64,000 nt of DNA. Origin: Gammaproteobacteria bacterium (GTDB lineage: Bacteria; Pseudomonadota; Gammaproteobacteria; Steroidobacterales; Steroidobacteraceae). Positions within the stretch are counted from its first letter, which is position 1. Each line of letters starts with the position of its first letter. Made by a program: the position numbers and the translations under genes. The DNA lies in assembly GCA_021323735.1 (NCBI GenBank), contig JAJPKM010000058.1, positions 1 to 64,000 of the forward strand, read 5' to 3'. The notes beneath the pieces were generated by a model that saw nothing but the letters and a program-made list of their open reading frames with translations, searched no databases and was not told where the DNA came from. Shown piece by piece: positions 1-64,000 of this stretch.

Positions 1-23
1 CGATGGTGCGGAGATCTCCTCAT
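1..23 (-). CDS. Start of a gene downstream of thrS, possibly infC (IF3), cut by the window edge
   Basis: Only seven complete codons are present (MRRSPHH), so the product cannot be read. An ATG begins 6 bases after the thrS stop, and the purine stretch TAAGG that includes the thrS stop codon would serve as its ribosome binding site. In gammaproteobacteria infC, for translation initiation factor IF3, normally follows thrS directly, so infC is the natural guess. That is an inference from gene order only. The family often uses AUU as start, whereas an ATG is seen here. Confidence 0.35.
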
Positions 24-29
24 TGCGCC

Positions 30-1982
30 TTACCCGCTTCGACGTTGCGATACACGATCCTCCAAAACAAGACGGCCGCGGCTCGCGACTTCGTCGCAAA
101 GCAAGGTACTGAGCTCACCCAGCTCTAAGCTACCTAGATCTTTGCCACCGCGCGTGCGAACGGCCAGGGTGCGTCCCTCCACTTCTCGCTCACCCGCGAC
201 CAGAAGAAAAGGAACACGCTTAATTGTGTGCTCGCGGATTTTAAAGCCTACCTTCTCATACCTCAAGTCCGTTTCTACCCGAAGCCCCTGATTTTTCAGG
301 TTTTCCGCCACTTCCAGGCAATATTTGTCCTGGGTGTTGGTAATTCCCATCACCACGGCCTGTACCGGGGCCAGCCAAGTGGGCAGTTTTCCGGCATGGT
401 GCTCGATCAAAATGCCGGTAAACCGCTCCAGGGAGCCGAACATGGCCCGATGCAGCATGACCGGGGTGTGTTTCTGGCTGTCCTCGCCGATATAGCTCGC
501 CCCCAGGCGATGCGGGAGGTTGAAGTCTACCTGCAGCGTTCCGCATTGCCAGTCGCGCCCAATGGCGTCCCGCAAGACGAACTCCAGCTTAGGCCCGTAA
601 AAGGCGCCCTCGCCCGGGTTCAGGATGGTTTCGATGCCCGCGGCGGCCGACGCATGCCTCAGGGCGGCCTCGGCCTGGTCCCAGATCTCATCCGATCCCA
701 CCCGCCTTGCGGGCCGGTCCGAGAACTTGATGCGCACGTCGGTGAACCCGAAATCCCGGTAAATGCTCAAGATCAGGTCGGTGATCTTGACCGACTCGGC
801 CGTGATTTGCTCCGGCGTGCAGAATACATGCGCGTCGTCTTGAGTGAAGGAACGCACCCGCATGAGCCCGTGCAGCGCGCCCGACGGCTCATAGCGATTG
901 ACGGCGCCAAACTCGGCCAAGCGCAGCGGCAATTCGCGATAGCTGCGCAGCCCGTGCTTGAAGACCTGGATGTGGCCCGGGCAGTTCATGGGCTTCAAGG
1001 CAAACACCCGCTCATCGGGGGTCTGCGTGTAGAACATGTTCTCCCCGAAGGTTTCGACGTGCCCGGACTTGACCCACAGCTCACGGTCCATCACCTGCGG
1101 GGTATTGACCTCTTGATAGCCCGCCTCGGTCTGCCGCCGGCGCATGTAGGCAATTAATTGCTGAAACAGCGCCCAGCCCTTGGGATGCCAGAACACTGCG
1201 CCCGGCGCCTCTTCCTGCAAATGAAACAGGTCCAGTTCCTTGCCGATGCGCCGATGGTCGCGCTTCTCAGCCTCCTCCAACCGGGTCAGATGTTCCTTGA
1301 GCTGTTTTTCGCTGGCCCAGGCGGTACCGTAAATCCGCTGCAACATTTCGTTGCGCGAGTCCCCGCGCCAATAGGCACCGGCCACCTTCGTCAACTTGAA
1401 GGCCTTGAGCTTGCCGGTGCTGGGGACATGCGGTCCGCGGCACAGGTCCTCCCAGTTGCCCTGGCCATACAGGCTGATGGACTCGCCCGCAGGGATCGCC
1501 CCAATGATCTCGGCTTTGTAGTGCTCGCCGATGTGCTTGAAGTGCGCCACTGCCTCGTCCCGCGGCAGGACGCGGCGGTGCACCTTGAGATCTTTCGCGG
1601 CAATCTCGGCCATGCGCTTTTCGATCGAGGCCAGATCGTCGGTCGAGAACGGCCGCTTGTAGGCGAAATCATAATAAAAGCCGTTCTCGATCACCGGACC
1701 GATGGTGACTTGCGCGTCGGGAAACAGTTCTTGCACGGCATTCGCCAGCAGGTGCGCGGTCGAGTGGCGGATGATTTCCAACCCTTCGGGGTCCTTGTCG
1801 GTCACGATGCTCAGGGTGCCGTCGTGATCGATCAATGCCGAGGTATCGACCAGCTTGCCGTTCACTTTCCCGGCCAGGGCCGCCTTGGCCAAGCCCGGAC
1901 CGATGCTGAGCGCAACCTCAGCCACCGAAATCGGGCGGTCGAAGTGTTTTTGTCTACCGTCGGGAAGAGTAATCGCTGGCAT
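30..1982 (-). CDS. thrS: Threonyl-tRNA synthetase
   Basis: Charges tRNA-Thr with threonine in the cytoplasm. The 650-residue product has the usual full-length layout: N-terminal TGS domain (about 1-62), editing domain with the HSTAH zinc/editing motif at 73-77, class II catalytic core with the NCPGH region, and a C-terminal anticodon-binding domain. The start is the ATG giving MPAITLPDG, the normal N-terminus of the family. Its upstream sequence has no strong Shine-Dalgarno. The gene follows tRNA-Val by 44 bases and both read leftward, so they may share a transcript. The E. coli thrS leader is autoregulated through tRNA-like structures; no such element is evident here. Another reading frame starts 6 bases after the stop. 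Confidence 0.98.
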
Positions 1983-2026
1983 ACGAGCATCTTAGCAAAG
2001 GGGTCCGCCATCCCAGCCTTTTGGGA

Positions 2027-2101
2027 TGGTGCGCGCTAGTGGGATCGAACCACTGACCCCCACCATGTCAAGGTGATGCTCTACCGCTGAGCTAAGCGCG
2101 C
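2027..2101 (-). tRNA. tRNA-Val (anticodon GAC), CCA encoded
   Basis: Read on the minus strand this folds into a complete cloverleaf. The acceptor is GCGCGCT/AGCGCGC, the D arm GCTC/GAGC, and the anticodon stem TCACC/GGTGG with loop TTGACAT, so the anticodon is GAC (valine). The T arm is AGTGG-TTCGATC-CCACT. The discriminator A and CCA are encoded. Immediately 3', an 8-bp stem CCATCCCA/TGGGATGG overlaps the CCA; it may be a processing or weak termination structure in the tRNA-thrS interval. Confidence 0.96.
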
Positions 2102-2169
2102 GTGAGGGCGCGAAAGATACCGGATTCGCGGGCGCCAATAAAGGGAAAAGTCGCGGAATGTGCCAAAAC

Positions 2170-3939
2170 TCACGCCCTGGGCGGGGGCCCCATGGGTTTT
2201 GCCACGAAACGGAATTGGATCTCGCCGATCGTGACGATATCGCCGTCGCTCAACACCTGCCGGGTCACCTTGCGGCCGTTTATGATCACGCCATTGGTGC
2301 TGTTCAGATCCTCGATGATGGCCTCGCGGGTACCCGCCAGGATCAACGCATGGTGGCGGCTCACCGACGAGGAATCGATATGCAGCTCGCAACCCGACGC
2401 GCGGCCGATGCGGGTGCGGCGGCCCAGTCTGTGAGCGATGCTTCGGTCGCCATCGATCCTGATCAACTCGGGCGACCACTCGAGGGCTGCCGCAGGACCG
2501 GTCACGGGCGCCGTCACCGATCCGGATCTGTCCATGCCGGCCGGTATTCTGCCCAAGGCATTGCCATGGTTGCTCTCGCTGCGCTCCAAGCGGCGGATGA
2601 GAAACTCGCGCTCCTCGAGCACCCCGCGGGTGCGCTCCAGCGAGGTGCGCAGTTTCTCCGTTTCGTCGGCGAGTTCCGCGAGTGCGGCGGTCTTCGCGGC
2701 AAGCTCCTCCCGCACGCGCCGCGCATCCTCTTCGATGGACTCGACGGGCCGCCGGGCTTCCTGGAGGTGCGCCATCAGCACCGCGATTTCCTCTTCGCGG
2801 GTTTGCGCGTCGGCTTGCAGTTCCGCCATCTTGGCCGCGTGCTCGGATTCGAGCTGGGCCAGCCGCTGCACGTACCCGTTGAGGGCTCCCTGCGCCGCGG
2901 CCAAGGCTTGATCGCGAGTGGTGAGTTCTGCGCTCAGGCGCGTGTTTTCCGCCTCCGCCGCGCCGAGCGTTGCCAACCAATTTGCACGGTGCTGTTCGGC
3001 CTGCGCCAAGTCCTGTGCCTGTTGGTCGGCGGCACTGGTCTGCGCCGTGGCAACCGCTTGCAACTTAGCAATGCTCGCCTGCTGTGCGGCGACCACGGCC
3101 TCGAGTTCGGCCACCCGGCCCCGTGCAAGGTCGCGCTCCTTGTTCAGCGCCTCGACATCGGCATCGGCGGCGCCCATCCGCGCATCCAGGTCGCGAAACA
3201 GATTCAGATCGAAGCCGCGGCGCCAATCGCGCGTTCGTAGCAATTCCAAGTACGCGAGGGTCTGGGACTGGGAGAGCGCCAGATCCGCCCGCACGACCAT
3301 GGTCTCGGACTCATTGTGCTTGAGCTGCGCACTCAAGGTGCGCAGCTGATCCTGGCTCGATTTCAGATCCGCCGATGCGGCATCCAACCGCTCCCGGACA
3401 AGGAGCAACTCCTCCTCGAGCTGCTCGGCGTGCTTGGCTCGCGCTTCGAGCGGCGGCAAAACCTTCGCGTGCTCGGCCTGCAACCCCGAGAGCTGTGCCT
3501 CACGCTCGCCCAGTGAGTGCAGGACCTGAGCGATGGTCGCGTCGCGGGCGTTGAGGGAGTCGCGCAAAGTGCGCGCCTCCGCCACTTGGCGCTCCGTTTC
3601 GCGCAAAGCCGCTTCGGCACGGGCGTGCGCAGCCGCCTCGGCGTCTCGCGTGAGCTCGTAGGCGCGGTTCAGGGCCTGGTAGTCGGCGCTCTGCCGCTCG
3701 ATACGCTCGTCCATGGCGCGCATACTTTCGGCGAGCGAAGACGGGTCTGTCGACGAAGGCCGTATGATGTTGCTCGCGGCGGCGGCCACGACCGGGGAAA
3801 TGCTCGGTGCGGTGGCGGTAGGATCGAACCGCTCGGCATCGTCGGCGACATCGACGTCGAACGCCACTCCCTCGAGAATCGGAAGCTTATCGGTTTGATC
3901 CAGATCCACTTCTTGGGGCTGACTGCCTGGCACTGCCAT
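2170..3939 (-). CDS. Coiled-coil protein with C-terminal FHA domain
   Basis: A 589-residue protein, probably cytoplasmic. Residues about 75-460 are almost continuous Ala/Glu/Gln/Leu-rich heptad-like sequence, which suggests a long coiled coil. The last hundred residues form a forkhead-associated domain: GRASGCELHI, SSSVSRHHA, EDLNSTNGVIING and VTIGEIQFRF are the canonical phosphothreonine-peptide-binding blocks. No kinase or enzymatic domain is present, so a scaffold or signalling adaptor role is inferred. The ATG lies 5 bases after the uvrB stop, with a GGGTAGGGG ribosome binding site overlapping the uvrB end, so it is very likely co-transcribed with uvrB. Whether the link to DNA repair is functional or only positional cannot be told. 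Confidence 0.9.
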   Translation of the reverse strand: MAVPGSQPQEVDLDQTDKLPILEGVAFDVDVADDAERFDPTATAPSISPVVAAAASNIIRPSSTDPSSLAESMRAMDERIERQSADYQALNRAYELTRDAEAAAHARAEAALRETERQVAEARTLRDSLNARDATIAQVLHSLGEREAQLSGLQAEHAKVLPPLEARAKHAEQLEEELLLVRERLDAASADLKSSQDQLRTLSAQLKHNESETMVVRADLALSQSQTLAYLELLRTRDWRRGFDLNLFRDLDARMGAADADVEALNKERDLARGRVAELEAVVAAQQASIAKLQAVATAQTSAADQQAQDLAQAEQHRANWLATLGAAEAENTRLSAELTTRDQALAAAQGALNGYVQRLAQLESEHAAKMAELQADAQTREEEIAVLMAHLQEARRPVESIEEDARRVREELAAKTAALAELADETEKLRTSLERTRGVLEEREFLIRRLERSESNHGNALGRIPAGMDRSGSVTAPVTGPAAALEWSPELIRIDGDRSIAHRLGRRTRIGRASGCELHIDSSSVSRHHALILAGTREAIIEDLNSTNGVIINGRKVTRQVLSDGDIVTIGEIQFRFVAKPMGPPPRA

Positions 3940-3944
3940 GACCC

Positions 3945-5942
3945 CTACCCTGCCCGGCTGTTCGGCAGACCGAATGCCGACGCCCGGAGCTTTTGAATTT
4001 CATCGCGCACCCGTGCGGCCTGTTCGAACTCGAGGTTGCGCGCCAGCCGGGTCATTTCGACCTCGAGCTTCTTGATCCTCTTCACGGCCTGTTCCGGTGC
4101 CAACATGGCGACGTCCGCGCTCGATCCGTAGCGCTCCTCCTGAACATCGCGCGCGCCTTCCATGACATCGGCAACCGCCTTGACGATGCTGCGCGGGGTA
4201 ATACCGTGCTCGAGATTGAACTGGATCTGCTTGTTGCGGCGCCGATCGGTCTCGGCGATGGCGCGTTCGATCGAGCCGGTGCGCACATCGGCGTATAAAA
4301 TGGCCTTGCCCTGCAAGTTGCGCGCCGCGCGCCCGATGGTCTGAATCAACGAACCTTCCGACCGCAGGAACCCCTCCTTGTCCGCATCCAAAATGGCGAC
4401 CAAGGAAACCTCGGGCATGTCCAAGCCCTCGCGCAGCAAGTTGATGCCGACGATCACGTCGAACTTGCCCAAACGCAGGTCGCGAATGATTTCCGAACGC
4501 TCGACCGTTTCGATGTCGGCATGCAGATAGCGCACGCGCACACCGTGCTCGCTCAAGTATTCGGTCAAGTCCTCCGCCATGCGCTTGGTCAGGGTCGTGA
4601 CCAGAACCCGCTCGTTGGCCTGGGCCCGCAGCCGGATCTCGGACAAGAGGTCATCCACCTGCGCCCGCACCGGACGAATCTCCACGGCCGGATCGGTGAG
4701 GCCGGTGGGACGCACCACTTGCTCGATCACCTGGGCCGATACCCGCTTCTCGTAAGCCGCCGGCGTCGCCGAGACATAGATGGCCTGCGGTGCCAAGTGT
4801 TCGAACTCCTCGAAACGCAGCGGCCGATTGTCGAGCGCCGAAGGCAGGCGAAATCCGTACTCGACCAGCGTTTCCTTGCGCGACCTATCACCCTTGTACA
4901 TGGCGCCGAGTTGCGGAATGGTCTGGTGGCTTTCGTCGATCACCATCAGCGCCTCCTTCGGCAAGTAGTCGAAGAGACAGGGCGGAGGTTCACCCGCGGC
5001 CCGGCCCGACAGGTAGCGGGAATAGTTCTCGATGCCCGCGCAATAACCGACCTCGTGCATCATTTCCAGATCGAATAAGGTTCGCTGCTGCAGGCGCTGC
5101 GCCTCGACCAGCTTGCCGGCGGCATTGAGTTCAAGAAGCCGGGTGCGCAGTTCATCGCGAATCTGATCGACGGCCGAGTGCACTCGCTCCTTCGGCGTCA
5201 CGTAGTGGGAGGAAGGATACACCGTGAGGCGCGGGACTTTGCGCAGAATCTCCCCCGTCAGCGGATCGAAGTAGCTCAGGCTCTCGATCCGATCGTCGAA
5301 CAGCTCGACGCGCACGGCCTCGCGCTCCGACTCCGCCGGAAAAATATCGATTACATCGCCGCGCACCCGGTACGTGCCCTGCTGCAGGTCGATTTCATTG
5401 CGCGTGTACTGCATGTCGGCCAGGCGCCGCAGCAATTTGCGCTGGTCGAGAATGTCGCCGCGCGACATGTGCAGGACCATGCTCAAATAGGCTTGCGGAT
5501 CGCCCAAGCCGTAGATGGCCGACACGGTCGCGACGATGATGGAGTCCGGTCGCTCCAAGAGCGCCTTGGTGGCCGACAAGCGCATCTGTTCGATGTGCTC
5601 GTTGATCGAGGCGTCTTTCTCGATGAAGGTATCCGAGGCCGGCACATAGGCCTCGGGTTGGTAGTAGTCATAGTACGAGACGAAATACTCCACCGCGTTC
5701 TTCGGAAAGAAGATCTTGAATTCGCCGTACAACTGGGCCGCCAGCGTCTTGTTATGTGCCAGCACCAGGGTCGGACGCTGCACCTGCTGGATGACGTTGG
5801 CGATGGTGAAGGTCTTGCCGGATCCGGTGACCCCCAGCAGAGTCTGGTGTGCAAGTCCGCTGCTCAAGCCGTCCACCAGCTTGCCAATCGCCTGCGGCTG
5901 ATCGCCCGCAGGCTGGTAATCCGAGAAAAGTTCAAAGGTCAT
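3945..5942 (-). CDS. uvrB: Excinuclease ABC subunit UvrB
   Basis: DNA damage-recognition helicase subunit of nucleotide excision repair; it is loaded by UvrA and then recruits UvrC. The 665-residue product matches the family length. Visible are Walker A GVTGSGKT at 37-44, the beta-hairpin region with [20 protein letters not shown], the Walker B-like VIDESHQT, the C-terminal helicase motifs including QTIGRAARN, and a final UVR domain ([13 protein letters not shown]) that contacts UvrC. The open frame extends about 79 codons upstream, but [16 protein letters not shown] is the conserved N-terminus and has a GGAGAG ribosome binding site, so the internal ATG was chosen. It heads a two-gene unit with the FHA gene and diverges from the aminotransferase gene. 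Confidence 0.98.
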
Positions 5943-6193
5943 TGGGTACGTTCTCTCCGGGCCTATTCTCGCACGTTGCCGGCATTCCAGGCATTTGCCC
6001 GTTGCGCAGCGCAGGAACTCGTCCCGTGACGGTGAGGTCGCCGCTGCCTTGGACGGCCACCTCCGTTGCTCCGTTGCATTTCCCGAAGGACATATATCAC
6101 CTCGGGCCTTTGGGTACGTTGCCTGGCGCCACCTGGTCTTTTTTCGTACACTGAATGCGCCGCCCCCGCCCCCCTTCATATAGGAATTTGCCC

Positions 6194-7396
6194 TTGCCAG
6201 TGTCTGTGTCCAAGCGTGTTCAAAAGGTCAAGCCCTCGCCAACGCTCGCGATGACGGCGCGAGCGGCCAAACTCAAGGCCGAAGGCAAGGACATCATCGG
6301 ATTGGCGGCCGGTGAGCCGGATTTCGACACACCCCCGCACATCTCAGAGGCCGGCATAGAAGCGATCCGCAAAGGGATCACCCGCTATACGGCGGTGGAC
6401 GGAACGGCCGAACTCAAGGATGCCATCATCGCCAAATTCAAGCGCGACAACGGGCTTACCTATGAACGCCCGCAGATTTTGGTGTCCTCCGGGGCCAAGC
6501 AGACCTGTTTCAACGTCTGCGCGGCCCTTCTCGATCCGGGCGATGAATGCGTGATTCCGGCGCCCTACTGGGTCTCCTACCCGGACATGGCGCTGTTGGC
6601 GGATGGTGTTCCGGTGAGCGTGTATGCCGGACCTGCGCAGGGCTACAAGATCACGGCCGCGCAGCTGGCCGCCGCGATCACGCCGCGGACCAAATTGCTC
6701 ATCATGAACAGCCCGAGCAACCCGACGGGCGCCGCCTACAGCAAGGCTGAGCTACAGGCCTTAGGAAAGGTGCTCGCCAAGCACCCCCAAATCGTCATCG
6801 CCTCCGATGAAATGTACGAGCACATCTACTGGGCCACGGAACCCTTTACCAGCTTCGCGCAGGCAAATCCTCACCTGTACGAACGCACCGTCACCATCAA
6901 CGGGATGTCCAAGGCCTACGCCATGACCGGCTGGCGAATCGGCTACTGCGGCGGCCCGAAGGAAATCATTGCGGCCATGTCGACCGTACAGGGCCAGTCC
7001 ACGTCCAACGCCTCGAGCATCTCCCAGCGCGCCTCCACCGTCGCGTTGAATGCCGATCAATCCTGTGTCGCCGAGATGAATCGCGCCTTCAAGGCGCGGC
7101 ATGACTTCGTCGTCGCCGGTTTGAATGCCATTCCCGGCATATCCTGCCTTGCCGGTGCCGGTACCTTTTACGCGTTCGCGGATGTGCAAGGCGCCATGCA
7201 CGCCCTGGGCCTGAAGGACGACAACGAGTTTGCCGAATATCTGCTCACCCAGGCAGGAGTCGCCGTGGTGCCTGGATCAGGCTTCGGCGCACCCAATCAC
7301 ATGCGCATTTCATTTGCCTGCAGCATGGACACCTTGAAGGACGCACTCCGGCGTATTGAAAAAGCGGTCTCGCCGGCAGTCGCAAAACGCGCCTGA
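6194..7396 (+). CDS. aspC: Pyridoxal-phosphate aspartate aminotransferase (class I)
   Basis: Transfers the amino group between aspartate and 2-oxoglutarate. The 400-residue form matches bacterial AspC of the [10 protein letters not shown] type. The PLP-binding lysine lies in [13 protein letters not shown]. The [11 protein letters not shown] motif and the C-terminal substrate-binding segment [10 protein letters not shown] are present. The open frame begins at an ATG at 6155, but the homologous N-terminus starts near PVSVSKRVQ. The TTG at 6194 is preceded by TAGGA with about 8 bases spacing and was therefore chosen. A GTG at 6200 is an alternative, and the ATG at 6155 cannot be excluded. The gene diverges from uvrB across about 250 bases. 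Substrate preference (aspartate versus other amino acids, or prephenate) cannot be fixed by eye. Confidence 0.92.
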
Positions 7397-7439
7397 AGGC
7401 TGGCATTCGCGAAGGCAAAGTTCCCGACAATGAGCTTAT

Positions 7440-7464
7440 AAACAATACGTAATCTATTGTTTTC
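7440..7464 (+). terminator. AT-rich intrinsic terminator candidate after the aminotransferase
   Basis: An 8-bp inverted repeat AAACAATA/TATTGTTT with loop CGTAATC runs into a T-containing tract, 43 bases after the aminotransferase stop. The stem has only one GC pair, so it would be weak. It lies in the 309-base interval between the aminotransferase and tRNA-Asn, where I see no other gene or obvious signal. Confidence 0.45.
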
Positions 7465-7705
7465 ATTATATTTATAGGCACTATTTCTTCAACCGCCGCT
7501 CGCTGGCAAGTACGGCAGCCTCAGCTCACCGATGCTGTGGACAGGCTCGGTACAGCCCAACCCGTTATCGGTACAGCTCAACGAGAGCGAAATCAAGCAA
7601 CTAGAAGCGCCTTACGTGCCGCATGCCGTTACCGGCCATGCCGATTGCGCGTTGGTTTTCTTGACTTAAATGCCCGCCTTCCTGACAATCCGCGCCTCTT
7701 CCGAT

Positions 7706-7780
7706 TCCCCGGTAGCTCAGTGGTAGAGCGACGGACTGTTAATCCGTTGGTCGGCGGTTCGAATCCGTCCCGGGGAGCCA
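7706..7780 (+). tRNA. tRNA-Asn (anticodon GTT), CCA encoded
   Basis: Complete cloverleaf: acceptor TCCCCGG/CCGGGGA, D arm GCTC/GAGC, anticodon stem ACGGA/TCCGT with loop CTGTTAA (anticodon GTT, asparagine), T arm GGCGG-TTCGAAT-CCGTC, discriminator G and encoded CCA. Its 3' end is duplicated twice downstream (9234 and 9415), the usual signature of a tRNA gene used as an integration site. Confidence 0.96.
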
Positions 7781-7799
7781 CTTTCAGCCGGTTTGAGAA
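7762..7799 (+). repeat. tRNA-Asn 3'-end direct repeat, copy 1 (in the intact tRNA gene)
   Basis: This 38-base stretch runs from the T loop (AATCCGTCCCGGGGAGCCA) through 19 bases past the CCA (CTTTCAGCCGGTTTGAGAA). It recurs identically at 9234-9271, and its first 19 bases recur with one change at 9415-9433. Identity that continues beyond the tRNA means the repeat is not just a second tRNA fragment. I read it as an attachment-site-type duplication. Confidence 0.85.
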
Positions 7800-7807
7800 G
7801 GTCCGTT

Positions 7808-9083
7808 CCGGACACATGGGTAACGGTTTATACCGGACACATAGGTAACAGTTTAGCACCGAAGGGATTGGGGGCGCATTCGACCCGGCCGGTCTCGTGA
7901 TCGAAGAAGCCTAAGTCGTACTGCATAAAGCTAACCAGCCAGATTTTCTCGCTGACCTCGGTAATGCCGACGTTTTGGCCGGCGAACACCGTGCTTAAGT
8001 TGATTTTGCGCCGCCCGAGGCAGATACGGCCGCACTGGGTGACGGTGATGGCGCGGTCATGGAAGGGATATTCGACCTCCCCCAAACCCGTATAGAGGCG
8101 TGAGGAGCGTCGGTACAGCTCACCCGGGTATTTCATGGCCAGCGCCTGGTGCGGCCGCTCGTGGTTGAAGCAGGCGCTGAAGCCGTCGAACTTGGCCTGT
8201 TGCTGAAGGAAGTTTTTGGCTGGCGGCTTGGTGGCTTCCTTCTTGAGGGTCAGATGCATCCGTTCGTGGCGGCCGTTCTGCTGCGGGTTGCCGGGCTTGA
8301 TGCGCTCGATGCCAATGCCTAAGCGCAGCCACCACACCGAGAGCTTGGAGAGGCCGAAGAAGGCACTTCTGCTGGCGAAAGGAACGCCGTTGTCGGTACG
8401 GATCGCGAGGGGCAATCCGAAGTCCTTAAAAGCCCTTTCAAATACGGTAAATGCGTACATCTCCTGGGTTGTCTCCAAGGCCTCGCAACAGATCAGATAG
8501 CGGCTCGCAAAATCCGTGATGGTCAGCGGATAGCAATACCGCTTATCCGCGAGCATGAACTCGCCCTTGTAATCCGCGCACTACAGCTCATTCGGTTGAG
8601 TCGGACGCGAGAGCGTTGTTCCTTCAGCGTGGTAGCGCGGCTTGCGGCCACGGCTGACGAGCTGATGCCGGTCGAGTACCGCATGCACCGTGCTGATCGC
8701 CGGCAGGCTGATCGGGCTGTGCAGGCGGCGGATCTTCTCGCGGATCTTCGGTGCTCCCCACGTGGGATGCTCCTTCTTCAGCTGCACGATCAAGGTCTCG
8801 ACTTGGAAGGGCAAGCGGTTTGCCTGCCGATACGGTCGGCGGCTGCGATCGGTCAGCCCCTCGAGGCCAGTTTCCCGGTATCGATTGAAGATTTTGTGCC
8901 CTGTCTTGCGCGAGATATCGAACTCTCGACACAGCACTGCCATCTTCTCGCCCTCCAGCAACCGAGCTACAAATCGCATACGTTCGTCCACTTTGGAACA
9001 CTCCTGCCACGGCATTTGGTGTCTCCCCAAATGCCGCAAAGTGTTACCTATGTGCCCGGAATAATCTGTAACCTATGTGTCGG
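7808..9083 (-). mobile_element. IS481-family insertion sequence, inactivated
   Basis: The element is bounded by imperfect terminal inverted repeats of about 45 bases. The left end begins CCGGACACATGGGTAAC and the right end, read inward, begins CCGACACATAGGTTAC. Each end carries a second internal copy of the GGACACATAGGTAAC-like motif. It contains one minus-strand DDE transposase reading frame interrupted by a stop codon. It sits directly after GAGAA of the first tRNA-Asn 3' repeat, and the sequence resuming at 9091 (AGAACCCTCACCTGG) is what follows GAGAA in the second repeat, so it split a repeat unit. Exact ends and target duplication were not resolved. Confidence 0.85.
7828..9015 (-). pseudogene. 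IS481-family transposase with an in-frame amber stop
   Basis: The N-terminal part (MPWQECSKVDERMRF onward) carries a helix-turn-helix (CREFDISRKTGHKIFNRY) and reads to RPTQPNEL. A TAG at 8581-8583 then interrupts, and the same frame continues CADYKGEFMLADKRYCYPLT into the rve integrase core with DFASRYL, RTDNGVPF and the distal Glu in GRHERMH. In relatives the interrupted position is the Trp of NELWCADYKGEF, so a single TGG to TAG change explains it. Both halves are otherwise full length (about 395 codons). No functional transposase is expected unless the stop is suppressed. Confidence 0.9.
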
Positions 9084-9233
9084 TAAGCTCAGAACCCTCA
9101 CCTGGCGCCGAATGTTTACCCGATCTAATTCGAACCGCCGACATAAACAAGACGGTTCGACGACAGCGCCGCGCAGCGGCGATGGCGATCGCCCGCCAGG
9201 GCGACCCGAAGGGCGAGGCGCGAAGCGCCGAGT

Positions 9234-9271
9234 AATCCGTCCCGGGGAGCCACTTTCAGCCGGTTTGAGAA
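9234..9271 (+). repeat. tRNA-Asn 3'-end direct repeat, copy 2
   Basis: Identical over 38 bases to 7762-7799, covering the T-loop end, acceptor strand, CCA and the 19 bases beyond. No tRNA 5' portion accompanies it, so it is a partial copy and not a gene. Confidence 0.88.
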
Positions 9272-9414
9272 CCCTCACCTGGCGCCAAATGTTTACCCGA
9301 TCTAATTCGAACCGCCGACATAGACAAGACGGTTCGACAACTTGGCGCCCCGCCAAGTTGATCGCCGGAGGCCCTGCGACGGCGACCCGAAGGGCGAGGC
9401 GCGAAGCGCCGAGT

Positions 9415-9433
9415 AATCTGTCCCGGGGAGCCA
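9415..9433 (+). repeat. tRNA-Asn 3'-end direct repeat, copy 3 (shorter)
   Basis: AATCTGTCCCGGGGAGCCA matches the first 19 bases of the repeat with one C to T change. Homology ends at the CCA, after which unrelated sequence (TCCTTTAAAATCC) leads toward the DUF3800 gene. This could be the distal junction of the array. Confidence 0.82.
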
Positions 9434-9597
9434 TCCTTTAAAATCCACTAGTTACACTAGATAATAGGCTCTGGATTTGGGCAATTTGTGAGCCCTCTTC
9501 GGACTCGTGTAAGCGGGGGTGTAAGTCGCATCCGCGCTGAGGCGCCTTGTCAAATGGGCCTCATTATTCATGTGTCCACGCGGGCTAGAATCCAACG

Positions 9598-10203
9598 ATG
9601 CTCGTATTCATAGATGAAAGCGGCTGTACGGGGTTCAAATTTGCGCGAGGCTCCGACCCTGTATTTGGGATAGGTATGGTGATCTTCGACCATCGCGACG
9701 CGGCCGATGGAACACTGCAAGCAATTGAGGGTGTGCGAGCGAAGACAGGACACAAGACAGAATTCAAATTCTCACAATCGCGCCGCGAGCTTCGTGATGC
9801 ATTTTTCGCTGGCGTGGTTCACTGCCCGTTTAAGGTTCGAGCGCTAATTGTGGATAAAGAAAAAGTCCACAGTAACGATCTGCGCGCCAATGCCAGCAGC
9901 TTTTACAGCTATTTTGCCAAGACTTTAATGGCCTATGACGGCGAGGTGCTTGCCAACGCCGACGTGCGCATCGATGGCAGCGGTAACCGGGAATTTCGGC
10001 GCAGCCTTAACGGATATTTGCGTCAGCAGCTCGGCCAAAAAGTCCGTGACGTAAGAATGTCTGACTCGAAACGCGACCCTTTGATGCAACTTGCAGACAT
10101 GTGCATCGGTGCCATCACGCGATCACAACGCGAGCGTGATGAGGCAAATCGATGGCTAGACCAATTGAAGCCGCGTATCGCCGATATAAAGCATTTCGGG
10201 TAA
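9598..10203 (+). CDS. DUF3800 domain protein
   Basis: A 201-residue protein with the DUF3800 signature: an N-terminal MLVFIDESG strand carrying the acidic residue, a central conserved core, and a C-terminal D-x-K-x-x-P-x-x-Q-x-AD-type block (DSKRDPLMQLADMCIGAI). The family is predicted to have an RNase H-like fold with acidic residues and is common in phages, islands and defence neighbourhoods; its biochemical role is not established. It lies 164 bases beyond the last tRNA-Asn repeat and is followed by a good terminator, so it looks like the only intact cargo gene of the island. The start ATG at 9598 gives the canonical N-terminus; no strong ribosome binding site is visible. Confidence 0.85.
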   Translation: MLVFIDESGCTGFKFARGSDPVFGIGMVIFDHRDAADGTLQAIEGVRAKTGHKTEFKFSQSRRELRDAFFAGVVHCPFKVRALIVDKEKVHSNDLRANASSFYSYFAKTLMAYDGEVLANADVRIDGSGNREFRRSLNGYLRQQLGQKVRDVRMSDSKRDPLMQLADMCIGAITRSQRERDEANRWLDQLKPRIADIKHFG

Positions 10204-10211
10204 CGCAAAAT

Positions 10212-10241
10212 AAAAAGCCCCGTTCGAAAAACGAGGCTTTT
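10212..10241 (+). terminator. Intrinsic terminator after the DUF3800 gene
   Basis: AAAAGCC-CGTT pairs with AACG-GGCTTTT around a short GAAAA-type loop (AAAAGCCCCGTTCG... ACGAGGCTTTT), ending in Ts, 8 bases after the DUF3800 stop. This is a classic rho-independent terminator. Confidence 0.8.
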
Positions 10242-10553
10242 GCGACCCTTAGTCCTAGCCGTAGGTTTCCACGGCAAGCACTCCATACGGAGCCGATTCG
10301 GTACTCTGGGGCGACTTGTCGACCCCCATCATCCGCTAGTGCGCAAAAGTGTCAACAATCTAGTTCCGTTTTGTGAACTACATCAATAACTTAGACGCGC
10401 CATTGTTGCAGTGCCAAGCAATGAAATCCCTTATATTTCAAGGGCTAAGAGCATTGGGTGCAAAATAAATTTTACGTATCGCGGGCCGAGTACACTGTCG
10501 CTCACGCGGCAGTAGCAAGCGATTAGAGGCTTAGGGAGTGAAGCCCTGCCCGG
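10242..10553. other. Intergenic stretch without a recognisable gene
   Basis: These 312 bases between the DUF3800 terminator and the nnrU fragment hold no convincing reading frame. They are more AT-rich in the middle (about 10350-10460) than the flanks. The missing 5' part of nnrU would be expected here but is not present in any frame I could read, so this is probably foreign or decayed DNA at the island's right boundary. Confidence 0.5.
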
Positions 10554-10937
10554 ATGATCAACAACAAGCTCCCGATCTATGGCATCACGCGGGTCACGCG
10601 TCACCCGCGCCTCTGCGGCGTATCCCTTTGGGGCATCGCGCACTTGCTGGTAAACGGTAACCTCGCCGCACTGATCATGTTCGGGGCGCTGACCGTCACG
10701 GCGATGAACGGTATGGTGTCGATTGATCGCAAACGGCGCCGCGCGGGTGACGGGCTCTGGCAAGAGTTTGCGGCACAGACCTCGCGCCTGCCCTTCGCCG
10801 CCATTCTCGCCGGCCGTACACGCTTTGAAATTTCGGAGTTCCGCGCCTGGCAGATCGCGCTGGCTGTCGCGCTCTTCGCCGGCGTGTTTTGGTTGCACGG
10901 CATCATTGGTCCATCGCCGCTCTGGGCGCTACACTGA
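10554..10937 (+). pseudogene. 5'-truncated NnrU-family membrane protein gene
   Basis: The 127-codon frame contains the C-terminal half of NnrU: ITRVTRHPRLCGVSLWGIAHLLVNGN matches the conserved RHP...WA.AHLL.NGD core, followed by two hydrophobic segments including WQIALAVALFAGVFWLHG. NnrU proteins are inner-membrane proteins of about 190 residues linked to denitrification or carotenoid (Z-ISO) chemistry. Roughly the first 90 residues are missing, and an in-frame stop lies just upstream of the ATG. I interpret it as a remnant cut by the rearrangement at the island boundary. Expression of the fragment from the local ATG cannot be excluded. Confidence 0.65.
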
Positions 10938-11029
10938 TCCGGCATAAGATGGCGTCAGGCTTCGTTAACGACGGTAGCAAAACGGAAAACAACCAACTCG
11001 TGCGAGTACGCTATGCGGGACGGAGTACA

Positions 11030-11524
11030 ATGAGAGTGCTTTCCATAAAGAATTTATTCGCGTTGGGGGCGTTGCTGAGTCTCGGTGTGACCTCGGCATC
11101 GGTTGCAATGGACAAACAGATCAATGATGAAGTCGGGGTGAATGCAGTTGTCCATGGATTCGAGGACGCATGGAACCGCCATGATATGGACGCATTCTCG
11201 ATGCTATTTGCCACCGACGCTGATTTTGTAAATGTAGTCGGCATGCGTTGGGTAGGCCGTGACGCCATCAAACAGCACCACGCAGCGAGCCATGCAACCA
11301 TTTTCAAGTCGAGCACGCTTAAGATCGGAAACACGACCGTCCGCTTCCTGAAGGCAGATGTCGCCACTACGCGCTCGGGATGGATGCTTTCTGGAATCAC
11401 CTCGGAGACCGGACAAATCGCTCCGACCCGCACCGGGATACTGACCCATGTTCTCGAAAGGATCGACGGGCGTTGGCTGATCGTACTGACACAAAACACG
11501 GACATTGCAAAGCCGGGCGGCTAG
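11030..11524 (+). CDS. Secreted SnoaL/DUF4440-type (SgcJ/EcaC family) protein
   Basis: A 164-residue protein with an N-terminal signal peptide (MRVLSIKNLFALGALLSLGVTS..., likely cut near SVA-MDK). The mature part is a small NTF2-like cone: VVHGFEDAWNRHDMDAFSMLFATDADFVNVVGMRWVGRDAI is the hallmark of the SgcJ/EcaC group. The substrate is unknown; many members are non-catalytic. The frame is open further upstream, but the ATG at 11030 is preceded by GGGACGGAG and begins the signal peptide. The 3' end may overlap the upstream extension of the toxin-like frame that follows. Confidence 0.82.
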   Translation: MRVLSIKNLFALGALLSLGVTSASVAMDKQINDEVGVNAVVHGFEDAWNRHDMDAFSMLFATDADFVNVVGMRWVGRDAIKQHHAASHATIFKSSTLKIGNTTVRFLKADVATTRSGWMLSGITSETGQIAPTRTGILTHVLERIDGRWLIVLTQNTDIAKPGG

Positions 11525-11534
11525 ACATCTAACG

Positions 11535-11825
11535 TTGCGTGGCAATGCCGATGTCCCGAATATCCGCTATCTCCATTCGATCAGCACAATATTCCTGCAT
11601 ACGCTCTGGAAGCTTCCAAAGCCACTTCCGGGTAGCAGCCACGCCTTCAAGTACCGATTGGCCTACATCGCAAATCAATGTTGTGTGCTTCGCCTCGACA
11701 ACGAGTCTGGCAAAGGCGATCACAGGCATTTGGATGAGATTGAGGCACCCTATATATTCAGTAACCTCGAAACGCTACAAACCGATTTTTGGGCTGCCGT
11801 GAACAAGCGGAGAAAGCGAAAATGA
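11535..11825 (+). CDS. TumE-family toxin (DUF6516) of a toxin-antitoxin pair
   Basis: The C-terminal two thirds match the TumE family: WKLPKPLPGSSHAFKYRLAY, then CVLRLDNESGKGDHRHLDEIEAPYIFSNLETLQTDFW, with the conserved DNE-GKGDH-H core. The gene overlaps the next one by four bases (ATGA), the normal toxin-antitoxin layout with the toxin first. The start is unclear. There is no ATG or GTG in frame, only TTG codons at 11505 and 11535. The latter gives a family-typical length of about 96 residues, but no clear Shine-Dalgarno is present. An N-terminal frameshift or decayed start is possible. Toxic activity is presumed from the family only. Confidence 0.72.
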   Translation: MRGNADVPNIRYLHSISTIFLHTLWKLPKPLPGSSHAFKYRLAYIANQCCVLRLDNESGKGDHRHLDEIEAPYIFSNLETLQTDFWAAVNKRRKRK

Positions 11826-12163
11826 ACACCGTCACTATCTGCGTGGCTTCTCTTGTTGACACCCAGCGACGTGCTTCAGCTGCATTCCGCGGGAAGAAAC
11901 AGGGTGCACGCATTTCATTCGCTTCTGAAGATCTCCTTTGGAAGACACTGACGCCCAAACGCTGGGCGCTTCTTAAGCTGATGGCTGGCCATGGATCGAT
12001 GGCTATTCGCGAGATAGCCCGTCGGGCGGAACGCGACGTCCGCGCGGTTCACAGCGATATTCATGTCTTGCTTCGGGCAGGTATATTGGAAAAGGCTGCT
12101 GAAGGCGGCGTTGTATTTCCTTATGACGCCATCCATGTGGATTTCCTACTCAAGGCCGCGTGA
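11822..12163 (+). CDS. TumA-type antitoxin, HVO_A0114-like winged-helix DNA-binding protein
   Basis: A 113-residue protein with FASEDLLWKTLTPKRWALLKLM, then a winged helix MAIREIARRAERDVRAVHSDIHVLLRAGIL and a C-terminal VVFPYDAIHVDF motif. This order is characteristic of the HVO_A0114/TumA antitoxin family encoded after TumE toxins. Its ATG overlaps the toxin stop (ATGA), indicating translational coupling. It presumably neutralises TumE and represses the pair's promoter, although no operator was identified. Confidence 0.82.
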   Translation: MNTVTICVASLVDTQRRASAAFRGKKQGARISFASEDLLWKTLTPKRWALLKLMAGHGSMAIREIARRAERDVRAVHSDIHVLLRAGILEKAAEGGVVFPYDAIHVDFLLKAA

Positions 12164-12242
12164 GTAGCAAGCGTATGGGAATGAACTGTAATCCGACAAC
12201 GTCCGGCAGCAGCCACTTAGATCTCAAGCGCGTGGATCGCCC

Positions 12243-12944
12243 TCAGCACAACAATCTCGCATACGCCTCCCGATCGGCTGCGTAACAACTGCAGGCGGCC
12301 GCTACCAGTCCGCGGCGGTTCAAGACTTGGATTTCACCCCGATGATATTTTATTAAGCCGTCCCGCTGCAGTACGCTCGCCGCGGCCGTGACGCCCACCC
12401 GGCGAACTCCGAGCATGTATGCGAGAAATTCATGTGTGATGTGAAAGGTACTCGAGTGAGCTCGATCTTGCGTCATTAGAAGCCAGCGTGCCAATCGCGG
12501 TTCTATCTTGTGAAATCGCAGACACGCCGCCGCCGATGCTAGTTGCATCATTATCACGTAAACGTAACGATCCAATCCCTGTTGCAGTGCAGGACTGTGC
12601 GCAAGCTCCTTACGGAACACGCCCGCGCCAATGCGCCAAGCCGTTCCCGCGCCCTGCACCAATGCGTGCAACGGAGCCGCCCGGACGCCCAATGCCAAGT
12701 GTGTTCCCAGCATCCCCTCGCGACCTATCATCCCTACCTCCAAAACGGGTCTCCCATTGATCGGCGTAACCAGCGAGATGAAGCCTTCCGTCGGAAAGTA
12801 GACATAGCGCGCCGCAATTCCCACTTCGCTGAGCACCTCCGCCATCACCAGTTCAACCGGCTCGCAAATCGCGAGTAGGCGCACACGTGCCTCTTTCGGA
12901 AGCAATTCGATCAAGTGGTTTTGGGCGGTAAACAAGATGCTCAC
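12243..12944 (-). CDS. Crp/Fnr-family transcriptional regulator (divergent paralogue)
   Basis: A 233-residue protein with an N-terminal cyclic-nucleotide-binding-like beta-roll (YVYFPTEGFISLVTPINGRPVLEVGMIGREGMLG) and a C-terminal winged helix (HITHEFLAYMLGVRRVGVTAAASVLQRDGLIKYHRGEIQVLNR). No Cys cluster is present, so it is not an FNR-type Fe-S sensor. The GTG at 12944 fits the family N-terminus (SILFTAQNHLIELLPK); the frame is open further but would run through the upstream gene. It follows the other Crp/Fnr gene by 29 bases and is probably the last gene of the kai operon. Compared with the other two Crp/Fnr proteins here it is clearly diverged. Confidence 0.82.
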   Translation of the reverse strand: MSILFTAQNHLIELLPKEARVRLLAICEPVELVMAEVLSEVGIAARYVYFPTEGFISLVTPINGRPVLEVGMIGREGMLGTHLALGVRAAPLHALVQGAGTAWRIGAGVFRKELAHSPALQQGLDRYVYVIMMQLASAAACLRFHKIEPRLARWLLMTQDRAHSSTFHITHEFLAYMLGVRRVGVTAAASVLQRDGLIKYHRGEIQVLNRRGLVAAACSCYAADREAYARLLC

Positions 12945-12973
12945 GGTAATATTGATCGATATGGGTCGGGATA

Positions 12974-13738
12974 TCAGGACTTGACCAAGTGCCGCGAGGC
13001 TGCGCCGTTGTACTGCGAAGCCGCCGACTTCTCGGGGAGCAGTCTGTCGTACTCCTTCTTGACCACCGCATAACACTCACAGCTGCGTTTCTGCAGCCCA
13101 TCGCGGTCGAGCACCGAGATGTGGCCGCGCGCGTAGCTAATCAGCCCCGCCTGCTGTAACTTAAGAGCCCCCTGGGTCACGCCTTCGCGGCGCACGCCTA
13201 ACATATTGGCGATGAGTTCCTGCGTCATCACCAGTTCATTGCCCTGAAGACGATCCAGACTCAGGAGCAGCCACCGGCAGAGTTGCTGGTCCAGCGAGTG
13301 ATGCCGGTTGCATACCGCCGTTTGCGCCATCTGAGTGATCAGCGCCTGGGTATAGCGCAGCAACAGGTGGAGCACGGGACCCGCTCTATTGAAGTCGTCT
13401 TTCATTGTTTGCGCCTTCAGCCGCAATCCCAACCCTGCGCTTTGCACTACCGCACGACTCGACGTGGAATCGCCACCCATGAACAGCGAGATCCCCACGA
13501 TACCCTCATTGCCGACTACGGCGATCTCGGCCGACGCCCCGTTCTCCATTACATAGAGCAAAGAGACGATAGCGGTCGTAGGAAAGTACACATGACTCAG
13601 CGTACCGCCCGATTCGTAAAGCACCTGGCCGAGAGGCATCTCGACGCGCTCGAGATGCGGCAGCCAGCGCCGCAGTTCGGCATCCGGCAGCGAAGCGAGT
13701 AAGTGATTCTCAAAAGAGCTGAAAGCAAGAGTACTCAC
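12974..13738 (-). CDS. Crp/Fnr-family transcriptional regulator downstream of the PAS/GAF gene
   Basis: A 254-residue protein: beta-roll sensor domain with LYESGGTLSHVYFPTTAIVSLLYVMENGASAEIAVVGNEGIVG, a dimerisation helix, then a helix-turn-helix in MTQELIANMLGVRREGVTQGALKLQQAG. It is very similar along its length to the Crp/Fnr protein at 18097, so the two are recent paralogues lying on either side of kaiCB. The GTG start at 13738 gives MSTLAFSSFENHLLASLP, the family's usual N-terminus, 17 bases after the PAS/GAF stop with GGGG upstream. Its ligand is unknown. It probably belongs to the kaiC-kaiB-PAS transcription unit. Confidence 0.87.
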   Translation of the reverse strand: MSTLAFSSFENHLLASLPDAELRRWLPHLERVEMPLGQVLYESGGTLSHVYFPTTAIVSLLYVMENGASAEIAVVGNEGIVGISLFMGGDSTSSRAVVQSAGLGLRLKAQTMKDDFNRAGPVLHLLLRYTQALITQMAQTAVCNRHHSLDQQLCRWLLLSLDRLQGNELVMTQELIANMLGVRREGVTQGALKLQQAGLISYARGHISVLDRDGLQKRSCECYAVVKKEYDRLLPEKSAASQYNGAASRHLVKS

Positions 13739-13755
13739 AGAACCCCGACGTTGAT

Positions 13756-15675
13756 CTAAGATGTTTTTCGGCGCGATCGCCCGCGGCCAACAGGGTGACC
13801 ACTCGCCATGGCAGCGCGCATGCGCGCCTCGCTCTCGCGCAGCGCGATTTCTGCCCGCTTGCGCTTGGTGATGTCCACGCCCGTACCACAATATCCGGTA
13901 AAAGTGCCCGCTTCATCGTATACAGGCTCGCCGCTGATGGAATAGTAGGCATGCTCGCCGTCCGGATATGCGGTGGCGAATTCGAAGTCGCAGAAAGACC
14001 AGCGCGCGGCGAGCTGTGCTTTGTGTTCGGCCCATCCCGCATCGACGAGCACCACATGGGGTAGGTCCCAGTGAGTCAGGCCGAGGATGTCGGTGGTGCC
14101 AAAGGCGCTGCATCCAACAACTTGCGTCAGTCGAAAGTCGCGGTCCTGTTCCCAGTACCAATCGGACGTAAGGTTGGTCAATACGCGGAAGCGCATCTCA
14201 CTACGCCGTAGCACGTCTGCCGTTTGCTGCCGCTGCAGAAATCGACCGAGTTGATTGCCGATGGATTGCACGGCCTGAAGCATTCGGTGATCAGGCTCGC
14301 GGACCTTACTGCCGGAGAAAGCGAGAACGCCGATCACCTTGTCCGCCGTGACCGGAAAGACGCAGGCGCCATCCTCGCCGGTTTCTGGTGCCAGAGCCGT
14401 GAGGGATACTCCCGCGCCTCTCGCATTATCAACGATCCACAGCGGCTGCCCAGTCTGATACACGCGGCCTGCGAGACCAGCCCCCGGGCGGAACGCCATG
14501 CCACGTGAGTTTTCCAGAAATTGCTCGATGATCGCGGACGGCACCCCCCAGGACTCGATGAACCGCAGCGCGCCGGCCGACTGATCCATGCAGAAGTAGC
14601 GGCCGCAATTCCAGCCCTGCGTTTCGCATACCACGCGAATTACCGATTTCAACGCCGCGGTTGCGGTGCCCGCGTCGGCAAGACAGCGTGCCACGGTGAA
14701 CTCGAGCTCCAGCAACAGCTCTCCGTTCTTGCGCTCGGTAATGTCCTCGCACGACACCACGGCGCACGCGTTCCCATTTCCAGCAATGCCCGTGACGGTG
14801 AGTGCAAACCAAGACCTTCCCCTAAGCGAATTGCAGGCATAGTCGTAGCGAAAAATCGCGCGCTCACCGCCGATCACCTGACGGATCCCTGCGGCGATCG
14901 TCCTCCCGTCCACCTGCTCCGTACCACAGGCCTCGTCGCAAACTGCAAGATAGTTGTAGCCCGCCGCGACACCCACGCCGACGCCGGAGTGAGTGGCAGC
15001 GAAACGATTCCAGGCTTTATTTGCCGAGAGTACGACCCCAGACTCACCCAGTACTGCGATCGGGGTCTCGAGCGCGTCGAGGGCGGCACGGTCGAAGCGA
15101 TGCGGCTCCTGCGCCGCCGCCTGTCTGCGCTCGGTGATATCTCGCGTGATCCCGCGGTAGCCCTTGAACTGGTTTCGATCATCGAAGATCGGTTCGCCGC
15201 TGATGCTGAGGTACTGCTCCCCGCCGGCGCGATCCACGCGCCTGAATTCAAAATCTCTGAATATGACGCGCCACTCGAGTTGCTGACGGTGCGTCCGCCA
15301 ATCGGCCTCGCTCATATTGTCGGTCGACAACTCCCAAAGTGCCTTCCCGATGATGCCTTCCGAGAAATCATCTACATCACCCGTTGCGCCTCGGTACGAC
15401 ACGAAGCGGTACTGGTCGTCGAGTTCCCAGTACCAATCAAAGGCGAGTCCGATCAGACTGCGGAATCCCGCTTTGCGCTCAATCAGCACCCGCTGCGTGG
15501 CCGGCAGCAAAATGACTTTGCCGCTCTCGGGGTCGATGATGGCGTCTATCTGGCCCGCTTCGATCGCGAGGCGCTCAGGTCCGCCCTTGACAAGGCGCAG
15601 GATCGCCTTTTTGAAGCCACGATCAACATCCGTGCCGAACGGGGCCGGGTTCATGAGGGGAACCGCAGGATCCAT
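13756..15675 (-). CDS. PAS-PAS-GAF-PAS sensor protein without an output domain
   Basis: A 639-residue soluble protein. PAS1 lies at about 68-184 (FDWYWELDDQYRFV, ending GYRGITRDITERR), PAS2 at about 195-316 (ending VVSCEDITERK), GAF at about 325-485, and PAS3 at about 490-605 (SDWYWEQDRDFRL, ending YCGTGVDITKRKR). After ALRESEARMRAAMASG it runs into a short basic tail and stops. There is no histidine-kinase, GGDEF, EAL or DNA-binding module, and none is seen downstream in another frame. Homologous PAS chains near kaiBC usually end in a kinase, so this is either a truncated gene or a pure input protein. It follows kaiB by 6 bases and has a GGAG ribosome binding site. Confidence 0.85.
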   Translation of the reverse strand: MDPAVPLMNPAPFGTDVDRGFKKAILRLVKGGPERLAIEAGQIDAIIDPESGKVILLPATQRVLIERKAGFRSLIGLAFDWYWELDDQYRFVSYRGATGDVDDFSEGIIGKALWELSTDNMSEADWRTHRQQLEWRVIFRDFEFRRVDRAGGEQYLSISGEPIFDDRNQFKGYRGITRDITERRQAAAQEPHRFDRAALDALETPIAVLGESGVVLSANKAWNRFAATHSGVGVGVAAGYNYLAVCDEACGTEQVDGRTIAAGIRQVIGGERAIFRYDYACNSLRGRSWFALTVTGIAGNGNACAVVSCEDITERKNGELLLELEFTVARCLADAGTATAALKSVIRVVCETQGWNCGRYFCMDQSAGALRFIESWGVPSAIIEQFLENSRGMAFRPGAGLAGRVYQTGQPLWIVDNARGAGVSLTALAPETGEDGACVFPVTADKVIGVLAFSGSKVREPDHRMLQAVQSIGNQLGRFLQRQQTADVLRRSEMRFRVLTNLTSDWYWEQDRDFRLTQVVGCSAFGTTDILGLTHWDLPHVVLVDAGWAEHKAQLAARWSFCDFEFATAYPDGEHAYYSISGEPVYDEAGTFTGYCGTGVDITKRKRAEIALRESEARMRAAMASGHPVGRGRSRRKTS

Positions 15676-15681
15676 TTGGTA

Positions 15682-15999
15682 CTACTCCACTATTCCAAGC
15701 GCGCGAAGTACGTCACTCTTGTCGCTAAGATTGCCGACGACCGTTGCAGTGGGTAATGGAAACAGCTTGGCGAGGCTGGGCGTGACCACGATGCCATCGG
15801 CCAGAGCGCGCAGCGGATATTGGAGAACGTCGATGATTTCCAGGCGGAAATTGTCTTGCAGATGCTCCTTGCAAATCGCTTCAAGATTGGCGACGGCCCG
15901 AACCGAATTGGGTCCGCTGTCGGTAATGTACAGGACCATCACCACGGCCGTCGCCGCCACGGGGCCGGATGCGCCGGGATCCTTCTTCTTACGAACCAT
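15682..15999 (-). CDS. kaiB: KaiB-family circadian clock protein
   Basis: A 105-residue KaiB homologue: VLYITDSGPNSVRAVANLEAI, then FRLEIIDVLQYPLRALADGIVVTPSLAKLFPLPTATVVGNLSDKSDVLRALG. Conserved are the LY-x-x-G/S-PNS-R start, the IDV-x-x-P segment, the TPxL-x-K-x-x-P-x-P loop and the G-(D/N)-LSD end. In cyanobacteria KaiB switches fold to bind KaiC. The first 20 residues are a variable Lys/Gly-rich lead. It overlaps the kaiC end by 11 bases, so the two are translated from one message. No kaiA is seen, as expected outside cyanobacteria. Confidence 0.93.
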   Translation of the reverse strand: MVRKKKDPGASGPVAATAVVMVLYITDSGPNSVRAVANLEAICKEHLQDNFRLEIIDVLQYPLRALADGIVVTPSLAKLFPLPTATVVGNLSDKSDVLRALGIVE

Positions 16000-17800
16000 C
16001 GCGCGCCTCCGGTTTGTTCTTCTTTCCGGATTTCCGCGAGCCATTGGACCCGTAAGGCTTCTCCCGGGGAGTGGCTGTTCCTGCCGTCGCGCGCCCTGCC
16101 AGATCTGCACTGCGAATCCTGCGCAGCGATTTCTCGCGGTCACTCGAGGAAACCATGCGCGCCTCGTCGTCGCTGAAGTACGCCGCCAATTCAACCCGCT
16201 GCCGCTCCAAATCATGCTCCAATGCTTTGATCCGCGCACGCGTGTCCGCCTCGGCAAGCTCCAGCGATACGCGCTTTTGATCGAAATCCGAACGACGCTG
16301 TAGGGTCTTGGCCCTCTCCTCGTGTTCCTTTTCCCAGCGCAACGTGCCCATCAGCACTTCGCCTCCTGCGGTATAGACATCCGCCAGCATCGGACCGGCG
16401 TCGCTTAGAATCAATTCACGCACCTGGTTCGAGTGTTGAGTGCCCCGCGATTTGATGATGGTCAGCGCCCGGTTGCGCTCTCCGCCGCGGATCAAGTACG
16501 ACAGGTGGATCCAGGTATCCGCGATGGTAGATATCTGCAGATCCGTCGCTTCAGTCTCCGGTTGGTCGCCTTCGTTGATGGCAGTGACCAGCACGGTGAT
16601 CTTCCGCTCCTTCGCCGTGTAGATGAATCGATTGGCGACGGAACGCGCGGCCGCGAGCCCCCCGGCCTTGGTGATTGCCGACAGTGGGTCGATCACCATG
16701 CAGAGCGGCCGATGCTCGGCAATCAGCGCTTTGAGCTTGACGAGATGGTCCTCTGCGGCGACCGACTCCGTGCGGCCCGAATACATCCGCAACAAGCCGC
16801 TCTTGAGGTACGGCTTGAGATGGATGCCGACCGAGGTGAGATTTCGCACGATGCGATCGGCGCCCTCGTCGAAGCTCACGAACAGCGTGCGTTCGCCGCG
16901 CCCGCAGGCGGCCTCTGCGAACTTGCCCGACAAGGTTGTCTTGGACGTGCCGGGCACACCCGTAATCAGCGTGCTACTGCCGACGAATAAACCGCCGCCC
17001 AGCATCGTGTCGAGCCGCTCGAAACCGGCGGAGACCCGCTCGCCCGAAGCGACCTGTTGGATTTCCGCCGGCTCGGGACCGGCGATTTCCATCCCGCCCG
17101 AGCCAAAGCTCACCGGATACTCACCCTTGGCAAAGGCCGAACCGCGATACTTCGTGACCTGGATGCGGTGCATCGCCACCCCGCAATCCAGGCGTGACTC
17201 GAACTGGATTACGCAGTCCACCATGAACTGCAGGAAGCCGTAGTTCGCGATCGCCGATGCGTGGCCATCAATCTTTGCGGTGAAAATAGCCGCATCCACC
17301 TCGTTTTTTGCGAGCCAGTCGCGAATGCGGTAAATCTCCCGAATCTCGGACTTCGGGTTCTGCAGCAGCGTCAACAGGACGTCAATCCCGTCAAAGACGA
17401 TCCATCGCGCTCCCATTTCCTCCTTTTTTGCCTGGAGCATGGCCAGCAGGCCGCGCAGATCGAATTCTCCGGATTGGACGACGTCGGGCGACAAGTTTGC
17501 GTCCATGAAGAAGAGCTTTCGCCTAAGGAGAGCAGCCAGATCCCATTGAAAACCGGCGGCATTGGCGATGATTTGCTGCGGGCGCTCCTCGAACGCCACA
17601 AAGATCCCCGGCTCGTCTCGTTGCCGCGCCGCGTTGACCAGGGACTGTAGGGCGAACACAGTCTTTCCCGAGCCCGGCCCGCCCTTCAGCAAGCTGATGC
17701 GGTTCCGCGGCAGCCCGCCGTAGCTCAGCTCGTCAAATCCTTGAATACCCGTCGCATTCTTGGGCAGATATTGGGGAATTCCCCTTTTTGGTTCAATCAC
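15989..17800 (-). CDS. kaiC: KaiC-family ATPase/autokinase with two RecA domains and a coiled-coil tail
   Basis: A 603-residue double-RecA protein. CI has Walker A GGPGSGKT at 40-47 and catalytic Glu pair EE at 71-72. CII has Walker A GVPGTSKT at 281-288 and DE at 311-312 in place of the pair. The Ser-Thr phosphorylation-site pair is kept at 424-425 in LQISTIADT. Residues about 485-545 form a charged coiled coil in place of the cyanobacterial A-loop tail, followed by a Lys-rich end. Rhodobacter-type KaiC, known to form coiled-coil-linked dodecamers and an hourglass timer with KaiB, has a similar extension. The start is a GTG at 17800. It heads the operon kaiC-kaiB-PAS/GAF-Crp-Crp and diverges from a third Crp gene. 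Confidence 0.95.
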   Translation of the reverse strand: MIEPKRGIPQYLPKNATGIQGFDELSYGGLPRNRISLLKGGPGSGKTVFALQSLVNAARQRDEPGIFVAFEERPQQIIANAAGFQWDLAALLRRKLFFMDANLSPDVVQSGEFDLRGLLAMLQAKKEEMGARWIVFDGIDVLLTLLQNPKSEIREIYRIRDWLAKNEVDAAIFTAKIDGHASAIANYGFLQFMVDCVIQFESRLDCGVAMHRIQVTKYRGSAFAKGEYPVSFGSGGMEIAGPEPAEIQQVASGERVSAGFERLDTMLGGGLFVGSSTLITGVPGTSKTTLSGKFAEAACGRGERTLFVSFDEGADRIVRNLTSVGIHLKPYLKSGLLRMYSGRTESVAAEDHLVKLKALIAEHRPLCMVIDPLSAITKAGGLAAARSVANRFIYTAKERKITVLVTAINEGDQPETEATDLQISTIADTWIHLSYLIRGGERNRALTIIKSRGTQHSNQVRELILSDAGPMLADVYTAGGEVLMGTLRWEKEHEERAKTLQRRSDFDQKRVSLELAEADTRARIKALEHDLERQRVELAAYFSDDEARMVSSSDREKSLRRIRSADLAGRATAGTATPREKPYGSNGSRKSGKKNKPEARDGS

Positions 17801-18096
17801 GGTTGCATCTCAGTTAGGCGGCCTGCAGCGCTCAGCAGCTTTTGCTCGAAATCAAATACGAAGAGACTCAGGCGGGTGGCGTACGATCTATTGAGCAGAT
17901 GATCCGCCCTTCGAATCAAGACCGTCGGTGCGCTGGCGAACATAGAGGCGGCATCCTCGTCGAAACTTCGCGCTCAGTGTCGGCCGATAATCCCTGCAAC
18001 TCGCGCGCGCCACTTGCTTTATGTGCGCTACCGGACATACTAGACGCTACCTGCTGCCATAATTGGGGTTGGCCCGGGGTCGAGCTACGCATTTTT

Positions 18097-18819
18097 ATGG
18101 ACGTCGCTAGTCACGATATCAGGAAGAACCACTTACTCGCCGCGCTGCCGAATTCCCTGCAGGCGCGCTTGCTGCCGCAATTGGAGTCCGTCGAAATGCC
18201 CCTCGGCGGAGTGCTGTATGAGTCCGGCGGCACGCTGAGTCACGTGTATTTTCCGACGACTTCCATCGTTTCGCTGCTGTATGTCATGGAGAACGGCGCG
18301 TCGGCCGAGATAGCGGTTGTCGGGAACGAGGGGATTGTGGGGATTTCATTGTTCATGGGAGGCGAGTCCACCCCCAGTCGCGCGGTGGTACAAAGTGCCG
18401 GCCAAGGTTTTCGGCTGAGAGCAGCGACCGTGAAAAATGAGTTCAAACAGGCCGGCGCCCTGCTACAACTGCTGCTGCGCTATACCCAAGCCCTAATCAC
18501 TCAGATGTCGCAAACAGCGGTGTGCAATCGCCACCACTCATTGGATCAACAATTATGTCGCTGGCTGCTGTTGAGCTTGGACCGGCTGCCCGGCGATGAA
18601 CTCTTGATGACACAGGAACTGATCGCCAACATGCTGGGCGTGCGTCGCGAAGGCGTCACCGAAGCAGCCATGAAACTGCAGAATGCAGGACTGATCCGGT
18701 ACACGCGTGGTCGCATCTCGGTGCTGGACCGCACCGGCCTCGAGAAGCGTACGTGCGAGTGTTATGCGGTCGTCAAGAAGGAATATGACCGACTGCTTCC
18801 CGAGAAACGTGCTGGTTAG
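18097..18819 (+). CDS. Crp/Fnr-family transcriptional regulator divergent from kaiC
   Basis: A 240-residue protein with the same architecture and nearly the same sequence as the regulator at 12974: beta-roll with LYESGGTLSHVYFPTTSIVSLLYVMENGASAEIAVVGNEGIVG and winged helix MTQELIANMLGVRREGVTEAAMKLQ. The ATG at 18097 gives MDVASHDIRKNHLLAALP, aligned with the paralogue's start; an 85-codon upstream open stretch is not family-like. The 296-base interval to kaiC is a plausible shared control region. Near 18018-18040 a TTGCTT...CATACT pair could be a promoter, but this is weak. The gene probably acts on this locus, by inference from position only. Confidence 0.87.
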   Translation: MDVASHDIRKNHLLAALPNSLQARLLPQLESVEMPLGGVLYESGGTLSHVYFPTTSIVSLLYVMENGASAEIAVVGNEGIVGISLFMGGESTPSRAVVQSAGQGFRLRAATVKNEFKQAGALLQLLLRYTQALITQMSQTAVCNRHHSLDQQLCRWLLLSLDRLPGDELLMTQELIANMLGVRREGVTEAAMKLQNAGLIRYTRGRISVLDRTGLEKRTCECYAVVKKEYDRLLPEKRAG

Positions 18820-18984
18820 CGGCGCCCACATCACATCTCTGTGTGTTGGATAACGTACAGACTCCTGCGCCCGGAGATCTACAATACCGTGAAAGCGTAG
18901 CAATCTCTTCGCCATACTCCTTGGCACCCTCGTCGGTACCGAGTTCGATCTAGATCGCAGCTACTCATTGACGGGAGCCAACGC

Positions 18985-20568
18985 ATGCCACGACCAAATG
19001 TCGCCACACCGATGCGCAATCAATCCATGGATCGTGATCGCCTTCTGGAAGTCAGTAGTGACCTACTTGGGATTCTCAACTCAGAGGGCTATTTCGAAGT
19101 CACCAATCCCGCTTGGGAGGTCGTCCTCGGCTGGACTTCAGAGGCAATTCTCAATACCTCCATTTTTGATTTGATTCATCCCCAGGACGCGAACAAGACC
19201 CGTACCAGCCTTCAAGAGGTGGTGGGAGCCGGTTCAGTGCTGCATTTCGAAAATCGCTATCGGCGAACCGACGGCGAATATCGCTGGCTGTCCTGGTCCG
19301 CGGTTCCGGAAGCGGGCAAGTTCTATTGCAGCGGGCGCGATATTACGCAAGAACGGGAGGCGCGAACCGAATTGGCGGTGGCGCTCGATGAGCAGCGACA
19401 GTCGCAGAAAATGAAAGCCGTCGGAGAACTCACCGGCGGCATTACTCATGATTTCAACAATCTGCTCATGGCAATCTCGGGGAGTCTTGAGCTGCTGAGC
19501 AATCGCTTCATGCAAGGTCGCTATGAGGAGGCAGAGCGCCACATTGTCACCGCGAAGAGCGCCACTCAAAGAGCCGCCGCACTCACTCAGCGACTACTAG
19601 CCTTTGCCCGGCGTCAGGCATTGGAGCCGAAGCCAACCGACATCAACCGCTTGGTCGCCGACATGGGGGAGTTGATTGACCGTACGGTCGGTCCGTCGAT
19701 AAAAGTGGAGGTAGTCGGCGCTGCGGATTTGTGGATCTCGGAAGTCGATTCGAATCAACTCGAAAACGCTCTCCTGAACCTGTGCATCAACGCTAGAGAT
19801 GCCATGCCAGATGGGGGCTCACTGATGATCGAAACGAATAACCAGTGGCTCGACGTACGCGTTGCTCGCGAGTGCGACGTACCAGCCGGACAATACGTGA
19901 CGCTGTCCGTCACGGACACGGGCGTCGGCATGACACCTGCGGTGATCGCGCGCGCTTTTGATCCGTTCTTTACGACCAAACTCTTGGGCCAGGGGACCGG
20001 CCTTGGACTTTCGATGACCTATGCTTTGGCTCGGCAATCGGGCGGCCAAGTCCGCATCTATTCGGAGGTCGGTCGCGGAACGACCGTGTGCCTGTATCTG
20101 CCCCGACATATCGGCGAGGCAGAGGTCGTTGAACTACCGCCTGAGGCGTCGCATATGGCCCGTGCATTGCACAGCGAAACCGTATTGGTCATCGACGACG
20201 AACCGCTCGTGCGAATGCTGCTCATGGACATGCTCAGGGAGCTAGGTTACGCGGCGATTGAAGCGGCAGACGGCTCAGCAGGCCTTACGGTACTGCGCTC
20301 CCCCGTGCACATCGACCTATTGATCACGGATATCGGACTACCCGGTGGCATGGATGGGGGACAGGTTGCGGAGGCGGCGCGCCAATTGCGCTCTGCCGTG
20401 AAGGTACTGTTCATTTCCGGATTTGCAGAAAAAGCCGCACTCCGCCATCGGCATATTCAGGCAGGAATGCCGGTACTGCCCAAACCCTTTGCCATGGAAG
20501 CCCTCGCGAGCCGTGTCAAGGATCTGCTCACTCAAGCCCCAACTCGACAGTGCGGTTTCCACGCGTGA
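18985..20568 (+). CDS. Hybrid sensor histidine kinase (PAS-HisKA-HATPase-REC)
   Basis: A 527-residue cytoplasmic kinase. The PAS domain is at about 17-125 (VSSDLLGILNSEGYFEVTNPAW to FYCSGRDITQERE). The dimerisation helix carries phospho-acceptor His155 in GGITHDFNNLL, typical of the HisKA family lacking a membrane domain. The ATPase domain has N-box Asn269 (LNLCINARDAM), DTGVGM at 311-316 and a GTGLGLS box. A C-terminal receiver (about 398-520) has acidic residues at 404-405, phospho-acceptor Asp449 in LLITDIGLPGG, and the conserved Lys in LPKPF. The start ATG has GGGAG 8 bases upstream. It follows the Crp/Fnr gene by 165 bases on the same strand. The partner regulator is not obvious; the NarL-type regulator at 23580 is one candidate. 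Confidence 0.93.
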   Translation: MPRPNVATPMRNQSMDRDRLLEVSSDLLGILNSEGYFEVTNPAWEVVLGWTSEAILNTSIFDLIHPQDANKTRTSLQEVVGAGSVLHFENRYRRTDGEYRWLSWSAVPEAGKFYCSGRDITQEREARTELAVALDEQRQSQKMKAVGELTGGITHDFNNLLMAISGSLELLSNRFMQGRYEEAERHIVTAKSATQRAAALTQRLLAFARRQALEPKPTDINRLVADMGELIDRTVGPSIKVEVVGAADLWISEVDSNQLENALLNLCINARDAMPDGGSLMIETNNQWLDVRVARECDVPAGQYVTLSVTDTGVGMTPAVIARAFDPFFTTKLLGQGTGLGLSMTYALARQSGGQVRIYSEVGRGTTVCLYLPRHIGEAEVVELPPEASHMARALHSETVLVIDDEPLVRMLLMDMLRELGYAAIEAADGSAGLTVLRSPVHIDLLITDIGLPGGMDGGQVAEAARQLRSAVKVLFISGFAEKAALRHRHIQAGMPVLPKPFAMEALASRVKDLLTQAPTRQCGFHA

Positions 20569-20590
20569 GAAGCTCCTGTCAGGCATTCGC

Positions 20591-22246
20591 ATGATGCGAC
20601 TCGCACCTTTCGCGGCGGTCAGTCGAGGCCACGGGCTTCTTCTCCCAGGATCCCGCAGACTCTTGGCCGCTATAATGATCGTCTCACTCGGCGCTTGCTC
20701 ATCAGTTCCGGCGAGATTCAACGATCCGAAGTCCTCGTCCGTCGCCTTGGCCGCCCCCGAAGACACGCGCTTAGGCGCACAGTTTGACGGTGCCGCGCGC
20801 CAGCAAGGCGGAAAATCCGCATTTCGAATTCTTTCCGTGGGAGTTGATGGGTTCCTCACCCGCGCGCAAATGATCGATGCGGCCGAGAAAACCCTCGATC
20901 TTCAGTATTTCATCTTTCGCGGCGACGAAACGGGCCGATTGCTCACCGGCGCCCTGATACGAGCGGCCGATCGTGGCGTACGAGTGCGGGTGCTGGTCGA
21001 CGATGGCGACACCGTCGCAGGTGATGAACAAATCATCGCATTGGATGCCCATCCGAACGTCCAGATTCGCATCTTCAATCCGTTCGTCTATCGAGGGCAT
21101 AACAATCTCCGTCGGACCCTCGAATTCTTGTTCAACTCCTCGCGGCTCGACTACCGAATGCACAATAAGATGCTCATCGCCGACAACGCTGTGGCGCTCA
21201 TTGGAGGCCGCAATGTCGGCAATCAATACTTTCAGATGGACCCGGAATCCCAGTTCGCCGATGACGATGTTTTCGCCGCCGGGCCGATCGCCATGCAACT
21301 GTCCGCGACCTTTGACGAATTCTGGAATAGTCGCTTCGCGGTGCCTGCCGCTGCGCTCAATCGCAGCCAACGCTCCGGCGGCGCACTCTCCGAACGGCGG
21401 CGACGCGCAGGTGAGCGCTCGGAGCGGCACTTGGAACCGCTCAAAACCGACGGGGTCGACTATGTGGCGCGATTGGCGACCGGCGAACCCTATGCCGGGA
21501 TAATCGCGGGCCGATTGCCGCTGGTGTGGGCACAAGCGCAAGTCATTAGCGACAGTCCAGACAAGAAGAATGTCGATCGAGGTGAATTGCCGGGCCGCCT
21601 GATGGCCGAGCAAGTGCTCAAGGCCGCCAGCGCGACACAATCCGAGTTGCTGATGGTTACGCCCTACTTAGTACCCGCGCCGGATGAATTGAAAGCGATT
21701 CAGGATCTGCGCGCGCACGCGGTCCGAATTGGCATCCTCACCAACTCGCTCGAATCGACCGCAGATTTGATAGCGCAATCTGGCTACGTGAAGTTCCGCA
21801 TCGGGCTACTCAAGAACGGCGTGGAACTCTACGAAATCCGCTCGCTGCTCGGCAGCACGCGAGGCAGCGGCGAAACTGCACTGGTGTCGCGCTATGGAAA
21901 CTATGGCCTGCATGCAAAATTATTGGTGTTTGATCGCAAACGACTCTTCGTCGGCTCCATGAACTTCGATCAGCGCTCAAAGCACCTCAATACCGAGATC
22001 GGTTTGCTCATAGACAGCCCGGAACTTGCGCAACAAACCGTAACGCGTTTTGAGCGCATGGTGCAACCGGATAACGTGTACGCGTTGGCGTGGCACGAGT
22101 CCACTGCCCGAGAGCCTGGGCATCTCGTGTGGGACACCCGCGAGGCCGGCAAGGCCGTTGAATATACGCAAGAACCGGCACGAAGTTGGTGGCAGCGGTT
22201 CGATCTAAGACTCCTGTCGTGGCTGCCGCTGGACCGCGAACTATGA
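20591..22246 (+). CDS. Phospholipase D-family lipoprotein (cardiolipin synthase-like)
   Basis: A 551-residue protein with two HKD motifs, H191-K193-D198 in HNKMLIADNAVALIGGRN and H441-K443-D448 in HAKLLVFDRKRLFVGSMNFD. It is therefore a catalytically complete PLD-superfamily enzyme. The N-terminus ends in a lipobox (SLGAC, Cys36), so it is probably a membrane-attached lipoprotein. This layout is that of the YmdC/ClsC-like group, which transfers phosphatidyl groups between lipids; the exact reaction is not proven. The start was placed at the ATG at 20591, where the signal sequence begins; the open frame extends back into the kinase gene. It overlaps the next gene by ATGA. Confidence 0.88.
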   Translation: MMRLAPFAAVSRGHGLLLPGSRRLLAAIMIVSLGACSSVPARFNDPKSSSVALAAPEDTRLGAQFDGAARQQGGKSAFRILSVGVDGFLTRAQMIDAAEKTLDLQYFIFRGDETGRLLTGALIRAADRGVRVRVLVDDGDTVAGDEQIIALDAHPNVQIRIFNPFVYRGHNNLRRTLEFLFNSSRLDYRMHNKMLIADNAVALIGGRNVGNQYFQMDPESQFADDDVFAAGPIAMQLSATFDEFWNSRFAVPAAALNRSQRSGGALSERRRRAGERSERHLEPLKTDGVDYVARLATGEPYAGIIAGRLPLVWAQAQVISDSPDKKNVDRGELPGRLMAEQVLKAASATQSELLMVTPYLVPAPDELKAIQDLRAHAVRIGILTNSLESTADLIAQSGYVKFRIGLLKNGVELYEIRSLLGSTRGSGETALVSRYGNYGLHAKLLVFDRKRLFVGSMNFDQRSKHLNTEIGLLIDSPELAQQTVTRFERMVQPDNVYALAWHESTAREPGHLVWDTREAGKAVEYTQEPARSWWQRFDLRLLSWLPLDREL

Positions 22247-22611
22247 ATCCTATCAAGATGCCCTTGCTTGCCCTGATCATTGCGCTGAACCTGCTTCCAG
22301 CCGCGCGCGCGGCGCCGCCTGCGGCCGTAGCGATCGAGATAGAATATCTACTCGGATTTATCGCACAATCCGACTGTCAGTTCTTCCGCAACGGCACTTG
22401 GTATGATGCGCAAAGGGCGCAGGCGCATTTGCGCGCAAAGTACGATGTGCTGGCCGCCAACAACCAGATAAAAACAGCAGAAGATTTCATTGAGAAAGCT
22501 GCCAGCTACAGCAGATTTAGCGGGCTCCCTTATCAAATTAGGTGCGGTACCGGGGCGGCGATGTCAACCAACCAATGGTTCAGCGACGCCCTCGCGCACT
22601 ATCGCAAATAG
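22243..22611 (+). CDS. Periplasmic DUF5329 family protein
   Basis: A 122-residue protein with a signal peptide (MNPIKMPLLALIIALNLLPA..., cut near ARA-APP). The mature part has the DUF5329 pattern: EIEYLLGFIAQSDCQFFRNGTWYDAQRAQAHLRAKY, then AEDFIEKAASYSRFSGLPYQIRCG with two conserved Cys, and a C-terminal W...L..YR. Its function is unknown. The ATG overlaps the PLD-family stop, so it is translationally coupled to that lipoprotein; this pairing suggests an envelope lipid role. Confidence 0.85.
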   Translation: MNPIKMPLLALIIALNLLPAARAAPPAAVAIEIEYLLGFIAQSDCQFFRNGTWYDAQRAQAHLRAKYDVLAANNQIKTAEDFIEKAASYSRFSGLPYQIRCGTGAAMSTNQWFSDALAHYRK

Positions 22612-22619
22612 CACAGGCG

Positions 22620-22654
22620 CCTTGCGCACCGCACATGTCGCACCGTGCGCAAGG
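22620..22654. terminator. Bidirectional terminator hairpin between convergent genes
   Basis: A perfect 10-bp stem, CCTTGCGCAC/GTGCGCAAGG, with a 15-base loop lies between the ends of the DUF5329 gene (plus) and the BON gene (minus). There is no strong T tract on either side, so termination may be partial or factor-aided. Confidence 0.6.
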
Positions 22655-22674
22655 ACCTGCCCATTCAATTTACC

Positions 22675-23007
22675 TCAATCGTCGACTCTAACCGTGAGTT
22701 CGTTATGGACCGACTTCACGTGTTCCGTCTTGCGCGCCAGGGATACGGCTTGTTCGATAGCCTCTTGGCTCCTCGCAGTACCGGTTAGCCACACGACACC
22801 ATTCTTATCGGTATCGACATGAATGCGGCCCAGACTGGTCAGATGGTCGGCCGCGAGCTTGGTTTTGATTTTTGTCGTAATCGCCGAATCCTTCACGAAT
22901 ACCGCGGCGCTTGTCCCGACCGCCTTCGCATCGTCGCCTGCGACGGCCGCCGCCGAGCCGAGCAATGCGCCGAAAACGACGCAGGTCATTGCCAATTGTG
23001 TCTTCAT
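22675..23007 (-). CDS. BON-domain periplasmic protein (OsmY-like)
   Basis: A 110-residue protein with signal peptide (MKTQLAMTCVVFGALLGSAA, cut near VAG-DDA) followed by a single BON domain (about 38-108): KDSAITTKIKTKLAADHLTSLGRIHVDTDKNGVVWLTGTARSQEAIEQAVSLARKTEHVKSVHN. BON domains bind phospholipid membranes and are typical of osmotic-shock proteins; OsmY has two, this has one. The start has a GGAG ribosome binding site 6 bases upstream. It is transcribed toward the DUF5329 gene. The 272 bases upstream, shared with the divergent GlsB-type gene, contain no gene that I can see. Confidence 0.88.
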   Translation of the reverse strand: MKTQLAMTCVVFGALLGSAAAVAGDDAKAVGTSAAVFVKDSAITTKIKTKLAADHLTSLGRIHVDTDKNGVVWLTGTARSQEAIEQAVSLARKTEHVKSVHNELTVRVDD

Positions 23008-23279
23008 AATAACTCCATGAGTAGATAGCCCCGCAGTGTCTCACGCGCTGGGATTGTAGGCTGTGCGCTAACGTACATAGGGACCTGTCGACCGCAAGTT
23101 AATTCCACGACGATGCTGTGGTGAATCATTTATGCTTCACACACGCCCCTTGCGGCTCGCACCGACAGTCGATGGCATCTTTGTCCGACGCCGCGACCGT
23201 GCCTTTGGATGGTCTTACGCCCATTCAGGCGCGCATACTGTAGAACTCGAACCGAGCCGAGCTACAACTGGAGAAATTT

Positions 23280-23540
23280 ATGTCATTCATTGCGTGGATC
23301 GTATTGGGGCTGATTGCCGGTTTCGTCGCGAGCAAAATCGTGAATAAATCCGGTGAAGGCGTGTTACTTGACACCATTTTGGGCATCGTCGGCGCCGTTC
23401 TCGGCGGCTTTCTCTTTCAAACCTTCGGCATGGCGGGAGTTACAGGCCTGAATATCTACAGCATCCTAGTGGCGATCGTCGGTGCGGTCGTCTTTCTCGT
23501 GCTCTATCACGCTTTGTTTCGCCGTGGTACGCGCATTTAA
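23280..23540 (+). CDS. GlsB/YeaQ/YmgE-family stress membrane protein
   Basis: An 86-residue inner-membrane protein with three hydrophobic segments: MSFIAWIVLGLIAGFVASKI, ILGIVGAVLGGFLFQTFG and IYSILVAIVGAVVFLVLYHALF. The WIVLGLIAG...K and GIVGA.LGG repeats define the transglycosylase-associated/GlsB family. Members are induced by osmotic or general stress; the molecular role is unknown. GGAGA precedes the ATG by 7 bases. It diverges from the BON gene, another envelope-stress type. Confidence 0.92.
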   Translation: MSFIAWIVLGLIAGFVASKIVNKSGEGVLLDTILGIVGAVLGGFLFQTFGMAGVTGLNIYSILVAIVGAVVFLVLYHALFRRGTRI

Positions 23541-23579
23541 GCTCCGGCCCATCTTTCTTCGGCTACACGATTGTCGTGC

Positions 23580-24320
23580 ATGCACCGTTCAAATCATCCT
23601 TATGCCGAACTCGTGGAGCAAGCGCATATCGGCTACCTACGTCACAAAGCTGGATTTGTGAGCCCCAAACACTCTGGTTCGTGCCTGCGAATTCTTGTAG
23701 TAGACGACCACGGTATCGTGCGTGAGGGGTTGGCTGCTCTTCTGGAAAGCGACGATGGCATCAGAGTCGTAGGATTTGCTGCAACTGGTGAGGAGGCCAT
23801 TCTGGCAGCACAGCGCCTCAGTCCGGACGTTATCATCATGGATTTGGTACTACCCGACCTCAATGGGATAGAAGCCACCAAGCGTATTCTTCGCTATCTT
23901 CCCGACACCCACATACTGGCGCTCTCGGCTTGCCACACGCCGGATCATGTCGGTCGCGCGTTGCGCGCCGGTGCCATAGGATATGTCTTGAAGTCTGCGG
24001 TGGGCGCCGAGCTGCTCAGCGCGGTCAAAGCTGTGAGCGCGGGTAATCAATACCTCAGCGCCGCAGTCAGCGCTGCCGGGGGCGCTCCTGCGGCGCGGGT
24101 ACCAGTTCCCGACAGCCCCTTTGAAACATTGAGCAGCCGTGAAAACGAGGTTTTGCGGTACATCGTTGCCGGATCCACCAGCGCTGAGATTGCGCAGTTC
24201 TTGTCTCTGTCGCGCAAAACTGTCGACACCTATCGCAGCCGGATAATGGTGAAACTGGGCGTCCCCAATCGTTCGGCCCTGATCCATCTGGCATTGAAAT
24301 ACGATCTGCCAGTCGTGTGA
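23580..24320 (+). CDS. NarL/FixJ-type response regulator with LuxR helix-turn-helix
   Basis: A receiver domain (LRILVVDDHGIVREGLAALL, phospho-acceptor Asp in VIIMDLVLPDLNGIE, Lys in GYVLKSAV) is followed by a GerE/LuxR DNA-binding domain (LSSRENEVLRYIVAGSTSAEIAQFLSLSRKTVDTYRSRIMVKLG). About 246 residues, with an unusual N-terminal lead of some 36 residues before the receiver. The start is uncertain: the ATG at 23580 is chosen, TTG at 23571 is possible, and GTG at 23658 (with GGA upstream) would remove most of the lead. No cognate kinase is adjacent; the hybrid kinase 3 kb upstream could be its partner. Confidence 0.88.
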   Translation: MHRSNHPYAELVEQAHIGYLRHKAGFVSPKHSGSCLRILVVDDHGIVREGLAALLESDDGIRVVGFAATGEEAILAAQRLSPDVIIMDLVLPDLNGIEATKRILRYLPDTHILALSACHTPDHVGRALRAGAIGYVLKSAVGAELLSAVKAVSAGNQYLSAAVSAAGGAPAARVPVPDSPFETLSSRENEVLRYIVAGSTSAEIAQFLSLSRKTVDTYRSRIMVKLGVPNRSALIHLALKYDLPVV

Positions 24321-24459
24321 CGTACCCGACAGTTACTCATCTCGCAGATCTGTTTGATTTTTCACGAATTGTCGTGTTTTTCCTGACATCCAAGCGCATC
24401 GCGACATCGTTAAGGTACTTCTAGCCAAGCATTCCTCAAGAAAGGACAAGGAGCACGCA

Positions 24460-26409
24460 ATGGAAGAGCCCTTGAGGGTCCTGGTGGTCGAACACCGGCA
24501 TGCAGATCAAAAGATCGCAAAGCAGTTACTCACCGACTACAACCTCGATTTCAGCTGGGGAAGCGTCGCCTCAATGCGTGAGTTGCGCTCCGTCTCCCGG
24601 GACTTTGACCCGAACATTGTACTATGTACCGACGACATGTCGGTCACCGCCGGTCACGCGCTGCTTGGCGCGATGAGGCTGCTCTGCCCGAGGGCGCCGG
24701 TCATTCTCGTATCGACCGTGCGCGACATGACTGTGCCTAACACCGGAGATAGAACAGAGCTTTTTCTCAAAAGCGTACGGCAATCGTCCGATCATTGGAT
24801 GCCCGTCCCGGTTGCAGGCTCGACGCCGTCGCGATATCGGCGAGACCCCTCGCCGCGCTGGCGCTTTTCTTCGCTCTTGGAATCGAGCTCCGCGCCGATC
24901 GTGGTTAGCAATGCCGATGGCTGGCTCTCGCTTGCGAATAGCAGTGCGTGCCGCAAACTCAATCGTGCCGGCGAATGCTCGCTCGGTACGCTCTTAGGCG
25001 CACCATCTTCTCAATGCTTGCATGCCCTCCATTGGCTCGACGCCTTACGCGATTCGGATCAAGGTTCCCCGGCACGCAGCACCCGCCCGTACGTGGGATC
25101 CCACCATCTCGTTTACTTCGACGATCGCACGGGCACTCCCACTCCGGTCCACATCAGCGATCTCATCAGCCGTATGAGCACTCACGCACATGCTCGACAT
25201 TCCGCGCTCGCTTTGGTCGCCGTGAACGCGCACCATACCGGAATTCCCATGGCCGAATCGGTTGATGCATTAGGCCAAGGTGCCGCAAGGTCGATTCACT
25301 CTGATTTGCTTTCCGCCGCGACCCGGTATGGTTCGATCGCACCAATATCGGCGGATGACTTCTTACTGCTGTTACCGGAATTGTGCGGCCCGGCGGACGC
25401 GGCCGTAGTCGTCCAAGGTGTACTCGACTCGATCGAGCAGATTCGTCAGGTCGGGCCCGACCATCGCACTCCAGCGATCGAATCGATCAAATCGATCGCG
25501 CCCCCTGGCGCAAGCGGAGCTGAGAAATCCCCGAATCTGCACCCACTTCGATCGCATCCGGTCCAGCGCCGGGCCAAGATGGCCATACAGCTCGATCTGG
25601 AACTTTGCAATGCGCTAAGACGCAACGCGTTGAGCGTGCAATATCAGCCGCAGTACGACTTGCGGACCGGCCGAGGCTGCGGTGTCGAGGCGCTGGCGCG
25701 TTGGGTTCTATCGACCGGTGAGATCATTCCTCCATCGGTCTTTATACCGGTCGCAGAGCGCGCCGGTATGATTCACGATCTGGGCGCATGGGTGCTCCAA
25801 TCCGCTTGCGAAGCGGCCGTTGCTTGGTGCGGCCGGCCCAATCTGGCTGCCACACTGTCGGTCAACGTATCGGCGCTGCAAATAGACAAGAACTTCTGCA
25901 CCTTGATTGGAAGGACTCTCAAGCAATTTGGTTTTCCCGCCAAACAGCTGGAACTGGAAATCACCGAAAGTGCGCTCATCGCAAATACCGAACGCACAAT
26001 CGCGTACATGAACGAATGGAAACGGCTTGGCGTGCGAATTGCGGTGGATGATTTCGGTACCGGGTACTCGAGCTTGAATTACCTTGCCCGGTTACCTGTG
26101 GATCGCCTGAAACTGGATCAGTCGCTTGTTCATATGATGACGCTAAGCCCGAAAGGCGCTGCCGTAATGAGGTCGATCGTTTCACTGGGCGCCGAGCTTG
26201 GAATCGACGTCATCGCGGAGGGAGTAGAGACCGAACAGCAGTTCCAAATGTTGACGGATCTGGGATGCCCCAAGGCACAGGGGCACCTTCTAGGTCGCCC
26301 CATGTCGGCTGATAAGGTACTGGTGGCACTTAGGAAATCGTGGGGAAACCGGCCGGCACGGGAACCCCGACCGACACGATCTGCCATTGGGGAATGCCGT
26401 ACACACTGA
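24460..26409 (+). CDS. EAL-domain cyclic-di-GMP phosphodiesterase with degenerate N-terminal domains
   Basis: A 649-residue cytoplasmic protein. The N-terminus (about 1-115) resembles a receiver, starting LRVLVVEHRHADQKIAKQLL, but lacks the acidic pair and the phospho-acceptor. The middle contains a PAS-like stretch and a vestigial GGDEF-like segment (ISADDFLLLLPEL). The C-terminal EAL domain looks intact: GVEALARW, NVSALQ, LEITESALI, VDDFGTGYSSLNYL, DRLKLDQSLV, IAEGVETEQQ and AQGHLLGRP carry the metal- and substrate-binding residues. It should therefore hydrolyse c-di-GMP. The ATG follows AAGGACAAGGAGCACGCA, a strong ribosome binding site. It converges on the GGDEF/EAL gene at 26561. Confidence 0.9.
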   Translation: MEEPLRVLVVEHRHADQKIAKQLLTDYNLDFSWGSVASMRELRSVSRDFDPNIVLCTDDMSVTAGHALLGAMRLLCPRAPVILVSTVRDMTVPNTGDRTELFLKSVRQSSDHWMPVPVAGSTPSRYRRDPSPRWRFSSLLESSSAPIVVSNADGWLSLANSSACRKLNRAGECSLGTLLGAPSSQCLHALHWLDALRDSDQGSPARSTRPYVGSHHLVYFDDRTGTPTPVHISDLISRMSTHAHARHSALALVAVNAHHTGIPMAESVDALGQGAARSIHSDLLSAATRYGSIAPISADDFLLLLPELCGPADAAVVVQGVLDSIEQIRQVGPDHRTPAIESIKSIAPPGASGAEKSPNLHPLRSHPVQRRAKMAIQLDLELCNALRRNALSVQYQPQYDLRTGRGCGVEALARWVLSTGEIIPPSVFIPVAERAGMIHDLGAWVLQSACEAAVAWCGRPNLAATLSVNVSALQIDKNFCTLIGRTLKQFGFPAKQLELEITESALIANTERTIAYMNEWKRLGVRIAVDDFGTGYSSLNYLARLPVDRLKLDQSLVHMMTLSPKGAAVMRSIVSLGAELGIDVIAEGVETEQQFQMLTDLGCPKAQGHLLGRPMSADKVLVALRKSWGNRPAREPRPTRSAIGECRTH

Positions 26410-26467
26410 GGGCCCCTCACACCTGTGGCTCCTCGATGGAATCTGCGGCCAACCTGATCGTGGGCGA

Positions 26468-26709
26468 GCCGTCGACCTCCAACGGACGAATCTTCACGGT
26501 TGGCAACGTCTCCTGCGCGAGCTGATCAGACGGTTCATCGAGCCGTATCCTGATGGTGGGCTAGCCGTCCACCTCCAATGGACGAATCTTCACGGTTGGC
26601 GACGTCTCCTGCGCGAGCTGATCAGACGGTTCATCGAACCGAATGCTGATGGTGGGTGAGCCGTCCACCTCCAATGGACGAATCTTCACGGTTGGCGACG
26701 TCTCCTGCC
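26468..26709. repeat. 96-bp tandem repeat, about 2.5 copies, spanning the 3' end of the GGDEF/EAL gene
   Basis: Near-identical units start at 26468, 26564 and 26660; the last is partial and ends at 26709. On the minus strand the unit encodes QETSPTVKIRPLEVDG followed by SPTISIRFDEPSDQLA (32 residues). The GGDEF/EAL stop codon lies at the junction of the second and first units. There the sequence is TAG where the equivalent codon elsewhere is TCA or TCG, so the leftmost unit is now untranslated. Confidence 0.92.
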
Positions 26710-28981
26710 GAGGCTGGAAGGGCTGGTCGCTGCGCAAAAGCTGCAGCGCGGTCTCGGCCTCGATGGGCTCGCTGAAATAGTAGCCCTGGCCGTAATCGCA
26801 GCCCATCGCCTGGAGAGCCTGCGCTGCTTCCTCGGTCTCTATGATTTCCGCAATTGCCGTCAGATTCAGGCTGCCGGCCATCTGTAGCATCGCAGCCGTC
26901 ATACCGGTGTTGGCCTGATCCGAGGCCATGCGATTCACGAATGGGCGATCGATCTTTACGAAGTCGAATGGAAAGAGCTGTAGATAATTCAATGATGAAT
27001 AACCGGTCCCGAAGTCATCGAGAATCAGTTGGAGTCCCAAGCCATGCAACTGATCGAGAGTCTCGCGCGCCGCACCGACGTTGTTGATGAGCGCAGCCTC
27101 GGTCAGCTCGAACTTGAGCGACGCAGGCGGCAACTGCGTCTCTCGCAGCAACGACGCGACGTATTGGCTCAGGCCGGGATCCCGCAACGCCGCCGGTGAA
27201 AGATTGACGCTGATAAAGAACGGTTGGCTGGCGGGCAAACGCCGCCGCCAATCCTCCGCCACCCTGACCGCCCTGAGGATGATCCAACGGGTGATAGGCA
27301 CCATCAATCCGGTTTCTTCGGCGACGCCTAGAAATCTATCCGGAGCGAGCACGCCTTCCAACGGATGGCGCCAGCGTAGAAGCGCCTCGGCACCCACCAT
27401 CTTGTAGGTCTGAAGATTTACGATGGGCTGAAACAGCAGCTGCAGCTCATGCCTTTCCCTCGCGACGTGCAGGTCCGCCTCCAGGCTCACGAGGTTCGCA
27501 GCCTGCCCGGCCATGTTCGGCGCGTAGCCGAGAATCTTGGCGGTCTCGTGCTGCTTGGCGGCGGATAGTGCGATGTCAGCTTCCCGGACGATATCCTCCG
27601 CGCGCTGCTGGCCCGACTCCACCCACGTGACGCCCATGGTTGCCGAGACGACGAGTCGGTGCCGACGCAAATCGAAGGGCGAGCGCAATTCCTCTTTGAG
27701 AGAGCCTGCAACATTCATGGCGGCTTCACGAGAAGCGATGTCCAGGATCAACACTGCAAACTGGTCACCCCCCCAGCGCGCCAACACGCCCTCGAATGCC
27801 GATGTTATTTTCTCGAAACGGTGCGCCGCCTGAACCATCAACTCATCGCCGGCCGTGTGACCCAGAATGTCATTGATGATTTTGAATCGGACTATATCGA
27901 CGATGATCACCGCGAGGCATTGGCGCCGCTGCTTGCGCAAGTCCCGCAGTGCCCGGTCGAGTTGGTCCATGAAATAGCGCCGGTTCGGCAGTCCCGTGAA
28001 TGCATCATGAAAGCGCGCATGATCGAAGGTTTCCTGCAAATCGAGCCGCTGCTGCATTTCCGCGGCGAGCCGTTGATTGGTCGTGCGCTGGCGCTGCAGC
28101 GCAGCCACCAGCGCCGCGCGTGAGCGTTGCACCTCCTGCGTCAGTTCGTGAGTGCCGAAGGCAAAGAGCCATGCCAGGAATAGCAGCAGGCCGATTTCCG
28201 AGGCGAGCAGCGTGGCGGGAAACCAACCGTCGCGCGGGCGGATTGCCAGCTCCAAGTAACTTCCGGGAATGGCGGCCGCCGCGGGCAGTCGGATCCTTGC
28301 CGCGACGGTGTCCGTCAAGTGCTCCGTACGGGAATTGACGAAGCTGCGCGAGCGGGAGCTATCGGGCTCGACTTGAGACAGCTCGAAGTCGTAACCCATC
28401 TCAGTCAGCCGTCCCAGATGGCTTGCGGCAATCAGCCCGTCCAAGTCCGCGTAGGCAAGCGACCAGCCGGGCAACCGCGGCCCCGCCAAAGGGCTACTTG
28501 CCGTGCTGCTTGCCGTCATCGGAAATCGAACTGCGATGAGCCATTGACTGCCGAGGCGCATCGGACCCAAAACGGCGGCACCCGGTAGAGGGTGAACCGA
28601 ATCCACCGACCGCCATTCGCCTGCAATGCCGTTTGCGCTGGCAGACTCTGCTGGCCTGGAATCCAGCACGTTGTCGTCACTCGTCATCCAGAAGGTCTTG
28701 GCCGCCGCCGGCAGCGAGCCGAGTGAGCCGAGCGTATCCTTTTGTGCGGGTACGGCCGCGGCCAAGGCGGCGCGTCGCTCCGCAAGATCGGCTAGCTTCT
28801 GCAAAAGCGGCTCGATTTGCCCGACGGCGGTGTTCGCGACGCTGGCGGCGGTCTCCCGAGCCACGGCGGCGTCGTGCCGCACGCTCAAGGCGATCATACG
28901 CGACCCCGCGATCAGCACGACCGCTAATACGGCGACCGAGGGCGCCCAACTGAATTGGCGTCGGCGGATCCACGTCATCAC
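26561..28981 (-). CDS. Membrane GGDEF/EAL cyclic-di-GMP enzyme, last gene of the glycan-like operon
   Basis: An 806-residue protein with an N-terminal membrane anchor (about 12-32), a periplasmic sensor region to about 255, a second membrane segment (LLASEIGLLLFLAWLFAFGT), a coiled linker, GGDEF domain and EAL domain. The GGDEF signature reads GGDQF, so cyclase activity is doubtful. The EAL domain keeps GAEALLRW, NLSPAAL, ELTEAALI, LDDFGTGYSSLNYL and FVKIDRPFV, with IAEIIETE replacing the usual IAEGVET; phosphodiesterase activity is likely. The C-terminal tail is made of 32-residue repeats and ends at a probably secondary stop. The ATG overlaps the previous stop, placing it last in the seven-gene operon. 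Confidence 0.92.
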   Translation of the reverse strand: MMTWIRRRQFSWAPSVAVLAVVLIAGSRMIALSVRHDAAVARETAASVANTAVGQIEPLLQKLADLAERRAALAAAVPAQKDTLGSLGSLPAAAKTFWMTSDDNVLDSRPAESASANGIAGEWRSVDSVHPLPGAAVLGPMRLGSQWLIAVRFPMTASSTASSPLAGPRLPGWSLAYADLDGLIAASHLGRLTEMGYDFELSQVEPDSSRSRSFVNSRTEHLTDTVAARIRLPAAAAIPGSYLELAIRPRDGWFPATLLASEIGLLLFLAWLFAFGTHELTQEVQRSRAALVAALQRQRTTNQRLAAEMQQRLDLQETFDHARFHDAFTGLPNRRYFMDQLDRALRDLRKQRRQCLAVIIVDIVRFKIINDILGHTAGDELMVQAAHRFEKITSAFEGVLARWGGDQFAVLILDIASREAAMNVAGSLKEELRSPFDLRRHRLVVSATMGVTWVESGQQRAEDIVREADIALSAAKQHETAKILGYAPNMAGQAANLVSLEADLHVARERHELQLLFQPIVNLQTYKMVGAEALLRWRHPLEGVLAPDRFLGVAEETGLMVPITRWIILRAVRVAEDWRRRLPASQPFFISVNLSPAALRDPGLSQYVASLLRETQLPPASLKFELTEAALINNVGAARETLDQLHGLGLQLILDDFGTGYSSLNYLQLFPFDFVKIDRPFVNRMASDQANTGMTAAMLQMAGSLNLTAIAEIIETEEAAQALQAMGCDYGQGYYFSEPIEAETALQLLRSDQPFQPRQETSPTVKIRPLEVDGSPTISIRFDEPSDQLAQETSPTVKIRPLEVDG

Positions 28982-29799
28982 GTAGGCTTACCGTGGTGAC
29001 CGACGTGAAAAATATAGTTGAGCGTTACAGCGACCCGGTTGCTGCCTGCGAGATCCTGGTAGTCGACGACCAACGTAAGGTCGCCGCGCATGTGCGGCAA
29101 CGGCTTGGTCACACCGACGTAGCCTTCTCTGAGCGATTTTCCGGGCACCACAAACTCCAGCCCCAACACGGTCGGCGAGATCTGGCCAAAAGCTACACCG
29201 GCCAGAAAATTCGCCTTGGTGGTAAACGCGTCGATTCGAGCATACGTGAGATGCGTTCCGAGATTGCCGCTCACCGAGTCTGCGTAGGAGAGCGACGTCA
29301 GAATGTGAGGATTCACCAAGTACGACAGCCCGAGCTTGGGCAGATTCCCGTGCGTGGTTTCAACGTCGAACTGTCGGTCTTCCAGTTGCACGGACAATCG
29401 ATGGAAGTACGTGCCGATTATTCCGACCGCCTCTACCGAATATCTGAAAGCGCGCGGGCCATCGTCACCGGCACCCTCGTGCGCTTCGCCATAGACGCTA
29501 TAGCGCGCATCGCCCACATCACGAGTCAGGGAGCCGTTGACTGAGCCGAACGTCCATTGGGCAGCGGATATCCCCTGATGCTCCACCGCGACTCCCGCAA
29601 GGGTATCGGCATCGAAGCTGTGCAACCACCCGACCGAACCGCCACCGCCGCCATTCGTTCCCGGCAGAGTGGAGCCGTCGACGCTGACTACGATCCGATC
29701 GTCCGAAACTGGGGCCGCGGTTGACTCCGCCGCCACTGCCATGCCCGGCACGAGCCAGCCGGTCGCCACTGCGACAATGGTGAGCCGTGCAAGTCTCAT
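28978..29799 (-). CDS. Secreted beta-rich, outer-membrane-like protein of unknown function
   Basis: A 273-residue protein with signal peptide (MRLARLTIVAVATGWLVPGM, cut near VAA-EST). The mature part alternates polar and hydrophobic residues in short strands (DARYSVYGEAHEG, FRYSVEAVGIIGTYFHRLSVQLED, LGLSYLVNPHILTSLSYADS) and ends in VAVTLNYIFHVG, as in small outer-membrane beta-barrels. A Gly-rich loop (NGGGGGSVGW) lies near residue 50. I do not recognise a named family. It overlaps genes on both sides by four bases (ATGA) within the operon. An outer-membrane channel or lipid-modifying barrel for the operon's product is a reasonable guess. Confidence 0.75.
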   Translation of the reverse strand: MRLARLTIVAVATGWLVPGMAVAAESTAAPVSDDRIVVSVDGSTLPGTNGGGGGSVGWLHSFDADTLAGVAVEHQGISAAQWTFGSVNGSLTRDVGDARYSVYGEAHEGAGDDGPRAFRYSVEAVGIIGTYFHRLSVQLEDRQFDVETTHGNLPKLGLSYLVNPHILTSLSYADSVSGNLGTHLTYARIDAFTTKANFLAGVAFGQISPTVLGLEFVVPGKSLREGYVGVTKPLPHMRGDLTLVVDYQDLAGSNRVAVTLNYIFHVGHHGKPT

Positions 29800-31211
29800 C
29801 GCACCTGCCGCATGGTACCCGTGACCGAGATAGTGTTCATTTCAAGCGTATCGGCCGTGCTCCCGTTCGCTACCGGGAGCACCGACACCGTGAAAATACG
29901 TTCCTGTTCACCCGCCAGCGTGGTTGCGGAACTCGTCACCTGATAGATCCGCTGATCAATTTCTAGGTGCATCTTGCGCCGATTACTCAATCCCGGCTCC
30001 CACCAACCCTGGCCGGAATTGGGTTGAGACAGCAACTGCGCCGCATCCGCTCCGATGTCCGCGCCGGAAAACAGCCACTTGGCAGGCTTGTTGAATGCCA
30101 GTAGACGTCCCCGCCCATCGATCACCAAGGCGGCATATTCAGACGCGTCCAACGCCGATCGCAGGCAGAACTCCTCGGTTCCGTCCTCGATGGTCAAAAG
30201 CGCCAGACGATGTCCCCTGTGCACGACATGCAATACCCGCACCTGTGTCACTCGCAACAGGTCCGCAACGCGGATGACGGTCAGCGGCGCTGCGCCGCCC
30301 GAACCGACGATGAGCTGGTGGACGATGTCGGGATACGAGAAGCACAGTGCTTTGAACAGATTGCGGCCTTCGAGCGGCATTTCTCCGCCGCCGAGATAGG
30401 TGCTCGCCAAGTCGCTGCAGGCGACGATGCGCTGGCTGGCTGGATCGATCAGTAGAGCCGGCAGCGGCAGGCGCTCGATCAGGTCGGACCACAGTTCCTG
30501 CGCGCGCTCCGCCTCGATCCTCGCCAGAGCGGTATGTGCACTCAGCCGCTCGAATACAATGCCGACATATTCAGCCGCCACCGCACAGGCGAACAGCCCG
30601 ATGGAGAAAACCTCGATCAGCACCATCAGAAAACTTGCCGGCGCAGAGAATCCCGGAAAAGACGGTTGCGCGGCCGCGCTTTGATGGCCGAACAACCACG
30701 TGAGCCACGCGTCGCTGCGAAGCAACCCGCTCGCGTACCAACGCAATTCCGGAGCTTGGGCGAGCGCTACGATGAGGACGACGCAGACACTCACCGCCGC
30801 CATGAGATAGGGGTGCCAGCGCGAGAGAAACATTGCGCCAATCACCGGCAGCGCAAATACCGTCAAGAACGCCGGATTTTGCACGGCGCCGACGTGCCGC
30901 CAAATGTAGCCGATCAGGATGACACCGGTCACATCCATCAGGGTCAATAAGTGATCGTGCCATCGGTCGTGCGGCCATGCGCGAGACGAGAGAATGGCAA
31001 ACGCACCTTGAATCCCACCCACGGCAAGCAGACCCCAACTCGCCGCTCCGACGTCCACCTCAAAGCCGTTGGCAATCCAGGGAACACCGGTGGCGATCAG
31101 AATGGCGGCGATGGTCAACAGCCAGATATCGCTCAGCAACGGAATTCGCTGGTTCTCCCAGCGTGGGCGCGATATCAGCTGCGTCCCGTCGGCGTTGGTG
31201 TTCGTTCTCAC
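29796..31211 (-). CDS. Polytopic membrane protein with C-terminal PAS-like domains
   Basis: 471 residues. The first ~215 residues hold about six hydrophobic segments (for example IWLLTIAAILIATGVPWIA, WGLLAVGGIQGAFAILS, FLMVLIEVFSIGLFACAVAA). The second half is soluble with two PAS-like folds, one around LIERLPLPALLIDPASQRIVACSDLASTYLG and one around ALDASEYAALVIDGRGRLLAFNKPAKWLF. No kinase or enzymatic domain follows. A signal-sensing membrane partner, perhaps for the GGDEF/EAL protein two genes downstream, is inferred. It overlaps the genes before and after by four bases. Confidence 0.78.
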   Translation of the reverse strand: MRTNTNADGTQLISRPRWENQRIPLLSDIWLLTIAAILIATGVPWIANGFEVDVGAASWGLLAVGGIQGAFAILSSRAWPHDRWHDHLLTLMDVTGVILIGYIWRHVGAVQNPAFLTVFALPVIGAMFLSRWHPYLMAAVSVCVVLIVALAQAPELRWYASGLLRSDAWLTWLFGHQSAAAQPSFPGFSAPASFLMVLIEVFSIGLFACAVAAEYVGIVFERLSAHTALARIEAERAQELWSDLIERLPLPALLIDPASQRIVACSDLASTYLGGGEMPLEGRNLFKALCFSYPDIVHQLIVGSGGAAPLTVIRVADLLRVTQVRVLHVVHRGHRLALLTIEDGTEEFCLRSALDASEYAALVIDGRGRLLAFNKPAKWLFSGADIGADAAQLLSQPNSGQGWWEPGLSNRRKMHLEIDQRIYQVTSSATTLAGEQERIFTVSVLPVANGSTADTLEMNTISVTGTMRQVR

Positions 31212-32473
31212 TGAGTCACCGTTGGCGCGGCGGGTTGCGCAGCGGCGGTCGTGCTGCTTCCGCCGGCCGGACTGTTGTCGAATTTGTTGTTGTCCAGAAA
31301 CGGCTGCGACTGCAGCTTCTTACCATTGGGTGCCTGGAAATCCTCCACGTGCAATGCCATTGCACGGGCACGCACCACCTGATTGGCTCGCAAGATCGGC
31401 GAGTCGCCGATCACGTCGATGCCATCGAACTTCGGCTCGATGATGGTGTTGCCGGCCGCCGTGCTGGCACCATGGGCGTCCCCGAGCACGAAGGCGAGGC
31501 CGTAGCCACAGTTGTGCAGCCGATTCCCCCTCACCAGCGTGTTGGACGATCCGCGCACCATCACGCCATACGTGGCGATCCCTTCCAACTCGTTGTCATC
31601 GATGATCGCGCCGCGGGCGTTTTCGGCGACGATTCCCATCGATGCCCCGCCATTGATGCGATTTCCCCGGATCACCGCCCCCGCACCTATCAGATGCACG
31701 TCGACTCCGTGGGCATTGATGAAATCGTTGCGCTCCACCAATACCGGAATGTTTCCAGCGACGATTCCGATGCCGTCTTCCGTGAATTTATTATCATGGA
31801 TGGCGATCGCATCATCGTGCGAATCGGGCGCGCCGCGCACGGCCCACAGGCCGGCATCCTTGTTCTGTGTGAACTCGCTGTTGGCGACTGCGGAATTGCG
31901 ACCCGCGGCCGCGAAACGCACGCCGAGTCGGTCCTTGACGAAGTGGTCGCGCTCCAGCAGCGTCTCACCGGCATTTTCGGCCACTTCAACGCCGACCTCG
32001 CACGAAGTAATCGTCGACGCGGAAAGACGAAAGTGCGAGGCGCGCACCAGGATCCCGGCGCTGGAACAGTTGCGAATCACAACGCCTTCGATCGAAGTAT
32101 TCGGCGCCGCGATATCGAGCACCGGTCCGGCGTGAAGCGCCTGCGCATCGATCTCCACCCCGGAGGTGGCTCCCAGGAGCTTCACTCCATGCCCGTTGAC
32201 GAACGCCGGCAGCGCGGTTTCCAGGTTGATCTTGGGAACATCGATGGAAATACTGGTCGGGCCGACTGCGGTCGCCACCACGAACAGGGCCTCCCGCAGA
32301 GTGCCTGGCCCCCGGTCGCCGGCGTTGGTGACATGCACCTGAACTTCGACGGCTTTCCCCGCCACGGGCGATGTCGGTACCCGTTGGTTGCCGCGCCAAT
32401 GGCTCAGTGCGACCACGCCGCCAAGCAAAACGAAAACGACAATGGCTGCTATCAATCGATGTCCCATAGTCAT
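31208..32473 (-). CDS. Exported right-handed parallel beta-helix protein (NosD/pectate-lyase-like fold)
   Basis: 421 residues with an N-terminal membrane anchor or uncleaved signal (HRLIAAIVVFVLLGGVVALS). Successive rungs follow, of the form G-V-x-I-x-x-N, for example IEGVVIRNCSSAGILVRAS, VLVERNDFINAHGVDVHL, VIRGNRINGGASMGIVAEN and TLVRGNRLHNCGYGLAFV. This repeat pattern defines the PbH1/NosD-like beta-helix fold used by polysaccharide lyases, epimerases and copper chaperones. No catalytic residues can be assigned. The ATG at 32473 has GGGGAG upstream and lies 2 bases after the methyltransferase stop. In this context it may modify or bind the exported glycan. Confidence 0.82.
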   Translation of the reverse strand: MTMGHRLIAAIVVFVLLGGVVALSHWRGNQRVPTSPVAGKAVEVQVHVTNAGDRGPGTLREALFVVATAVGPTSISIDVPKINLETALPAFVNGHGVKLLGATSGVEIDAQALHAGPVLDIAAPNTSIEGVVIRNCSSAGILVRASHFRLSASTITSCEVGVEVAENAGETLLERDHFVKDRLGVRFAAAGRNSAVANSEFTQNKDAGLWAVRGAPDSHDDAIAIHDNKFTEDGIGIVAGNIPVLVERNDFINAHGVDVHLIGAGAVIRGNRINGGASMGIVAENARGAIIDDNELEGIATYGVMVRGSSNTLVRGNRLHNCGYGLAFVLGDAHGASTAAGNTIIEPKFDGIDVIGDSPILRANQVVRARAMALHVEDFQAPNGKKLQSQPFLDNNKFDNSPAGGSSTTAAAQPAAPTVTQ

Positions 32474-32475
32474 GC

Positions 32476-33291
32476 TCACACTCCCCGGTTCTTGACTTCC
32501 AGGACAAACACGGCATGCCACGAACGACCCAGCGCGCGGCGCCCGAACAATGCATTGATCGGCAAGGAGAGTGCGGTCGCGAGCGCCAGCAAGCCTAACG
32601 ACAACTTGGCGGGCAGCTTGCGCACGTACGGCAACAGCTGCGTCCTGAAGGGCGCCGGATCAACCCCGGTCAGCGCTCGCAGATCCAGATTACAGTCATG
32701 GATCAAGTCCAGATAGACGTTGCGACGTCGTGCCCTGAACACTGTCGAATTACAACGATCCACCCAGTTGGTCGGCGCCGCCTCGAGCAGCACCATGCGT
32801 GCGCCTGCGGCGAGGTGGGCGGTCATCGCATCCAGGGCGGCGCGCAGTGCCGACGGATCGAGAATGTGCTGCAGGACGGTGACACCCAATACCAGGTCGA
32901 ACCGCTCGCCCACATCGAGAGTCGCCAGATCCCCCACCCGGAAGCGGCAACGTCCGGCCACGCCTTCGGCAGCCGCACGTTGTTGGGCCTGCGCGATCAT
33001 CGTCGGACTCAAATCCACGCCCAACACCTCGGCGCCCCGCGCGGCCAGCAGTCGGCTCCAACGACCGACGCCGCACCCAACATCCAATACGCGGGTTCCG
33101 GCGCCGACCTTCAGCCAGGGTTCGAGCGCCAGCCGTTGCTCCAGGTGAATAGCACGGTTGTAGAATTCGGGCATTCCGTAGGCGCATACCGCCGCCAGCC
33201 CCTCGCCCTGGGCCGCGAATCGCTGGGCACGATCCTCCCAATAAATACTTGGTTGATACAACCCCGGAGCGGGAATTCCTCGGACAGTCAT
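32476..33291 (-). CDS. Class I SAM-dependent methyltransferase
   Basis: A 271-residue protein with motif I VLDVGCGVGRWSRLL, motif II LGVDLSPTMIAQA and post-motif VGDLATLDVGERFDLVLGVTVLQHI, i.e. a Rossmann-fold methyltransferase of the UbiE/Methyltransf_11 kind. The C-terminal 60 residues include a hydrophobic stretch (LSLGLLALATALSLPINALF) that could bring it to the membrane. The substrate is unknown; in this operon a sugar, lipid carrier or the radical SAM product are all possible. The ATG follows the glycosyltransferase stop with no gap (TGAATG). Confidence 0.88.
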   Translation of the reverse strand: MTVRGIPAPGLYQPSIYWEDRAQRFAAQGEGLAAVCAYGMPEFYNRAIHLEQRLALEPWLKVGAGTRVLDVGCGVGRWSRLLAARGAEVLGVDLSPTMIAQAQQRAAAEGVAGRCRFRVGDLATLDVGERFDLVLGVTVLQHILDPSALRAALDAMTAHLAAGARMVLLEAAPTNWVDRCNSTVFRARRRNVYLDLIHDCNLDLRALTGVDPAPFRTQLLPYVRKLPAKLSLGLLALATALSLPINALFGRRALGRSWHAVFVLEVKNRGV

Positions 33292-34719
33292 TCATCCCCA
33301 CCTGTGCCGCGCGACACTCGGTTCCGCGGCGGTTTCATAGTGGTCCTGATAGATGCGGCGTCGAAACAGCCTGAGCGCAAAGAAATTGCCGAAGCCCACG
33401 GTCATCGGCACGATATGGGTTATCGTGTAGCACACGTACAACGGAACGATGGGCGCCGTGTAGGCTCGTTCCGCCTCCGGCACACATGTAAACAGCGCGA
33501 TTGCGCCGAGTGCGAGATAGCTGGTGATCGCAGCCACGAAGTACGCCGGATTGCCGAGGATCCCGTGCGGCACGAAATTATCGAGCAGCAACAGGTCAAG
33601 GCCGCCCAAAAAACTCAGCAGCAGGAGCGCTGCGCTGACCATCTTGACCAGATGAATCGCCAGTCCCATGCCGCCGATATAGATGAGGTAATTGTATGCG
33701 GCGAAAGGCGAGCGGCGGCTGATCCGCAGAACTTCGGGGAAGCGTTCGATGTAGACCTTGATCAGGCCGTGGTACCAGCCGACGCGCTGCGAGAACCAGC
33801 GCCGCAGTGAGCCCGGACCTTCCGTGCTCACCACCAGGCGTCCGTCGTAATAAATGCGTTCACCGTGGCTGAGCAGAATCAGGGCGTTCTCGAGATCCTC
33901 CGCGTAGACGGAGAGCGAATGTTCGTCGAGCGCGCGCGCCAATGCACTACGCCGATAAAAGGACACGCCTGATGTGACGCTGAAGTCTGCGAGGCTCTCA
34001 CGCCCGGCGCCGCACGCCAGTGCGTACTCGAAGGCCTGGAATCGCGCGAGAAATCCATCCGGCTCGATCATGATCCTCGGGCAGACTGCCGCGGCGCCGG
34101 AGCGCTGGAAGTCGCTGACAAACTGATCCAGATCGATGGTGCTGCCCTCGTCGAGTCCGCGTATGCGGATGTCCGGATCGATCACCATGACCGTTTCGAT
34201 ATGCTTCGGTAGGAGCTCGAGCAAGCGGCGCAAGGCGCCAGGTTTACGCCGGTTCACGCCGTCCTCGAAGCATCGCCATCCGGCCTGGCGCAGCCGCAGC
34301 ACGGTATTGTCCGTTGACCCGTCGCTGAGGAGCCACACCCGGTGGCGGTAGGGTCCCAACGCCACCATGAACTCTTCGAGCCGGTCCTCCAGATTGAATA
34401 TGGAGGCGATGATGGCAAATGGCGCCGACGGGACGAGGCGCCTTGCGTCGGGTGGCAGAATGGCGGTGAGATTGATCGAGATGCCGCCGGTGTACCTGCC
34501 ATCATGAATGCCGCCGGCGCCGATCGTGTGACGACGCCGCATGTACCGGCGCAGAGCGAAATCGATCGCGTCCGTGAACACGATGAGATTGGCGACAGCG
34601 AGCACGAAGATCGAGAATCCCGCGCCACGCGCATTGACCACTGACAATACGATCCATCCCGCCAGTAGCACGCATATCGCGAGCGGTGCGAGGAACGACC
34701 ATGCCCGGAGGGGTTTCAC
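33292..34719 (-). CDS. Membrane glycosyltransferase family 2 (cellulose/hyaluronan synthase-like)
   Basis: 475 residues. One or two N-terminal membrane helices (LAPLAICVLLAGWIVLSVV, FSIFVLAVANLIVFTDAI) precede a GT2 catalytic domain with DGS at 133-135, DPD at 181-183, acceptor-site ED at 274-275 and QRVGW at 311-315, a variant of the processive QxxRW box. Several membrane helices follow (about 340-450). This is the layout of a processive or dolichol/lipid-linked beta-glycosyltransferase that polymerises or transfers sugars at the inner membrane. The start overlaps the radical SAM gene by ATGA. No separate PilZ domain is seen, although the operon ends in a c-di-GMP enzyme. Confidence 0.88.
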   Translation of the reverse strand: MKPLRAWSFLAPLAICVLLAGWIVLSVVNARGAGFSIFVLAVANLIVFTDAIDFALRRYMRRRHTIGAGGIHDGRYTGGISINLTAILPPDARRLVPSAPFAIIASIFNLEDRLEEFMVALGPYRHRVWLLSDGSTDNTVLRLRQAGWRCFEDGVNRRKPGALRRLLELLPKHIETVMVIDPDIRIRGLDEGSTIDLDQFVSDFQRSGAAAVCPRIMIEPDGFLARFQAFEYALACGAGRESLADFSVTSGVSFYRRSALARALDEHSLSVYAEDLENALILLSHGERIYYDGRLVVSTEGPGSLRRWFSQRVGWYHGLIKVYIERFPEVLRISRRSPFAAYNYLIYIGGMGLAIHLVKMVSAALLLLSFLGGLDLLLLDNFVPHGILGNPAYFVAAITSYLALGAIALFTCVPEAERAYTAPIVPLYVCYTITHIVPMTVGFGNFFALRLFRRRIYQDHYETAAEPSVARHRWG

Positions 34720-36386
34720 GCCGTCGCGGCGGCAATTGACGCCGCCGCCGGCCGGAGCGCAGGGAGTCGGGCGTGCAACTCCGACCAGACCTCACTCTCA
34801 TCGGCGATAAAATGACCGTGCTCCGCCATGATTGGCAGAGAACTCAAAATCCACAGCAGCGAGCGCAGGCGCGACGGAAGGTGTGCCGTGTGCTCCTGCA
34901 TCTCACCGAGCATCGCGTCGAAGCCGCTTTCGATGCGCAGTATCGCCCCGGTGACGACGGGATCGATCGGCAGCATTTTCACCGGCTGCGGCCATGCGAT
35001 GTCGGTTCCCGCCACACGCTGATTGGCGTAGTACGTTTGCGGCAAGAGACTCGGATCCCGCGCGAACGCCGAACCCGAAAACGGGATTACATACGGGTAC
35101 ATGCCGATCTCGCATCCCGCCCGCAGCCAGCGATACGCCTCTCGCAGGGTTTGCGCCACATCCTCCAGAGCGGAGTGCGGCGAGCTCAGGATGAGATCGA
35201 GGAACGGAGTCACGCCGATCGCCAAGGCCGCGGTGAGCATGGGCTCGATATGACGATGGATCTGCGCCTTGCTGAACTCACCCAGGACTTTCTTCGAAAA
35301 ACTCTCGATGCCGAAGCCCAGCACGCGAAAACCCGCCCGACTCATGGCCGTCAGCCGCTCGGCGGACATGGCATCGATACGATTCGTGCTGATGAATTGC
35401 AGATGCGCCGGAATCCGTCCGCTGTGTTTCGCGGCAACGATTCCCTCGCACAGCGGCAGGATTCGGTGGTCCCGCGTGAAGGTGAAAATGTCGTCCTGGA
35501 AGATGACGGTGCGTACGCGCGGATGCGCCGCGACGATGCGCTCGATCATGGTCAGACATTCGTCCGCTTCGAGGCGCGCTATGGATGCCACACTGCCCTG
35601 CGCCTCGTGCAGAAAATTGGTAGCGGAACAGAAGGTGCAGCCCATCGGGCAATAGTTGAGTGTAATTAGCCGCACCGAGCGGATCTCGGCAAGATGCGCT
35701 TCCCGCGCGGCCTTGCTCGGCAGCGCCCCAATACGATAGGCGGCTTCCAGGCGGTCCCAGTAGGCCGAATACGGCATCTTGGCGTAGGGCGTGCTGAAGA
35801 TTGCATCGCGCAACTCCGCGCGATTCAGCGCACGCTGGGGAAAGGACAGGATATTGCCGTCCTGGTTGCGTACTGCCGTTCCGGCGATTCCGCCCACCGG
35901 CTGACCGGCACGCAGGCGCGCCACCAGCTCCAGCAGCGGCCGTTCACCTTCACCGAGCACAATCAAGTCGAACGGACCGATCTCGAACATCAACTCGGGA
36001 CGAAATGTTGCCTCCATGCCGCCTGCAATGATGAAGGTCTTCGGCATCACTCGGCGCACGATATGCGCAAGTTCCAGATCGAAGCGCAACGTCATCCCAG
36101 TCGTTGAGACACCGACGATGCCCCATGCGCCGCTCCTCAGCTCGCGCTCGAGTGCTCGTTGCGGCGGCTCGCTACTGCAATTCGGATCAAAGACTTTGAC
36201 TTCGACGCCAGCCGATTCGAGCACGCCTGCGAGCCGCCAGACGCCCAAGGGAGGGGCAAGGAAAGTATATTCACCGCAGTGCGGATCGTACGGACCGATC
36301 AAGAGCACTCTGGACGCCGCCGCGGTCGCCACGACTCGGGTCGACCGGTTCTCCAAGAGCTCACTCCCCAAACTCTTAACGTCCAT
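34716..36386 (-). CDS. B12-binding-type radical SAM protein, first gene of the seven-gene operon
   Basis: 556 residues. The N-terminal part (about 25-165) has the cobalamin-binding Rossmann-like arrangement (VLLIGPYDPHCGEYTFLAPPLGVWRLAGVLE, GIVGVSTTGMT, FIIAGGMEAT, LIVLGEGERPL). The radical SAM core carries the 4Fe-4S ligands CPMGCTFC (Cys246, 250, 253) and a long C-terminal domain. Relatives include the HpnP/BchE-like methylases and ring-forming enzymes, so a radical methylation or C-C bond reaction on a lipid or sugar intermediate is plausible, but the substrate is unknown. The ATG at 36386 is used; a TTG nine bases upstream is possible. The stop overlaps the GT2 start. Confidence 0.88.
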   Translation of the reverse strand: MDVKSLGSELLENRSTRVVATAAASRVLLIGPYDPHCGEYTFLAPPLGVWRLAGVLESAGVEVKVFDPNCSSEPPQRALERELRSGAWGIVGVSTTGMTLRFDLELAHIVRRVMPKTFIIAGGMEATFRPELMFEIGPFDLIVLGEGERPLLELVARLRAGQPVGGIAGTAVRNQDGNILSFPQRALNRAELRDAIFSTPYAKMPYSAYWDRLEAAYRIGALPSKAAREAHLAEIRSVRLITLNYCPMGCTFCSATNFLHEAQGSVASIARLEADECLTMIERIVAAHPRVRTVIFQDDIFTFTRDHRILPLCEGIVAAKHSGRIPAHLQFISTNRIDAMSAERLTAMSRAGFRVLGFGIESFSKKVLGEFSKAQIHRHIEPMLTAALAIGVTPFLDLILSSPHSALEDVAQTLREAYRWLRAGCEIGMYPYVIPFSGSAFARDPSLLPQTYYANQRVAGTDIAWPQPVKMLPIDPVVTGAILRIESGFDAMLGEMQEHTAHLPSRLRSLLWILSSLPIMAEHGHFIADESEVWSELHARLPALRPAAASIAAATA

Positions 36387-36781
36387 CAGTGACAATCAAT
36401 TGGCGCCTTGAATTGCGAATTTAATCCCCAGCGCGAATCTAATCCCTCGCGGGGGAATTCTCTTGTGGAAAAAGTGCGCCTCTTGTTGTCGGTGAATCGA
36501 CTACACCGGCAGACTGGATGTTCATCGACGCCGGCCATCGGGTAAATTATGAACTCGCCTCGTCTCGAATCCTCACAGCAAACCAGCCACGGCGCACAAT
36601 CTATTGATTTTACTGAAAGTAGAGGTCTTGAACGTCGACCTCGGCATTGCGCGTGCAACGCCTCGCCGGTCGGGTGCTCGGTTCTCACCTCATCCAACAG
36701 TGTACGATTCACCACCTAACTTGGGCTGTGGAGCTGAAAGATGCCCTCTGCAAGTGTCCATGCATGTGTGGTAAGCGGCGC
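36387..36781. other. Divergent control region between the radical SAM operon and the deacetylase-like cluster
   Basis: These 395 bases separate two outward-reading transcription units and contain no credible coding frame. They are more AT-rich than the flanking genes, especially 36410-36620, as expected for promoters. Candidate elements are too degenerate to name with confidence; I saw no long palindrome. Confidence 0.6.
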
Positions 36782-37567
36782 ATGCACACTATGAACGCGG
36801 ATGCGATGCGCGACAGCTTCGACTATGACACCTACTGGTGGATCATCGAGCGCCTCTCCCGCACCAACCGGCCTTTACGTTTCGCGGACTTGGCCGGTGG
36901 TTTCCCGACGACACCCTTCTTCATTCTGCGACACGATGTCGACTACTCTCCCGCTGCGGCATTGGACCTAGCAGATCAAGAGGCGAGGCGCGGCGTACAT
37001 TCCACATATTTCCTATTACTCAATGGCCTTTACTACAACATGCTCAGTCCCGAACATGCGAGCTTCGGGCGTCGACTGGCCGCAATGGGCCACGAAGTCG
37101 GATTGCACTATGACGTTAAATTTCTTGCGGCGTTTCCCCGGCAACAATGGCGTGATCTGATCCGCATGCAGGCAACCTTGCTCGGCAAACTCAGTGGTAA
37201 GCGCGTGACGGCGATTGCCATGCACCAGCCGGGTCTCAATGGCGAGGATCCGATGCGGCATACCGGGCAGTACATGAACGCCTACGACGATCGATTTTAC
37301 CGCGACATCCCTTACTTTTCGGATTCATGTCGTGCTTGGTGGAATCCCGCGTGGGAAATGCTCACTTCCGGACACACGCCGCCGCGCTTTCAACTGGCAT
37401 TACATCCCATCAATTGGGCCGAGCACGATCGTGATCGCGAGACCATTTTCGAAACCCTGCACAGCAACTTAGCCCAAACCGTCGAATCGGCGGGTGATGA
37501 ACTGCTGCGAAGAATCGCCGAACATCGCGGTGTATTGCAGCACCAGGCCAGAGCGGCAAGGCGCTGA
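36782..37567 (+). CDS. Polysaccharide deacetylase-like (NodB-fold) protein
   Basis: About 261 residues. FFILRHDVDYSPAAALDLADQEARRGVHSTYFLLLN is the NodB motif 1 with the metal-binding DVD pair, and MGHEVGLHYDVKF is motif 2 with the H-x-x-x-D-type ligands. CE4-family enzymes remove acetyl groups from amino sugars; catalytic residues appear present but were not checked structurally. The start is uncertain: ATG at 36782 is used, ATG at 36791 (MNADAMRDSFDYDTYWW) is almost equally good, and no strong ribosome binding site is visible. It overlaps the next gene (TGATG) and diverges from the radical SAM/GT2 operon, supporting a shared glycan pathway. Confidence 0.78.
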   Translation: MHTMNADAMRDSFDYDTYWWIIERLSRTNRPLRFADLAGGFPTTPFFILRHDVDYSPAAALDLADQEARRGVHSTYFLLLNGLYYNMLSPEHASFGRRLAAMGHEVGLHYDVKFLAAFPRQQWRDLIRMQATLLGKLSGKRVTAIAMHQPGLNGEDPMRHTGQYMNAYDDRFYRDIPYFSDSCRAWWNPAWEMLTSGHTPPRFQLALHPINWAEHDRDRETIFETLHSNLAQTVESAGDELLRRIAEHRGVLQHQARAARR

Positions 37568-38283
37568 TGCCTAACGATTCCGATGTCGTGTTTGATGTTC
37601 TTCGATCGCTTTGGGATCTGGCCCCAGAAGATCCGCGGCATCGTTTGTTGCCGCTCGACCGGGCCTCATTGGAGGAATTTCTCCCGCGATTGCGCGAATT
37701 CGTCGCCGCGACGCCGTTCCAGATGAAAGGTACCGTCGACTCGGCCGCTCTGGTACGCGGCAAGATTGTATCGATGGGCGAAGGCAGTGTGATTGAAGCA
37801 GGCGCCGTGATTGACCACTCCTGCCGACTGATACTGGGCGCGCGCAGCGTAGTGCGTGCCGGTGCCGTCTTGCGGCATGAAGTGGCGGTGGGCGACGACT
37901 GCCTGATCGGCGCGCACTGCGAGGTGGTGCGCTCGGTCATTCTGGGTCCGCACAGTTATCTGGGGCATTTCGTCTACATGGGGGATAGCATTGGGGGGCG
38001 CGGCATCATGGTCGCCGGCAACGTGATGATGGCAAACACACTTGTCGAAAAAGGACAGGTGAGCTTGCGCTATCGCGGCGCTCGGGTTCACACGAGCCGT
38101 ACCAATCTGGGCGCCCTGATCGGCGACGGTGTTCGCTTTGGCGCATCCAGCACCTTAAGTCCCGGTTGTATCGTGCTCCCTGGGCTGGCGTTGCCTCCGC
38201 ACGTGGCGCTGTATGGGACAATCGACAGCTCGCGCCGCCGGGGCCTCATGAAGGAATTTGCGCGCGCCTGGGGTGATAAATAG
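37567..38283 (+). CDS. Left-handed beta-helix (hexapeptide-repeat) transferase-like protein
   Basis: 238 residues. After about 55 leading residues comes a run of hexapeptide-type turns: VRGKIVSMGEGSVIEAGAVI, LILGARSVVRAGAVLRHEVAVGDDCLIGAHCEVV, ALIGDGVRFGASSTLSPGCIVLPGLALPP. The pattern is that of the GlmU/LpxA-like C-terminal domain, usually an acyl- or acetyltransferase acting on sugars. No N-terminal nucleotidyltransferase domain is present. It starts inside the stop of the deacetylase-like gene. Together they could add and remove acyl groups on the same glycan; that is inference. Confidence 0.85.
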   Translation: MPNDSDVVFDVLRSLWDLAPEDPRHRLLPLDRASLEEFLPRLREFVAATPFQMKGTVDSAALVRGKIVSMGEGSVIEAGAVIDHSCRLILGARSVVRAGAVLRHEVAVGDDCLIGAHCEVVRSVILGPHSYLGHFVYMGDSIGGRGIMVAGNVMMANTLVEKGQVSLRYRGARVHTSRTNLGALIGDGVRFGASSTLSPGCIVLPGLALPPHVALYGTIDSSRRRGLMKEFARAWGDK

Positions 38284-38292
38284 GATGGCACT

Positions 38293-39225
38293 ATGACGAA
38301 AGTACTCAAATGGCTCGGTTACACGGCTCTGGTGCTGGTCATCATCAGCATCCCCGCATATTGGTGGCTTGCCATGGAGAGCCACGTCCCCTCCTCGGCT
38401 CGCTATTCGATTGACATGACGGCCGTCCGTCGGCTGGCGGATGCAAGCGTGGCCGATCTACCCGTGGCGATCCGGGTGGAGACGATCGGACATCTCATGG
38501 TACCGGAAGCCTTTACAATCGCCGGCGGGGGTTGGCAGAAATTGGATATGCCCGTTTCTGCCTATGAAATCGTCTATAAGGATCATGCCGTCGTCGTCGA
38601 TACCGCCTTCAACGCCGATGTTGCCAAGCAGATGGGCGCAAATGTTTTTGATGACGCGGCCTATGCGAGGCTCGGCGTCGCGCTCGCGGCGGCTCAGCTG
38701 ATCATCGTGACTCATGAGCATCCCGATCATGTGGGCGGGCTTCTCGCCCAGCCCAATCTCAAGGATCTGATGGGCAAGGCGCGTCTCACGCAAGTCCAAG
38801 TAACCGCGCTGAAGAAGGCCATTCGGGAAGCTCAGATATCCACGCCAAACGTATCTCTGGCTGCTTTCGACGGCTATCAGGGAATTGACGATGAGCCCTA
38901 TCAGACAATCGCGCCGGGCGTGGTTTTGATAAAAGCACCCGGCCACACCCCAGGCAGTCAAATGGTCTTCGTCAAGCGCGCGGACGGTCAGGAGATTCTG
39001 TTTCTGGGAGATGTTGCTTGGCAAATGCGCAACATTGAAAAAGTTCGTGAGCGACCCCGTTTTGTCACTTGGCTTGCCGAAGAGGACCGCGCAGCCGTGA
39101 TGGGCGAATTTGTCGAGCTACACCGTTTACATGCCGCGGAACCGAACCTCAACATGATGCCCGGACATGATTCCGCAGAGCTCACTCGCTTCCTACAGGC
39201 GGGTCTGCTTACCAAAGGCTTCTAG
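38293..39225 (+). CDS. Membrane-anchored metallo-beta-lactamase-fold hydrolase
   Basis: 310 residues with an N-terminal hydrophobic anchor (WLGYTALVLVIISIPAYWWLA). The zinc-binding motif is HEHPDH (His141, His143, Asp145, His146), followed by the downstream His in APGHTPGSQ, Asp in LFLGDVAW and His in MMPGHDS, so the binuclear site is complete. The family covers lactonases, lipases, glyoxalases and quorum-quenching enzymes; the substrate is open. It starts 9 bases after the hexapeptide protein and probably belongs to that transcript, with the active domain on the periplasmic side. Confidence 0.87.
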   Translation: MTKVLKWLGYTALVLVIISIPAYWWLAMESHVPSSARYSIDMTAVRRLADASVADLPVAIRVETIGHLMVPEAFTIAGGGWQKLDMPVSAYEIVYKDHAVVVDTAFNADVAKQMGANVFDDAAYARLGVALAAAQLIIVTHEHPDHVGGLLAQPNLKDLMGKARLTQVQVTALKKAIREAQISTPNVSLAAFDGYQGIDDEPYQTIAPGVVLIKAPGHTPGSQMVFVKRADGQEILFLGDVAWQMRNIEKVRERPRFVTWLAEEDRAAVMGEFVELHRLHAAEPNLNMMPGHDSAELTRFLQAGLLTKGF

Positions 39226-39385
39226 CCGCTCGGTATTCGCCGTAAACCCTCCGACAGCACTGACCGACACAGGGTCGGTAGCCGCCGACATCAATGACTC
39301 CCGTTGGCTGAATGCCGGAATAATCGGCTGCGACCATATTGGCGAACCGCTCGATCGAGCCCTTCAACCCAAATTGGAGTCAACC

Positions 39386-39802
39386 ATGGAATCCAACTAT
39401 CTTTCACGTGATACCTATGGCATGTATAAAAATGTGAGCTCCGGTCCAGGACCTGCGCTCATGGGAGCCGACACGCTAATCGGCGATGATGTTTATAACA
39501 GCTCCGGCGAGAATCTCGGCAGCATCAAGGAATTGATGATCGAGATGGCCACCGGCAAGATCAACTACGCGGTGTTGTCGTTCGGCGGCTTTCTCGGCGT
39601 GGGCGACCGGTTATTTGCCGTTCCCTGGCAAGCATTGAAGCTGGACACCGAAAATAAGCGGTTCATTCTCAACGCTTCGAAAGAACAGCTCAAGAACGCC
39701 CCGGGATTCGATAAGGATCACTGGCCGGTCATGGCCGACACTGCCTGGGTGACAAACGTCCACAATTTTTACGGCATCAAAACGACCGGCCGAATTCAGT
39801 AA
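39386..39802 (+). CDS. PRC-barrel domain protein
   Basis: 138 residues. The central part (about 28-100) is a PRC barrel: ADTLIGDDVYNSSGENLGSIKELMIEMATGKINYAVLSFGGFLGVGDRLFAVPWQAL. Such proteins act in RNA processing, photosynthetic reaction centres or stress tolerance; short free-standing ones like this are common near stress genes and have no defined role. The frame is open upstream, but the ATG at 39386 is preceded by GGAG at the right distance and starts the homologous region. A strong hairpin follows the stop. Confidence 0.87.
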   Translation: MESNYLSRDTYGMYKNVSSGPGPALMGADTLIGDDVYNSSGENLGSIKELMIEMATGKINYAVLSFGGFLGVGDRLFAVPWQALKLDTENKRFILNASKEQLKNAPGFDKDHWPVMADTAWVTNVHNFYGIKTTGRIQ

Positions 39803-39816
39803 GACGGCCACGAGGC

Positions 39817-39840
39817 GGGGGCTGGCATTGGCCAGCCCCC
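39817..39840. terminator. GC-rich hairpin terminator between convergent genes
   Basis: A perfect 10-bp stem, GGGGGCTGGC/GCCAGCCCCC, with an ATTG tetraloop lies 14 bases after the PRC-barrel stop and before the convergent AHSA1 gene. It lacks a T tract, so termination may need help, but the position and stability fit. Confidence 0.65.
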
Positions 39841-39973
39841 GCCCCACGAGTACTCAACGCAGGCTGAAGTCATATCTTGCACCCCGTGCCTCGCAGGCCG
39901 CACCCATCGATATTCGGAACGGACTGATGCCCACGTCGTTGCGTGATGTCCACAGTTGCGATCTCTTTTTTTC

Positions 39974-40435
39974 CTATCGCTTCGTGCCCGGGTACGGGTC
40001 CTGCAGAACGGTGGAGCCGGTTTCCAGCAGGGACTTCAGGTTCGAAATGATCTTCGGCCAGCCGCCCGACACCGCGGCGATGAATTTCGAGGGTTCGCGC
40101 TCGATGGTGTGGGTAATGGAGAGCTTGACCGCCGTGCCGCTGGGCTCCAGCCCCATCGTGCACAGCGACTCACCTTCGGTCTCGAGCTCGGTCTTGCTCT
40201 GGTTCTGCCAGCGAATTACCAAGCGCCGCGGCGGTTCGGCCTCGACAATTTCACCGGCGTCGCTGATGCTACCGTCGGACTGCACCATCTTCCAAGATGA
40301 ACCCGCCTTCCACTTGCTTTCGCAGTGCGTTCCGAACCAGTACTGCTTCATGAACTCCGCGTCGGTCAGGGCTGACCATAGCTTCTCCGGCGTCGTTCGG
40401 ATGTAGCTCACGTAAACAAAGGTCGATCTAGTCAT
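39974..40435 (-). CDS. AHSA1/SRPBCC-family protein
   Basis: 153 residues forming one START-like SRPBCC domain of the AHSA1 (Hsp90 activator homologue) type: FVYVSYIRTTPEKLWSALTDAEFMKQYWFG, GSSWKMVQSDGSISDAGEIVEAEPPRRLVIRW and a C-terminal GGWPKIISNLKSLLETG helix. It binds hydrophobic ligands in relatives; no enzyme activity is known. It overlaps the upstream ArsR gene by 8 bases, a very common regulator/SRPBCC pairing in proteobacteria. Confidence 0.92.
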   Translation of the reverse strand: MTRSTFVYVSYIRTTPEKLWSALTDAEFMKQYWFGTHCESKWKAGSSWKMVQSDGSISDAGEIVEAEPPRRLVIRWQNQSKTELETEGESLCTMGLEPSGTAVKLSITHTIEREPSKFIAAVSGGWPKIISNLKSLLETGSTVLQDPYPGTKR

Positions 40436-40760
40436 TGGCTTTCTCCAGTCGTCGTTTCAGGTCGTGCAGCGCCTTCAGGCGCGGCTTTTCGAATTTGGCA
40501 ATCCAGCGCTCGTAGATCTCCTGTAGCGGTATCGGATTGAGGAAGTGCAGCTTCTCGCGGCCGCGCCGCACGGTCGCCACCAGGTTCGCCGCCTCCAGCA
40601 AGTCCAGGTGCTGAGTGACGCCCTGCCGCGTCATGTCCACGTGCTCGCACAGCTCGTTGAGTGTGCGGCCATCGTGCGCATGCAGCAGATCCAGAAGCTT
40701 CCGCCGGCTAGGATCGGCCAGGGCCTTGAATAGCAGGTCGGTGTCGTGGCGCTCTGTCAT
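40428..40760 (-). CDS. ArsR-family winged-helix repressor
   Basis: 110 residues: FKALADPSRRKLLDLLHAHDGRTLNELCEHVDMTRQGVTQHLDLLEAANLVATVRRGREKLHFLN is a standard ArsR-type winged helix. No metal-binding Cys motif of the ArsR/SmtB kind is present (a single Cys in LCEHVDM), so the signal is unlikely to be a metal. GGAGC directly precedes the ATG. A consensus-like promoter with a palindrome in its spacer lies just upstream, indicating autoregulation of this gene and its AHSA1 partner. Confidence 0.92.
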   Translation of the reverse strand: MTERHDTDLLFKALADPSRRKLLDLLHAHDGRTLNELCEHVDMTRQGVTQHLDLLEAANLVATVRRGREKLHFLNPIPLQEIYERWIAKFEKPRLKALHDLKRRLEKAND

Positions 40761-40789
40761 GCTCCAAATGCCAGTAATTGCTTGCCTTT

Positions 40790-40819
40790 ATAATATGCAA
40801 GTATTTACTTGCTTGTCAA
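40790..40819 (-). promoter_or_regulatory. Sigma-70-type promoter with palindromic operator for the ArsR/AHSA1 pair
   Basis: On the minus strand TTGACA (40819-40814) is followed after 18 bases by TATTAT (40795-40790). The spacer contains a perfect inverted repeat, GCAAGTA-TT-TACTTGC when read on the plus strand (40797-40812), ideally placed for a repressor to block RNA polymerase. The binding protein is presumably the ArsR product. Confidence 0.78.
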
Positions 40820-41037
40820 GCGCATTTATATCAACTACAATCAATGCCTTAGGTACATCTCACAGAATCCACTACCTCTCTCGCCGCCTGCGCGGCCCTG
40901 AGCGGCCGTCGCCGCAGGCAACTCCTCAACGGCCTTTTCCAACGAAAGAGCTTTCAGGGTATGTTTGGGCTATCGAGAACCCTATCCGGACGAGGGCCGG
41001 ATCATTACCAGCTACTCGCGAGGCGAACAAGGAAACA

Positions 41038-41616
41038 ATGAATCCGCTGATCACCAAGGTTCATGGCAAGGAAAGGCGCTGGCGTGCCGAATATGCCGCG
41101 CTACGCCAAGCCTGTCTTTCATCGGGCCTCAATGAAGAACTTAAATGGGGCAAGGCTTGCTACGATTTGAATGGTAGTAACGTGCTGTTGATCCATGGCT
41201 TCAAGGATTATTGCGCCCTGCTCTTCATGAAGGGTGCTTTGCTCAAGGACCCCAAGAACATCCTCATTCAGCAAACCAAGAATGTTCAGGCCGCGAGGCA
41301 AATCAGGTTTGCATCGCTTGCCGATATCAATCGACAAAAGGCGGTGATCAAAGCCTACCTCAGGGAAGCCGTTGTCGTTGAGAAATCCGGCGCCAAGGTG
41401 CAAATGCGTACCGCGGCAGAATTCGAGATGCCAACGGAATTTCTAAAGCGCTTGGATGATGACCCTGGACTGGCCGAGGCGTTTCGTGCACTCACCCCCG
41501 GAAGGCAGAAAGGATACTTGCTGCATTTCGCCGGAGCGAAACAATCGGCGACGCGCACCGCGCGCATCGAGAGACATGCGCCGAGGATTTTGAAAGGACT
41601 GGGACTCGAAGATTAA
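41038..41616 (+). CDS. YdeI/OmpD-associated (DUF1801-type) protein
   Basis: 192 residues with the DUF1801 core: EELKWGKACYDLNGSNVLLIHGFKDYCALLFMKGALLKDPKNIL, then a C-terminal half matching YdeI (LDDDPGLAEAFRALTPGRQKGYLLHFAGAKQSATRTARIERHAPRILKG). The fold is frataxin-like in DUF1801 proteins. Function is unclear; YdeI has been linked to envelope stress and polymyxin resistance in Salmonella. The long upstream open frame is not homologous; the ATG at 41038 has AAGGAAAC before it. The 277-base interval from the ArsR start holds the ArsR promoter and no further gene. Confidence 0.88.
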   Translation: MNPLITKVHGKERRWRAEYAALRQACLSSGLNEELKWGKACYDLNGSNVLLIHGFKDYCALLFMKGALLKDPKNILIQQTKNVQAARQIRFASLADINRQKAVIKAYLREAVVVEKSGAKVQMRTAAEFEMPTEFLKRLDDDPGLAEAFRALTPGRQKGYLLHFAGAKQSATRTARIERHAPRILKGLGLED

Positions 41617-41632
41617 CGCTGGCCCCGCCAGC

Positions 41633-42232
41633 CTAGTGCAACTTCGCGTTGCGGAGACGCTCGCCGGCCTGCGCAGCAACGATCGGGCAATTGATGACGA
41701 TATCCGTGCGCACCACCGTCACTTCGCCGCCGGCTTCGGCATCCAAGATCGAGGCTTCGCTCAATAGTGGGCGGCGCCGGCCGCCCACATTCCAAGTCAC
41801 CATGTACGCGATCCACAGCGGGCTATACGTCACGTCGGTGCTGCCCGGACCCACCGGCCTTGGCTCCGCGGCGAACACGGCATCTTGGTCGTTCGCCGCG
41901 AACTTATATACCCGATCGAGCACGGTTGCCCACTCGGGAGCTCGGGGCATCGGCGGCAACGCGTCCTTGAGCCGCGGCGCATAGGTCACACCCGCGTTCA
42001 CCGCCATCTGCGGATCCGAGATTTCCGTGGTGATGTAGTAGACACGCTTACCTTCATACCAGCCGCCGAGAACGGGCAGTGATACGCTGGTGAAGGGCGA
42101 TGACCTGCGGACACTCATCGAATCGCAGCCGCTCAACGTTGCCGTAAGCAGGATCCCGATCGCAAGGCGACTCAAAGTGGTCATCATCCGAGGTAGGATC
42201 ATGGGCATCGAAAGCGGATCGATGATTCTCAT
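41633..42232 (-). CDS. Putative lipoprotein of unknown function
   Basis: 199 residues with a hydrophobic N-terminus ending in a lipobox (LAIGILLTATLSGCDS), so probably a lipoprotein. The mature part (GGWYEGKRVYYITTEISDPQMAVNAGVTYAPRL ... GPGSTDVTYSPLWIAYMVTWNVG) does not match a family I can name confidently. The frame starts with an ATGA overlap of the YHS gene stop, although internal ATGs nearer the signal (41 and 44 bases in) could be the true start. Probably co-expressed with the YHS lipoprotein. Confidence 0.72.
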   Translation of the reverse strand: MRIIDPLSMPMILPRMMTTLSRLAIGILLTATLSGCDSMSVRRSSPFTSVSLPVLGGWYEGKRVYYITTEISDPQMAVNAGVTYAPRLKDALPPMPRAPEWATVLDRVYKFAANDQDAVFAAEPRPVGPGSTDVTYSPLWIAYMVTWNVGGRRRPLLSEASILDAEAGGEVTVVRTDIVINCPIVAAQAGERLRNAKLH

Positions 42233-42765
42233 TTCGCTGCGGCGGCGGGCGCGAGGCCGTCGGTAGCCCCCGATCGCCCATCTCCCACCTGTGGTTTCTT
42301 CGGAATCAACTCCCAGTTCGAATTCCCAGCCTGTATGTTTCCAGGCCGATCCTCATCCCAAAATTTCATGGCCAGCAGATTGTTGTTTAAGTATAGCTTG
42401 TCGTTGACGACCGCCCATCGGAGCGGATCGCCATCGGCGGTGGTACCTCGGGACACGGCAAACGCGCAATACCCTCCGAATTGCGGTGCATATCGCGCGG
42501 GGTCCGCCGCGAAGGCGGCGCGGTGCTCTGCCGTTGCGAACAGCCACGTTGCCCCGCGCCATTGATAGCTGATTGCCGGATCACCGGCGGCGGGCCGTCC
42601 ATCGGAAAAATAGGCCACCGGGTCGTAGCCCTTGAGTGCGAAGCCTTTTTGAAGATCGACTGCCTCTACCGCGTCAGACTGCGATGCGCGGTGCGGGAAC
42701 CCCGCACAGGCGGCAGTGAGCACCGATGCGAGCAGCGTAAGTTTCTGCAGTACGTTCCGTTTCAT
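42229..42765 (-). CDS. YHS-domain lipoprotein
   Basis: 178 residues. The signal peptide ends in a lipobox-like TAACAG. The YHS region reads VDLQKGFALKGYDPVAYFSDGRPAAGDPAISYQWRGATWLFATAEHRAAFAADPARYAPQFGGYCAFAVSRG, the common YHS domain-containing (seleno)protein form; it may bind metal or quinone-type ligands. The C-terminus KFWDEDRPGNIQAGNSNWELIPK is also typical. The ATG at 42765 has GGAGG 7 bases upstream. It overlaps the downstream lipoprotein gene by ATGA. Confidence 0.87.
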   Translation of the reverse strand: MKRNVLQKLTLLASVLTAACAGFPHRASQSDAVEAVDLQKGFALKGYDPVAYFSDGRPAAGDPAISYQWRGATWLFATAEHRAAFAADPARYAPQFGGYCAFAVSRGTTADGDPLRWAVVNDKLYLNNNLLAMKFWDEDRPGNIQAGNSNWELIPKKPQVGDGRSGATDGLAPAAAAK

Positions 42766-42931
42766 GTAGTCCTCCGACAGTCGTAGCGGCCTCGGACAAG
42801 GCGCTCCCGTGAACACACCCCATAGGACCGGGCGCGTAGGCAGGTTATTTCGCCGTCCAGCGCGATTCTGACCGCTGGCACGGGCTCGCTCGACCGCGTA
42901 CCGAATGACCCACCGACCAACCTTTCAAAGA

Positions 42932-44011
42932 CTAGGCAATCGTCCGCCGGCCCACCAGCAGTGCGGCGAGGGTCACCCCGGCCGCAAACAGCATGATGGG
43001 GACGGTTTCCCCCAGTACAAAAATTCCGTCGATATCGCGCAAAACCAGGCCTCGCACGATACGTAAATAGTGGGTCAACGGCAGCGCTTCTGCCAGCAGC
43101 TGCGCCCAGCGCGGCATCGCCTCGAACGGAAACATGAAGCCGGAGAGCAGCGAAGATGGCAGGAAGAAAAAGAATGTCATCTGCATCGCCTGCATCTGCT
43201 GGCGCGCAACGCAGGAGAACAAAAACCCTAGCGCAACATTCGCCATGGCAAAAACCAGAGTGCCGATCGCCAGTGACCAGAGCGACCCCAAGGGTTCAAT
43301 GTGAAAAGCGAATCGGGCTATGAGCAGCACCAGCATGGCCTGAACGAGGCCGAGCAATACATAGGGTGCGAGCTTGCCCATCCATAGCTCGAGCACGGTG
43401 ACCTGAGCGGAAAGCAGGCCCTCCAGAGTACCTCTTTCGCGTTCCCGGGCTATGGTAAGCGCGCTCATCATGACCAAGCTCATGGTGAGAATGACTCCGA
43501 CAAGACCGGTCACCATGAACGGTTGAGTCCGTAGATCGGCATTGTAGAGCCGATTTATCAAGAATACCGGTGCCTCCGTCTCGGCTTCCACCGGCCCGGA
43601 TATCGAGCGTACAACCCGCTCCAGCATCAGCTCCGCCTGTGTCGCAAGAACGGGATTCGTCGCGTCGAGAAATACCACGGGGGGCAGCGCATCGATATCG
43701 ATGACCATGAGCGCCTGACCATGCTTGAGGGCCTGCATGGCCGAGGAACGCGATGGCGCGCGATCGAGGTGCACCGAGTTTCCGGCGGCCGCCAGGAGGT
43801 GCTCGGCGTGTTCGTACTTGCGCGAATCGGCCGTGACTATACGAATGCCCAGCGAATGCGGCGCCAACTCGATCGCGCCCGCGAAAAGTGCGATCTGTAG
43901 AATCGGAATCCCGAGGAGCATCCCAAAAGTGGCGCGATCGCGCAGCAGCTGGCGTGACTCCTTGCGCATCAACGCCCAAACGCGGGTCGGTGTGCGGCCG
44001 AGTGATTTCAT
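42932..44011 (-). CDS. ABC-2 type transporter permease
   Basis: 359 residues with an N-terminal membrane segment (FGMLLGIPILQIALFAGAIEL), a large extracytoplasmic domain (about 50-165) and five hydrophobic segments in the C-terminal half, including LVGVILTMSLVMMSALTIARERERGTLEGLLSAQVTVLELWMGKLAPYVLLG. This is the YhhJ/DrrB-like ABC-2 architecture used to export lipids, drugs or polyketides. Its ATG overlaps the ATPase gene stop. The missing TolC/HlyD-type partners suggest transport only to or across the inner membrane. Confidence 0.9.
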   Translation of the reverse strand: MKSLGRTPTRVWALMRKESRQLLRDRATFGMLLGIPILQIALFAGAIELAPHSLGIRIVTADSRKYEHAEHLLAAAGNSVHLDRAPSRSSAMQALKHGQALMVIDIDALPPVVFLDATNPVLATQAELMLERVVRSISGPVEAETEAPVFLINRLYNADLRTQPFMVTGLVGVILTMSLVMMSALTIARERERGTLEGLLSAQVTVLELWMGKLAPYVLLGLVQAMLVLLIARFAFHIEPLGSLWSLAIGTLVFAMANVALGFLFSCVARQQMQAMQMTFFFFLPSSLLSGFMFPFEAMPRWAQLLAEALPLTHYLRIVRGLVLRDIDGIFVLGETVPIMLFAAGVTLAALLVGRRTIA

Positions 44012-44694
44012 GGGCGAGCCGCGATGGAATCAAAATTCCTCGTGATCTGAAGATGAGACTCGATGCGCCCGTCATGCAATCGCGTGATCGTGTCGCAATG
44101 CTCGACGTCGTCATCCAAGTGGGTCGTCAAGATGAGGGTGGTCGCGGAGGTACGCTTACGATCCAGCCACTGCCAAAAACGCCGTCTCGCAGCCTGATCC
44201 AGCGCTGCGGTCGGTTCATCGAGGAGCAGCCACTGAGGATTACCCAGCAGGGTGGAAGCCAGCATGAGCCGCTGCCGAATTCCACCCGACAGCGTTTGGG
44301 CGCGCTGATCCGCCGTAGCGAGCAGATCGAAGTCCCGCAGTGCCGTATCGATCGCTTGCAGCGGATTCGAAACACCGCGAATAGCCGCGGAAAACCGCAG
44401 GTTTTCGCGCACGGTCAATTCTCCATAAAGCGAGAAATACTGGGTCAGATGTCGCAGGTCGGGCCTGAAGCGAGGGGCGACGGCCCGAAGATTGGCATCC
44501 GAGCAACACACATCGCCCGAATCTACGTCGATCCGGCCGCTCAGCGCGCGCAGCAACGTCGTCTTGCCGCTTCCATTGGGGCCAAGCAGTGCGTGCCTGC
44601 CCCCGGCGGCCAGTTCGAGCGACACGCGATCGAGCACGGTAATCACTCCGTACTTGACGGAGACATTGCGTAACTCGAATGCCGGCACGCTCAC
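44008..44694 (-). CDS. ABC transporter ATP-binding protein
   Basis: 228 residues: Walker A GPNGSGKTT, Q-loop in DLRHLTQYFSLYGELTV, signature LSGGIRQRLMLASTLL, Walker B WLLLDEPTAALD and the switch His in LILTTHLDDD. The GTG at 44694, 8 bases beyond the KAS III-like stop, gives SVPAFELRNVSVKYG and was chosen over a long upstream extension that runs through the previous gene. It pairs with the ABC-2 permease by a four-base overlap. Confidence 0.92.
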   Translation of the reverse strand: MSVPAFELRNVSVKYGVITVLDRVSLELAAGGRHALLGPNGSGKTTLLRALSGRIDVDSGDVCCSDANLRAVAPRFRPDLRHLTQYFSLYGELTVRENLRFSAAIRGVSNPLQAIDTALRDFDLLATADQRAQTLSGGIRQRLMLASTLLGNPQWLLLDEPTAALDQAARRRFWQWLDRKRTSATTLILTTHLDDDVEHCDTITRLHDGRIESHLQITRNFDSIAARP

Positions 44695-44702
44695 CTGCGC
44701 AC

Positions 44703-45791
44703 TCAAAGACCCGATGCGCCGTGGACATACAGGAAGCCGCCATACATATACTTGCTGGCCTCTGCGCCCAGAACCAGAACTCGATCGCCGGCGGCGAGCC
44801 TGCCTGAGCGACGCAGGCGATCGAGAGTTACCCAAATAGCCGCGCTCCCGAGATTGCCCAAAGCGGCCGCCTCGCAGAAGATTCGTTCCTGACGGACCTT
44901 CAGCCATTTCGACGCATATTCCGCCATCCGGCCGTTTGCCGGATGCACGATCCACCAATCGACGCTGTCGGCCGCGATGCCCGCCTCGGTCGCGACCCTC
45001 AATCCCTCCTGCAGCAACTCGAGTCCTTGCGTACGGACGGACTCGTAGTCATGCATGAAGTGAGCAGTGCGCGTCCCATCACTGGCGGGTTGCCCGGAAC
45101 CTCCCTGCAGCAGCGAGATACCCGGCTTTCGAAAACCGGACAGGCTGCCATAGAACACTGTTTCAATGCGTGCGCCGCCTGCATCGGTCGGTGCGCCCAA
45201 TACCGCGGCACCTGCACCGTCGCCCATCTGCACGAAGTTGATCAATTGGGCATTGTCGACGGCGATATGATGTGCATCGAGGAAGACGGAGCCGGTCTCA
45301 GTGCCGACGATGGCGACAGGCGATACGCCGCTCGTGACCAGCCCCGTGCTCAACATGGTCGCGGCGGCAAATCCCGTGCACGCCTGGCGAAGCTCCAGGT
45401 GCGCCCCGCCGAACCCCAACTCCTCGGCCACCCAAGCAATATTGGCGGGCAACAATGTGTGGGGCGTCGTGGTGTGGCCTATCAACGTCCGCAGCTCCTC
45501 GACGCCGATATCGGCGTCCTCGAGAGCCGCTAGAACCGCTCGGGAGCTGATCTTGGGCGAGGAATCCAAAGGTCGCGGCACTTCCATCGCGGCGTCAAAT
45601 GACCTCACCAGGTGCCTTTCGGCAATGTGCAAACGTTTCGCGATTCGAAGTGCCAACGCGGCCGCGCCCGAAGGCAGGTAGCGCTCGGCCTTGCGCACCA
45701 GATCGGCACTGCTGAGCGGGACACCCGGCAGCGCAATGCCGGTTCCGAGGACGCCCAGCTGCGTCTGTAATACGACCGGGTCAGTGCTCAC
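44703..45791 (-). CDS. 3-oxoacyl-ACP synthase III-like condensing enzyme
   Basis: 362 residues of the FabH-like thiolase fold. The Cys-His-Asn triad is visible as Cys138 (RQACTGFAAA), His283 (IVHPANGRM) and Asn313 (ALGNLGSAAIW), and the C-terminal GAEASKYMYGGFL matches the family end. Primary-metabolism fabH normally lies with fabD/fabG/acpP; here it is followed by an ABC exporter. A role in a specialised acyl, alkylquinolone-like or resorcinol-like product is therefore more likely than bulk fatty acid synthesis. The start is a GTG overlapping the small upstream frame by 11 bases. Confidence 0.88.
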   Translation of the reverse strand: MSTDPVVLQTQLGVLGTGIALPGVPLSSADLVRKAERYLPSGAAALALRIAKRLHIAERHLVRSFDAAMEVPRPLDSSPKISSRAVLAALEDADIGVEELRTLIGHTTTPHTLLPANIAWVAEELGFGGAHLELRQACTGFAAATMLSTGLVTSGVSPVAIVGTETGSVFLDAHHIAVDNAQLINFVQMGDGAGAAVLGAPTDAGGARIETVFYGSLSGFRKPGISLLQGGSGQPASDGTRTAHFMHDYESVRTQGLELLQEGLRVATEAGIAADSVDWWIVHPANGRMAEYASKWLKVRQERIFCEAAALGNLGSAAIWVTLDRLRRSGRLAAGDRVLVLGAEASKYMYGGFLYVHGASGL

Positions 45792-46017
45792 GGCGTAACG
45801 AGGCGACCAGATGCGCGCGATCTACGCTCAGGGCCTCGAACGAAGGAGCGCGCCCCAGGAGTAGCGTTGCAAGTCCATGGCGAACGTCCAGATCCACCTG
45901 GCGAAGCAACGCCAAAAGCCTAGCGGTATGAATTGCCGGCTGGGAAATTGAGCGAGGCGCGGACATCGTAGTTGCGACAACGCGTTTGGCAGGTGATTCA
46001 CCTATGATTCGGATCAC
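45781..46017 (-). CDS. Small protein of unknown function upstream of the KAS III-like gene
   Basis: A 78-codon frame from a GTG, or 61 codons from the ATG at 45966 (MSAPRSISQPAIHTARLLALLRQV). The sequence is Leu/Ala/Arg-rich with a likely amphipathic helix (ARLLALLRQVDLDVRHGLATLLLG). Its stop overlaps the KAS III-like start by 11 bases, which favours a real, translationally coupled gene. No ribosome binding site is clear and no family is recognised. It could be a small carrier or regulatory peptide, or a chance frame. Confidence 0.4.
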   Translation of the reverse strand: MIRIIGESPAKRVVATTMSAPRSISQPAIHTARLLALLRQVDLDVRHGLATLLLGRAPSFEALSVDRAHLVASLRREH

Positions 46018-46124
46018 TGTCGCAGCGCAGCCCTTAATGCATTTCCCCGATCGAAGGAGACCGGAGGGTCATGGGGTTTATTACGGCGCGGCCGGCAGGC
46101 GAGGCGTAGCGCCCCGGGGACTCG

Positions 46125-47009
46125 TCAGTCAACCGAGATAGGTGACTCAAGCTCCGTAGATTTCGCAAATCGCCGCCGCTCGCCAATGGTAATTCGCCAT
46201 AGCAGGCGCTGATGGCCTTGATAACCGCCCGTCGCGGTATGCAATACGCAGCGATTGTCCCACAGGGTCAAGAGTCCGGGTGACCAACGGTGCCGGTAGA
46301 TGAACTCGGGACGGCTCTGGTGCGCGAACAGTTCCGCCAGGAGTGCAGTCGCCTCCGCATCGTTCATTCCATCGATGCCGATGGTGTACCCGAGGTTGAC
46401 AAACAGTGCGCGGCGGCCGGTTTCTGGATGGGTTCTCACCAAGGGATGCAGCTGCGTCGCCATCGCCCTCTCCGAATACCGAATGGCCATCGAGCGCCCT
46501 TTGTCGCGCTCGCCGTATACGCCACCGGGGGAGTAACTACGGCGAGCCGAATGGATGCCTCGCAGGTGCGCAATTTTAGCTTTCATCGAAATCGACAGCG
46601 CATCGTAGGCGGCGTATTGATCGGCGAACAGCGTATCGCCTCCGACGGGTGGAATGACTTTGCCGTACAGCAGGGTACCGGCGGGCGGGGACTCGAGAAA
46701 ACTCCAGTCGGAGTGCCACGCCTCGGCGAATACAACCGTGGTCTCATTGGCTTCGCGACGAACCTCGACGACGCGCGGGTGGCCTGCGATCGAGGCAATA
46801 AAAGGATCATCGCCATCCGGCCCCAGTTCGGCGGCGAACCGCTCTAGATCGGCAATTTGCAGTTCTTGCCCGGAAATGCCGACGACCTGATGCTTGTACC
46901 AAGCATCGCGGATGGCATCGATTTCCGCCGGCGAATGCGGCTGGGAAAGGTCCACGCCATATATCAGTGCGCCGCAGCTCGCTCCCGAAGGCTCGACGCG
47001 AAGCGTCAT
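46125..47009 (-). CDS. TauD/TfdA-family Fe(II)/2-oxoglutarate dioxygenase
   Basis: 294 residues. The iron ligands are His99 and Asp101 in AWHSDWSF and distal His257 in NRCVLHTATGGY; the 2-oxoglutarate-binding Arg is in RLLWRITIG (Arg272). The family hydroxylates taurine, 2,4-D, alkyl sulfates and similar acids, and also tailors natural products. The gene lies 107 bases upstream of the KAS III/ABC operon on the same strand, so either a sulfonate/ether scavenging role or a tailoring role is possible. The N-terminus MTLRVEPSGASCGALIYGVDLS is normal for the family. Confidence 0.92.
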   Translation of the reverse strand: MTLRVEPSGASCGALIYGVDLSQPHSPAEIDAIRDAWYKHQVVGISGQELQIADLERFAAELGPDGDDPFIASIAGHPRVVEVRREANETTVVFAEAWHSDWSFLESPPAGTLLYGKVIPPVGGDTLFADQYAAYDALSISMKAKIAHLRGIHSARRSYSPGGVYGERDKGRSMAIRYSERAMATQLHPLVRTHPETGRRALFVNLGYTIGIDGMNDAEATALLAELFAHQSRPEFIYRHRWSPGLLTLWDNRCVLHTATGGYQGHQRLLWRITIGERRRFAKSTELESPISVD

Positions 47010-47125
47010 CTCACTCTCCTGGTTAGGTGCCCGCGATAGTCATCCGGCATAGGTGGATCGTCAAGAGACGGTTGCTGCGCTGCACTGAGTTTGGCGGTGG
47101 ATTAGATGGAATTGGCGAGAGAGTT

Positions 47126-47153
47126 TTGACTACGTAACAAATGAGTATAAAAT
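47126..47153 (+). promoter_or_regulatory. Sigma-70-type promoter for the small RHH-like gene
   Basis: TTGACT at 47126-47131 and TAAAAT at 47148-47153 with a 16-base spacer lie 37 bases upstream of the small gene at 47191, in an AT-rich stretch. TATAAA at 47146 is an overlapping alternative for the -10. Confidence 0.6.
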
Positions 47154-47190
47154 ACGGGTCCTATTCTGATTTTGAAAATTGAGGATTCAT

Positions 47191-47406
47191 ATGGCCGCTC
47201 CTCGCAAAGTTCGTCTAAACGCAGATCTCTCGCCTGATGTTGCCAATGCACTGAAGAAGTTGGCTGCGACGCAAGACGTGAGTCTTACGGAAGCCTTGAG
47301 TCGAGCCATTAGCACCGAAGCAACCCTGGCGGATAAACGCCGCAAGGGCGGAAAGGTGCTCGTGGAAGAAGGCGGCGCCCTTAAGGAATTGATTTTCACG
47401 CGGTAA
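47191..47406 (+). CDS. Small ribbon-helix-helix-like protein
   Basis: 71 residues: MAAPRKVRLNADLSPDVANALKKLAATQDVSLTEALSRAISTEATLADKRRKGGKVLVEEGGALKELIF. A short strand followed by two helices (LSPDVANALKKLAAT, SLTEALSRAIST) is the RHH/Arc-type pattern seen in small DNA-binding and antitoxin-like proteins. GAGG lies 6 bases before the ATG. No toxin partner is adjacent; the next gene encodes a small membrane protein 42 bases downstream and could be co-transcribed. Confidence 0.78.
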   Translation: MAAPRKVRLNADLSPDVANALKKLAATQDVSLTEALSRAISTEATLADKRRKGGKVLVEEGGALKELIFTR

Positions 47407-47448
47407 ACACGGCGCGAGGTTCAACACACGGGAGGTGCGGGGTAAATC

Positions 47449-47778
47449 ATGGACGACCAGAACGACGAAGTCTTGGATGCCACGGTTCCGGACCCCAATC
47501 AGCCGGCACCGGATTTCAATTCGCCTAGGTCGAAAGCCTACGATCCGGATGAATTCAGGGATCAGGCCCGAAAGCGCATCACATATTGGCTATTGGCGCT
47601 GTTGACGCTACTGGTAACTTACGCGTTTGGCGGCCTCTTTCTGATCGAGGGCAAACCGTCGTTCGACCATTTAAAGAGCCTTGTTGAAATGCTGCTGGGT
47701 CCCCTCATCGCCTTGGTTTCTGCGGCAACGGGATTCTATTTCGGCGCTCAGTCCAGCAAAAAGAAAGACGAATCCTAG
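47449..47778 (+). CDS. Small two-helix membrane protein of unknown function
   Basis: 109 residues. An acidic, Pro/Asp-rich cytoplasmic-like first half (MDDQNDEVLDATVPDPNQPA) is followed by two membrane helices (ITYWLLALLTLLVTYAFGGLFLI and MLLGPLIALVSAATGFYFGAQ) and a Lys-rich tail. No family name can be given. It follows the RHH-like gene and probably shares its promoter. The pairing of a DNA-binding-like protein with a small membrane protein is suggestive of a regulated stress or toxin-like unit, but nothing proves it. Confidence 0.68.
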   Translation: MDDQNDEVLDATVPDPNQPAPDFNSPRSKAYDPDEFRDQARKRITYWLLALLTLLVTYAFGGLFLIEGKPSFDHLKSLVEMLLGPLIALVSAATGFYFGAQSSKKKDES

Positions 47779-47822
47779 CGCGACGTCACTCGATCGACGG
47801 TTCGGGTGCTCAGTGCACCGTC

Positions 47823-47851
47823 TTGACTGCATACCAACCGGTTGGTATGTT
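47823..47851 (+). promoter_or_regulatory. Promoter with perfect 18-bp operator of the TetR gene
   Basis: TTGACT (47823-47828), 17-base spacer, TATGTT (47846-47851). The spacer and -10 carry the perfect palindrome ATACCAACCGGTTGGTAT (47831-47848), the classic place for a TetR dimer to block transcription. The predicted transcript start is at about 47857-47859, on the GTG start codon of the TetR gene. Confidence 0.78.
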
Positions 47852-47857
47852 GTTCTC

Positions 47858-48511
47858 GTGGGTCCACAATCTATCGAACCATCACCACCGGGCGGTGCGC
47901 GCAGCAGGCTTCTCGATGCGGCCACTACGGTCATTCGCGAGAAGGGCTACGCAGCGACGTCCGTTGACGAAATTTGCGCGAGGGCCGGCGTGACTAAGGG
48001 TGCCTTCTTTCACCACTTTCCGACCAAGAACTCGCTTGCCGTCGCGGCCGCGAATTTGTGGTCTGAGTCGAGCAACTCGCTCTTCGCAGCCGCTCCCTAC
48101 CACCGATTCGACGATCCGCTGGATCGGTTTCTCGGGTACCTCGATTTCCGCAGGTCGATTCTGCGCGGTGACGTGGCGCAGTTCACGTGCCTGGCCGGGA
48201 CGATGCTTCAGGAAGCCTACGCAACTCACCCTGACATTCGAGATGCCTGCGATGAATCCATCAGTGGCCATGCCGCCACGCTGGAATCGAACATTGCCGC
48301 GGCGATGAAGCGGTACCGCATCCGCGGACCCTGGACCGCCGAAAGCCTCGCACTACACACCCAGGCCGTGCTGCAGGGCGCATTCATCCTGGCGAAGGCC
48401 AAGGGCAGCGCCGCGGTGGTCGAGGCGAGCATCGATCACTTGCGTCGCTATGTTGAATTGCTGTTTCGTCGTCCGAAGAAGGCCCGGCAGGGTCGTACAA
48501 GGGAGCAATGA
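47858..48511 (+). CDS. TetR-family transcriptional repressor, probably leaderless
   Basis: 217 residues. The N-terminal helix-turn-helix reads GGARSRLLDAATTVIREKGYAATSVDEICARAGVTKGAFFHHFPTKNSLAVAAANLW, of the NemR/AcuR-like TetR type; the ligand-binding part follows (DDPLDRFLGYLDFRRSILRGDVAQFTCLAGTMLQE). Cys residues in this region (FTCLAG, DACDES) could sense electrophiles, but that is speculative. The only in-frame start close to the promoter is the GTG at 47858, which coincides with the predicted transcription start. Three bases separate its stop from the NTF2-like gene, so the two are co-transcribed. Confidence 0.85.
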   Translation: MGPQSIEPSPPGGARSRLLDAATTVIREKGYAATSVDEICARAGVTKGAFFHHFPTKNSLAVAAANLWSESSNSLFAAAPYHRFDDPLDRFLGYLDFRRSILRGDVAQFTCLAGTMLQEAYATHPDIRDACDESISGHAATLESNIAAAMKRYRIRGPWTAESLALHTQAVLQGAFILAKAKGSAAVVEASIDHLRRYVELLFRRPKKARQGRTREQ

Positions 48512-48514
48512 ATC

Positions 48515-49006
48515 GTGGAAAACAACCCCATATCGCGCCGGATGATTTTCGAGGCGGGTGCATGCGCACTGGCAGCCGCTGCTGGGATCCCGCAATACGC
48601 AAGCGCACACGCGCAAAGCGCGCTAGCCCAGAGCGGACTGAGCCCGAAAAATGACGAGACCATCCGCAAATGGTATGCGGCATGGGAGAAGAAGGACTGG
48701 CATCCGGTCGACGTCCTGCTGGCGGACGACTTCACCTTCACGAGCGCCGCCGGTGACGACCACATCAGTAAGAGCGCATTCAAAGTGAAATGCTGGCAGT
48801 CGCAGATCGATTTCATCGAGCGGTTTGACTTACAGCGGGTATTTGGCAGCGGCAACGAAGCATTTGTGCTGTACAACTGTCTGACCAAGAACGGCAAAAC
48901 TTTCCGCAACGTCGAGTATTTGCGCCTCAAAGATGACAAGTTGGCGTCCATTGAGTGCTACTTCGGTGCGCAATCCAGCTTTCCTTCGGCGGTCAGCAAG
49001 GGCTGA
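48515..49006 (+). CDS. Exported NTF2-like (SnoaL-fold) protein
   Basis: 163 residues. The N-terminus NPISRRMIFEAGACALAAAAGIPQYASAHA has a twin-Arg followed by a hydrophobic stretch, so Tat-type export is possible. The mature domain (DETIRKWYAAWEKKDWHPVDVLLADDFTFTSAAGDDHISKSAFKVKCW) is a cone-shaped NTF2-like fold of unknown ligand. The start is a GTG with AGGGAG upstream, directly after the TetR stop. It is the likely regulated partner of that repressor. It ends two bases before the convergent LysR gene. Confidence 0.82.
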   Translation: MENNPISRRMIFEAGACALAAAAGIPQYASAHAQSALAQSGLSPKNDETIRKWYAAWEKKDWHPVDVLLADDFTFTSAAGDDHISKSAFKVKCWQSQIDFIERFDLQRVFGSGNEAFVLYNCLTKNGKTFRNVEYLRLKDDKLASIECYFGAQSSFPSAVSKG

Positions 49007-49008
49007 GG

Positions 49009-49950
49009 TCACGATGTGGTAGTCGAGCGCGGACCGCTGCGTTCCGCCTCGGGCTTGCGGCACGATCCCGCCACATGCTCGCGGATGATCTCGGCCAACC
49101 GCCGTGCGCCCGGACCGGCGTAGTCACGGTCGGCAAATACCAGGTACAGCTCGCCCCAACGCTCGCCGCCCTCGCGCAGCGGCAGCGGCTTGAGTTCGCC
49201 GCGTTCCAACTCGCCACGCACGGTGTCCTCCGGGAACCAGGCAAACCCCAAGCCCATGACGGCGGCGTGGATCGACGTGGCTTTCTGACTTACCGTCCAA
49301 TTCTGCTCCGCGCCGAGCCAGCTGCCGCTGCGGCGCTGACTGCCGGTGTCGCGAATGATCAGGTGGCGTTGCTTGCGCAGATCCTGCAGCGTCAATTCAC
49401 GCCCGAGGCGATGCAGCGGGTGGTCCGGATGCGCGAGGGCGATGAAGCGCACTCGCATCAGATGATCGCCCACGAAGCCGCGCGGTATCTGTGAGCAGAT
49501 GGCCAAATCGACCTTGCGCTGTAGCAGCGCCTCGTCGGTGCCGCTAAGCACGTTTTCATACAACTCGATGCGCGTCTGTGGCCGTTCCTCGGCGAAGCGC
49601 GCGAAACATTGCAGCAGCAGCCAGGTGGGAAAGATGATCTCCGCCGACAGACGCAGTTCGGCTTCCCAGCCCGCCGCCAGGGTTCCGGCAGCACCCTCCA
49701 GCGCAGCGGCTTCGTCCAACAGCGCTTTTGCCCGCCGATACAGCACCTCGCCCGTGGAGGTGAGATGCGCCTTGCGGCCGATCACTTCGAATATTTTCAC
49801 CCCCAGTATCGCTTCCATCTTTTGCACGGCGTAGGTCACTGCCGACTGGCTTTTGTGTAGCACCTCTGCCGCTTGGGCGTAGCCGCCGGCGTCGACCACC
49901 GCCAACAGGGACCGCCAATGCTCAAGAGAAATCCGTGGGTTTAAGTCCAT
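49009..49950 (-). CDS. LysR-family transcriptional regulator
   Basis: 313 residues: N-terminal winged helix (ISLEHWRSLLAVVDAGGYAQAAEVLHKSQSAVTYAVQKMEAILGVKIFEVIGRKAHLTSTGEVLYRRA) and a two-lobed effector domain from about 95. It diverges from the azoreductase gene across a 113-base AT-rich interval containing three ATAG tetramers and several TAGTTAAAT-like half-sites, the usual LysR arrangement. Such regulator/azoreductase/pirin sets respond to quinones or other electrophiles. Confidence 0.92.
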   Translation of the reverse strand: MDLNPRISLEHWRSLLAVVDAGGYAQAAEVLHKSQSAVTYAVQKMEAILGVKIFEVIGRKAHLTSTGEVLYRRAKALLDEAAALEGAAGTLAAGWEAELRLSAEIIFPTWLLLQCFARFAEERPQTRIELYENVLSGTDEALLQRKVDLAICSQIPRGFVGDHLMRVRFIALAHPDHPLHRLGRELTLQDLRKQRHLIIRDTGSQRRSGSWLGAEQNWTVSQKATSIHAAVMGLGFAWFPEDTVRGELERGELKPLPLREGGERWGELYLVFADRDYAGPGARRLAEIIREHVAGSCRKPEAERSGPRSTTTS

Positions 49951-50063
49951 ATATTAGTTAAATAGATAGATAGACGCTAAATATTCTACTTTTTTATCTA
50001 ATCAATCAATACTTAAATGGCTCCCAAGGAATACCACCATTCACCCTACTCAAGGAGACACTC

Positions 50064-50687
50064 ATGACTACCCTGCTGCAAATCAACGCCAGCATCAACA
50101 ACGGCAATGGCGAATCGAGCCGCCTGGCCAACCAGTTCGTCGCCGCCTTCCACAAGCGCCATCCCAAGGCCGCGATCGTGGTGCGGGACGTCGCCGCGGC
50201 CGAACCGGTGCCGCATCTCAACGCCGAGCGGTTTGGCGCGTTCATTACCAAGCCGGAAGCGCGAAGCGCCACCCAGCATGCGGTGGTCGCCTACTCCGAC
50301 ACCTTGATCAATGAATTGAAGCAGGCCGATGTCGTCGTACTCGGCTTGCCCATGTATAACTTCGGTGTGCCGTCGCAGTTGAAGGCCTACTTCGATCACA
50401 TTGCCCGGGTTGGCGTGACCTTCGAGTACACCGAGAAGGGCCCGGTGGGCAAGCTCACCGGCAAGAAGGTGTACGTGTTTGCGGCTCGCGGTGGCGTTTA
50501 TGCTCGCGATGGCGTCAATCACGGTATCCCGGTGGAAACGCAGACGAACTATGTGCGCGACTTCCTGCGCTTCCTCGGCATCACGGAAGTGGAATTCATT
50601 TATGCTGAAGGCCTCAACATGGGCCCGCAGGCCAAGCAGGCGGCTCTTGCCAAGGCCGAGGCGGAGATCGCGCGTCTCGCCGCGTGA
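50064..50687 (+). CDS. azoR: FMN-dependent NADH-azoreductase (quinone reductase)
   Basis: 207 residues of the AzoR flavodoxin-like fold: LLQINASINNGNGESSRLANQFVAAF (phosphate loop), LGLPMYNFGVPSQLKAYFDHIARVGVTFEY (flavin site, the MYNFGVPSxLK signature), and KVYVFAARGGVYA. The enzyme reduces quinones and azo dyes by two electrons with NADH. AAGGAGACACTC precedes the ATG. It is divergent from LysR and followed by pirin; together they look like a quinone/electrophile defence unit. Confidence 0.93.
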   Translation: MTTLLQINASINNGNGESSRLANQFVAAFHKRHPKAAIVVRDVAAAEPVPHLNAERFGAFITKPEARSATQHAVVAYSDTLINELKQADVVVLGLPMYNFGVPSQLKAYFDHIARVGVTFEYTEKGPVGKLTGKKVYVFAARGGVYARDGVNHGIPVETQTNYVRDFLRFLGITEVEFIYAEGLNMGPQAKQAALAKAEAEIARLAA

Positions 50688-50750
50688 TGCGGACAAGTCG
50701 CACGAGTGGCTTTTGCAGGAGAGACGTCCTCAGGAGATTGGAGATTGACG

Positions 50751-51623
50751 ATGAGCATCCGAACGCTAGTACATGTCATAGAGTCCGTGCCCACTTCCGA
50801 CGGCGCCGGGGTCAAACTGCGCCGCAGCTTGGGCAGCCAACGCGGCCTGCACGTGGATCCCTTCCTGATGCTCGACGAGTTCTACTCCGACAATCCCGAC
50901 GACTACATCGCCGGGTTCCCGGCCCATCCGCATCGCGGCTTCGAAACCGTCACGTACATGCTCGACGGCCGCATGCGCCATGAGGATCACATGGGTAATC
51001 GCGGCGACCTCGGGCCCGGCGATGTGCAATGGATGACGGCGGCCCACGGCATCATCCACTCCGAGATGCCGCAGCAGAGCGCAGGGCGCATGCGCGGCTT
51101 TCAGCTGTGGCTCAACCTGCCCTCGCACGAGAAAATGAAACCCGCCACCTACCGCGACATTCCCGCCGCCGCGATACCGCGTGTGGCGTTGAAGCATGGC
51201 GGCGAAGCCAAGGTCATTGCCGGTACGGTCGAATTGGATGGCAATTTCATCGGCGGGCCGGTCAATAACTCAGAGGCGCGGCTGAGCACGGATCCTTTGT
51301 ACCTCGACGTGCATCTTTCCGCCGGCGAGATATTCAGCATGCCGACGACCGCGGGACATAGCGCGTTCCTCTATGCCTACGAGGGCAGTGCCCAGGTCGG
51401 TGCAGCCGGCGCCGCGAAGCGACTGCCGCACCGTGCGGCCGGTGTCCTGTCGGACGGCGACGGCATCCGCATCGAGGCCGGACCTGAGGGTGTGAGTTTG
51501 CTACTGCTCGCCGCCCGGCCCCTGCGCGAACCGGTAGTTCAGTACGGTCCTTTCGTGATGAATACCCGTGAGGAAATCGAGCAGGCGCTTGCGGACTATC
51601 GCGACGGGCGTCTGGCGGCTTGA
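50751..51623 (+). CDS. Pirin-family protein (quercetinase-like cupin)
   Basis: 290 residues with the pirin metal site: [15 protein letters not shown] and [12 protein letters not shown] supply three His and one Glu. Bacterial pirins can cleave quercetin or modulate redox enzymes; the substrate here is unknown. The ATG at 50751 follows GGAGATTGACG; the frame is open a further 15 codons. It lies 63 bases after azoR and is probably in the same LysR-controlled transcript. Confidence 0.92.
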
Positions 51624-51732
51624 GGATATCGACCGCCGTGCTCCGACAAAAGGCCTGAGAGCGCATCAAACCGTTGATTTGCGGCTGCAATCCCCGCAGC
51701 ATGGGCGGGATCCCAAGCTCAGGAATTCTGCG

Positions 51733-53907
51733 ATGAGAGCGACCGTAAGCGTAGACAGACTCAAGATCGACAAGCTTCTATACGATTTCGTCAATGACGA
51801 GGCCATCGCGGGCACCGGTGTGGAAGCCCCGCGGTTTTGGAAGGGATTTTCCGCCCTCGTGGAGGCTTTCGCGCCTCGCAACGCCGAACTGATGCAGCAG
51901 CGTGATGAATTGCAGGCAAAGATCGACCTCTGGCATCGTCAAAATCCCGGGCCTGGTTTCGATCCCTCGGCCTACCAGGCATACCTGCGCGAGATCGGCT
52001 ATCTGGTGCCCGAAAAAGACAGCTTTTCGGTCAGCACTTCGAATGTCGATCCCGAGATCGCCCATATCGCCGGACCGCAGTTGGTGGTACCGGTCAACAA
52101 CGCCCGCTATGCGCTGAATGCCGCCAATGCGCGTTGGGGAAGCCTGTACGACGCGCTGTATGGCACCGACGCCATACCGGAAGACAGCGCCCCCCGCGGT
52201 GGCAAGTACAATCCTCAGCGCGGCGCCAAAGTCATTGCCTTCGTGCGCGACTTTTTGGACCGTCACTTCGCCCTCGTCGGCGCGTCACACGGCGATGCCG
52301 TGAGCTACCGGTGCGGACCGCAGGGCCTCGAGGTGCAGCTGAAGAACGGCACCGGTACGCGTCTTGCGGATCCGGCCGCGTTCCGCGGCTATCAAGGCGA
52401 GGGTATCTCGCCCAGCGTTCTTCTGCTGGTGCATCACGGCCTGCACGTGGAATTGCACATCGACCGTGCTCACCACATCGGCCGCGACCACCCCGCCGGC
52501 GTCAGCGACGTCGTGTTGGAGTCAGCCGTCACGACCATTCAGGACTGCGAGGATTCGGTCACCGCCGTGGATGCGGACGACAAGGTCCTGGTGTATCGGA
52601 ATTGGTTGGGATTGATGACCGGCAGTCTCGAGGCGCGAGTCGACAAGGGACACACTTCGATGGTTCGCCGCCTGAACCCTGATCGGCGCTACCGCACTTC
52701 GGACGGCCAGGAACTGCTCCTATCGGGGCGAAGTCTCATGCTGGTACGCCACGTCGGGCATCACATGCTCACCGGAGCCGTCACACTGGACGATGCGCCG
52801 ATCCCGGAGACCTTCATCGACGCAGCGGTGACCGTGCTGATTGCGCTGCATGACCTGCGCGGCCCGGACGCCCGCCGCAACTCCCGCACCGGGTCTATCT
52901 ATGTCGTCAAGCCGAAAATGCATGGGCCGCAGGAAGTGGGCTTCGCGGACGAGTTATTCGGCGCGGTCGAGCGGCTGCTGGAATTGCCTCACGACACGGT
53001 GAAAATCGGCATCATGGACGAAGAGCGCCGCACCAGCGTCAATCTCATGGAATGCATACGCGCCGCCCACGCGCGCGTGGCGTTCATCAACACCGGATTT
53101 CTCGACCGTACCGGCGATGAAATCCACACATCCATGGAGGCCGGCGTCGTGCCGCGCAAAGCCGATATCAAGAAAGCGGGTTGGCTCGACATCTATGAGC
53201 GGCAAAACGTCGACATCGGACTGGCCTGCGGATTGCGTGGCCACGCGCAGATCGGCAAGGGAATGTGGGCCATGCCCGACCTGATGGCGGACATGCTGCG
53301 GATCAAGATTGCTCATCCTCAGGCAGGTGCCAACACCGCTTGGGTGCCCTCGCCCACGGCCGCCACCTTACACGCGCTGCATTATCACCAAGTGAACGTC
53401 GCGGAAGTCCAGACGCAGCTGGCCAAACGGCCGCGGGCTTCATTGGGCGGGTTACTGGCACCCTCGCTGATCGGCGCACCCTCATGGTCCCAGTCCGACA
53501 TCGAGGAAGAGCTCAACAACAATGCGCAGAGCATCTTAGGCTACGTGGTGCGCTGGATCGACGCAGGCGTGGGTTGCTCCAAGGTGCCCGATTATTACGA
53601 CGTGGCGCTGATGGAGGATAGGGCCACGCTGCGGATTTCGAGCCAGCATGTCGCCAATTGGCTGCGCCACGGCATCTGCTCGCCGCAGCAAGTCATGGCC
53701 GCCTTGAGCAACATGGCGCGCGTGGTCGATCAGCAGAACGCCGGCGACTTAGGCTATCGGCGCCTCACGGAAAATACCGAACACAATGTGGCATTTCAGG
53801 CCGCGTGCGATTTGATATTCAAGGGCCGCGAACAAGCCAACGGCTACACCGAGGTTATCTTGACTGCCCGCCGGATCGAGAAAAAAGCGCAGCACCCGCA
53901 GCACTGA
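51733..53907 (+). CDS. glcB: Malate synthase G
   Basis: 724 residues, the full length of the G isoform. It condenses glyoxylate and acetyl-CoA to malate in the glyoxylate/glycolate pathway. Diagnostic stretches are [53 protein letters not shown], the catalytic region with [23 protein letters not shown], and the C-terminal [14 protein letters not shown] and [17 protein letters not shown]. The start ATG at 51733 ([16 protein letters not shown]) has CAGGAA upstream; a longer frame is open. It stands alone, with no glcDEF or aceA nearby. Confidence 0.97.
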
Positions 53908-53920
53908 GGCATGGTCCAGG

Positions 53921-55363
53921 CTACCGTGGCGGCGGCAGCTTCTCCACGGCACCGCCCTTCATGACGAACGACACATGCTCCACTACGCTGATGTCGTCCA
54001 ACGGTGAACCTGGCACGGCAATGATGTCGGCGAAGTAACCGGGCTTCAGTTCGCCGATTTGACCTGCCCAGCCGAGCAGCTTGGCGCCGTTGATCATGTC
54101 GGCCTGCAGCACCTGAAGCGGCTTCATTCCGTACTTCACCATCAGTACCAGCTCATGTGCCTGGGTCCCATGGGGAAAGGGGCCCACGTCGGAACCCACC
54201 GCAAAGGGAATGCCCGCGGCAAGCTGCTTCTTGAATTCCTTGATCTTGTATTCGAGCATCGGACGCTCGCGCTTCGCGCCGGCCTCCGATTCGTTCATGA
54301 AGTACTCGAAAATGGCGAAGGTCGGAACTGCCGGAATATCCTTCGCCTTCATGATCCGCATCGTTTCATTACTGAGCTGCGTGGCGTGATCGATCGAGGC
54401 GACGCCCGCCTCTGCGGCATACAGGGTCCCAGGCTCGCCCATGGCATGCACGGCGACTTTGCCGCCAAAGCGCGCGGTTTCCTCCACCGCCGCCTTCAGT
54501 TGCGCGAGCGTGTACTGATACGGGGTATGCAGGACTCCGTCGCGCACCGAGTCGGGACCGGTCTCGTATATCTTGGCGAAATCGGAGCCCTCCTTGTGCT
54601 GCTGGCGAATCGCAGCCACGATCTCCTCGGTACTATTGGCATAGGTCGCATTGGAGAGTACCTGCTGCGCCGGATTGAAATGATTGGCATCCTCGTGGCC
54701 TCCCAGGATGTCGATGGCGTTGCCGGAGATTCGCAGGCGTGGCCCCGGGATCAGCCCCTTGTCGATGGCATTCCGTACCGCCGTGTCCGCCGATCCCGCA
54801 CCTTCGGTGCCCATGTCGCGTTCGGCCGTGAAGCCTGCCATCAAGTCGTCTCGCGCGGCGAGAATCGCCAGTACGGTCCGCTGCGGTACCGATTCCTCGA
54901 CCGTTTGCAGGTCCTCGGCACCCGGGTGCAGGAAGAGATGGACGTGTGCATCGATCAGGCCCGGAAGCAGTGTGCTGTCGCCAAGATCGATCACCTGCGC
55001 TCCGGCCGGGTGCGACACGGCTGTGCCCACCGCCGAGATGCGCTCCCCCTCGACCAGGATTTCTCCGGGTGAGATCACTTTTCCGGTGCCGATCTCCAGC
55101 AGATGCGCCGCGTGCAGCACGACGGCATGCGCTGCGGTCTGCTGCGCGAAGGATGGCGCTACGGCCAGCGTCAATGCCAGCGCCATTGCCAGCGGCAGAG
55201 CCAGAGGCGGTGGCAGCGCTCGCGCCAGTGGCAGCGGCAGTGCCGGCACCGGCCTCGAGCCGATCATGAACGTTGCGCGCTCCGTCGAGAGCGTTGTTTG
55301 CGTCATCGCAAACGTTGCTCGCTCCGTCGCACCGATGGTCGGCCTCTGGGATGCATTGGTCAT
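53921..55363 (-). CDS. Secreted metal-dependent amidohydrolase (imidazolonepropionase-like)
   Basis: 480 residues by this start. The amidohydrolase metal ligands are HVHLF (after LLPGLIDA), a Lys in SDFAKIYETG, HAMGEPG and HATQLS, and Asp in AVGSDVGPFPHG; the C-terminal LKPGYFADIIAVPGSPLDDI is typical of the superfamily. The N-terminus has a Pro/Leu/Ala-rich hydrophobic stretch ending in VAPSFAQQ, a likely signal peptide. The start is ambiguous: the ATG at 55363 has the best ribosome binding site (AGGAGA), but the ATG at 55267 would make a more normal signal peptide. A 42-bp tandem duplication lies between them. Confidence 0.85.
   Translation of the reverse strand: MTNASQRPTIGATERATFAMTQTTLSTERATFMIGSRPVPALPLPLARALPPPLALPLAMALALTLAVAPSFAQQTAAHAVVLHAAHLLEIGTGKVISPGEILVEGERISAVGTAVSHPAGAQVIDLGDSTLLPGLIDAHVHLFLHPGAEDLQTVEESVPQRTVLAILAARDDLMAGFTAERDMGTEGAGSADTAVRNAIDKGLIPGPRLRISGNAIDILGGHEDANHFNPAQQVLSNATYANSTEEIVAAIRQQHKEGSDFAKIYETGPDSVRDGVLHTPYQYTLAQLKAAVEETARFGGKVAVHAMGEPGTLYAAEAGVASIDHATQLSNETMRIMKAKDIPAVPTFAIFEYFMNESEAGAKRERPMLEYKIKEFKKQLAAGIPFAVGSDVGPFPHGTQAHELVLMVKYGMKPLQVLQADMINGAKLLGWAGQIGELKPGYFADIIAVPGSPLDDISVVEHVSFVMKGGAVEKLPPPR
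55269..55330. repeat. 42-bp-period duplication in the N-terminal region of the amidohydrolase gene
   Basis: AACGTTGCGCGCTCCGTCGA (55269) and AACGTTGCTCGCTCCGTCGC (55311) are near-identical 20-base segments 42 bases apart. They encode the repeated peptide TERATF with a 14-residue period. The pattern suggests slippage or unequal recombination that added N-terminal codons. Confidence 0.75.
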
Positions 55364-55453
55364 TTTCTCGATTCTCCTGCTGAACAACTCACGGTACGCT
55401 CAAAACAAGCCGGATCCGAACTTGAGTGACTGAAATCGTTTAGGTAATCAGGC

Positions 55454-57052
55454 TCAAGGCAGCCTGCTCAACGGCGGAAACATCGGGGGTGGATGCCGAT
55501 GCCGGGTCGCCTGCTCGTACGCGTAGGCGAACTTGATCAGCGTGCCTTCACTGAAAGCGTCGCCGAAGAATGTCAGCCCCGCGGGCAACACCTCATGGGT
55601 ATATCCCATGGGGACGGTGATGGCGGGGAATCCGCTTTGCGGTGACAGGACCTGGCTATTGTCCCCGGCGGGGCTTCTGTCATCCCCCACTTTGCGCGGC
55701 GCGTTGCTCCAAGTCGGATAGACGATCGCCTGCAGCTTGTACTGCATCATCGCCGCGCGGATTGCGGCGCGGAACGCGAGCTTCTTGTCGTTGTGCAAGA
55801 CATCCGGGCAAACCGTATGGTCCGCGGTGCTCGCCGGCTTGGCGGCGGCGGTTTGCTTCAGCCGGCCTTCGATGTAAGGCAGATACAGCCCGGACTCGAC
55901 GATCTGCGCCAGATTCTTGTAAGGCGCGCCTTGGCCGTGCTTCGCCAGATAGGCATTCAGATCGGATTGAAAATCTCCGCAGAAGATATCCCGGGTCAGC
56001 GCTTCGAAATTCGGAATCACGAAAGGATCGATGATTTTCGCCCCCAGGGCCTTAAGATCCCCGATCGCCGTTTCGGTAAGCGCCCTGACTTGTGGGTCCG
56101 TGGTCGGCGAATCCAAATAGGCGCGAAATACGCCGATGCGGGCACCGCGCAAGCCATGGCGATCCAAGAACATCTTGTATGACTTCGGCACGTGGCCCAC
56201 GGCATCCTGGGTAATCGGGTCCTCGGGGTCATACCCTGCAAGCGTGTCCAACAGCGTCGCCGCATCTTCGACGGTGCGCACGATCGGGCCGCCGACATCG
56301 GCACCGAGGAACAGGGGAATGATGCCATCGCGACTGGTGAGTCCGATGGTCGGGCGAATTCCCACCAGGGCATTGTGGGACGAGGGTCCGCGTATCGAAT
56401 TGCCGGTGTCGGTGCCAAGACCCACCGCACCGAAGTTTGCCGCAACGGCCGCGGCGGTGCCTCCGCTCGACCCTGCGGGCACGACCTCGAGGTCGTAGGG
56501 GTTGCGCGTGATGCCGGCGATCGAACTGACGGTTTCATACGGGCTGAAGGCCCATTCGGCCATGTTGGATTTCGCCAGGATGATGGCGCCGGCCTCGCGA
56601 ATCCTGCTAACCATGAAGGCATCGCTCACGGGAACAAAACCCTTCATGGCCAGCGAACCGCCCGTGGTCTGCAGATCCTTCGTGTCGTAGTTGTCTTTGA
56701 CGATCACAGCGATGCATTGCAGGCCGCGGATTTTCTGGGTGAGCGTGAACTCGGCGTCAAATCTGTCGGCCTCCTCCAGGGCATCCGGATTCAGCACCAC
56801 CAGCGAGTTCAACCGTGTGCTCTGATCGTAGGTTCGAATGCGGTCGAGATACTGCGCGACGATCTGGTGACAGGTGACTCGATGATCGCGAATCGCCTGC
56901 TGCGTCCCCGCGATGGTTGCCTCGGTGACCTCGAAGCGCTCCGCGGCGTATACGGATATTGCCGAGGCGGCGAGCCCCGTGCAGAGGAACGCGGCGCAGG
57001 CGCAGCTCACCCATCCATAGGTTGGTCGCGGACGGAAATTCATAGGCCACAT
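55454..57052 (-). CDS. Secreted amidase-signature-family hydrolase
   Basis: 532 residues with a signal peptide ([23 protein letters not shown]). The amidase signature is intact: Lys119 in VKDNYDT, cis-Ser in [10 protein letters not shown] (195) and nucleophile Ser219 in [13 protein letters not shown]. The family hydrolyses amides, including peptide, aryl and fatty amides. The neighbouring metal-dependent amidohydrolase is transcribed in the same direction 90 bases downstream and is also exported, so the two may degrade peptide-like or amide compounds in the periplasm. The ATG at 57052 or 57043 could start the protein. Confidence 0.9.
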
Positions 57053-57280
57053 GGTTAGGCAGCTCTTGTTGGGGGCGACAAGTATAGCTGCCGTCTGGGA
57101 GTTCTTGAGCGCGCATCGCCTCGACGAAGCATCGAGCCTGCCCCGGCAACGTGCCGGAAATTGAACTCGAGCACAGCACGCCCGGTCAAAAGAACGCTAG
57201 TTTCGTGCGACGCATATCGCCGCGCTGTGGTCGACAAGATTGGGCACGCGATTTCCTTTGAAAAAGGGAGAAATATCCGT

Positions 57281-58516
57281 ATGTTACCTAAGATTATTCA
57301 CCTTAAATCACTAGGCTTGCCGTTGAGTTTGGCATGCACCCTCCTCGCCAGCTGTGACAATGGCAATCGCTGCTTCGACTGCGGCTTTTTCATCACGCCC
57401 ACCGAATTCTCTGCGGGCGTGGTCAGCGCCGATTTCAACGGCGACGGCTTCGCCGATGTCATCGCCTTGAGCACGGTGCGTCCGCCGGTGTCGAACAACC
57501 CCTCCAATATCAAGGCGTATTTGACGACCGCTGCCGGAGTCTTCGCAGCGCCGGTGTCTAGCGCGGACGGAATTGATCCCTTGTATCTGGCCGCCGCCGA
57601 TCTCAATGGCGACGGGTTGCTGGATGTGGTGTCGGCCAGCTTCGATGACGGTGCCTTGAATGTATTCTTCAATAACAAAGGGAGTCCCGGCACATTCAAT
57701 CCGGCGGTGTCCTTGAATTCTCCGGGCGCCTCCCAGGTTGCGATTGCCGACATGAACGGCGACGGCCTGCCCGATTTGGTATCCGCCGATTTCAATGTGT
57801 CGCTGTTCGTGCAGACCTCTGCCGGCACGTTTGCACCGCCGATCAGTCTCTATAGCGGCGGTGCGAATTGGGTGGCGCTGGGAGACCTCAACGGTGACGG
57901 AGCCCCGGACGTGGCGCTGGTGGACAACGTCGGGGTCAAAGTACTCATGCATACCGGCGCCGCCTCGGCCACGACCTATGCTGCGCCCGTCACGGTATTC
58001 ACCCAAACCGCCAATCTGAATCTTATCGGCGCCAACATCGTCGCCATCGCCGACGTCAACGGCGACGGGCTCAACGATCTTCTCATCACGGATCCCGGTC
58101 CCACCGGCGGCCAGTCTCCTGCCGTTTACGTGCTGCCGCAGGATCCCGCGAATCACGGCTCGTTCCCCGCTTCCGTAAGCTACCCCATCGCGCAGGATCT
58201 GCCGCAGTCCATTCTCGTCAGGGATCTTCAGGGAAGCGGCAAGCTCGATATCGTGATCGGCGGGCTCAATACGGTCACCGTTCTCTTGCACGATCCGGCC
58301 AACCCCGGCAAATTCTTGCCCGCGAGCATTTACCCGGCACCGGGTGCGAACGAAGTCGCCGTTGCGGATATCAATGGCGACGGCAAGCTCGATATCGTGG
58401 TGAGCAATGGCATCACCTATCCGATGCAAGGTGGCGTGGCCAGCACGCATCCGGGCGTATTGCTGCAGAGTGCGACCGCACCGGGGACGTTCCTGGCGCT
58501 GCAGGATCTACCGTAG
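57281..58516 (+). CDS. FG-GAP/VCBS-repeat lipoprotein
   Basis: 411 residues. The signal sequence ends in a lipobox (LACTLLASC). The mature part is a seven-bladed-propeller-like series of calcium-binding FG-GAP repeats: SADFNGDGFADVIAL, AADLNGDGLLDVVSA, IADMNGDGLPDLVSA, LGDLNGDGAPDVALV, IADVNGDGLNDLLIT, RDLQGSGKLDIVIG and VADINGDGKLDIVVS. Each D-x-N-G-D-G-x-x-D loop should bind Ca2+; the sixth is degenerate. Function is unknown; such proteins often mediate adhesion or carbohydrate binding. AGGGAG lies 11 bases before the ATG. Confidence 0.9.
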   Translation: MLPKIIHLKSLGLPLSLACTLLASCDNGNRCFDCGFFITPTEFSAGVVSADFNGDGFADVIALSTVRPPVSNNPSNIKAYLTTAAGVFAAPVSSADGIDPLYLAAADLNGDGLLDVVSASFDDGALNVFFNNKGSPGTFNPAVSLNSPGASQVAIADMNGDGLPDLVSADFNVSLFVQTSAGTFAPPISLYSGGANWVALGDLNGDGAPDVALVDNVGVKVLMHTGAASATTYAAPVTVFTQTANLNLIGANIVAIADVNGDGLNDLLITDPGPTGGQSPAVYVLPQDPANHGSFPASVSYPIAQDLPQSILVRDLQGSGKLDIVIGGLNTVTVLLHDPANPGKFLPASIYPAPGANEVAVADINGDGKLDIVVSNGITYPMQGGVASTHPGVLLQSATAPGTFLALQDLP

Positions 58517-58532
58517 GAGATTGACTGAACAA

Positions 58533-58562
58533 TTCGACGCACTCCTGCAATGCGTGTATACT
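58533..58562 (+). promoter_or_regulatory. Candidate promoter and long leader of rhlE
   Basis: TTCGAC (58533-58538), 18-base spacer and TATACT (58557-58562) give a reasonable sigma-70 promoter. A start near 58569 would leave a leader of about 150 bases before the rhlE ATG. Long leaders are common for cold-inducible DEAD-box helicase genes; cold regulation here is only an inference. Confidence 0.5.
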
Positions 58563-58720
58563 GCGCCCCAGCTTACAAGGGGCTGGTGCTCGGTCAGTGC
58601 CACCCTTAAGCTCGCGGTCCGTCTTCGACGCACTTCGTTTCTTTCATCCTCCTCGCTGCTGACCGCTGCGGACGCCAAAGGCGCCGTCGTGCGAGTCCAC
58701 GTTCAACAAAAGGTTTAATC

Positions 58721-60082
58721 ATGTCATTTTCCGATCTCGGGCTATTGCCCGAATTGATCCGTGCCGTTGCCGATAAGGGCTACGACACACCTTCTCCCAT
58801 TCAGACTCAAGCGATTCCCGCGGTACTCGCGGGCCGAGACGTTCTCGCCGGCGCCCAGACCGGCACCGGCAAGACCGCCGGCTTCGTGCTGCCCATCCTG
58901 CAGTTGCTTGCCGCCGATCAAGCGCACGGCAGCTCACGAGCGCCGCGTGCACTGGTACTCACACCGACCCGTGAACTGGCCGCACAGGTCGCCCAAAGCG
59001 CGCGCGACTATGGGAAGTACATGCAGCTGCGCACTTACCAGGTGTTCGGCGGCGTGAGCATCAACCCGCAGATCAGCGCCCTGCGTAGCGGCTGCGACAT
59101 CCTCGTGGCAACGCCCGGCCGGCTGCTGGATCTCGCGCAGCAGCGCTGCGTGGATCTATCCCGCGTGCAGGTGCTGGTGCTTGATGAGGCGGACCGTATG
59201 CTCGACATGGGCTTCATCAACGACATCCGCAAGATCATCAAGTTGTTGCCGCCGAAACGGCAAAATCTCTTGTTCTCCGCCACCTACTCCGACGATATAC
59301 GCGGACTGGCCGAGCGGCTGCTGCACAATCCCCTGTCGGTGCAGGTCGCTCCGCGCAATGCGCCGATCGAGCTCGTCGAACAGTGTGCCTATCGGGTGCA
59401 GAAGGAGCAGAAAAGACACTTGCTCGTGCACTTGATCCAAGAGAACCAGTGGCGCCAGGTGCTGATCTTTACCCGCACCAAGCACGGCGCGAATCGCCTG
59501 ACGCAACAACTGGAAGGCGCCGGCATTCAAGCCGCGGCCATCCATGGAAACAAGAGCCAGGCCGCACGCGTCAAAGCGCTCGACATGTTCAAGCGCGGTG
59601 AGGTGACCTGCCTCGTTGCCACGGAAGTCGCCGCTCGAGGCCTCGACATCAAAGAGTTGCCGCAAGTAGTCAACTACGAGCTGCCCAACGTGCCGGAAGA
59701 CTATGTGCATCGCATCGGCCGCACCGGCCGTGCCGGCGCAGCCGGAGAAGCAGTCTCGCTGGTATCTTCCGACGAAACCGGCCTGTTGCGGGACATCGAA
59801 AGGGTATTACGGCGCAGCATCCCGACGCTGCCGACGCCCACCTTCAAGATCTTGGAGTCTGCCTCACCATCGCCGCAGCGTGACAGCCGCCCGGCGCAGA
59901 GCGGCCGTCATGGCGGTCATCAGGGTGGACATCAAGGTGGTCATGGCAGCCAAGGCGGGCACGGCCATCATCAGCGCCGCGACTCGCGCCGTCCGGCAGC
60001 CGTTGGTGGGCGTTCGCATACCGGTACCGGGGCGGGTGCGGGAACGCGCAGCTTTGGCCCGAGCAAAGGCCGCTTCCGCTAG
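58721..60082 (+). CDS. rhlE: DEAD-box RNA helicase RhlE
   Basis: 453 residues. Q motif [10 protein letters not shown], Walker A AQTGTGKT (45-52), [13 protein letters not shown] (155-158), SAT, ARGLDI and [10 protein letters not shown] are all present, so it is a complete ATP-dependent RNA helicase. RhlE acts in ribosome assembly and RNA turnover. The C-terminal tail from about 385 is disordered, with repeated Gly-Gly-His-Gln units and ends in an Arg-rich segment, which is probably an RNA-binding or condensate-forming tail. It converges on galU with 12 bases between. Confidence 0.93.
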
Positions 60083-60094
60083 CCTAAAACCCTG

Positions 60095-60979
60095 CTAGGG
60101 CAGCTTCGGCACCAAGGTGCGCAGATAGTGCGCGAATTCGGGGCCTAAGTTCGGATGCTTCAAGCCGTACTCCACGGTGGCTTGCAAGTATCCGAGCTTG
60201 CTGCCGCAGTCGTAGCGCTTGCCCTCGAATTCATATGAATATACCGGCTGGCGCTGCATGAGGCGTGCGATGCCGTCGGTCAGCTGAATCTCGCCCCCGG
60301 CGCCTTTGCCGATTTTGGAGAGGTCCTCGAAGATCGCGGATGTCAGCAAGTAGCGGCCGACGACGGCCAATGTCGAGGCGGCTTTGTCGGGCTTAGGCTT
60401 CTCAACGATATGCGACATCTTGCCGATGCGCGGGGCGACCGACCGCTCCAATGACACGATTCCATACCTGTCCGTATCTTGTTTGGGGACATTCTGCACC
60501 CCGAGCACGCTGACCTGATGCTGATCGAAGACGTCGACCATCTGCTTCAGGCAAGGGACTTTCGCGTCGATCAGATCGTCCGCCAAATGCACCATGAACG
60601 GTGCATCGCCGACCACGGGTTGCGCGCACAGCACGGCATGTCCCAGACCCAACGGCGCGGGTTGGCGAATATAGACGCAGGAAGCCCAGCTCGGCAGGAT
60701 GCCCCGCAAGGTATCGAGCAAGTCCTGCTTTCCCTGCGCTTGCAGCACTGCCTCGAGTTCGGGATTCGAATCGAAGTGATCCTCGATCGCACGCTTGGAA
60801 CTGCCGGTGATGAAAATCAGCGTGTCCGCACCGGCGGAGAGCGCCTCGTCCACCGCGTACTGAATGAGCGGCTTGTCCACGATGGGAAGCATCTCTTTCG
60901 GGCTTGCTTTGGTGACGGGGAGGAACCTCGTGCCGCGTCCGGCCACGGGAAATACGGCTACCTTTACTCGCTGTGTCAT
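60095..60979 (-). CDS. galU: UTP-glucose-1-phosphate uridylyltransferase
   Basis: 294 residues. GalU makes UDP-glucose from UTP and glucose-1-phosphate, for surface polysaccharides and osmolytes. The nucleotidyltransferase motif is [24 protein letters not shown], with [21 protein letters not shown] and [10 protein letters not shown]. The ATG at 60979 ([14 protein letters not shown]) is the family start. The sequence around it is a tandem duplication, so an upstream in-frame extension exists. GalU could feed the GT2 operon elsewhere in the window. Confidence 0.95.
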
Positions 60980-61000
60980 CCGGCCTTTACTCGCTGTGTC
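60961..61000. repeat. 23-bp-period direct repeat at the galU start
   Basis: CCTTTACTCGCTGTGTC occurs at 60961-60977 and again at 60984-61000. On the minus strand the galU initiation region (GACACAGCGAGTAAAGG) is thus present twice, the upstream copy lacking the ATG. A short slippage duplication is the simplest reading. Confidence 0.8.
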
Positions 61001-61134
61001 CTTTGGAAAGCATAACGGATTTCCCTCAGCCGCGCCGTCGGACATATCTCACAGTCTAGGAGCCCGTCCGAGCATTGCGCGCGAGCCGGGTTGGCAACCG
61101 GGAGAGATGCATCGCGCCGCCGGCGGGACGGGAC

Positions 61135-62277
61135 CTACCGCAGTTTGACGATGGCATAGGCCTCGAAGCTGTCCCAGGAATGGCACGCCGGGCAATGCCA
61201 ATAAAAATTGCGCCCGGAAAACCCGCATTCATTGCACCGGTATTTCTCCGCATGCGCCAACAGCGCACCGATTTCCTGCGCGATTCGCTCCGACTGCGCC
61301 GGACCTTCGCGCCAAACGGCCTGCAAGGTGCTGTCCTGGGAAAACACCTTCTCTATCGAGGCACGCAACGGCATTGCCGAGCCTAAGTCCGCCGCAATCG
61401 CGGCGAACACCAGACGTTTCAGTTCATCGAAGTCGCGCCGTTCCGTCTGCGCGACGAGTTCACGCAGAAAGGAGTCCCGCTTCTCGGTCCCGATGAGCTT
61501 GAGCAGGCGCGGCAATTCTTCCTGCAGCAGGGTCGGCGATTCGCTGAGCGCCTGCCTGAGAAGCTTCACCGCGAGTTCCGGCTGTCCTTCCCGTTCCGCG
61601 ATTTGCGCGCTGAGCAGCGCTGCCCGAGGAAACGGCCGAGCCTCCTCGTCCGACCGAATCAGCAATTCGCGCGCAGCGTCGATATCGCCCTGCTCGATCG
61701 CCGTACTCGCCAGTTCGCACAGATAGTGTGCGGCCACAGTGCGCGGCGGCGCCGACTTGATGCGCTCCAATTGGCGGTAGATCCCGAGCGCCTGCTGCCA
61801 ATCGTGTTGACGCTCATACACACCGCGCAATGCATCGAGCGCGCTGGCACGCAGGCGCGGCACCTCACTGACCTGCTGGAACAGGCCTTCAGCGCGGTCG
61901 AGCACACCGGCCCGCAGGTAGTCCTGCGCCAGGGCCAGCAGGGCCTGTTCGCGATGCTCGGGAGCCAGCTCTTTGCGCGCCAGCAAGTTCTGGTGAATGC
62001 GGATGGCCCGCTCGACCTCGCCGCGGCGGCGATACAGCGAACCCAGCGCGAAATGCGTCTCGACGGTTTCGGCATTGGCCTCCATCAGCTTCAAGAACAT
62101 ATCGAGCGCCCGGTCGGGCTGCTCGGTCACCAGGTAATCGAGTCCGGTCAGGTAGTCCGGGTGAAGCCTGCTCAACGATGCCGGCCAGCGCTTACCCCAG
62201 CCGAAGTGGCCGGCAAGAATACCCAGCACCAGCGCCGCAAGCACCAGAACCCATGTCAGCAGGGGCAGGTCGGACAC
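61135..62277 (-). CDS. lapB: LapB (YciM), lipopolysaccharide assembly regulator
   Basis: 380 residues. An N-terminal membrane helix (TWVLVLAALVLGILAGHFGW) is followed by TPR repeats through about 300 and a C-terminal rubredoxin-like zinc site, CNECGFSGRNFYWHCPAC. In E. coli LapB directs FtsH to degrade LpxC and so balances lipopolysaccharide with phospholipid. The protein ends on AIVKLR. It lies 23 bases after ihfB. The lapA gene that usually sits between them is absent. Confidence 0.94.
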   Translation of the reverse strand: MSDLPLLTWVLVLAALVLGILAGHFGWGKRWPASLSRLHPDYLTGLDYLVTEQPDRALDMFLKLMEANAETVETHFALGSLYRRRGEVERAIRIHQNLLARKELAPEHREQALLALAQDYLRAGVLDRAEGLFQQVSEVPRLRASALDALRGVYERQHDWQQALGIYRQLERIKSAPPRTVAAHYLCELASTAIEQGDIDAARELLIRSDEEARPFPRAALLSAQIAEREGQPELAVKLLRQALSESPTLLQEELPRLLKLIGTEKRDSFLRELVAQTERRDFDELKRLVFAAIAADLGSAMPLRASIEKVFSQDSTLQAVWREGPAQSERIAQEIGALLAHAEKYRCNECGFSGRNFYWHCPACHSWDSFEAYAIVKLR

Positions 62278-62300
62278 GTACCGGACCCGGCGGCTAAGAG

Positions 62301-62603
62301 CTAATCGCGGATCGGCTGATCCGCACCGTCGTTGACGCGTTCGCGCAGGTCTTTGCCCGGCTTGAAGTGCGGCACGTGCTTACCGGCGAGCGCGACGGCC
62401 TCACCGGTCTTCGGGTTGCGCCCCTGCCTGGGCGGGCGGAAATGCAGCGAGAAGCTGCCGAAACCGCGTATCTCGATGCGCTCACCCGTGGCCAATGCGT
62501 CGCTCATGATCTCCAGCAGCTGCTTGACGGCCAGCTCGACATCCTTCGCGGGCAAATGCTTCTGTTTCGCCGAAATGATCTCGATGAGTTCCGATTTCGT
62601 CAT
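62301..62603 (-). CDS. ihfB: Integration host factor subunit beta
   Basis: 100 residues. [90 protein letters not shown] is a canonical HU/IHF protein, with the DNA-intercalating Pro in RNPKTGE. IHF bends DNA in recombination and transcription as a heterodimer with IHF-alpha. The ATG at 62603 is the family start; nine more codons are open upstream. It follows rpsA by 77 bases, the conserved gammaproteobacterial order. Confidence 0.96.
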
Positions 62604-62680
62604 TATCGATCCATGGGCATCGCTAGGCATATTTGCACAGGGCGGCCGCTGCGGTATGCGGCGGCCGCCTTAAGGTCCCT

Positions 62681-64000
62681 TCAGTCCTGTCCGGAAATCT
62701 GCTCTTTCAAAAGATCTCCCAAACTCGTTCCAGTGGACGAATCGGTCCGATAGTTTTGCATGGCTTCCTGCTCCTCATGGATATCCTTCGCCTTGATCGA
62801 CAGCGAAATACTGCGTCCCTTGCGATCCACACCGGTAAATCTGGCCTCGACTTCGTCCCCGACCTTGAGCATCAAGCGCGCGTCTTCCACGCGATCGCGT
62901 GAAATATCCGAAGCGCGCAGCTGGCCGTCGACTCCGTTCCCGAGGTCGATGATGGCGCCCTTCGCATCCACTTCGCGCACCACGCCTTTGACGACGCTGC
63001 CCTTCGGATGCTCGGCGATGTACGCAGAGAACGGATCCTTGGCAAGCTGCTTGATCCCTAGGCTGATGCGCTCGCGCTCCGGATCGATCGACAGCACCAT
63101 GGCGTCGACTTGCTGAGCCTTTTGATAACTGCGCACCGCCTCTTCTCCGGGCAGGTCCCAGGAGATATCCGAGAGATGCACCAGGCCGTCGATGCCGCCG
63201 GCCAATCCGATGAAGATACCGAAATCGGTGATCGATTTGATCTGGCCGCTGACCTTGTCGCCGCGGTTGTAGTTGTCCGCGAACTCCTTCCACGGGTTGG
63301 CCTTGCACTGCTTGACGCCGAGGCTGATGCGCCGGCGCTCTTCGTCGATGTCGAGAACCATGACTTCGACTTCCTGACCGACATGCACGACCTTGGCGGG
63401 ATTGACGTTCTTGTTGGTCCAGTCCATTTCGCTGACATGCACCAAACCTTCCACGCCCTCCTCGATCTCGACGAAACAGCCGTAATCGGCGATGTTCGTG
63501 ACCTTGCCGAAAAGACGCGTATTGGCCGGATACCGGCGAGCGATGTTCTGCCAGGGATCCGCGCCTAGTTGCTTCAGGCCCAACGAGACGCGCTGGCGCT
63601 CGCGGTCGAACTTCAGAATGCGTACATCGATCTCCTCGCCGACCTTGACGACTTCCGAAGGATGCTTGACGCGCTTCCACGCCATGTCCGTGATATGCAG
63701 CAGCCCATCGATGCCGCCCAGATCCACGAATGCGCCGTAGTCGGTGAGATTCTTCACCACACCCTTGACCGCCGCGCCCTCCTGCAAATTGTCCAGCAGC
63801 GCGGAACGCTCCGCACTGTATTCCTGCTCGACGACCGCGCGGCGCGAAACCACCACGTTGTTGCGCTTCTGATCGAGCTTGATGACCTTGAATTCGAGAG
63901 GCTTGTTTTCCAGATAGGACGGATCTCGAACCGGGCGAACGTCTACCAGAGAGCCCGGCAGAAATGCTCGAACATTGTCGATCTCGACGGTAAAGCCGCC
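62681..64000 (-). CDS. rpsA: 30S ribosomal protein S1, 5' end beyond the window
   Basis: 440 codons are visible, about the C-terminal four fifths of the ~560-residue protein. The remainder lies past the window edge; the frame is open to base 64000. Repeated S1/OB-fold units appear in order, for example [84 protein letters not shown] and [28 protein letters not shown]1 binds mRNA leaders and delivers them to the 30S subunit. ihfB is next in the same direction. Confidence 0.97.

Follow-up and report, generated by a model that had tools for sequence, protein, structure and literature searches.

Gene content and conservation of the locus

The window analysed here is a stretch of 64,000 nucleotides from a draft genome of 4.19 Mb in 58 contigs. 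It contains seven consecutive genes, which are listed in Table 1 together with a divergent gene pair beside them. The GC content of the operon is 59–63% and that of its flanks 56–60%, calculated in 2-kb windows.

Table 1. Features of the operon and of the adjacent divergent gene pair
Feature	Position	Strand	Remarks
B12-binding radical SAM protein (rSAM)	34716..36386	-	Gene 1; start ATG 36386 or GTG near 36332; open frame to 36395
Membrane GT2 glycosyltransferase	33292..34719	-	2 N-terminal + 4 C-terminal predicted membrane helices
SAM-dependent class I methyltransferase (MT)	32476..33291	-	Methyltransf_25
Right-handed β-helix protein, N-terminal membrane anchor, probably periplasmic	31208..32473	-	Beta_helix, AlphaFold
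Integral membrane protein, ~6 helices + PAS-like C-terminal region	29796..31211	-	Hydropathy; PAS_8 in homologues
Predicted outer-membrane 14-strand β-barrel (OMP)	28978..29799	-	AlphaFold, Foldseek
Membrane GGDEF-EAL protein, degenerate GGDEF (GGDQF), intact EAL site, acidic Thr/Pro tail	26561..28981	-	
Divergent pair: NodB-like protein (weak) + hexapeptide acyltransferase	36647..38283	+	Outside conserved unit; possible local accessory genes

An earlier note on this DNA had described seven coupled genes on one strand, and all seven open reading frames were found on the minus strand where it placed them. Its reading of the junctions is also confirmed: there are 4-base overlaps at rSAM/GT2, β-helix/PAS, PAS/OMP and OMP/GGDEF-EAL, the GT2 and MT genes abut exactly, and the MT/β-helix gap is 2 bases if ATG 32473 is taken as the start (the longest β-helix frame begins at 32521). 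The rSAM genes of the relatives start near the position equivalent to 36332. With script-picked start codons, and leaving out the window, cut contigs, misread pairs and pairs more than 1 kb apart, 129 of the 135 scored junctions in the relatives lie within 15 bases of zero, and the tight spacing is therefore not a matter of chance. The rSAM/GT2 junction is −4 in 21/21 relatives.

Convergent to the end of the operon is the gene for a second EAL protein (24460–26409, plus strand) with weak receiver and PAS matches, preceded by a frame (23571–24320) that by eye resembles a LuxR-type regulator. The window also holds a DUF3800-IX RNA (10241–10311, minus strand), barely over the Rfam gathering score, and tRNAs at 7706–7777 and 2030–2101.

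Recurrence of the genes was followed in a sample of 98 genomes, comprising the window's genome and its relatives. The β-helix query, the rSAM profile and the PAS profile picked out an identical set of 8 genomes: that of the window, 5 of the 22 others in its genus, and 2 others in its family. The rSAM and PAS matches lie within the cluster in all eight carriers, the PAS gene being in two pieces in one genome. In the seven other carriers the genes are collinear, with identities of 41–84%, and two contigs stop before the last gene.

A scan with two short peptide patterns taken from the GT2 alignment was run on one genome per species (84,980 species). It matched 82 stretches, from which 26 loci were confirmed; this number is non-exhaustive, and seven of the loci correspond to carriers from the 98-genome search (five from the same genus as the window and two others from the same family). 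All seven genes are present in the window's order in 18 of the 26 loci, with the last gene cut in some, which is the co-occurrence that the earlier note had suggested looking for. Three further loci (L089–L091) have the complete seven with the GT2 gene relocated to the end, and four (L068, L071, L081, L085) are cut by contig ends and consistent with the set. The rSAM gene is present in all 21 full-set loci. The last locus, L086, lies on a short contig and is rearranged, with the GT2 gene followed by GNAT- and DUF2334-like genes on the opposite strand and then by the start of rSAM. It was considered as a contradiction and rejected, the GT2 gene facing the GNAT- and DUF2334-like genes and rSAM being cut by the contig end; the contig has an internal run of N, and the DUF2334 frame is broken.

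The named carriers are Steroidobacter gossypii S1-65, Peristeroidobacter soli JW-3, P. agariperforans KA5-B (Steroidobacteraceae at NCBI) and S. agaridevorans SA29-B. All others are metagenome-assembled genomes, with Gammaproteobacteria, Proteobacteria (two) or Steroidobacter sp. as record title. The distribution is patchy. Outside the carriers, thin samples, which missed carriers that the 98-genome search later found, showed nothing close: the GT2 profile matched 1/398 genomes of the phylum, GT2 itself matched 2/147 and 1/369 genomes in two further samples, and rSAM matched 1/196 genomes of the order. Twenty plasmid records matched rSAM and one matched GT2, all below 60% identity.

The earlier note had named relatives with scattered genes as evidence that would count against a common system. 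Each of the 98 genomes has either all or none of the three genes searched for, and in the 26 loci the genes stand in a cluster. The seven genes are a real conserved unit. It might be argued that they stay together through common descent within one related group, with no joint function. The carriers do look related (records titled to class are gammaproteobacterial, and two have only Proteobacteria as title), and the loci with GT2 last form one clade with support of 1.00 in a tree of 23 of the 27 loci. However, the cluster holds even where identities drop to 38.5% for the OMP and 44.5% for the PAS protein, its flanks are mostly unrelated, the GT2 gene has moved in L089–L091 and L086 and yet has stayed linked, and the three genes tested are all or none. 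We regard this explanation as very improbable.

The rSAM gene was tried as a lead for finding the system and was rejected. It matched 24/398 genomes of the phylum, the other 23 at no more than 32% identity, and in the loci compared (nine wide rSAM regions included) no β-helix, PAS, OMP or GT2 homologue lies beside it. Near rSAM there are weak methyltransferase matches in L029, L049 and L047 (the last at the same place as L015), and matches of GGDEF type in L046 and L050. Most of the ten neighbours identified in three such regions are genes for sugar metabolism, for TPR/glycosyltransferase proteins or for other radical SAM enzymes. In a genome from another family of the order (G065), a GNAT domain is fused in-frame to the C-terminal half of an operon-like GT2 (L041:9297-11668) and adjoins a DUF2334 gene; this may be a relic, or a separate use, of a GT2-GNAT-DUF2334 block.

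Domains and predicted structures of the seven proteins

The rSAM protein has Pfam matches to B12-binding (59.8 bits, cut-off 32.1) and Radical_SAM (32.2 bits, cut-off 29.5), and the motif CX3CX2C is found in 25 of the 26 rSAM proteins, the exception (L086) being cut by the contig end. With both domains and the motif present, it is predicted to belong to the B12-binding radical SAM class. No cut-off for a named rSAM subfamily in NCBIfam is reached. All eight family members scanned match the HpnJ, HpnR and rSAM_ladder_B12 models, far below cut-off, and the matches include the RiPP maturases ApyD and rSAM_ocin_1; ApyD scores above HpnJ (68.2 of 750 bits, against 40.8 of 577.6 for HpnJ, TIGR03471), both being far below cut-off. 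TIGR04295 (B12_rSAM_oligo) represents the same enzyme class and is matched weakly by two of the eight (best E 2e-4); that this family belongs to oligosaccharide loci is a guess from its name. The methyltransferase is a clear match to Methyltransf_25 (79.5 bits, cut-off 27, E 3e-22) and has motif I, DVGCGxG, in 26/26 proteins.

The GT2 protein is barely above the cut-off for Glyco_trans_2_3 (27.8 bits, cut-off 27). Family-averaged hydropathy gives two N-terminal and four C-terminal membrane segments, and pattern searches find the motifs DPD in 25/27, SVYAED in 24/27 and SDGSTD in 26/27 sequences, so that the protein appears to be of the kind expected in a synthase-dependent exopolysaccharide system, a GT2 that crosses the inner membrane several times and carries DxD and ED motifs. 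The hallmark motif of processive synthases is QxxRW. All 27 sequences read QRVGW in its place, which makes processivity doubtful. At E≤0.01 the only PDB sequence matched by the GT2 profile is hyaluronan synthase 1 (E 1e-4). All eight members scanned match PgaC_IcaA far below its cut-off, and the NCBIfam equivalog scores are far below cut-off for both PgaC (30.4 of 422.3 bits) and NodC (19.8 of 550 bits). The best reading of the sequence is of a HAS/PgaC-like protein with 2+4 membrane helices.

The β-helix protein matches Beta_helix strongly (86.1 bits, cut-off 25.9, E 3e-24), and averaged hydropathy indicates an N-terminal membrane anchor. The AlphaFold model has a pLDDT of 87. Comparison of the model with known structures using VIA-align gave high scores for the alginate epimerases AlgE6 (Z 34.2, rmsd 2.1, 311 aligned), AlgE4 (Z 33.6, rmsd 2.0, 308 aligned) and AlgG (Z 30.5, rmsd 2.5, 296 aligned) and for the lyase RbmB (Z 31.1, rmsd 2.0, 288 aligned). 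Phage tailspike-type proteins (top row Z 34.7, rmsd 2.4, 335 aligned) and NosD (Z 31.2, rmsd 3.7, 311 aligned) score like the epimerases and lyases, and the fold therefore does not discriminate between activities. The catalytic motif of the mannuronan C-5 epimerases AlgG and AlgE is DPHD; although the fold matches these enzymes, DPHD is found in none of 24 β-helix proteins, and DxHD is found in six, including DSHD in the window protein, and is thus not conserved. The window protein reaches 39 of the 300 bits set for NosD (TIGR04247).

No Pfam family matched the OMP, whose identity rests on its AlphaFold model (pLDDT 86). This model has 14 strands, with OmpG as the top Foldseek match; TodX (Z 21.1, rmsd 2.5, 221 aligned), CymA (Z 20.9, rmsd 3.0, 234 aligned) and OmpG (Z 20.7, rmsd 3.1, 223 aligned) are tied. 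A hydrophobic N-terminal segment is seen in averaged hydropathy. On the evidence of the model, the OMP would provide the outer-membrane β-barrel typical of synthase-dependent exopolysaccharide systems. The β-helix, PAS and OMP profiles gave no matches to PDB sequences.

The PAS-like protein of the window has no Pfam match above cut-off. PAS_8 is matched at E≤0.01 by 15 of 24 members of its family, and averaged hydropathy gives about six helices followed by the PAS-like region. No output domain was found in it.

In the last protein both domains are well above cut-off (GGDEF 129.5 bits, cut-off 23.8; EAL 241.7 bits, cut-off 31.3). An active diguanylate cyclase carries GG(D/E)EF with a catalytic Glu. 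This residue is Gln in all 20 proteins read by pattern, L089 reads EGGQL, and the sequences of L066 and L073 stop short of the motif. Of 17 aligned proteins, 16 carry the whole catalytic set of EAL phosphodiesterases (E, N, E, DD, K, E, Q); the exception, L090, has Lys in place of the late Glu. From its sequence, the product of the last gene is less likely to be a cyclase than to be a phosphodiesterase or receptor for c-di-GMP.

The descriptions of the proteins in the earlier note thus stand for the most part. Structure prediction bears out the outer-membrane-like product of the gene at 28978 as a predicted 14-strand barrel, and the exported β-helix product of the gene at 31208 is supported by its Beta_helix match, its anchor and its model. 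The PAS membrane protein holds for the helices and for the homologues, with a weak PAS signal in the window protein itself, and the c-di-GMP enzyme holds for the intact EAL site but not for the degenerate GGDEF half, for which cyclase activity is unlikely.

Some irregular genes were seen. In L089 (6779-9976) the OMP and GGDEF-EAL proteins form one frame of 1065 aa, but the sequence beyond the barrel seems to be scrambled by frame errors and not to be a genuine fusion. In a metagenome locus (L077:6917-7861 and 8350-8979; L064, G960) the genes for the PAS protein and the OMP seem to be interrupted or shifted in frame. Most GGDEF-EAL proteins of the family, including that of the window (26561-28981), end in an acidic tail with motifs of the type T[IVLM]x[ILVMF]P, often DDSPTIxIP. 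There are eight strict copies in L074 (11291-14536) and none in L077, L090 and L091. A Ser/Thr protein kinase gene lies about 260 bases after the GGDEF-EAL gene in L074. Our guess is that the tail is a phospho-threonine docking tail.

Neighbouring genes and proposed function

Apart from the Steroidobacter loci and some close pairs, which have flanking genes in common, the flanks are mostly unrelated. In five of the 26 loci (the Steroidobacter group; cut in L079) a homologous gene just upstream encodes a TPR and β-barrel protein, these domains having been tested in L076 and L078 only. In four of these five it is preceded by an ECF-sigma cluster, tested in L076, where an ECF sigma factor (L076:4853-5446) and a 190-aa protein (L076:5450-6022) come before the TPR-barrel gene and the operon; dedicated regulation in the Steroidobacter loci is possible. 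No TPR or PilZ domain was found by Pfam in the seven window proteins, and a search for the Steroidobacter TPR-barrel in the window's genome, run without a positive control, found none.

Upstream of the operon in L088 is a pair of MBOAT and AlgX-like SGNH genes, which we take to be of the type that O-acetylates alginate. In L086, L089 and L090, GNAT- and DUF2334-like genes adjoin GT2; DUF2334 is presumably deacetylase-like. The matches are below Pfam cut-offs for GNAT in L089 (21.0 of 25 bits) and DUF2334 in L086 (23.0 of 26), and above the cut-off of 26 for DUF2334 in L089 (44.0 bits) and L090 (38.6). The divergent pair of the window was tried as further members of the unit and rejected: with tblastn (E≤1e-3) only the window's own copies were found in the fetched loci. 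Its NodB-like protein matches Polysacc_deac_1 only at E 0.19, and its partner has a Hexapep match. Flanks of other loci were viewed by eye in 20 loci, and the genes tested there are non-glycan (YdjM in L066, a hydrolase in L070, an M48 peptidase in L072 and a kinase in L074). The neighbours differ, with a common theme of glycan modification or export in some loci, which supports a function in glycan synthesis but does not prove it. No cobalamin riboswitch reached the Rfam gathering score upstream of the window operon or anywhere in seven loci, and an alignment of 11 upstream regions gave no trustworthy block that might be a conserved promoter.

On the basis of these observations, we consider it somewhat probable that the operon encodes a single envelope-spanning system for a modified surface or matrix exopolysaccharide. 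The GT2 protein would polymerise a nucleotide sugar at the inner membrane, and in the cytoplasm rSAM and MT would modify this sugar, its carrier or the end of the chain. The anchored β-helix protein would edit the chain in the periplasm as an epimerase or lyase, and the 14-strand barrel would let it out. The six-helix PAS protein may be a sensor or a co-polymerase, and the GGDEF-EAL protein, with a dead cyclase and a live-looking phosphodiesterase, would set or read local c-di-GMP. The unit, its domains, predicted topologies and folds, and active-site residues are as observed above; what is made, from which substrates and in what sequence of steps is what we infer. The chain of functions suggested in the earlier note gains from the glycan genes beside some loci, and it too is inferred.

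The closest working likeness is to the synthase-dependent exopolysaccharide systems Bcs (cellulose), Pga (PNAG), Alg (alginate) and Pel, which have an inner-membrane synthase, a periplasmic modifier (a β-helix in the case of AlgG), an outer-membrane barrel and a link to c-di-GMP. The operon differs from them in having a B12-radical SAM enzyme, a methyltransferase and a PAS-like membrane protein, a 14-strand barrel without TPR, an EAL protein instead of a PilZ-type receptor, and QRVGW. Because QxxRW is absent and no equivalog cut-off is reached, we do not file it as a member of this class. E. coli yaiO-yaiP-yaiS may also resemble it, in the idea of a barrel, a GT2 and a deacetylase. According to a survey of five synthase-dependent polymers, in the part of its text available, the periplasmic and outer-membrane parts evolve faster than the polymerisation parts (PMC7112194), and the identities among the operon relatives suggest a similar pattern.

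A radical SAM enzyme is paired with a GT2 in HpnI/HpnJ/HpnK, of which HpnI and HpnJ tailor hopanoids; we know of no counterpart there of the β-helix, barrel or c-di-GMP proteins. By analogy the operon could make a membrane glycolipid, the GT2 linking a lipid to a single sugar or to a few, rSAM and MT tailoring the sugar or lipid, and the barrel and β-helix placing the product in the outer membrane. QRVGW, the matches of all eight rSAM proteins to HpnJ, HpnR and rSAM_ladder_B12, and the methyltransferase within the unit would all fit. We nevertheless think it unlikely: the Hpn-type matches are far below cut-off, with HpnJ outscored by ApyD, and the β-helix, the barrel, the c-di-GMP protein and, in some loci, the AlgX/MBOAT or TPR-barrel neighbours suit a polymer better. 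The ApyD and rSAM_ocin_1 matches, and the fact that there is a single GT2 among the seven genes, might instead point to a system that builds no polymer and decorates an existing surface structure such as LPS, a protein or a secreted small molecule. None of the seven proteins has a recognised precursor or acceptor domain, however, while the GT2 topology is synthase-like and the barrel is conserved with the unit, so that we give decoration a distinctly small chance.

The earlier note had asked whether the set matches a characterised locus. The best-listed NCBIfam equivalogs for rSAM, GT2 and β-helix are all far below cut-off, and no described system with this gene set appears among the matches listed from titles and abstracts and from the open-licence literature, in the portions of text available. 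In those portions, the word 'radical' is absent from the survey PMC7112194, neither 'radical' nor 'methyltransferase' occurs in a review of c-di-GMP and EPS (PMC8461298), and there is nothing on this locus in PMC5979037 (S. cummioxidans). PMC10599522 was considered as a description of the set and rejected, the radical SAM mentions in the part available being unrelated table rows. Provisionally, then, the unit is undescribed in the open-licence literature searched.

If the exopolysaccharide reading is true, the few synthase-type polysaccharides gain another member, a matrix polymer linked to c-di-GMP. To our knowledge this would be the first synthase-type gene set to include a cobalamin-type radical enzyme, whose presence predicts an unusual sugar or linkage.

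Matrix formation and a possible link to vitamin B12

The polysaccharide reading is open to trial in culturable isolates that visibly make a fibrous matrix. In the parts of the text available, KA5-B (L080) and SA29-B (L083) are described in a 'fibrous polysaccharide matrix', and need Rhizobiales metabolites 'required for regular growth' (PMC4041242, PMC7966939). The words 'vitamin' and 'cobalamin' are absent from the main texts of both papers.

The genomes of the isolates were searched for CbiC. This protein is a marker of corrin-ring synthesis. It was found in none of the four Steroidobacter-group isolates; the window's genome was positive, and the control gave a signal in 7 of 14 genomes. This one marker is thin evidence that the isolates are B12 auxotrophs. 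Taking together the presence of rSAM in all 21 full loci, the CbiC result and the dependence of KA5-B and SA29-B on Rhizobiales, we offer the tentative and rather doubtful proposal that the operon is a novel kind of matrix-polysaccharide machine with an obligatory B12-dependent radical step, so that carriers that do not make B12 could form their matrix only if neighbours, for example Rhizobiales, provided the vitamin. That the Rhizobiales metabolite is B12 is a guess. If it is true, matrix formation would be gated by a shared vitamin, which might explain the need of these soil bacteria for Rhizobiales.

The matrix could be made instead by other enzymes. A cellulose synthase over the CelA cut-off is present in KA5-B and absent from SA29-B, and each of the four isolates has a further GT2-like protein, about 911 aa long, that matches CelA below cut-off; the cellulose synthase of KA5-B or the 911-aa protein could be the matrix maker.
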